Shown in pieces: positions 1 to 25,363 of a stretch of 25,363 bases of DNA. This stretch comes from a virus: positions 1 to 25,363 of the IMG/VR virus record IMGVR_UViG_3300023500_000026. One strand, written 5' to 3'. Position numbers and translations under genes: made by a program. Each line of letters begins with the position of its first letter. The first letter of the stretch is position 1. The notes under the pieces were generated by a model that ran no database searches, was not told where the DNA came from, and saw only the letters and a program-made list of their open reading frames with translations.

Positions 1-5
1 GCATG

Positions 6-29
6 AAATATACGCTCGAACGTATATTT
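6..29. repeat. Dyad of ATATACG-type motifs at left end
   Basis: The 9-mer aaatatacg (6-14) and its exact reverse complement cgtatattt (21-29) flank a 6-nt spacer. A second nested dyad pairs tacgctc (11-17) with gagcgta (36-42). The same core recurs in the adjacent repeat arm, so this looks like a protein-binding cluster. The bound protein and the function are unknown. Confidence 0.55.
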
Positions 30-61
30 GGGCTTGAGCGTACACTTTGCAAGTTGCTAAT

Positions 62-150
62 GTATAAGGTAAATATACGTGATATACGTGATATACGCAT
101 GAACCGCTTTTTTTTTCAAAAAAAAAGTAAAATAATCTACATACATATAC
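62..150 (+). repeat. Left arm of 89/90-nt inverted repeat
   Basis: Positions 62-150 are the reverse complement of 25274-25363, differing only by one base in a homopolymer (9 here, 10 in the right arm). The arm contains three 9-nt steps of the atatacg core (74-79, 83-88, 92-97) and a T9-C-A9 dyad (108-126), and ends in catatac. It lies just downstream of the last lysis gene. It could be a genuine flanking inverted repeat or the reason an assembly stopped here. Nothing coding is apparent in 1-162. Confidence 0.9.
71..99 (+). repeat. Three 9-nt iterons (atatacgtg type)
   Basis: Three tandem copies of a 9-nt unit with core tatacg start at 74, 83 and 92; the last copy ends gca rather than gtg. 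A palindromic version, atatacgtatat, sits at 145-156. Regular short iterons of this kind are typical of repressor, replication-initiator or packaging-protein binding sites. Which of these applies is not known. Confidence 0.6.
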
Positions 151-162
151 GTATATTTGAAG

Positions 163-690
163 TCACTCCTCTTTGTAAACCTGCTCCATGTAATCGCCGA
201 TCACTTGCAAGTCAGTGATCATTGCTTCGATGCTGGCTCTGCTGATATAGAAAAAGGTACCATCACTGGACGGTCGGGTTTGGGGCAGTGCTGCTCTATC
301 GTCAAACTTGCTGCCTTGGATACGTTCAAGGGCGTCGAGCAGCTTGCTAGTAACAACAGCACCACCAGCAGCATCAGCGTCCATGCCATCGAGTAATACA
401 CGAAGCTCTCTTTGACGCTTTGAGGCAAGCAATTGAGCTGCTCGTCTTTGCTTCTGTTCTTTCTGTACTTGTTCATCCAATGTAGCGTATTCATTTACAA
501 CCTCCTCAATCACTTTGTTTGATTCTTCAGTCTCGATGTTTGCTTGTTGCAGTGCAACTTGAGCAACCGCGACGTCCTCTTTTGCTTGTTGATAGTCGAA
601 CCAAAAGTATGCAGCAACACTGAAACCTACTGAATAAAGCAGTATTCGCCCGATATTACCTTGTATAAGACCCAAAAGGACTGTGAGCAT
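163..690 (-). CDS. Inner-membrane spanin (Rz-like)
   Basis: A 175-residue protein with one N-terminal membrane segment (about residues 14-31) and then a long charged, Gln/Glu-rich helical region (about 33-105) likely to form a coiled coil. This is the layout of i-spanins, which sit in the inner membrane and span the periplasm to fuse the two membranes at the end of lysis. The assignment rests mainly on topology, its place as last gene of the lysis cassette, and the lipoprotein gene nested inside it in another frame. The ATG at 690 follows the previous stop by three bases, with a GGGGG/AAGG-rich upstream. Confidence is high for the pair and moderate for family membership by sequence. Confidence 0.8.
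   Translation of the reverse strand: MLTVLLGLIQGNIGRILLYSVGFSVAAYFWFDYQQAKEDVAVAQVALQQANIETEESNKVIEEVVNEYATLDEQVQKEQKQRRAAQLLASKRQRELRVLLDGMDADAAGGAVVTSKLLDALERIQGSKFDDRAALPQTRPSSDGTFFYISRASIEAMITDLQVIGDYMEQVYKEE
219..389 (-). CDS. Outer-membrane lipoprotein spanin (Rz1-like), nested
   Basis: A 56-residue reading frame lies entirely inside the i-spanin gene in a different frame. From the ATG at 389 it encodes a hydrophobic signal peptide (MAWTLMLLVVLLLLAS) directly followed by Cys17, a textbook lipobox (L-A-S-C) for signal peptidase II. The mature part of about 40 residues is short and contains PKPDRPVMVP, fitting the proline-containing Rz1 family. It should be lipid-anchored in the outer membrane and pair with the Rz-like protein. 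The frame is open upstream to another ATG at 494, but starting there would bury the signal peptide, so 389 is preferred. Confidence 0.85.
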   Translation of the reverse strand: MAWTLMLLVVLLLLASCSTPLNVSKAASLTIEQHCPKPDRPVMVPFSISAEPASKQ

Positions 691-693
691 ACC

Positions 694-996
694 TTAACCC
701 CCTGCAACGCGAGACTGCCGCTTCCGTAGCTTTTCGCGTTCGTCGATTGCTTCCTGCATTTCTTGTTCAATCATTTGTGCTGTTTCAGCTTCCTTTGCAC
801 GTCTCATTTCGCGCTTATAGCTGCGAATCTCCTTTGACGTGCTGTCAATCTGCATTTGAATCACTTCGATGTTCGTTTCACGAAGATCGTCTGCAAGTGC
901 AAACGTCGTGAACGTCCACGTCATAGCACCTACAAGGAATCCAATGGTTGTGAATGCGCCGACAACAGTTGTGAGGTACTTCTTAATCAACTCCAT
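694..996 (-). CDS. Small membrane protein with coiled-coil tail (lysis cassette)
   Basis: A 100-residue protein with one N-terminal hydrophobic segment (about residues 9-34) followed by a strongly charged helical region (about 37-95, many Glu, Lys, Arg and Met) likely to be a coiled coil. It overlaps the end of the preceding holin-like gene by 14 nt and has an AAGG/GGTGA ribosome-binding region before the ATG. Its position between a holin candidate and the spanins suggests a lysis role, for example a holin partner or a second spanin-like protein. I do not recognise a specific family. Confidence 0.7.
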   Translation of the reverse strand: MELIKKYLTTVVGAFTTIGFLVGAMTWTFTTFALADDLRETNIEVIQMQIDSTSKEIRSYKREMRRAKEAETAQMIEQEMQEAIDEREKLRKRQSRVAGG

Positions 997-1192
997 GCTT
1001 CACCGCCTTTGTTTCCATCCAGTATTTCCCAATTCCAACGAGTGCAAGCACAACAGCAGAAGCGAAAGCTCCTTGAGCGTTGTTGGGTGCGTCGAGACCC
1101 ATGAACCAGTGCGTGATGTCAACTGCCAGCTTGCACGAAAAGGTCACAAACAAGATAGAAAGCACGCGCCATTCGCGGAATGCTTTAAGCAC
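983..1192 (-). CDS. Holin candidate, two membrane segments
   Basis: A 69-residue protein starting at a GTG (1192). It has a short basic N-terminus (KAFREWR), a first hydrophobic segment (about 10-32), a turn with GLDAPNN, a second hydrophobic segment rich in Ala and Gly (about 41-58), and a Lys/His C-terminus. This matches the topology of class II holins, which form the membrane lesion that triggers lysis. It overlaps the stop of the preceding 59-residue gene by 8 nt and is followed by a coiled-coil membrane protein and spanins. The call rests on size, topology and context. Confidence 0.65.
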   Translation of the reverse strand: MLKAFREWRVLSILFVTFSCKLAVDITHWFMGLDAPNNAQGAFASAVVLALVGIGKYWMETKAVKHGVD

Positions 1193-1364
1193 GCCGCGTC
1201 ACTTTCTTAAAAACAGTCAAACCCCATAGCAGCGACGGGCGCCAGATGTCCTTCAATAGCACTTTCTCGCCCTCACGCGATGCTGTAGCGAGTAGGATGA
1301 GCACAATTATAGAGGCGACGAATATGTAGAATGCGGCTGCAAGTAAAAGAAGTGTACTAAGCAT
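1185..1364 (-). CDS. 59-residue single-span membrane protein
   Basis: A short gene with an excellent ribosome-binding site (CTGGAGGTCGTCG before the ATG at 1364). The product starts MLSTLLLLAAAFYIFVASII, a single hydrophobic segment over about residues 3-27, and ends in a basic tail (VFKKVTRRA). It overlaps the DUF5675 stop by 8 nt and the following GTG start by 8 nt, so it is embedded in a coupled cluster. It may be a holin, antiholin or pinholin-type protein. No family is recognised. Confidence 0.75.
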   Translation of the reverse strand: MLSTLLLLAAAFYIFVASIIVLILLATASREGEKVLLKDIWRPSLLWGLTVFKKVTRRA

Positions 1365-1758
1365 CGACGACCTCCAGAGCGAATGGTTCTTTGTCCGGAG
1401 TGATCTTCATGAACTCTGTGAATCCCGCCCTACTCGAAAGAACTGCTCGCTCGCTAGATAGGATGCCGAACTGCTCGCCCACCAGTATGCAACCAAGCGA
1501 ATCGTGCTCGGGTATGTTGCCCTTGTGAAAAAGGATGTTGCTGCGGTTGGGCACGCCAAGGATCTTCACGACATGTCCATGCTTCGGTGAAATGTGCTTG
1601 ATGCACTCATATTCGCCGACAGGGATGCAGGATACGTTCGATGCGTTGTCAACCCAAGCTCGTTCCCCTGTTACAGCGAAAGGCTCGTTGTTGCTATCTA
1701 GCAAGACGCCGAACGTCGCTTCTCCTACGTGTGAGATCCTTTTAAGTGTGATTTTCAT
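1357..1758 (-). CDS. DUF5675-type protein, possible lysis enzyme
   Basis: A 133-residue protein resembling the DUF5675 family: GERAW (31-35), SCIPVGEY (43-50) and a central block with H78, GN (80-81) and SLGCI (87-91, Cys90). The spacing of His-x-Gly and Ser-x-Gly-Cys resembles the catalytic signature of YkuD L,D-transpeptidases, which act on peptidoglycan. It is the only enzyme-like protein in the lysis cassette, where no muramidase, amidase or transglycosylase is seen. I infer it may serve as the peptidoglycan-cleaving lysin or a related cell-wall function. That activity is not established by the sequence. The start overlaps the previous stop as ATGA. Confidence 0.7.
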   Translation of the reverse strand: MKITLKRISHVGEATFGVLLDSNNEPFAVTGERAWVDNASNVSCIPVGEYECIKHISPKHGHVVKILGVPNRSNILFHKGNIPEHDSLGCILVGEQFGILSSERAVLSSRAGFTEFMKITPDKEPFALEVVDA

Positions 1759-2090
1759 GGTTTGCCCCCTCTGCGCAGTCTGTCAATTATAGCTTGCTTC
1801 TGATCCAACTCATGCTCCATTTCCCACTGTAAGTGAGTATTGATAGCAGCCGCGTTCTGTGTGCCTTGTTTTGCAACAGCTCTGAGCTGCTCAGTAACCT
1901 CACGGGAAAAGGACTGCGTGAACACGTCAAACTTGTCCATCCTGCTTTGCGATGCGTACCATGTGCTTGCGGCTGACACGAGAATCATTCCGACGAGCAC
2001 TACTTCACGCAACGAAAAGCCTCGGCCGCCTGATAGAGCTTTGTGAATTATTTGAGATAAGTCTTCTTCGTTCACGCCAGTGTCTTTCAT
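1755..2090 (-). CDS. Membrane-anchored protein at head of lysis cassette
   Basis: A 111-residue protein with a soluble acidic N-terminus (MKDTGVNEEDLSQIIHKAL), one hydrophobic segment (about 28-46) and a long helical C-terminus (about 50-111) rich in Gln, Glu and Arg that ends RRGGKP. It starts by an ATGA overlap with the gene before it and ends in an ATGA overlap with the DUF5675 gene. The topology resembles small phage membrane proteins found near lysis genes. No specific family is recognised. Confidence 0.65.
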   Translation of the reverse strand: MKDTGVNEEDLSQIIHKALSGGRGFSLREVVLVGMILVSAASTWYASQSRMDKFDVFTQSFSREVTEQLRAVAKQGTQNAAAINTHLQWEMEHELDQKQAIIDRLRRGGKP

Positions 2091-2413
2091 ATTCCAGCCC
2101 TGATTCCAAGGTATTTTGAGACAGTAAGCGTCTCAGGGTCTGACAAAATTGTAGCGACGTCCAATGCCGCGACTTCAACACTGAATGGCAGCGAGATGAT
2201 TTCAGTATCAAAAGGAACCACAACCTGTGCAACATACTCGCCGATAGGTAGATTAAGCTTCGACACGTAAATTCCAGGCGCGATTTCAGTCCACGCCGCA
2301 AGAGCGTGAGCTGTGCCTGAAGGGACATCAATGTACGTACCGGACATCCCTGCCGCCTGACCTGTTTCTTGCGAGATGATTTTGATGTGAAAGTCAACAT
2401 TAGGGCTTGGCAT
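2087..2413 (-). CDS. Small beta-rich structural protein, hypothetical
   Basis: A 108-residue protein starting at the ATG at 2413, preceded by TTGAGGCGGTCACTT. The sequence alternates hydrophobic and polar residues with PIGEYVAQVVVPF and a PFSVEV strand, which suggests an Ig-like or beta-sandwich fold often seen in small tail accessory proteins. It overlaps the end of the DUF4376-type gene by 14 nt. It sits between tail fibre genes and the lysis cassette, and its function is unknown. Confidence 0.65.
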   Translation of the reverse strand: MPSPNVDFHIKIISQETGQAAGMSGTYIDVPSGTAHALAAWTEIAPGIYVSKLNLPIGEYVAQVVVPFDTEIISLPFSVEVAALDVATILSDPETLTVSKYLGIRAGI

Positions 2414-2921
2414 AAGTGACCGCCTCAAGCTGTGCCATTGTCAAATACGGCAGGGCTGCAAGCTGCGACTCAAGGACTGCAAACAACAACACTTTGTACT
2501 TGGCGCCGTCCTTCATGACGTCAGCAATTTGCTTGTCGTCGTGTAATTCGATTCTCTGCTGTTGAGGAGTTGTGCATAAGTCTACACAAGGAAAAGGAAA
2601 CGTGGAGTCATTGTCTATTTGTGATGTGACAAGAGCACCGATAAGGTCTACTTGATGTTCCATCTTCGCACTGTACCAGTGTGGTTTCCCTAGGGCGTTT
2701 GATGCAAATCCTTGGCTGGTGACATTCTCATAACCCGCGATAAGGCGTGCATACGCAGCGTCTAGCGCAAGCTCAAACTCGACAGCGGGTCTCAATGCGT
2801 CTAAGTCGGCTTTTGAAATAGGCGAGTCAATCCACTCAATGCGGTCGTATGTTGCGCCACTGCCTGACCATTTGACAAGAGGGTGCTTGCGCTCAAGGAT
2901 TTCAGAATAATCAGCTGACAC
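2400..2921 (-). CDS. DUF4376-like tail fibre-associated protein
   Basis: A 173-residue protein. The GTG at 2921 is preferred because GGAGG lies six bases upstream; an ATG at 2957 is also in frame but would overlap the fibre gene by 47 nt. The C-terminal half shows the DUF4376 pattern: a Tyr-containing stretch, a SQGFASNALG segment, a helix with HQVDLIGAL, then a strand and a helix ending in repeated hydrophobics. This domain commonly follows tail fibre genes and is thought to be a fibre accessory or attachment domain. The N-terminal part (YSEILERKHPLVKWSGSG) is reminiscent of tail fibre assembly proteins. Confidence 0.65.
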   Translation of the reverse strand: MSADYSEILERKHPLVKWSGSGATYDRIEWIDSPISKADLDALRPAVEFELALDAAYARLIAGYENVTSQGFASNALGKPHWYSAKMEHQVDLIGALVTSQIDNDSTFPFPCVDLCTTPQQQRIELHDDKQIADVMKDGAKYKVLLFAVLESQLAALPYLTMAQLEAVTYAKP

Positions 2922-3711
2922 GCACAACCTCCGCAGACAGGAAGACTTCCTCGTCACCGTCTTTCAGTGACTTCTCGTACTTGTCTTTCGTTGCCCAATG
3001 TTGCAGGCGCAGCGCGTCTGTTGCAACAACAGAAAACTCACCGTTGAGCTGCATCATAGAATCCGACTCCATGCCCACGAGTAAAGTCACTCCGGTCACG
3101 TCATTGATCAGTCTAACTCTGCCGAATCCTGAAATAGTTGCTTTCAGTGAATAAGAACCGCCTTCAAGCGTGAATGTGTCGCCTGTCACTGTCGCCATAA
3201 ATGTTGGGTCCACGACTTGCAAGATTGCTCTGTCGTTCCACTTGTCCTCCTTTAATTTACTGCCCGAACTACGCGAAGGTCGCTTGTCATACAGCCATAG
3301 CCTGCGGATACCCGCATGCGTATGGTTTACAGGTGCAGCGCCTATGCTAGTGGGTGTCAGTCCGTGCGGGTTTGGTACTGAACTGGAGACATGGTCATCT
3401 ATACTTTGACGCCACGATGTTGTGAATGCTTCTTGGATTGCGTCAAGTGTCACAAGGTTGGCATGTGCGTGAGCAGTATTGCCAGCGTCGATTAAAGCAG
3501 TTATCCGGCCCGCGGCACTTGTAACTTGCTTCCACTCGATTGTAGTCTTCACCCATAGCTCACCGTTTGCTCTGAAATAAAGAGACGGCACCGGTGCAGT
3601 GCCGTCATCTTCAATAGCAGGCGAAGCATTACCAAAAAAGATGCCCGCGGAGCCGCCTGCTAGAGCGATTCCGCTTCTCCGAGTTTGGAAAGCATCCTTT
3701 AAGGTAAGCAT
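2911..3711 (-). CDS. Tail fibre protein with His-rich trimer motifs
   Basis: A 266-residue protein. An N-terminal region with SLYFRANGELWVKT (43-56) is followed by helical segments carrying HAH (81-83), NPHGLTPTSIGAA (114-126) and NHTHAG (129-134). His-x-His elements of this kind bind metal along the axis of trimeric phage fibres. The C-terminal half (about 170-266) is beta-rich with a compact TNF-like strand pattern and may be the receptor-facing head. It overlaps the next gene by 11 nt. No strong ribosome-binding site is visible before the ATG at 3711, six bases after the previous stop. Confidence 0.75.
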   Translation of the reverse strand: MLTLKDAFQTRRSGIALAGGSAGIFFGNASPAIEDDGTAPVPSLYFRANGELWVKTTIEWKQVTSAAGRITALIDAGNTAHAHANLVTLDAIQEAFTTSWRQSIDDHVSSSVPNPHGLTPTSIGAAPVNHTHAGIRRLWLYDKRPSRSSGSKLKEDKWNDRAILQVVDPTFMATVTGDTFTLEGGSYSLKATISGFGRVRLINDVTGVTLLVGMESDSMMQLNGEFSVVATDALRLQHWATKDKYEKSLKDGDEEVFLSAEVVRVS

Positions 3712-3716
3712 CGACT

Positions 3717-5282
3717 TTAGATACCAGAACGACGAACGCGAGCGTTGACAGATGCTGGAGCAGTTAAGATCAACTGAACAATCTGCGAAGCACCTGTACC
3801 AGACAACTGCACTTGGAAGTCGGCATTGATATCAGTGCCTAAGTCAAGTTCAGCATAATCTGTTTCATCAACCTGAGTTGCATCAGCTGTTGGTGTGCCG
3901 TTGTGCATAGCGGAAAGCTTAACACCAACACAATTTGAAGCGTTTGCGCTATCTTCCATCAGGATTGACCATTCAACAAACTTCAACGAATCAACTAAGA
4001 AGCTGTCAATAACAACAGTGGTGAAACCCGCTGCAACACTGTCCTTCGCGATTGAAGAGACCTGTGCGTCAAGTTTGCCCAATGCTGTTGTTGACGAATC
4101 ATTTGTAGCAATGACGTTGGTGCTTGAATAAGCCTGGTTGCCAATCTTGTTGTCGATTGCTGTGTCAGCCAATCCACGGTCAATGCTCTCTTGCGCGATG
4201 TTTGCGTTATTCAAAGCAATTTGTGCGTCAAGAAGTTGATCAGCATTGTCCAAGCTTGTAGCACCGGCAATGTAGTTTGATCCACCTGTTGGCGTATAAG
4301 CACCATTGACGCCAAGACCCGCGCCGGTTTCAATAGCATCTACTTCGGTTTGAAGATTACCATCTGCAAGCGTGCGGTTGTTCGCTTCGGTAATTAAATC
4401 AGCAGCAACTTGAGCAATCGCTGAATCAAGAATGACATCAGCGTTTTTCAGCGATGTCGCAGGAGTAAGATGAGTCGTGCCCGTTGGTGCAGTGTACGCA
4501 CCGCCAACATCAAGACCCGCACCTGCTTCAATGCTGTCAATTTCGCTCTGTTGAGTTGTGTTGATGCTTTCGACCGACGAAATGCGTGAGCTATCAGTGC
4601 CTGCTTTCGAATCTAGCTTACCAATCGCAACTTCAAGGGCATCGTTATTGGCGACGACGTTGTTGCTTGTGTACGCTGGAAGAGCTGAACCCGCAGCCGC
4701 TTTACCGATAAACGCACGAACAAACTGATCTTCAGCGTTGGTTTGAGCATCAACGAACTGCCAGATGCCCAATGCTCGGAACTGCCAAGCCTGCCCTGCA
4801 TACGTACCTTGGACAACACGAATGACATCGCCCGCTGTTGCTGTGTTTGCATCTTCAACAAGTGACCAAGCACCTGTAGATCCGCCAACAATGTAGACGT
4901 TCGCAAGAGCTGTCAGCCCTGTTAGAAGCACACGTGAACCCGCTGCAACAGTAATGCCGTCAAGCGAGTCGCCCACGTTCATTGCAGCAACGACAGCCGC
5001 GGTAGTCGTGCTTGTGTTGTCGAGCACTAGCGCGGGTTCGCGCCATGCGCCGCCGGCTAATTGTGCAAGCTCGCTAGAACGAACAAGCGTTTCCCAGTTT
5101 GCGGTTCCTGCACCAGCTACTCGTTTGACATACTTGTCACCCGTAGTGTTGTTGGTGTATTCGGAGCCGACGGGTGCTCCATCTTGGATACCTGCATCTC
5201 CACCAGGAATGCCTACTCCTGAAATGATTACACGTGAGCCGTCGTCAAACCCGCCACGTGCCTTAAAAGGTTGCTTTGCCAT
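3717..5282 (-). CDS. Tail fibre/structural protein with duplicated modules
   Basis: A 521-residue protein with a good AGGAGAAGAAA leader before the ATG. The N-terminal domain (about 1-180) has a WREPALVLDN segment and a VLLTGL...ANVYIV...W.LVEDA strand block typical of phage fibre heads. A duplicated module of about 43 residues (ID.IE.GAGL..GAYT.....ATSL.NAD..LD) lies at about 248-290 and again at 315-357, and a second motif (Y.S.NV.A.ND....A.GKLD) lies near 204-225 and 384-406. Such modules recur in long tail fibres of many phages. The C-terminal 120 residues are beta-rich. It is likely a trimeric side or tip fibre. Confidence 0.75.
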   Translation of the reverse strand: MAKQPFKARGGFDDGSRVIISGVGIPGGDAGIQDGAPVGSEYTNNTTGDKYVKRVAGAGTANWETLVRSSELAQLAGGAWREPALVLDNTSTTTAAVVAAMNVGDSLDGITVAAGSRVLLTGLTALANVYIVGGSTGAWSLVEDANTATAGDVIRVVQGTYAGQAWQFRALGIWQFVDAQTNAEDQFVRAFIGKAAAGSALPAYTSNNVVANNDALEVAIGKLDSKAGTDSSRISSVESINTTQQSEIDSIEAGAGLDVGGAYTAPTGTTHLTPATSLKNADVILDSAIAQVAADLITEANNRTLADGNLQTEVDAIETGAGLGVNGAYTPTGGSNYIAGATSLDNADQLLDAQIALNNANIAQESIDRGLADTAIDNKIGNQAYSSTNVIATNDSSTTALGKLDAQVSSIAKDSVAAGFTTVVIDSFLVDSLKFVEWSILMEDSANASNCVGVKLSAMHNGTPTADATQVDETDYAELDLGTDINADFQVQLSGTGASQIVQLILTAPASVNARVRRSGI

Positions 5283-5291
5283 TTTCTTCTC

Positions 5292-5558
5292 CTATATCGA
5301 AATTTGCGTTGGACGCAAAAGGTTGTATATCTTCACGGTGATGCTCGATGCGTCGTTGTTTGTAACGACTAGCCCGGCAGGTGTGACGTCAAAATCAACT
5401 GTGATGTCCTGCCCTGTCATAGCATATTCTTGGAAGGATCCTCCTACCACCATGATGTCAACAGCTTGCTCTCTGCCATCTGCTGCTATAAAGCGGATGA
5501 CGCGCCGAGCAAACGAAGGCAAAGGTAGCACAGCACTTGACCCGGCCTTGATGATCAC
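5292..5558 (-). CDS. 88-residue beta-rich protein, hypothetical
   Basis: It starts with GTG at 5558 in a GTGA overlap with the peptidase gene. The 88 residues show alternating strands (RRVIRFIAADGREQ, ITVDFDVTPAGLVVTNND, ITVKIYNLL), so a small beta-sandwich is likely. It sits between the peptidase and the large fibre gene and is probably a minor structural protein. No family is recognised. Confidence 0.65.
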   Translation of the reverse strand: MIIKAGSSAVLPLPSFARRVIRFIAADGREQAVDIMVVGGSFQEYAMTGQDITVDFDVTPAGLVVTNNDASSITVKIYNLLRPTQISI

Positions 5559-6016
5559 TTGTGCATCGCTCGAAGATAATCTTGGAATGAGCCTACAAAT
5601 TCAAGCTTGTCCACGCGGAATAGGACGTCGCCCGATGTCGTTCTTTTGAGCAGGGCAGCTTGAATTCCCTTCGCAGCATCAATCCCTTCAACGACATATT
5701 CGAAGCAATACGCTCTTTTCGCGTTGCCTTTCTTAAATAACCAGCCAAGGATGCCTGCATAATCATACCGCTCGCCCATTCGATGCTCGACATATTCAAC
5801 AGCTTTTGAAGTGTTCGCCTCAACTGAGTACACTTCAACGCGCCTGTTCAAAAAGCGGTCGGGATCCAACGCGCCGACATTGCCGCGCGAGCCGTCAGCG
5901 TCAAAGAAAAAGTTGCCTACTTCAAGAGCTGCATGCGAATGGCGTGTTCGCGTCACTGCACATATCAACATTGAAAAGAATGATCTCCATTCAGTCTGAA
6001 AAAGAATGACTTTCAT
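5555..6016 (-). CDS. Permuted NlpC/P60-type (YiiX-like) cysteine peptidase
   Basis: A 153-residue protein from the ATG at 6016, which is preceded by TCGGAGGCCTACGC and overlaps the previous stop as ATGA. An N-terminal TRHSHAALEVG (24-34) carries candidate catalytic His28, followed by a strand and by YDYAGILG (84-91) leading to RAYCFEYV (101-108) with candidate nucleophile Cys104. His before Cys is the order in permuted NlpC/P60 (YiiX/LRAT-like) hydrolases. SGDVLF (128-133) is another motif common in these proteins. In tail modules such proteins may open the cell wall at infection, an inference here. Confidence 0.65.
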   Translation of the reverse strand: MKVILFQTEWRSFFSMLICAVTRTRHSHAALEVGNFFFDADGSRGNVGALDPDRFLNRRVEVYSVEANTSKAVEYVEHRMGERYDYAGILGWLFKKGNAKRAYCFEYVVEGIDAAKGIQAALLKRTTSGDVLFRVDKLEFVGSFQDYLRAMHK

Positions 6017-6459
6017 GCGTAGGCCTCCGATAAGTGGTTTGCCCACGAAAACGCAAAACGGTCAAGACCGCCTGCGGATGCAAGTGTAGGTGACTGTGGA
6101 ACTGAGTTGTCGATGCGTCGAATCCGCCACGCTGCTGCTGTGTCAGCAATGCCTTTTGAAAGCGCCACGCCGACATACACGAAAACGCCGACAGTGTCAA
6201 AACGTGCTTCCTTAATCTCACCGCTTAGGTTGCCTAGAGCGATAGCTAGTTCAGGCTGCTCAATCAAAAGAACTTCTTTGCTTGCAACTGTGTCAACTTG
6301 TGCTTGCGTAGCCTGTACAATCTGTTCATCGCTTGTTGAAGTGATGTCGACAGCCTGTGGGTCAGGTGCGATAACCAAGCCGTCTGCTTCAATCACTTGG
6401 ATAGGGTTGTCCGTCTGCACAATTTCAGGCGGCTGTGTGTCAAGTATGATGTCAGACAT
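6013..6459 (-). CDS. Tail-associated structural protein
   Basis: A 148-residue protein with an acidic, low-complexity N-terminus (SDIILDTQPPEIVQTDN) and a C-terminal block containing VFVYVGVALSKGIADTAAAWRIRRID. The pattern 'Y.G.A..G....AAWRI.RI' recurs in short phage tail proteins encoded near baseplate genes, and the C-terminus (FAFSWANHLSEAYA) fits the same group. It overlaps the previous gene by 8 nt and the peptidase start by ATGA. It is most likely a virion tail component of unknown exact role. Confidence 0.65.
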   Translation of the reverse strand: MSDIILDTQPPEIVQTDNPIQVIEADGLVIAPDPQAVDITSTSDEQIVQATQAQVDTVASKEVLLIEQPELAIALGNLSGEIKEARFDTVGVFVYVGVALSKGIADTAAAWRIRRIDNSVPQSPTLASAGGLDRFAFSWANHLSEAYA

Positions 6460-6796
6460 GCGATACGCCTGCTGACAGTTTAGCGGTGCCTTGGAAGAAC
6501 CTAACTGTTTTCGCTGGAGCTCCGAAAGTTACAGTAAGGTCGTGCTTCTCTTTAGTAAAGTTAAGGGCGGCGGTGTCTGCTGCTGATAGCAGCAAGTCAA
6601 TAGACCCATTCCCCAGAACGATACGCCCGTTTGCTGTCGAAAGTTCTACGACTACGACGTCCGAGGCGTCACGAATTTGCATCAAAGCAGATCCGGCCGT
6701 TAAGTCAATCGGTGCGCCAGTGACCTTGTCCTTGACGGAAAAGTTACGGGAGAAGGTAGCAAATTGTTCAATGATGAAATCGTACTGTGCTGACAT
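6452..6796 (-). CDS. Small beta-sandwich tail protein, hypothetical
   Basis: A 114-residue protein starting six bases after GGAG. It reads DFIIEQFATFSRNFSVKD, PIDLTAGSALMQIRD, then RIVLGNGSIDLLLS and a final strand. This pattern (a domain setting out 'default', 'limits' and 'value' strands) is common in small tail proteins similar to the N-terminal domain of baseplate upper proteins. It is the first gene after the 22-nt repeat gap. Confidence 0.65.
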   Translation of the reverse strand: MSAQYDFIIEQFATFSRNFSVKDKVTGAPIDLTAGSALMQIRDASDVVVVELSTANGRIVLGNGSIDLLLSAADTAALNFTKEKHDLTVTFGAPAKTVRFFQGTAKLSAGVSHV

Positions 6797-6816
6797 GCCA
6801 AACTCCGTGCCTTCCT

Positions 6817-6904
6817 GATCTGCATGTTATATGCCGACGATCTGCATGTTATATGCCGACGATCTGCATGTTATATGCCGACGATCTGCATGTTATATGC
6901 CGAC
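6817..6904. repeat. Four perfect 22-nt tandem repeats in intergenic gap
   Basis: Four identical copies of a 22-nt unit (beginning gatctgcat, ending atgccgac) start at 6817, 6839, 6861 and 6883. They lie in a 130-nt gap (6797-6926) between a hub-like gene and a small structural gene. Each unit contains a dyad gcat-gttat-atgc, and the minus strand reads TATAAC in each copy. The period is close to two helical turns and is not a multiple of three, so the array is not coding. There are no spacers, which excludes CRISPR. Confidence 0.95.
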
Positions 6905-6926
6905 GACCTTTTTTGCAACTCTCTGC

Positions 6927-8897
6927 CTATAGAGGCGCCTGCAACTGTAACAGTGCCAAGTCCGTTGACGAGAGGATGACGCCCGGCGCTGTGAGTGAAG
7001 GAAGTGACGTGAGGTCAGACCAATCCGACCCGTTCGTTGGTGCAGCGAAGACTGAAACAGGCGTTCCGGTCAGCGTTCCGAGTTGCACCAACGCCACAGC
7101 GTAGCTCGTCAATGTTGGAGGAGTTGACACTACCACAACCTTGGTTTTCCACAGGCCAATTCCTGACATATCGCGAGTTGAGGAACGTAGAATAGGGGCA
7201 CCCGCTGCGACTGCGGCAGTGTCAGTGACTTGATAAACCGCGCCATCGAAAGTAAACGTCTGATTCACACCCGGTAACACCTCTTGCAGCGTTCCACGAT
7301 TCACACCCGCTACCACCGCTTGCAGCGTTCCACGATTTATGCCTATAGTTGACCAGCTAAGTGCAGAGAATGGAGCATAGTTGCTGCTAAAGGTTACAGG
7401 TCCGTCGACGATAGTTTCAACTCTTGTCTCTTCTGATAGAACAGCTTTCGCCATCTCAAACACAGATGTTCCTGACCTGTCGAAGAGAGTGGTCCCTTGC
7501 AGTCTGTAAGAACTCACGAACTGATCTGTGGCGTTCGAATCAATAGTGAACGAAGTCGAGCCAAGTGCTGGTAGTCGACCGACCCGACCAGGGGGATTCG
7601 GCGGTAAAGGAGTGAAGGACACTGGGGTAAACGATACAACTACTGTTCGAGCGACTTTATCAATAGTGAAATCAAAGAACCCTCTATCCGTCGAAGTGCT
7701 AGAATCTAGCCCATGAAATCCAAACCCCGCCGCAGTTCGCACCAGTTCATCCACTTCATAAGTTGCATGTGGTGCAACTCCCGAAGCATCAACCGTGACC
7801 GTGAAAGAAGAGCCACCATCAAGCGGGTAGACTGTGACAGTGTAGAGCATAGTTCTAAAGCCCTGCTCACGCAAACTGACGGCCCATGCCCTACTGCTGT
7901 CAACTGTGTAACAAGTAGGGTTTGAAACCCGCCGGAGCTCCACATCAGAGAAAGTGCTCACATATACTGTTCCAATCGGCGCGGCAGGTGGTGGAGGGCC
8001 GCCACCGGGTTTCTTTATGCCTATAATCTTTGCTGCGTCTCTATTTTGTTGAAAGTACAACACGACGACTTCATCCCCCACTTCAGCCAAACCCGTACTG
8101 CCCATGTACCAGATGGGGATGCTTGCTGTTTGCAGCATGTCGCGCGTGCTTGACGGGTTTCGGTTAAGCCCGAAGCTCTGCCCGTTAGGAGTACGCGAGC
8201 TGATAGCAGCATCAAGCAGAACATCTGCATTCGACCCGGTAACAGCGGTCACGGTTCCTTTTCTGTAAAGCGGCTGATATTTCTGCCAGCCGATATACAG
8301 AGCTTCGTTGAACGCCCAATTTGCAGCGGATTGAATTGAGGCTGCTGTAACCATGGAGCCGTGTCGCGCGTGATCGTACGTGCTATCGCCGATGTCTGCC
8401 ACATGCGTCTGATTTGGATGAATGACATAGCTTTGTTTTGAAGGGTTCTCGTTATTGATTTCAAGTAGCCCAACATGAAGCCCTATTGCAAGGTCTGTGG
8501 TGTAATCGGCACAGAACACGTCAACCACCATATCCTGCCGCGGCTTAACAGAGTTGAGCCAGCAAAGCTGCATCCGCCCAGTGTTAATGCCAGCTCTGTT
8601 TCGATTGAACGCGAGCTTTGCCAAACGATATGCTCTATTGGTTGTGCTCACTTTGTCCACATAGGGTTTAGTGCTGAACTGCCCTACCGCTATCACATTG
8701 TCAAGCTCGAATTGTGCTGCTTGCTTGAAGGTATGCGCCTCGTCGACAGCTATCGTCAAATCGCTTTGCTTTGCAAGCGCGGCAGCGATCGAAGCGTTCG
8801 TAGCAGCAACACGAGCAACCCAACCACTGTCGTCGTACACGAGCTGAACCGAATATTTCGCGTCGCCCAAGTTGGCGACAATAATCCCCTCGCTCAT
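6927..8897 (-). CDS. Large tail hub/baseplate-like protein with OB-like and fibre segments
   Basis: A 656-residue protein starting in an ATGA overlap with the previous gene. Residues 1-210 form a compact region with several Trp, Cys and His residues. Residues about 211-296 resemble an OB-fold spike domain (YRKGTVTAVTG, VLLDAA, a PIWYMGS loop, VGDEVVVLYF, IIGIKKPGG). A GGGPPPPAAP linker (298-307) then leads to a beta-rich C-terminal half with 12-residue tandem repeats near 520-545. The layout suggests a central tail hub or spike with a fibre-like extension. The exact family is not recognised. Downstream lies the only sizable non-coding gap in the tail module. Confidence 0.65.
   Translation of the reverse strand: MSEGIIVANLGDAKYSVQLVYDDSGWVARVAATNASIAAALAKQSDLTIAVDEAHTFKQAAQFELDNVIAVGQFSTKPYVDKVSTTNRAYRLAKLAFNRNRAGINTGRMQLCWLNSVKPRQDMVVDVFCADYTTDLAIGLHVGLLEINNENPSKQSYVIHPNQTHVADIGDSTYDHARHGSMVTAASIQSAANWAFNEALYIGWQKYQPLYRKGTVTAVTGSNADVLLDAAISSRTPNGQSFGLNRNPSSTRDMLQTASIPIWYMGSTGLAEVGDEVVVLYFQQNRDAAKIIGIKKPGGGPPPPAAPIGTVYVSTFSDVELRRVSNPTCYTVDSSRAWAVSLREQGFRTMLYTVTVYPLDGGSSFTVTVDASGVAPHATYEVDELVRTAAGFGFHGLDSSTSTDRGFFDFTIDKVARTVVVSFTPVSFTPLPPNPPGRVGRLPALGSTSFTIDSNATDQFVSSYRLQGTTLFDRSGTSVFEMAKAVLSEETRVETIVDGPVTFSSNYAPFSALSWSTIGINRGTLQAVVAGVNRGTLQEVLPGVNQTFTFDGAVYQVTDTAAVAAGAPILRSSTRDMSGIGLWKTKVVVVSTPPTLTSYAVALVQLGTLTGTPVSVFAAPTNGSDWSDLTSLPSLTAPGVILSSTDLALLQLQAPL
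7262..7333. repeat. 36-nt in-frame tandem duplication
   Basis: Two 36-nt copies (7262-7297 and 7298-7333) differ at three positions and are followed by a partial third copy. On the minus strand they encode adjacent 12-residue units of the type GTLQ.V..GVN. This is an in-frame internal duplication in the hub-like protein. Confidence 0.85.
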
Positions 8898-9574
8898 TCG
8901 AGCATCAAGATTTCGTTCGTCAAGTCAGAAATTGACCATTGCAGCGATCGAAGAACGAAGCTTCCTGCGGCATGCGACATCGTGTCGCCTATGCGAATTG
9001 ATGTGTCCATTTGAGCTCGTAGCTCTTGAGCTCCTGCCGCCCCACGTCTGAACGTAACGCCCGCGGGCGTCCTCACTTCAGCAGGTCGGTTGGTGGGTAA
9101 CCCGCCCCATACAATAATGTTTGGGTCGTCGGCAGCGATAAGATTGCTTGGGTTGCGCGCCATGTCTGAGTAGCCCTGCAAACTATAACTATTCGAAAAG
9201 GATCCTTCATCAAGCCGCGACAACGACAAAGGAGCTCGCAGCGTTTCACTGACGACCACCCAACCGTTGCTCCATTTCTCTCCGCTCAATACAACTATTT
9301 CTCCGTTTGGTCGTAAACCAATCTCATCTACAAAAGCAAGCCCATCAGGAACAACTACGCTCATCCAAGCAAGTGCGCCCTGCGTCCAACGAAGGGCGAT
9401 CGATGTCATAGGAAGCGTGACATCTGCAACCCCGTCAGCGAGCCCTGTAAGAATCAGAATGTACACGTCGCCTGATACTGCAACACCCGCCGGCATAGCA
9501 GGTTTATCGCCATAACCCGCAACCCCACTGCTATTGAATGCGGCGGAGTTGAAGGAAGATGCGTCAAACAGCAT
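8894..9574 (-). CDS. Tail hub-associated structural protein
   Basis: A 226-residue protein. The ATG at 9574 is chosen because GAGGAG lies about ten bases upstream. It overlaps the sulfotransferase stop by 11 nt. It begins MLFDASSFNSAAFNSS, an N-terminal pattern common in phage tail proteins that follow a distal tail gene, continues with many beta strands, and ends in a Trp/Leu-rich segment (RSLQWSISDLTNEILMLE). It is translated just before the large hub-like protein with an ATGA overlap and is likely a structural partner. No named family is assigned. Confidence 0.65.
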   Translation of the reverse strand: MLFDASSFNSAAFNSSGVAGYGDKPAMPAGVAVSGDVYILILTGLADGVADVTLPMTSIALRWTQGALAWMSVVVPDGLAFVDEIGLRPNGEIVVLSGEKWSNGWVVVSETLRAPLSLSRLDEGSFSNSYSLQGYSDMARNPSNLIAADDPNIIVWGGLPTNRPAEVRTPAGVTFRRGAAGAQELRAQMDTSIRIGDTMSHAAGSFVLRSLQWSISDLTNEILMLE

Positions 9575-10379
9575 TCGGGTAGAACTCCTCATAGAACCAT
9601 GAGCAGCGTTGCTTGATATCAGCAGCAACTTCAGGCGTCAGAACGTCGTTCCAGTCAGTCGACAATGCGCCAAGCTTGCTCTGAACATCATGCTCGCCGA
9701 AGGGTTCATGCACAGCGTCGTTCTCGAAAGTTGCTTGTTGAATGTTGTCAAAGTCATACGCGAAGGAATCCTCGCCTAGGTATGCGTGAACCATCTTCAT
9801 CACAGAGGCAGGGTTGGAAACAAGCTGTTCCGACTTCACAACCAGAACATCGTTCAACTGGCCGCGCTGGCGTGCTTCGAATAGCCACTCGAGCGCAATG
9901 CCAAGCGGCGATGACGTGAGGTATGATTCTACACGAGCTTGAATTGTTGCTCCTGCCATGTCGCCAGGTTGGGCAGCATCCGTCCAAACAGTAGGGTTCT
10001 TCCTGCGAAGCTTTTCCATGCTTGCAACAATGCCACGAATATCCCTGATGGGTACAATCACTTTCGGTGCAGCGTACAACGAGTTGAGCAAATCTAGCTG
10101 CCCCATCCACCCGCGGCACTTATCAAATTGAACAGGTTCGCTTTCGGAAGCAAACCACCCGTTGATGATGCCACGTAAAGCGTTGGGCATGCGTCTATCT
10201 AGCTCAGCCTTGCTTAGTGCTTTGAAGTCCATGCTTGTGCGTGTTTGACGGGCTGCATGAACCAGCGCAATCATCGGGCTCGTTGTAGTGACACCAAAAC
10301 GAGGGTTCTGTGTGAGAATCGCGCCAAGTACAGTTGAGCAAGACCTAGGGAGCCCTCCCAAGTAATGAACATCGTTCAT
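9564..10379 (-). CDS. Sulfotransferase-family protein
   Basis: A 271-residue protein with the hallmark N-terminal PAPS-binding loop YLGGLPRSCSTVLGAIL (6-22), followed by NPRF and a TTTSP segment, and a second block VIVPIRDIRGIVASM (107-121) carrying the Arg and Ser expected in the 3'-phosphate loop. The C-terminal part (SWFYEEFYP) also fits. The family transfers sulfate from PAPS to hydroxyl or amine groups. Similar single-domain genes are known from marine phages, where their target is largely unknown. It is embedded in the receptor-binding region by ATGA and 11-nt overlaps, so it belongs to the operon. It could modify a tail glycan or a host surface molecule (inference). Confidence 0.8.
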   Translation of the reverse strand: MNDVHYLGGLPRSCSTVLGAILTQNPRFGVTTTSPMIALVHAARQTRTSMDFKALSKAELDRRMPNALRGIINGWFASESEPVQFDKCRGWMGQLDLLNSLYAAPKVIVPIRDIRGIVASMEKLRRKNPTVWTDAAQPGDMAGATIQARVESYLTSSPLGIALEWLFEARQRGQLNDVLVVKSEQLVSNPASVMKMVHAYLGEDSFAYDFDNIQQATFENDAVHEPFGEHDVQSKLGALSTDWNDVLTPEVAADIKQRCSWFYEEFYPNAV

Positions 10380-10666
10380 ACATTCACCGCCGAGGAGTAT
10401 TTAGCATCAAGCTTCAGTTTAGCATAACCGGCTGCCATAATATCGCCCGCTGTAACATCCGCGAAAGGAACGTCCACTTCAGCATGGGAGTCAGGTGTGC
10501 CGAGCACCATAGCAGTTGCGTTGCCCGCTGCCTGCTGAACAGGATCGGCGATGTAAGGCTGTTCGCTGTACATCACTCGGTTGACTTTACTGACGTTATC
10601 GACACGCACCTTGTCAATTTTCACGTACTTCTCTACGCTGTTTGAGTTTGTATATTTTAATGCCAT
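10376..10666 (-). CDS. 96-residue fibre-adjacent protein, hypothetical
   Basis: The ATG at 10666 follows a strong GGAGGAA motif that lies over the end of the fibre gene, so this start is preferred over any further upstream. The product (ALKYTNSNSVEKYVKIDKVR, then VMYSEQPYIADP and a short C-terminus) is soluble with no clear domain. It may be a fibre chaperone or a small structural protein. It ends in an ATGA overlap with the sulfotransferase. Confidence 0.65.
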   Translation of the reverse strand: MALKYTNSNSVEKYVKIDKVRVDNVSKVNRVMYSEQPYIADPVQQAAGNATAMVLGTPDSHAEVDVPFADVTAGDIMAAGYAKLKLDAKYSSAVNV

Positions 10667-10667
10667 C

Positions 10668-12599
10668 TTATTCCTCCATGAAGATGCCCTTGAAGAACAT
10701 CCTCCCCTTGTAAAGCTGCGGCGCGGCGAGCGCATCGACTGCTGAACCAGCAATAGTAACGCTGGCACGTAAATGCGTCGCGCCTTGCGTCATGCCTGTT
10801 GAAATAAGCGACTCGAATGTTCTTGCTGCTGATAGTGCTGTTGTGATCGCGGCAACCTGTACCGGAGTGAATGCTACACCATTAGTCGAAAGGCTTGCTT
10901 CAACTGTTGCTTGCGTCAATGTTACAATGGTTGCTCCGAATGTGCTACACACAATCCCGATCTCTTTGGGCAGGAAGATTCCGCCTGCGGGCAAAGCAAT
11001 GGTTGCAGTGCCCATCGCTGTGAGGTCGACTTCGTTACTCATCAGAACAACTTCGGCGGCAGCAAAGTCTCTAGCAGGCGCGACTGAGCCCGTGTCCTTA
11101 CTGACAGTGATTGGATTCGCAATCATTGTAGATGACGCCAAGTTGTTGACCTTATAAGCGCCCACAGCAACAGACTGCGCACCATAAACTTTGGCTTTGT
11201 AGCCAAACGCCGACGACTTAACGGCAGCAGAACCCGCGTATGAATACGTGCCTACAATCGCCGCAGCGAGTGCGTAGTTGTACGCATACGCACCGAAGGT
11301 ACAACCATACTTCGCATAGGATCTAGCTCTGTAACCGGTTGACGTGGCGTAGTTCCCACCTTGAGCATAAGAGTTCGTGCCAACAGCTACGTTGCCACGC
11401 TGTCCTGCTGCGGCTCCAGCGTATGCCCACAAGCCTACTGCGACTCCTCGATACCTTGCCGTTGAGAAGGGCCCTATTGCGATCCCTCGTGATTCGTAAG
11501 CTTGCGAGTTGGTTCCGATGGCAATTGAATCGAGCCCGTAAGCATGGGCACTCTTGCCTATGGCTGTAGCCTTGCCATAGGCTGCTCCTGCTTTGGTTCT
11601 TGCTGCGAACCCAATGCTGATGTCGGCATCCCAAGGAGCCGTACTGCCTTCGCCAACAGCAATGGACTGGCTGCCACCTGCTTGCGTGATAGCTCCTATA
11701 GCAACAGCTGACCAACCTGTGAAAGAGCTTTTGCCAATAGCTATTCCGTATGAAGTTGAAGCATCAGCAAGATTGCCGATAGCAACATTGTTGATACCAT
11801 TGTTTGTGCTTTTCGCATTTGTTCCGATAGCAATAGCATCAGCACCCGTTCCTGAGTTTGCTGAATAACCAATGGCAACCGCGTGCGAACCGCGTGCGAA
11901 GGTTCTGTAGCCGACTGAAGTGGCTCCGCTACCACTCGCGGTAGCGTGGTAGCCGATAGCTGATGTCTTATAGTCGCTTGATGTGCAGGATAAGCCGACG
12001 CTTACAGCAAAATATCCCGAAGCAGTACAGCTATTCCCTATAGATGTTCCGTGGTCGCCTGCTGCTGTGTTGCCGCGCCCAATTGAAACAGCGCGAGCAC
12101 CCGCTGCACTGCACCCATTGCCTGAAGCGACGGAATCGATACTCGAAGCAGTACACCCGTCGCCCATTGCTACGGACGCTGAACCTGACGACGTGCAGTT
12201 TCTACCTACTGCCGCTGAGGATGCTCCAGACGAAACAGATCCAAAACCTGCTCGAACGCTTTGCTGTGCGCCCGTTCCGCCCGTTCCTTCTAGGTCCAGC
12301 AACGACTGAAAAGCGGCAGCGGTCAGGCGTTGTGAAATAGTTGTCCCTGCGGGCCAGTCGCGTGCTGTGGTCCCTTCTTGCGCCCTTACTATTGTAAGCG
12401 CGTCAGCGGCGTTTGCTGATACGCGAACAATCTCGTAGTTCCAGCTGTCTGTGAGCGTCACAATGAAGTGTTCGTTCGCGGCTGGTACAGGGAATAGAGC
12501 TCCATCACCCGCTGCGACTGTAACAGATAAATCAGCGAGAAAAATGCTTGCGGCTGTTATTGAGTCCGCGTTGTTTTTGTAAAGTGCAAGACTCATCAT
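10668..12599 (-). CDS. Tail fibre with YadA-head-like repeats
   Basis: A 643-residue protein. Residues 1-118 form a fibre-base domain ending RAQEGTTARDWPAGTTISQRLTAAAF, common in tail-attached fibres. Residues about 119-480 are some two dozen repeats of about 14 residues with the core (V/I)A(I/V)G........S, matching the left-handed beta-roll of YadA/Hia trimeric autotransporter heads. The C-terminal 160 residues are a separate beta-rich domain. The protein is expected to form a long trimeric adhesin used for host attachment. The start has two consecutive ATGs (12599, 12596) after AGGAG. The second gives better spacing, but the first overlaps the previous stop. Confidence 0.8.
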   Translation of the reverse strand: MMSLALYKNNADSITAASIFLADLSVTVAAGDGALFPVPAANEHFIVTLTDSWNYEIVRVSANAADALTIVRAQEGTTARDWPAGTTISQRLTAAAFQSLLDLEGTGGTGAQQSVRAGFGSVSSGASSAAVGRNCTSSGSASVAMGDGCTASSIDSVASGNGCSAAGARAVSIGRGNTAAGDHGTSIGNSCTASGYFAVSVGLSCTSSDYKTSAIGYHATASGSGATSVGYRTFARGSHAVAIGYSANSGTGADAIAIGTNAKSTNNGINNVAIGNLADASTSYGIAIGKSSFTGWSAVAIGAITQAGGSQSIAVGEGSTAPWDADISIGFAARTKAGAAYGKATAIGKSAHAYGLDSIAIGTNSQAYESRGIAIGPFSTARYRGVAVGLWAYAGAAAGQRGNVAVGTNSYAQGGNYATSTGYRARSYAKYGCTFGAYAYNYALAAAIVGTYSYAGSAAVKSSAFGYKAKVYGAQSVAVGAYKVNNLASSTMIANPITVSKDTGSVAPARDFAAAEVVLMSNEVDLTAMGTATIALPAGGIFLPKEIGIVCSTFGATIVTLTQATVEASLSTNGVAFTPVQVAAITTALSAARTFESLISTGMTQGATHLRASVTIAGSAVDALAAPQLYKGRMFFKGIFMEE

Positions 12600-12940
12600 G
12601 CAGCTCCTATGACTTCTATTTTCATTGACGCTGAACCGTTCTTGAAGCTGAAAGTGCTGGGTGCGACAATGAACGCCCCTTGCGGTGTAACGAGCGTCAG
12701 GGTCTGGTAAATCCGCAACATGCGTTCGAGCTTATCGGACACAGCTTTCGACACGTTATCCACAACTATTGTCCAAGTGCTATCTCCAAAGGAATGTCCG
12801 CGGTCAATAACAACTACGCCTCCATCCAGAGTTTGGCGCTTTCTAATACGTCGTGAAATGTCGCCGATAGTTGAATTTGCTGATGCGGTGACTTGAACGC
12901 TTCCTTGAGGATCAAATACGGGTGCGGATAAACTTATCAT
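12596..12940 (-). CDS. Small distal tail protein
   Basis: A 114-residue protein directly after the tape measure (ATGA overlap) and before the fibre (ATGA overlap). It is beta-rich with a central helix (SDKLERMLRIYQTLTLVTP), and a strand pair around TWTIVVDN. In siphovirus operons this slot often encodes a distal tail or minor tail protein at the tail tip. No residue signature fixes the family. Confidence 0.65.
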   Translation of the reverse strand: MISLSAPVFDPQGSVQVTASANSTIGDISRRIRKRQTLDGGVVVIDRGHSFGDSTWTIVVDNVSKAVSDKLERMLRIYQTLTLVTPQGAFIVAPSTFSFKNGSASMKIEVIGAA

Positions 12941-15546
12941 GGTACCACTGCTCCTGATGCTAGGCCCTTCAGATATTCAAGCTTGTCTGTCGCTGCACGA
13001 ATTTGAATCCTATCCAGTATCTTCCACATGAACGCTTCAAGCTCAATCTCTAAGTCGCCCGCGTTCACTTCCAGCACTGCTGGAGTGTTACCTTGTAGCA
13101 CAATGGAGTTCGCCGCTGCGATTTGTGACTGAACTAGCTGCTTCTGTAATGCGAGAGCGGCCGTTCTCTCGGATTGAGCTGTTCCTATGGCTGCGAGAAT
13201 CGTGCTTGCGCTACCGCTGTCAGCGCCGTTCAACTGGTCGAACAAACCTAGCAACAGGTCGCCCGACCCTTGGACTGTTGCGTCAACACTGTCAAACGAA
13301 CTTTGGACCAGCTTTGTTGCTTCCTGTAGCTGTGCGATATCCACTTTCGATTTTATCTCGAACACTTTCACGCTTGCGGCGGAATCTATTTTCGCGAACT
13401 CGATTGCCATCTCCTGCTGTGCAGAAAGAGCGTCCTCTGTTTTCGCAATGTTTTTATCTTGTGCAGCGGTGTTCGCGTCGATTGCGCCGGCAGCTTGGAA
13501 GATTGCTGTATTTGTGCCATCAGCAGCGGTTGCATAGCCCACAAGCCCTTGCGAGCCCTGCTCCGTGCTGCTTGTTGCAGCATCTACTGATTTCTTCTGC
13601 TCCGTTGCAGCGGCAGAGACTTCAGCAAGTCTTGCAGCATAATCAGCATCCGAAATACCTGCTTGTGTCGCGGTGTCCATTTGCTTCTGCATGGAATCAG
13701 CACTCTTCAGAATCGCGTCAGCGTTGGTGATAGCTGCTTGTGTAATCTTGTCAAAAGGAACGGGTTGATTGTTGAGAGCTGCTACTGCATCGCTACTCGA
13801 AATCAATCCGCCCGTTGCTTGGTCTATCCAACCAATGAAAGCTTGAATCGTATCGCGAGCAGGTTGCCCCATGTTCTCTTCAATCAGCGTCCCCAGTGCA
13901 AAGCCCGCAGCACCCGCAGCACCAACAAGCCCTGCTTTTCCTAAGGACGAAACCAGCTTGCTTGAGCTGCTCGCCATACCTAGAAGTCCGTCGCTGCCCA
14001 GGCCAAGCGCTTTTGACATGGTACCGAGTGCAGGCGCAACAGCGGTGATCGCGATAGCTACGCCTCCAAGTGTTCCGATGAGATTCTGAGTTTCTACGTC
14101 AAGGTCTGCCCACGCATTGACTGCATCAAGGATGAGGCTTGCTAGTTTGACGAGCACGTCGAACACGCCTGCGGTTGCTGTTACAAACCCAGCTATCACG
14201 TCTATCACTTTGTTCATTGCAAGAGCTAAGTCCTGCGGTTTAGTTAAGTCCAAACCGTCAAACACCGTGCCGAGGGATCCACTTACTTGCGAAAGAGCAT
14301 CAAGTAAAGGTGTGAAATCAACTAGGTTGAAAGCTGCTGGCATTGCTGCGGCAATTCCGTCGAACTGTGTTGCGAGCCCGTTTGCCCACACGTTTATCGC
14401 GTCGGTTATGTCAGACAATGCGCCTGCTGAAATGGATACCCCGAGGGCTTGGAAAATAGCGCCCACGCCACTTGCAACATCTGTGAAGGAAGCGAGCAGC
14501 GGTTCGCCGAATTGTGTCAAAGAAACAGTTGCGGCATTCACGGCAATTTGTGTCTGGTTATTTAGCGTGTCAATCAGGCTTTTGTAGGATGCTTCTACAA
14601 GCCCGTTCTTGTTTGCTTGGCGGTCAAGTTCAGCGTTGTATTTTGCCAACCCGCCTTGAGCAATAATGAAAGCCGCTGAACCTGCTTCGAGCGATCCAAA
14701 TAAGAGTTTCGTTTTCTCCGCGCTGCCACCTGTTGCTTGGAGCAGCAGGTCCATCTTGCTTGCTAAGTCTTTGGACTGGAATGACGCGCTGCTTGCGTCA
14801 ATGCCTAATGTTTTCAGTCCGTCGGACAGTCCTTTGGTAGGTTTGCTCAGTTCGTTGAATAGTGCTGTCAACTGTGTGGTAGCGATTGCACTGTTACCCG
14901 TTACAGCCGTGACAGTTGAAAAAGCTGCGCCGACTTCATCTAGTGATATGCCGGCAGCCTGCGCTGAAGGCGTGATCAGTGCAAACGTGCTTGACATTTC
15001 ACCAATTGTTGTGACACCACCCTGCATTGTTGCGAATAGCGTGTCTGAAATGTTGCCTAGATCGTTTGCTTCCAAGCCCATGCCGTTCATTGTGTTGGTT
15101 AGCAGTTTCATCGCTGTCGCGTTGTCTGTGTGCCCAGCTACGCCAAGCTTTTCCGCTGCTCCAAGGGCAAGAATACTGTCCTCAAACTTGATACCTGCTG
15201 ACTGTGCGTCAAACGTCGATTTCTGTAGTTGATCAAGTGAAGATGTACTGGTTGCGGCGAAGGTCAGAATGTCGCCGCCCAACTGTTGCATCTGCTGCCC
15301 AGTTGCATCGCTCAACGTCCCGATAGACTTCATGTTCACTTGGAAGTCGCCTGCGAGCGTGATAGCAAGCCCGCCCAAAGCCGCCGCCGCTGCAGCCGCC
15401 GCCGCTTCGACTGTCAGAATCGAAGTTGTCGCTCCTGCGATAGGTCCTGTGATACCCGTTATGGATGAGCCTATCGCTTTTGTCTTGCTGGAGACGTTGT
15501 CTGTGGCATTGAAGATGACTTCGACTGTTTTGTTTACATTAGCCAT
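12937..15546 (-). CDS. Tape measure protein (TP901 type)
   Basis: An 869-residue protein. The first 380 residues match the TP901-type tape measure core: an Ala-rich segment (about 46-60), GDFQVNMKSIGTLSDATGQQM, repeated helical blocks with GGVTTIGEMSSTFALITPSAQAAGISLDE, and TQLTALFNELSKPTKGLSDGLK. The middle (about 430-560) contains several hydrophobic helices, and the remainder is long Ala/Gln-rich helix. The protein fixes tail length and passes with the DNA into the host. The usual ratio of about 0.15 nm per residue would give a tail near 130 nm (inference). The start follows CAGGAGTTGAAGA. Confidence 0.9.
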   Translation of the reverse strand: MANVNKTVEVIFNATDNVSSKTKAIGSSITGITGPIAGATTSILTVEAAAAAAAAALGGLAITLAGDFQVNMKSIGTLSDATGQQMQQLGGDILTFAATSTSSLDQLQKSTFDAQSAGIKFEDSILALGAAEKLGVAGHTDNATAMKLLTNTMNGMGLEANDLGNISDTLFATMQGGVTTIGEMSSTFALITPSAQAAGISLDEVGAAFSTVTAVTGNSAIATTQLTALFNELSKPTKGLSDGLKTLGIDASSASFQSKDLASKMDLLLQATGGSAEKTKLLFGSLEAGSAAFIIAQGGLAKYNAELDRQANKNGLVEASYKSLIDTLNNQTQIAVNAATVSLTQFGEPLLASFTDVASGVGAIFQALGVSISAGALSDITDAINVWANGLATQFDGIAAAMPAAFNLVDFTPLLDALSQVSGSLGTVFDGLDLTKPQDLALAMNKVIDVIAGFVTATAGVFDVLVKLASLILDAVNAWADLDVETQNLIGTLGGVAIAITAVAPALGTMSKALGLGSDGLLGMASSSSKLVSSLGKAGLVGAAGAAGFALGTLIEENMGQPARDTIQAFIGWIDQATGGLISSSDAVAALNNQPVPFDKITQAAITNADAILKSADSMQKQMDTATQAGISDADYAARLAEVSAAATEQKKSVDAATSSTEQGSQGLVGYATAADGTNTAIFQAAGAIDANTAAQDKNIAKTEDALSAQQEMAIEFAKIDSAASVKVFEIKSKVDIAQLQEATKLVQSSFDSVDATVQGSGDLLLGLFDQLNGADSGSASTILAAIGTAQSERTAALALQKQLVQSQIAAANSIVLQGNTPAVLEVNAGDLEIELEAFMWKILDRIQIRAATDKLEYLKGLASGAVVP

Positions 15547-16152
15547 TCTTCAACTCCTGTTCCTTTTGTTCGTAGTACAAAGCCCACAGCGCCATTTCAG
15601 TTTCCGTCAGGTAACCCTCAGGAAATACATCAGGGCGTATCTCAAAAAGAAACTTGTGCTTCGCGTCAGCAAGCGCGAGGCAACCCTTTATTTCGTTCCT
15701 TTTCCAGAGCTTTTGGGCTTTCCCAATACAGCGCCAGCCCCTGTCATTTCGGTGATGGCGTTGGTCAACTGCAAGAACTCAATTGGGTGCTTGTCGTTCA
15801 TTTTCACAGCAACGTCAAGAGTGATTTCAGGCTTAACTGAAGCAAGTTGCAGCATAGACATCCGCCGCGTTGTTTCACGCGGCACATCGTCGCCCATGCC
15901 CATTGTTTCTTTCAAGTGTTCAATAACTTCTTTCGCGTTGCCGCTTGCAAGTGCGTCCACTGCGGCAGCAAGTTGCTTGCTATTCTCCGACGCTTCATTG
16001 CAATTTGCTAATTCGTTACCCGTCAAACCGCGAACGGTCCAAACGGGTTCTTCCCCTTCCTCGAAATAAGCAGCAAGGTCAGGCACAGGCACGGCTTTCT
16101 CGCGATTGCTGTAGGCCTGCGCCATGAACTTTTTGCTGTCAAAGCCCTTCAT
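15539..16152 (-). CDS. Tail assembly chaperone, -1 frameshift product (gpGT-like)
   Basis: The frame shifts back one base at GGGAAAG (15718-15724), the same heptamer used by the phage lambda G/T genes. The zero frame reads TTG GGA AAG. After the slip, reading continues GCC CAA AAG through an open frame of 59 codons to a TAA at 15539-15541, which overlaps the tape measure start (ATGGCTAA). The product is 145 plus 59 = 204 residues. The extension has a strongly protein-like makeup (FLFEIRPDVFPEGYLTETEM, then ALWALYYEQKEQELKNG). Such extended chaperones load the tape measure with tail tube protein. The shift is predicted, not observed. Confidence 0.85.
15688..16152 (-). CDS. Tail assembly chaperone, unshifted product (gpG-like)
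   Basis: A 154-residue acidic protein with a long helical body, located between the tail tube and tape measure genes, where siphoviruses place the tail assembly chaperone. It starts immediately after the previous stop (TAAATG) and ends KSSGKGTK. Most ribosomes should make this short form; a minority make the extended form. The family name comes from position, size and the frameshift context more than from residue motifs. Confidence 0.8.
   Translation of the reverse strand: MKGFDSKKFMAQAYSNREKAVPVPDLAAYFEEGEEPVWTVRGLTGNELANCNEASENSKQLAAAVDALASGNAKEVIEHLKETMGMGDDVPRETTRRMSMLQLASVKPEITLDVAVKMNDKHPIEFLQLTNAITEMTGAGAVLGKPKSSGKGTK
15718..15724 (-). promoter_or_regulatory. Programmed -1 ribosomal frameshift site GGGAAAG
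   Basis: Read on the minus strand, TTG GGA AAG contains G GGA AAG, a canonical X-XXY-YYZ slippery heptamer in the correct zero frame. It matches the site of the lambda G/T genes. It lies nine codons before the zero-frame stop, and the -1 frame is open up to the tape measure start. Confidence 0.85.
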
Positions 16153-17145
16153 TTAGGCTGCGACTTCCGTTGCTTCTGCGTCTGCTGATACTGTGCAAGC
16201 AGCTTGGATTGAGTCGCCCGCTGGGAAAGTGCGGTTGATGCCCAATTTGCCTTGTGTCAACAAGTGGTTTCCTTTGAAACGATCGGGGAAGAACTTAAAC
16301 CACAGCGTTTCGTTTTTCAGTTGAACGATTGGATCAGTTACACCGTCCGACAAGAACGCTGTGAAGCTGCCTTGATTTAGCGTAGAGCTCGTTGAGCCAA
16401 TGGTTGCACCATAAACCTGCGTGGATTGCAAGCTGTGGCTATTCTCTGGCGGAACAAAGTCGCCCGCTAAAGGTACTTCGGCGAAGATTGGTTCTGCATA
16501 TGAAGCTGAAACACCTTTTGCCAAGCTACCCACATGAATCAAAGGTAGTGCAGTAAGGAAGCTCACTTGAGCTGTTCCAGGCAGTACGTCGAACAATGGG
16601 AAGTCGAAACGCTCTACATGAACGCCTACTGTTGCGAAGATCTCAGTTGATGCAATAGGAGCAGCAACGTCCGATGTTGTGCGAACCTGCGCAATTTCAA
16701 TTGAGCCAACTGGAAGCAAAGGAGGACCGCCTGCTGCGCCGCGTGTTTCGACGATAGCTGCCCCGTTAGTACCTGACACCACTGCAATAGCGCCAGCGTT
16801 ATCAACTGTGATGCTGTTCACTTTCGCTGGGTTTGCTAGTGAGCCGCGTGTGATAAGCGTATCCAATGCAGTTGCAACGGATACCAGAATACCCGCTACG
16901 TTTGCTGTCAACGCTGCTACGTCAACCGCATCATTTGCAGCTGAAACCGCAGCTGAAACCGCGCCGCCTGTTGCTAAACCGTCCGGTCGAACAACAGGTT
17001 CGAAACCCGTTTTCTTGGAGAACAATGCTGCTCCCGAATCAAATACTTTGTGATCGCCGCTGTCTACCAGCGGTGTCATCGCAGTCACTTGCTGACCGCC
17101 TTCATAATCTAGCCGAGCACGCTCGGCAGTGTTTACCTGTGCCAT
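16153..17145 (-). CDS. Major tail tube protein
   Basis: A 330-residue protein with a strong AGGAGAAGGAA leader. It follows the tail terminator-like gene and precedes the tail chaperone, the standard position for the tail tube subunit. The sequence is beta-rich and low in Cys, with an Ala/Val-rich helical insertion (about 84-112) that is somewhat unusual for this fold. The C-terminus contains LWFKFFPDRFKGNHLLTQGKLGINRTFPAGD. The call rests on position and length. Confidence 0.75.
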   Translation of the reverse strand: MAQVNTAERARLDYEGGQQVTAMTPLVDSGDHKVFDSGAALFSKKTGFEPVVRPDGLATGGAVSAAVSAANDAVDVAALTANVAGILVSVATALDTLITRGSLANPAKVNSITVDNAGAIAVVSGTNGAAIVETRGAAGGPPLLPVGSIEIAQVRTTSDVAAPIASTEIFATVGVHVERFDFPLFDVLPGTAQVSFLTALPLIHVGSLAKGVSASYAEPIFAEVPLAGDFVPPENSHSLQSTQVYGATIGSTSSTLNQGSFTAFLSDGVTDPIVQLKNETLWFKFFPDRFKGNHLLTQGKLGINRTFPAGDSIQAACTVSADAEATEVAA

Positions 17146-17154
17146 TTCCTTCTC

Positions 17155-17619
17155 CTATAGAAGTTCAGTTTTGCCGAGTGCCGTTCGATAACGAATCGTC
17201 AGCTCTATGATTGCTCCGCACCACGGAGCTTGCCCTTCACCAATGATTGCTTGCATTGAATCAACATGCAAGCTTTCAACTATGAAGCCGAGGCTTGGAG
17301 AGTCAACTCCTGCTGCATCTCGCCCGATCGCTGCTACCGCTGCTTCATATAAGGACACTGCAACATCTGTAAATGGTCTGTCCCTTGTCTTGTCGTAAAG
17401 CTCGATCATGACACTCGCAGCATGTTTTTCGCCGCTGTAGTCGCGAAGTTCAATGACGTCACCTGATATCCAGTAATTCGCCGCTGGTAAATCACCGTCT
17501 TGCAGCGGAGTCAACTTCGCTCGAGTGACTTTCTGAATAGTAACTGCATCGCCATTGCTTGTGCTGATAGACTGTAGGCGCTTGCCCAACTCGTCAAGAA
17601 ATGTATTGATGGCACTCAT
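17155..17619 (-). CDS. Tail terminator/completion protein
   Basis: A 154-residue protein overlapping the previous gene as ATGA. It begins with a helix (SAINTFLDELGKRLQSI) followed by strands and RDYSGEKHAASVMIELYDKTRDRP, and ends with a strand (IIELTIRYRTALGKTELL). This alpha/beta layout and position, just before the tail tube gene, fit the gpU/tail terminator group that caps the tail tube at the head side. Confidence 0.7.
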   Translation of the reverse strand: MSAINTFLDELGKRLQSISTSNGDAVTIQKVTRAKLTPLQDGDLPAANYWISGDVIELRDYSGEKHAASVMIELYDKTRDRPFTDVAVSLYEAAVAAIGRDAAGVDSPSLGFIVESLHVDSMQAIIGEGQAPWCGAIIELTIRYRTALGKTELL

Positions 17620-18197
17620 GCTATCACCTCATTGAACAATCCGCGAAGCCTGCCCAGTAGCACAGGGATCTCGTTTTCTTTCGCTTTGTCCAAACCCAAG
17701 GCGGGCTTGATTGTTACTTGTTTCACTAGAACGAACATAGGAGCACCGGCAGCACTCATCACCAACCAGTTGCCTTTGCGCGATTTGATAAGGTGTCCAC
17801 CTGCGTTGAATACGTCTTTCGCGTTGAAGCGCATCACACCGGCAGCGGTTAGGTTCTCGCCTATAGGAATATTGAGGTATGGACCGCCTGGAACTCCGCG
17901 GTAAGCACGTTTCGCTCGTACAGTACCCCCATACTCTTGAAGGTGCGCATACTGTAAGTCACGCCCAGCCTCAACACGTGATGAGACGTTGTTGAGGCGT
18001 GTCCCTGTTGTCGATATGCGTAGTGACTTTCGGAGTAGGCCTGTCCTGCTTTTCAACGTCCTGCCAAAGTTGCTTTTGACTTCGCTGTCAACATTGATAG
18101 CAGCTTTTCCGAATGCTTGCTTCGTCGCCTTGAACGCTTTGGCAGGCATCGCTTTCAAGTACGCTTGCAACGCTTCGTCGTGAAGTTCAACTGCCAC
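17616..18197 (-). CDS. HK97 gp10-like/tail completion protein
   Basis: A 193-residue basic protein starting with GTG directly after the previous stop. The N-terminal part contains KSRTGLLRKSLRIST (49-63) and YAHLQEYGGTVRAKRAY (83-99), the typical core of the HK97 gp10/tail morphogenesis family. The C-terminal part has APMFVLVKQVTIKPALGLDKA, the expected closing strand of the family. Such proteins sit at the head-tail junction. Confidence 0.8.
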   Translation of the reverse strand: MAVELHDEALQAYLKAMPAKAFKATKQAFGKAAINVDSEVKSNFGRTLKSRTGLLRKSLRISTTGTRLNNVSSRVEAGRDLQYAHLQEYGGTVRAKRAYRGVPGGPYLNIPIGENLTAAGVMRFNAKDVFNAGGHLIKSRKGNWLVMSAAGAPMFVLVKQVTIKPALGLDKAKENEIPVLLGRLRGLFNEVIA

Positions 18198-18842
18198 TTA
18201 GATCATACCTGTCAGCGGATGCTTAAACTCTACAAGAATTTCTTTGACTGCTTTAAGCAATCCGAACTCAGGAAAGCTTGTTGAACCGCCCTCGCCACGT
18301 ACTTGTGTGGCTGCGATGTTCTCTTTGCGTTGGAACTCATACGCGATTTGCATCGTTGCAGCCTTGCGAATCGCTGTAGCTATGCGATATGATGGGTCAG
18401 CGGGTGTTGGAATGTCCATGACGCCACTTGTTACAGCCAGACCGCCCGTGAACACAATTTCGGCAGTGCCAGTGCCATAATCAAACAGCGTGCGGATCCC
18501 GTATTTCGTGATGATGTAGTCGGTTGGCACAAGTGGAATGTCCATCACAAGATTTCCTACTGAAACAGCATCAAAGTCCTGATTCTTTAGTGTGCGTCGG
18601 TTGCTACCAAACAGCCTCATTGTCACGCTGGATACAGATAGCACGGGCAGCGATTGCAAAGCGATCATCTTGCCGCTTAAAGGGATAGACACTGTGCGCT
18701 CAACTCGTTCCAAGTCAAAGCCCAAGAAGGCGGCAATGGAAGCCTCTGCGTTCTGTTGAATCACTTCTAGTGCAGGGTAATTGTCTGCGTCTTTGTTTAA
18801 GCCAATGAACGCTACAATGTCGTCAGGGTTGACGAGTTTCAT
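18198..18842 (-). CDS. Head-tail connector (gp6-like)
   Basis: A 214-residue protein starting in an ATGA overlap. It has helical N-terminal parts (DDIVAFIGLNKDADNYPALEVIQQNAEASIAAFLG), then RTVSIPLSGKMIALQSLPV, a pattern seen in connector proteins of the HK97 gp6 group, and a helical C-terminus with RIATAIRKAATMQIAYEFQRK. It should form the ring that joins portal and tail. No independent ribosome-binding site is visible, so translation is likely coupled to the preceding gene. Confidence 0.75.
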   Translation of the reverse strand: MKLVNPDDIVAFIGLNKDADNYPALEVIQQNAEASIAAFLGFDLERVERTVSIPLSGKMIALQSLPVLSVSSVTMRLFGSNRRTLKNQDFDAVSVGNLVMDIPLVPTDYIITKYGIRTLFDYGTGTAEIVFTGGLAVTSGVMDIPTPADPSYRIATAIRKAATMQIAYEFQRKENIAATQVRGEGGSTSFPEFGLLKAVKEILVEFKHPLTGMI

Positions 18843-19033
18843 TTAGACTTGCGCGAAGTTGTTTCTTGCACTGGAGACGCTTTTGTTGTCTGCTTTGCTT
18901 CTACAGCACGTTTGGAGTCCAGCAAGATGCCTGCAAGGCGGTCGCTGACTTCCAGAACTTCGTTCTTCTTGTGCGGCGTGATATCCAAGCCGTTCAGCGC
19001 AAGGTCGCAGTCTTGTTTCAATTTGATTTTCAT
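18839..19033 (-). CDS. Small basic structural-module protein
   Basis: A 64-residue protein. The ATG at 19033 is chosen because AAAGGAG lies six bases upstream; an in-frame upstream start at 19105 would run through the terminator hairpin. The sequence MKIKLKQDCDLALNGLDITPHKKNEVLEVSDRLAG looks like a small beta-barrel-like domain, followed by a Lys/Thr/Ser-rich tail. Proteins of this type often follow the capsid gene. The exact role is unknown. Confidence 0.7.
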   Translation of the reverse strand: MKIKLKQDCDLALNGLDITPHKKNEVLEVSDRLAGILLDSKRAVEAKQTTKASPVQETTSRKSK

Positions 19034-19076
19034 ATCGGACTCCTTTGTCGATAACAGCGCCGGCGCACAGTCATTG

Positions 19077-19103
19077 AAAAAGGAGTGAGCCGAGGCCCAC
19101 CCC
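19077..19103 (-). terminator. Intrinsic terminator after major capsid gene
   Basis: On the minus strand a stem GGGGTGGGCC / GGCTCACTCC (ten pairs with two G-U, or nine around a CTCG loop) is followed at once by TTTTT. It begins 7 nt after the capsid stop codon. A partial terminator here would lower expression of the connector and tail genes relative to capsid. Confidence 0.85.
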
Positions 19104-19109
19104 AATCAA

Positions 19110-20288
19110 TCAGCCTACAGTGTAAAGCTTGATTGCTTCCGGTAATACAACACCGCCACCAACACGTTTCTTCACGATGAAACCTGTTTGATCCGCGTCT
19201 GCCCAGCGTTCATCCAAACGCTTAACAGTAATGCCCGCACGATCATAGATGCGATAGCCAGCAACGAAGTCACCGAACGCTAGTGCTTCAGCGCCAGTTG
19301 CAACGCTTGCCATGCCTTCATCAATACCGATTGGACGACCAAGCAATGTTGCTGCCTGACCCGCTTGGACGCTCGGCTGCCATAAATACTGCCCCACAGT
19401 ATCTTTGAGCAAACGAATCTTCGCTTCAGTCAAGCTGTTCATCATGAACGTGCCGTTGCGACGATACACTGCTTTCACAGATGCCATCATGTTGATCAAG
19501 TCATCTAACGCAACGCCGCCAACAACAGTGCCCACTTGAGCTGCTGCAATTAAGCCCGCATCAACTGCGAAACCAGAAGGCTGTTCACCCACTGCACCAG
19601 TACCAACTGCGAATGCAACATCTTCAGCGTCAGCAATGGCGCGTGAAGCAGCTTGGGTCAATTCAGAGCCTAAGTCAGCTTCCGCATCATCCAAGATGTT
19701 GTTGTGAACAAGGATCAAAGTTTTCAAATCTTCGATAACAATGTTTGCTTGATTCAAGCCTGAAACAGCGGAAGGAGTCACTGGACCCTTACCCCATGCA
19801 ACAGTTGGCTGAGTCAAACCACCCAAACGTACAGCATCGCGACCCGTTGTGCGTACTTGCGCAACAGGACGGAAGCCCGCCAAGTTGTATGCGGCCATGA
19901 TGATGTCAGATTCCATATCTTCAGGAATCAAGAAACCACCATCAGCAGCACCGGTAGATAGAGCACGCTGCTCTTCTGGAGTCATGCGATTTTGTTCGCC
20001 TGCACCATGACGCATGAAGCGTTCAAAAGCAGCTTTGCGCAACTCTTTTTCAGGGTCGGCATCAGCTGTTTCACCTTCACCAGCAGGGCGTTGAGCACGA
20101 GCTTCAAGTTCTGCAACCTGAGTCTGCATTGCTGTGATGCTGTCATTGATCTTGTCAACTAATGATCGTGTTTCGGCAGTAGCTTCGCCGTTTTTACGTG
20201 TTTCCGCTTCAGCTTTATTGCCAGCAGCTTTCAATTCCTCGAAAGAGCCTGCAACAAGACCACGGAGTTCTTCAATTTGCTTTTCCAT
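19110..20288 (-). CDS. Major capsid protein (HK97 fold)
   Basis: A 392-residue protein. Residues 1-100 are charged, helical and coiled-coil-like (IEELRGLVAGSFEELKAAG, AMQTQVAELEARAQRP), matching the delta/scaffolding region of HK97-type capsids that is removed on maturation. From about 113 (GAADGGFLIPEDMESDII) the sequence matches the HK97 capsid core, including VRLGGLTQPTVAWG, VHNNILDDAEADLGSEL, GTFMMNSLTEAKIRLLKD and LGRPIGIDEGM. The start has a good AGAGGAGATTTGAC leader. It is preceded by the protease and followed directly by a terminator. Confidence 0.92.
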   Translation of the reverse strand: MEKQIEELRGLVAGSFEELKAAGNKAEAETRKNGEATAETRSLVDKINDSITAMQTQVAELEARAQRPAGEGETADADPEKELRKAAFERFMRHGAGEQNRMTPEEQRALSTGAADGGFLIPEDMESDIIMAAYNLAGFRPVAQVRTTGRDAVRLGGLTQPTVAWGKGPVTPSAVSGLNQANIVIEDLKTLILVHNNILDDAEADLGSELTQAASRAIADAEDVAFAVGTGAVGEQPSGFAVDAGLIAAAQVGTVVGGVALDDLINMMASVKAVYRRNGTFMMNSLTEAKIRLLKDTVGQYLWQPSVQAGQAATLLGRPIGIDEGMASVATGAEALAFGDFVAGYRIYDRAGITVKRLDERWADADQTGFIVKKRVGGGVVLPEAIKLYTVG

Positions 20289-20301
20289 GTCAAATCTCCT
20301 C

Positions 20302-21438
20302 TTATTTGTTCATTGTGCTGCGGATATTCTCCATCAGCTCTGTGAGTGCTTGCTGCGGCTCACCTCTCGCCTCGGCTTCTTTAGCAACAGTGTCGTCAGA
20401 CGGCTGCAATCCAAGAAGTGCTGCAAATTGTTCACGTTCAGCTGAAGATAACGATGCACGCAATTCCTGTGCGACCATCTCTACTTTTGAACGGCGTTCC
20501 TGTGAAAAAGTAACAGCAAGGCCTGGCACAAACGACAATCGTTCAGCGCGTCCTTCAATGTTTCCTTTCAATAAACTACGAATGTCATCGACAGCGAGTG
20601 GGCTGTTCATCGCCATGCTATTCAACGTCTCGCCTAGCTTGCGCATGTGTAGGGCAAGGGCTTTGCCTGTTACACCTATTGCAGGTGCGTGAAGCTCTTC
20701 AATTCCGTCTTCAGGTGCTTCTGCTTCAGGCGTTGTGCGGAACTGGTCCAAGTAAAGCTTCAACCAGTCCTTGTATGCAACAGCAAAGTCGTCAACGGCA
20801 GCTCCAAGCAAGCTTTCGATGTCGTCAACAGTATTGTCGCTCCACCAGATATCTCGCATTGTGCGGTGTAATGCTTCCATCAAGCGTTCTTCACCCGCGT
20901 CCAAGTCTTTTTCTGTGACAGTACCAGCAAGGTCTGTGGCGCGAACGCTTTGGATCTGTGCTTGTTCGTTTGCAGGAAATGTCACTGGGCTGAACTCGAA
21001 CAACTTAACTTCGAAGATCTCACGAACTCCGTCCACAATCTTGTCCTTGCCACGCGGCACGCTAAACCCAATGCTCATCGCATCGAACGCGCCCGACTTC
21101 ATGAGCAAGAACGCTTCATCTGCCTTCTGCACGCCTAGCGTCAACTGTGCGCGTACCCATAAGCCCTTATTATCCTCGCGCATTTCAAGCGGCATGCCTA
21201 TTGGGCTATCTTGGTCGTGATTGTGTAGAACTTTGATTTTGTCTGCACGCTCTGCAAGTGTTTTCGTGAATGCGCCAGGCATAATGCGCGACCCGTAAGA
21301 ATCAATATCGCCAAACGTGGCAGCATACCCCTCAAAGATACCGTTTTCGCCCTCTAAGCGTATCTCGCCGATCTGGAAGCTAAGATGCTCCTGTATCGGT
21401 GACCTGCTGCGGTGCTCCATGTTTGCTTTGTTCTTCAT
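20302..21438 (-). CDS. Prohead protease (S78) with long C-terminal extension
   Basis: A 378-residue protein. Residues about 20-165 match HK97 prohead protease family S78: FEGYAATFGDIDSYGSRIMPGAF, LHNHDQDSPIGMP (His74), SGAFDAMSIGF (Ser122) and EVKLFEFSPVTFPAN (Glu148 region). The family is usually about 200-230 residues, but here a further 200 residues follow, mostly acidic and helical (EALHRTMRDIWWSDNTVDD, SQERRSKVEMVAQELRASL). This could be a fused scaffold-like domain. The ATG follows AGGAGTCACAG. It processes capsid precursors in the prohead. Confidence 0.85.
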   Translation of the reverse strand: MKNKANMEHRSRSPIQEHLSFQIGEIRLEGENGIFEGYAATFGDIDSYGSRIMPGAFTKTLAERADKIKVLHNHDQDSPIGMPLEMREDNKGLWVRAQLTLGVQKADEAFLLMKSGAFDAMSIGFSVPRGKDKIVDGVREIFEVKLFEFSPVTFPANEQAQIQSVRATDLAGTVTEKDLDAGEERLMEALHRTMRDIWWSDNTVDDIESLLGAAVDDFAVAYKDWLKLYLDQFRTTPEAEAPEDGIEELHAPAIGVTGKALALHMRKLGETLNSMAMNSPLAVDDIRSLLKGNIEGRAERLSFVPGLAVTFSQERRSKVEMVAQELRASLSSAEREQFAALLGLQPSDDTVAKEAEARGEPQQALTELMENIRSTMNK

Positions 21439-21447
21439 CTGTGACTC

Positions 21448-21888
21448 CTAGCGAAAGCTCATTGCACAACGGCAATTTATTCTTTGTTCTGCGGATAAAC
21501 CCGGGTCACTTGGGAAGCGCCCCCCATTTGAAAAAATACCATCTACCATGACGGTTTCCTGCTCCATGCTGTCATGAGCTGTTCGAACATGCTCATCTCG
21601 ACTGGTCAACCAAATCTTCTGCGTTGCACCTGCAAGCGTTGCACCTACGAGTTGCCCAAAGCTTGCGGCACTGCCAACCTCTGTCCTTGCGATGGTCAGT
21701 GCTCTTTGCGATGTAAACCCTGTGAACACGTCAGTGATTGCTTGGCGCAGGCTCTCAACTGTAAGGCCTTGCTGCTCTGCTTGCAACACTTGAGCCTGAA
21801 CCGCTGCGATAGTTGTCTGCTCAATCTGTGTGATGTCTTGCGCGATAGATTCCTGTATGAATGCGTCAATTGCTGCTTCGGCAGGCAT
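21448..21888 (-). CDS. MuF-like minor head protein (C-terminal domain)
   Basis: A 146-residue protein matching the C-terminal domain of phage Mu gpF/SPP1 gp7 proteins: SQRALTIARTEVGSAASFG (60-78), KIWLTSRDEHVRTAHDSMEQ (91-110) and the closing NCRC (138-141) after a proline-containing loop. His105 and Cys139/Cys141 are family-conserved. The expected N-terminal part of the family (Trp followed by a helical, Gln-containing segment) is found instead at the end of the portal protein, so the domain seems split across two genes joined by TAATG. It is a minor head component that is injected or sits near the portal. Confidence 0.75.
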   Translation of the reverse strand: MPAEAAIDAFIQESIAQDITQIEQTTIAAVQAQVLQAEQQGLTVESLRQAITDVFTGFTSQRALTIARTEVGSAASFGQLVGATLAGATQKIWLTSRDEHVRTAHDSMEQETVMVDGIFSNGGRFPSDPGLSAEQRINCRCAMSFR

Positions 21889-23342
21889 TACAGGAATTCC
21901 TTCGCGACATCCATCTGAAGTTTGCCCACTGCATCAAGCCACTCCTGCCTTGTTTCCTGGATAGCTGCAATAGGGTCCGCGCCTTCGTCAATCGCTTTGA
22001 GAACAGCATCACGCTGACTCTCCATAAGTGTCTTCATCGTTTCAAAGCCGACGCCTTGTGCGAGTTCTTCGCGCTGCTTGTCTACTGCACGCCACTCCAT
22101 GTCGAAAGCGTGCGAGCTACGTGTATCTAATCGAACAGAACTCGACGCCGTTTGGGAAGGGGAGGGTTTTGGCGCCGAGCTCGGAGGGTTGCCAGACCAA
22201 GGTAGGTCTGCATTCGGTACGTCCTTCAAGCCTAGCTCGAAGCGACTGTTAAGTGATGCCACGGGAACGCCCATGTCCCATAAGTCTTTTGATGCTGCAA
22301 CGCGATCCTTCACGTTGTCTTGTAGTGCAGCAATACGCGAAGTGTCAGGAACAATTTCCTCCCCGTCACGAAGCTCCTCTTGCAAGGAGTGCTGAAGACC
22401 CGCTTGCATCTTGCGAAGAAGCGGAAGGATTGTTTGCTCCCAGAAGATGCGCTGTGATGCGCTGAAATTGTTGAAAGTGCTTGATTCTTGTGCGCCAATC
22501 AACTGTGGCGGCACACCAAAGATCAGCATGATTTCATCACGGTTGAACTTGCGGCTATTCAAAAAGTCCATCTCAGCAGGCGTCATCCCTGTGCGGATGT
22601 AGTCTGCTTCAGCAGATAGGACGCCTGGTGTTCTTGCGTTTGCGCTGCCTGTGTACAGTTCCCGAATCTTTTCGCGTACTGTGTCCCATTGTGCAACAGC
22701 AAGGTCCTTGAACACAAAGATGCCGTCTAAGACGCCTCTGTTGTCCATCGCTGCTTTGTTGAAGTTCAGTTGTGCAACATCCGTATCCACTGCACGCGCA
22801 GCAGCTTCTAAAGGGCTGACACCTTGTAGCGGGTTCGCTGGATTGGGCAACAATAAATGAATGATTTCGTTTGGTAAGTATGATTCAACAGTAGAGCCTG
22901 AGGGGCCCTTGCGATCAAAGCGGCGTACCCATTCTCCTGCGGCAGTTCCTGCGACAGGGGCGGTCTTGTCTGGCGATAACGGCCACAGCTCAGTAGTCTT
23001 CCCGCCTACTGTTACTTTCCGCAGGTAAGCGTTTCCTGATAATTGTAGCCACGAAACAATCAGCTCGAAAAGCTGTTGGCGAGGAATGGATGGGTTGGGT
23101 CGGTTCAGTAACTGGGCGACGTGATGCCCTTCAATAGGGGCGCCGTCTTTATCCACAACCATCCATGGTACTGATGAAGCAGCTTGCTTGATTTCGTTAA
23201 TTGCACGAAACACCCACCCACTGGATATGTACCCGTCTTTGGTTGCTTTCGCAACAGTAAACTTGGACCATACTGCTTGCTTAGTGGAAACGATCTGCGA
23301 GCTTGTTGCTTGCGCACTGCTTCGCTTGCTAAAAGGGAACAC
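21888..23342 (-). CDS. Portal protein (HK97 family)
   Basis: A 484-residue protein starting with GTG at 23342, one base after the terminase stop (AGGA lies about ten bases upstream). The N-terminal two thirds match the HK97-type portal: YISSGWVFRAINEIKQAAS (39-57), a long LFELIVSWLQLSGNAYL segment, PNEIIHLLLPNPANPLQGVSPLEA and FGVPPQLIGAQESSTFNNFSA. The last 90 residues (from about MEWRAVDKQREELAQG) resemble the N-terminal part of MuF-like proteins. It forms the dodecameric DNA gate at the capsid vertex. Confidence 0.9.
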   Translation of the reverse strand: MFPFSKRSSAQATSSQIVSTKQAVWSKFTVAKATKDGYISSGWVFRAINEIKQAASSVPWMVVDKDGAPIEGHHVAQLLNRPNPSIPRQQLFELIVSWLQLSGNAYLRKVTVGGKTTELWPLSPDKTAPVAGTAAGEWVRRFDRKGPSGSTVESYLPNEIIHLLLPNPANPLQGVSPLEAAARAVDTDVAQLNFNKAAMDNRGVLDGIFVFKDLAVAQWDTVREKIRELYTGSANARTPGVLSAEADYIRTGMTPAEMDFLNSRKFNRDEIMLIFGVPPQLIGAQESSTFNNFSASQRIFWEQTILPLLRKMQAGLQHSLQEELRDGEEIVPDTSRIAALQDNVKDRVAASKDLWDMGVPVASLNSRFELGLKDVPNADLPWSGNPPSSAPKPSPSQTASSSVRLDTRSSHAFDMEWRAVDKQREELAQGVGFETMKTLMESQRDAVLKAIDEGADPIAAIQETRQEWLDAVGKLQMDVAKEFL

Positions 23343-23343
23343 C

Positions 23344-24768
23344 TTATGCGCGTCCTATCATGATGGTCTTCTCCTGACAACGAATCCAGTTTAAGAACTG
23401 ACTCACACTGTCCACTTGGTCATCATGCACAGAGTTCGGAAAAGATAAGAACTCTTGCATGAGGTCATGTAACCATGCTCCCTCCGTGGGTAAATACACG
23501 GATCCCGCTTCGATGGATGGCGCAACTGTGGCAAGGCGCGTCACTTTGTCAACTGTTGGCATGATAGCGATGACGGGTAAGGCGGTATCACGGTGCAAGT
23601 CCTGTATCAAACTGGTGCCGCTTGACTTGTCCTCTATCAAGATGACAGAAGGAGAATACTTCGCTGCTAATTGCATGACAGATCGCTTGAGATCGGGGTA
23701 CTGTAGCCTTTCTCGGAAGACGTCTAGCAGATAGTACCCTGAAGCAGTCTCGGCCCATGTAGTGCAGACAGTAGGGTCGTTCAGCTCCTTGGCTTTCTGT
23801 GCTGTATCCCAAGACTGAACAATGCGGATGATGTGATCACTCGCAGGCGCCACTCCATATTCCTTGAACCAGTCTATTTTCACCATGCCGCCACCCAAGG
23901 GCGCCGGGCGTTGCTGGTATTGTGCCGCGTAACCATATGAACCGAGTGCTGTTTTCAGCTTCTGTGCTTCAGGTGGGCCCATGCGCTGTGGGTGTAGCAG
24001 TTCGCCCTCTTCGCGTGTTGTGCTCATGTCGCCGTATGTAATTGTCTGGCGTGATTCTGCCTCGTGCTGGATGCACAAGTGCTCCCAACCGCCTTCCTCT
24101 AGCAGGATGCCCGTCAAGTCGTTGGCGTGCAGGCGCTGCATAACAACAACCATCGAGCCGCCCTTTGGATTGTTCAAACGTGTGCTCCATGTTTGCCCGT
24201 GCCAATCGTTTGCTTTGTCGCGCTCTGTCTTGCTTGCTGCACGTATGGGGTCAATCGGGTCATCGGTGATAAGTATGTTGCCGCCCTTACCTGTAGCAGT
24301 TCCGCCCACTGATGTGGCAAAGCGGTGTCCTTGCTTGGTGGTTTCGTATTCTGCTTTGGTGTTCATGTCGTCTTTGATGATGGTTTCAGGAAATGCCATC
24401 TTGTACCAAGCACTCTCCATGATTAAGCGGCAATCAGCTGAGTGCTTTGTGGACAAGCTTGCAGAGTATGAAGCTGCCCCAATTTGTTGCGAAGGGTTCT
24501 GCCCGAGCACCCATGCAGGGAATGCAATAGTGACCGCAATGGACTTCATGAAGCGTGGCGGGATGTTGATGATCAAGCGGCTACACTCGCCGGAATGAAT
24601 TGCTTCCAAGTAATATGCAATGGCGTCAATGTGCCAGTTGTGCGAGTAGCACGCACCTGGGTCGACAGTTTCAAAGGCTTTCTTGATGAATGCAGAGCAT
24701 GATGAACGGAGCTGTCTTCGCTGCAATAGCTCCTGAGCTGCTTGTTGACTAGTCAGTTGACGATTCAA
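23344..24768 (-). CDS. terL: Terminase large subunit
   Basis: A 474-residue protein starting at a TTG (24768) preceded by AAGGAACGGCAA; it overlaps TerS by 20 nt. ATPase elements: Walker A-like IPPRFMKS (69-76), where most relatives have HG in place of FM, and Walker B ILITDD (165-170). Nuclease elements: SWDTAQK (Asp321), ILIEDKSSG (Glu379, Asp380) and HDDQVDSVSQFL (449-460). It cuts concatemeric DNA and drives it into the prohead through the portal. The sequence resembles the TIGR01630-type terminases. Confidence 0.93.
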   Translation of the reverse strand: MNRQLTSQQAAQELLQRRQLRSSCSAFIKKAFETVDPGACYSHNWHIDAIAYYLEAIHSGECSRLIINIPPRFMKSIAVTIAFPAWVLGQNPSQQIGAASYSASLSTKHSADCRLIMESAWYKMAFPETIIKDDMNTKAEYETTKQGHRFATSVGGTATGKGGNILITDDPIDPIRAASKTERDKANDWHGQTWSTRLNNPKGGSMVVVMQRLHANDLTGILLEEGGWEHLCIQHEAESRQTITYGDMSTTREEGELLHPQRMGPPEAQKLKTALGSYGYAAQYQQRPAPLGGGMVKIDWFKEYGVAPASDHIIRIVQSWDTAQKAKELNDPTVCTTWAETASGYYLLDVFRERLQYPDLKRSVMQLAAKYSPSVILIEDKSSGTSLIQDLHRDTALPVIAIMPTVDKVTRLATVAPSIEAGSVYLPTEGAWLHDLMQEFLSFPNSVHDDQVDSVSQFLNWIRCQEKTIMIGRA

Positions 24769-25219
24769 TTGCCGTTCCTTGCATTGCGATTGCTTCCAAC
24801 TCTGCGTCTGTTGCAGTAGAGGCAGTGAGCGGAGCCATAGTCACTTCGCGGGTCTCTGATTTCTGCCAGTGGTTCCTATCGCGCCGTTCTAACAGCGTGA
24901 CCCACATTTGCCATGAGTTGCCGCTGTTATCCGGTGTCAGCCCTTGAATCTTCTTCAATGCACCGATTTGGAAGTCCGCTTCTGCTTCGAGCAGAGCAGT
25001 TTTGAATCTCGCATAGGGCTCGAGGCGGAGTTGCTCTTCTTGCGTCTGCGCAATGCACCAGCGGTCTGCAAGTTGCAGCCAGTCGTCAAACGTCCTGCGG
25101 TTGATGTGCAGTTTGTCACAACACTTGTGTCGGGGCAGCCCTAAACGAGTCAGTTCACAGAATTGATCGACAAAGTCTTGCTCTTTACACTTGGGTCCAG
25201 TGATACAGGTTCTTTTCAT
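24749..25219 (-). CDS. terS: Terminase small subunit
   Basis: A 156-residue protein with an N-terminal helix-turn-helix (LGLPRHKCCDKLHINRRTFDDWLQL, in two parts at about 26-50) after a short Cys-containing lead (MKRTCITGPKCKEQDFVDQF). A middle helical region (RFKTALLEAEADFQIGALKKIQGL) and a Trp-rich segment follow. The C-terminus is Thr/Ala/Glu-rich and likely flexible. It should bind the packaging start on the phage DNA and load TerL, whose gene overlaps. The ATG at 25219 has no clear ribosome-binding site of its own; a short upstream leader frame could couple it. Confidence 0.85.
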   Translation of the reverse strand: MKRTCITGPKCKEQDFVDQFCELTRLGLPRHKCCDKLHINRRTFDDWLQLADRWCIAQTQEEQLRLEPYARFKTALLEAEADFQIGALKKIQGLTPDNSGNSWQMWVTLLERRDRNHWQKSETREVTMAPLTASTATDAELEAIAMQGTAIESSTD

Positions 25220-25254
25220 ATCTGCATTGTTGCAGTTTCTGTCAGTGCCTGCAA
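25216..25254 (-). other. Possible 12-codon leader frame before TerS
   Basis: AAGGAG (eight bases upstream) precedes a TTG at 25254 that opens a frame of 12 codons ending TGA at 25216-25218. The stop overlaps the TerS start as ATGA. Because TerS lacks its own ribosome-binding site and most genes here are coupled by ATGA, this short frame may act as a translational leader. Evidence is limited to spacing. Confidence 0.35.
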
Positions 25255-25273
25255 GTCCCGCGCTCCTTGTGTA

Positions 25274-25363
25274 GTATATGTATGTAGATTATTTTACTTT
25301 TTTTTTTGAAAAAAAAAGCGGTTCATGCGTATATCACGTATATCACGTATATTTACCTTATAC
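25274..25363 (-). repeat. Right arm of 89/90-nt inverted repeat
   Basis: Reverse complement of the left arm (62-150), differing by one T in a T10 run (T9/A9 on the left). It reaches the last base of the window and sits upstream of TerS, so transcription of the operon passes from this repeat into 25273-25220. It carries the same three 9-nt iterons and homopolymer dyad. No clear sigma-70 promoter is recognisable; a TATACT lies just inside the arm without a fitting -35 box. Confidence 0.9.

Follow-up and report, generated by a model that had tools for sequence, protein, structure and literature searches.

A conserved linker at a mosaic border holds four tandem copies of a 22-nt unit in one tailed phage and one copy in a relative

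The array and its surroundings

What are four identical copies of a 22-nt sequence doing in the one non-coding gap within a phage's late tail operon: do they form a functional array of sites, or are they simply a repeat that has changed in length? The window analysed here is the whole 25,363-base record of an uncultivated tailed phage, in which all the late genes lie on the minus strand. The features on which the argument depends are the following.

6452-6796, minus strand: 114-aa gene downstream of the array, matching phrog_1084 (E 1.5e-17)
6797-6816, minus strand: ribosome-binding region (AGGAAGGCACGGAG) separating the start codon from the array, recognised from the sequence
6817-6838, 6839-6860, 6861-6882 and 6883-6904, minus strand: four exact 22-mers, GATCTGCATGTTATATGCCGAC
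6905-6933, minus strand: rest of the conserved linker on the upstream side, TCTATAGGCAGAGAGTTGCAAAAA...
6927-8897, minus strand: 656-aa gene upstream of the array, tail-tip-like, a role suggested by its position
6933-16300, minus strand: divergent, apparently swapped cassette running from the tail assembly chaperone and tape measure through later tail genes to the 656-aa gene

Read on the coding strand, each unit is GTCGGCATATAACATGCAGATC, and two extra bases, GA, follow the fourth 22-mer at 6905-6906. Tandem Repeats Finder reports 6817-6906 as 4.1 copies with 100% match and a score of 180, the strongest tandem array in the window and one with the exact units that characterise a variable-number tandem repeat. 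With up to three mismatches allowed, the 22-mer was matched neither in 100 shuffles nor in the rest of the window. The four identical 22-mers described in the first-pass annotation are therefore real, exact copies absent from shuffled sequence, and chance is not expected to produce such an array. They fill most of a 130-nt gap (6797-6926) that separates the 656-aa gene from the 114-aa gene.

This gap had been called the only one in the tail module. The window's gene list contains one other longer than 13 nt, at 15547-15687 (141 nt), which proves to be an open alternative-frame extension following a GGGAAAG heptamer at the end of the 154-aa tail assembly chaperone gene. The extension is conserved in the relative and probably represents a programmed -1 frameshift of the chaperone, an arrangement like that of lambda G/GT. 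Since a conserved open frame covers this second gap, the description is right in substance.

The 114-aa protein has a weaker match (1.3e-7) to phrog_3304, L-shaped tail fiber assembly, and is 98% identical in the relative. No family match was obtained for the 656-aa protein. Its N-terminal half shares 48% identity with a gene of the relative, while its C-terminal half has no significant match to that gene. The same variable half contains an in-frame 36-bp tandem duplication (7262-7333; 12 aa, 92%).

A single copy in a related phage

A scan of viral contigs with the 22-mer matched a single contig, IMGVR_UViG_3300023445_000001 (hereafter G001), which at 45,172 bases is probably a complete genome since it carries a 127-bp direct end repeat. 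G001 has one exact 22-mer at the orthologous place (22086-22107) and no further copies elsewhere at up to three mismatches. On the coding strand the linker of the window consists of TCTATAGGCAGAGAGTTGCAAAAAAGGTC, four copies of GTCGGCATATAACATGCAGATC and AGGAAGGCACGGAGTTTGGCATG, that of G001 of TCTATAGGCAGAGAGTTGCAAAAAGAACC, one copy of the same unit and AGGAAGGCACGGAGTTAGGCATG, so that the flanks of the unit are near-identical and the difference amounts to three whole units, or 66 nt. Homology to the relative starts within 6905-6933, a segment that includes the TAG stop codon of the 656-aa gene.

Four copies against one in these two genomes is the whole-unit difference typical of variable-number tandem repeats. 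Because G001 has one copy at this place and none elsewhere, the array appears to be a whole-unit copy-number variant and not a required multi-site array.

Two phages, the window and G001, were found to cover the array locus, and this narrow basis for judging copy number, drift of the unit and direction of change counts against the explanation given below. The 22-mer was absent from genome contigs, a linker 18-mer occurred in no IMG/VR contig beyond these two, the 114-aa protein was found neither in genome contigs nor in a phage collection, and a DNA search of phage and plasmid collections gave no match. A search with the tail-tip (656-aa) gene returned G001 only. An alignment search yielded 42 loci, all but one at 35-40% protein identity, and the junction in one of them, L007, lacks such a unit. 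The viral contig L065 contains an 18-base core of the unit; this is an isolated 18-nt identity, with no tblastx or blastn homology to either phage, and was taken as chance. A literature search on intergenic tandem arrays in phages found nothing close.

With the four-copy form known from a single contig, the extra copies might be an assembly artefact. We consider this very improbable: at least one unit is confirmed by the independent contig G001, common short reads exceed the 88 bp of the array, and assemblers generally tend to collapse repeats rather than expand them.

The perfect identity of the copies had been attributed to selection or recent slippage. If the copies were as old as the split between the two phages, the chance of 88 unchanged bases on the window's branch would be about 0.15, at the 4.3% divergence of the flanks; for a single unit unchanged between both phages the figure is 0.39. 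Selection is thus not needed, and recent origin or luck is enough. The alternative of recent slippage fares better, G001 having one copy at the same place. Nevertheless, such arrays are uncommon: with a period of at least 10, at least three copies and at least 90% match, just one was found in 320 kb of other loci, at a contig end, and G001 has no comparable array elsewhere. This is not, then, an everyday event, a fact that weighs somewhat against the simple explanation given below; equally, a single array, however well placed, in one phage out of two is no demonstration of function.

The border of a divergent tail cassette

The window is 95.7% identical to G001 over positions 1-6839 and roughly 92-95% identical from about 16.3 kb to its end. 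In the cassette between them gene order is the same in both phages and protein identities are 31-73%. The left border is sharp, homology stopping within a few bases at the linker (around 6933), whereas at the right border it recovers over a few hundred bases, at about 16.2-16.4 kb. The simplest reading of this comparison is a swapped tail cassette with its left crossover in or beside the linker, the homology border then presumably corresponding to the point of recombination.

As would be expected of a boundary sequence, the linker is short and conserved and lies at a sharp intergenic homology border. However, presence at both borders or reuse in other phages was not seen, the 22-mer (up to three mismatches) lying at the left border only and the linker 18-mer in no third IMG/VR contig. 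Accordingly, of the suggestion of a recombination hot spot at a module border, the border stands, homology breaking beside the gap, while a hot spot does not follow from one border in two phages.

It is nonetheless possible, if rather unlikely, that the linker is a functional recombination site for exchange of the tail cassette, to which extra copies add target length. The border of a 9.3-kb divergent cassette does fall at the linker, and short boundary sequences have been proposed to underlie phage mosaicism (PMC3029335). Yet one border was seen, no such unit is present at the right border, and the linker occurs in no third phage. Moreover, crossovers between genes survive preferentially anyway. 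Both the array and the border favour a gap without coding sequence, of which there is only one, so that finding them close together adds no independent support for a connection. The stronger version, in which the linker is a dedicated exchange point and unit expansion raises the rate at which tail-tip modules are swapped, is highly improbable. If the linker did serve as a true exchange point, this would be relevant to the way in which phages trade modules for host recognition.

Several other observations concern this cassette and its surroundings. Positions 9564-10379 encode a sulfotransferase-family protein (PF13469, E 1.1e-10) that is 73% identical in G001, and 10668-12599 a 643-aa protein that carries an adhesin-like motif, YadA head repeats (PF05658). 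Another contig, L064 (IMGVR_UViG_3300009408_000257), is 99.2% identical to window 21674-25363 and continues into a replication region 100% identical to G001 across 8.5 kb, which points to further mosaicism among these phages. AT-rich inverted repeats of about 149 bp (2-150 and 25274-25363 in the window, 15270-15417 and 39890-40036 in G001), which contain ATATACGTG tandem units together with a dyad of A/T runs, enclose the complete late operon on either side in both phages. In locus L009 of the relative G001, positions 4261-8330 have matches to a queuine tRNA-ribosyltransferase-like protein, GTP cyclohydrolase, QueC and QueE, a gene set likely to serve 7-deazaguanine DNA modification.

Possible functions of the unit

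Each copy does contain, as the first-pass annotation pointed out, a coding-strand TATAAC and a dyad, GCAT-N5-ATGC. Neither is distinctive. A 4-bp dyad of this type is present in 31% of random window 22-mers taken as tandem units, i.e. the dyad is at chance level, and the unit has no 5-bp dyad; hexamers within one mismatch of TATAAT number 96 in the window.

The TATAAC could nevertheless be the -10 element of an internal promoter in the linker, the array then multiplying start sites. In both phages TTGCAA lies upstream of the first TATAAC at a spacing of about 15 nt, and the linker occupies the only gap ahead of the 114-aa gene. That spacer is short, however, and copies 2-4 have no -35 element. 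A sigma-70 scan (-35 and -10 elements 16-18 nt apart) gave no site, and nothing promoter-like or terminator-like was found in the array region. Given also how common such hexamers are, we regard the promoter as unlikely. A T7-like promoter reading of CTATAGGCAGAGAG was rejected, its upstream bases not being conserved and the 14-mer occurring once per phage; in addition, a scan of ten longer proteins from the replication region showed none of them to be a phage RNA polymerase.

Cooperative binding by a regulator or replication protein was another proposal, and a 22-bp period near two helical turns, with the repeats in direct orientation, would suit an operator or iteron array. Such an array should keep several sites in relatives, but G001 has one unit, with no other match there or in the window; besides the chance-level dyad, it also counts against the proposal that the array sits within the late tail operon and that the replication genes lie far away. 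The proposal is mostly refuted, and we assign it the lowest probability of those considered.

The units might instead act in the mRNA, the leader tuning translation of the 114-aa gene through spacing, masking of the start codon or small MQIVGI frames. GCAUGU at the start is able to base-pair with ACAUGC, as the folds predicted for the two phages both show, and the first three units each encode ATG...TAA with the next ATG one base on. Folding was compared for the two natural leaders, with four copies and with one. Against shuffles the four-copy leader of the window scored z -0.01 and the one-copy leader of G001 slightly better, z -1.73; predicted accessibility of the start region was 0.47 and 0.51, respectively, within the range of the window's other genes. 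The small frames have no good ribosome-binding sequence ahead of them, and their coupling to the gene is not conserved since the last frame ends before the start codon in G001 and overlaps it in the window. Control through the leader thus seems as doubtful as the promoter. A structured RNA, by stability above shuffles or by membership of a known family, was not found, Rfam giving no match, and on the same two results the idea of an RNA processing element lacks structural support.

A variable-copy repeat in a conserved linker

Taken together, the array is best explained, with reasonable though not complete confidence, as a tandem repeat of variable copy number and probably near-neutral effect, situated at a mosaic border within a conserved linker. 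It would be a small repeat of the minisatellite type, in which a single 22-nt stretch of the linker was multiplied to four units or, in the opposite direction, four were reduced to one in the relative; we infer strand slippage or unequal recombination as the mechanism. The late tail operon has no other non-coding gap, and here a change of length would break no gene. The linker also marks the left edge of a cassette of roughly 9.3 kb, extending from the chaperone gene to the tail-tip gene, that related phages have presumably exchanged. The number of copies would probably have little or no effect, at most making the leader of the 114-aa gene 66 nt longer. The last unit ends 20 nt ahead of the 114-aa start codon, so close that an effect on expression is plausible, which counts against near-neutrality.

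The locus illustrates clearly how a tandem repeat can gain or lose whole units in the single non-coding gap that a phage tail operon offers, beside a mosaic border. It also teaches caution: a relative should be checked before perfect tandem repeats are read as binding arrays.

Comparison with known systems

Iterons, found as 22-bp direct repeats at some plasmid origins, share unit length and direct orientation with the array, which differs in its place in a late tail operon, in having no initiator gene in view and in its single copy in the relative. The start-associated sequences of Cluster K mycobacteriophages are reportedly short conserved elements upstream of the start codons of many genes; the linker is similar in being short, conserved and placed ahead of a start codon, but the 22-nt unit is at one place only. 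Conserved boundary sequences, or linkers, at mosaic borders of lambdoid and other phages have been discussed (PMC3029335). The present linker resembles them in that it is short, conserved and intergenic and coincides exactly with the edge of a swapped module, and differs in being known from one border of one pair of phages, in its tandem expansion and in having no matching sequence at the other border.

The array itself belongs to an already known and ordinary kind, the variable-copy tandem repeat. Variable-number tandem repeats or minisatellites of bacteria and phages arise by slippage or unequal recombination. The array shares with them exact head-to-tail units in non-coding DNA and a whole-unit copy difference between relatives, and differs in that copy variation is here known from two phages only.
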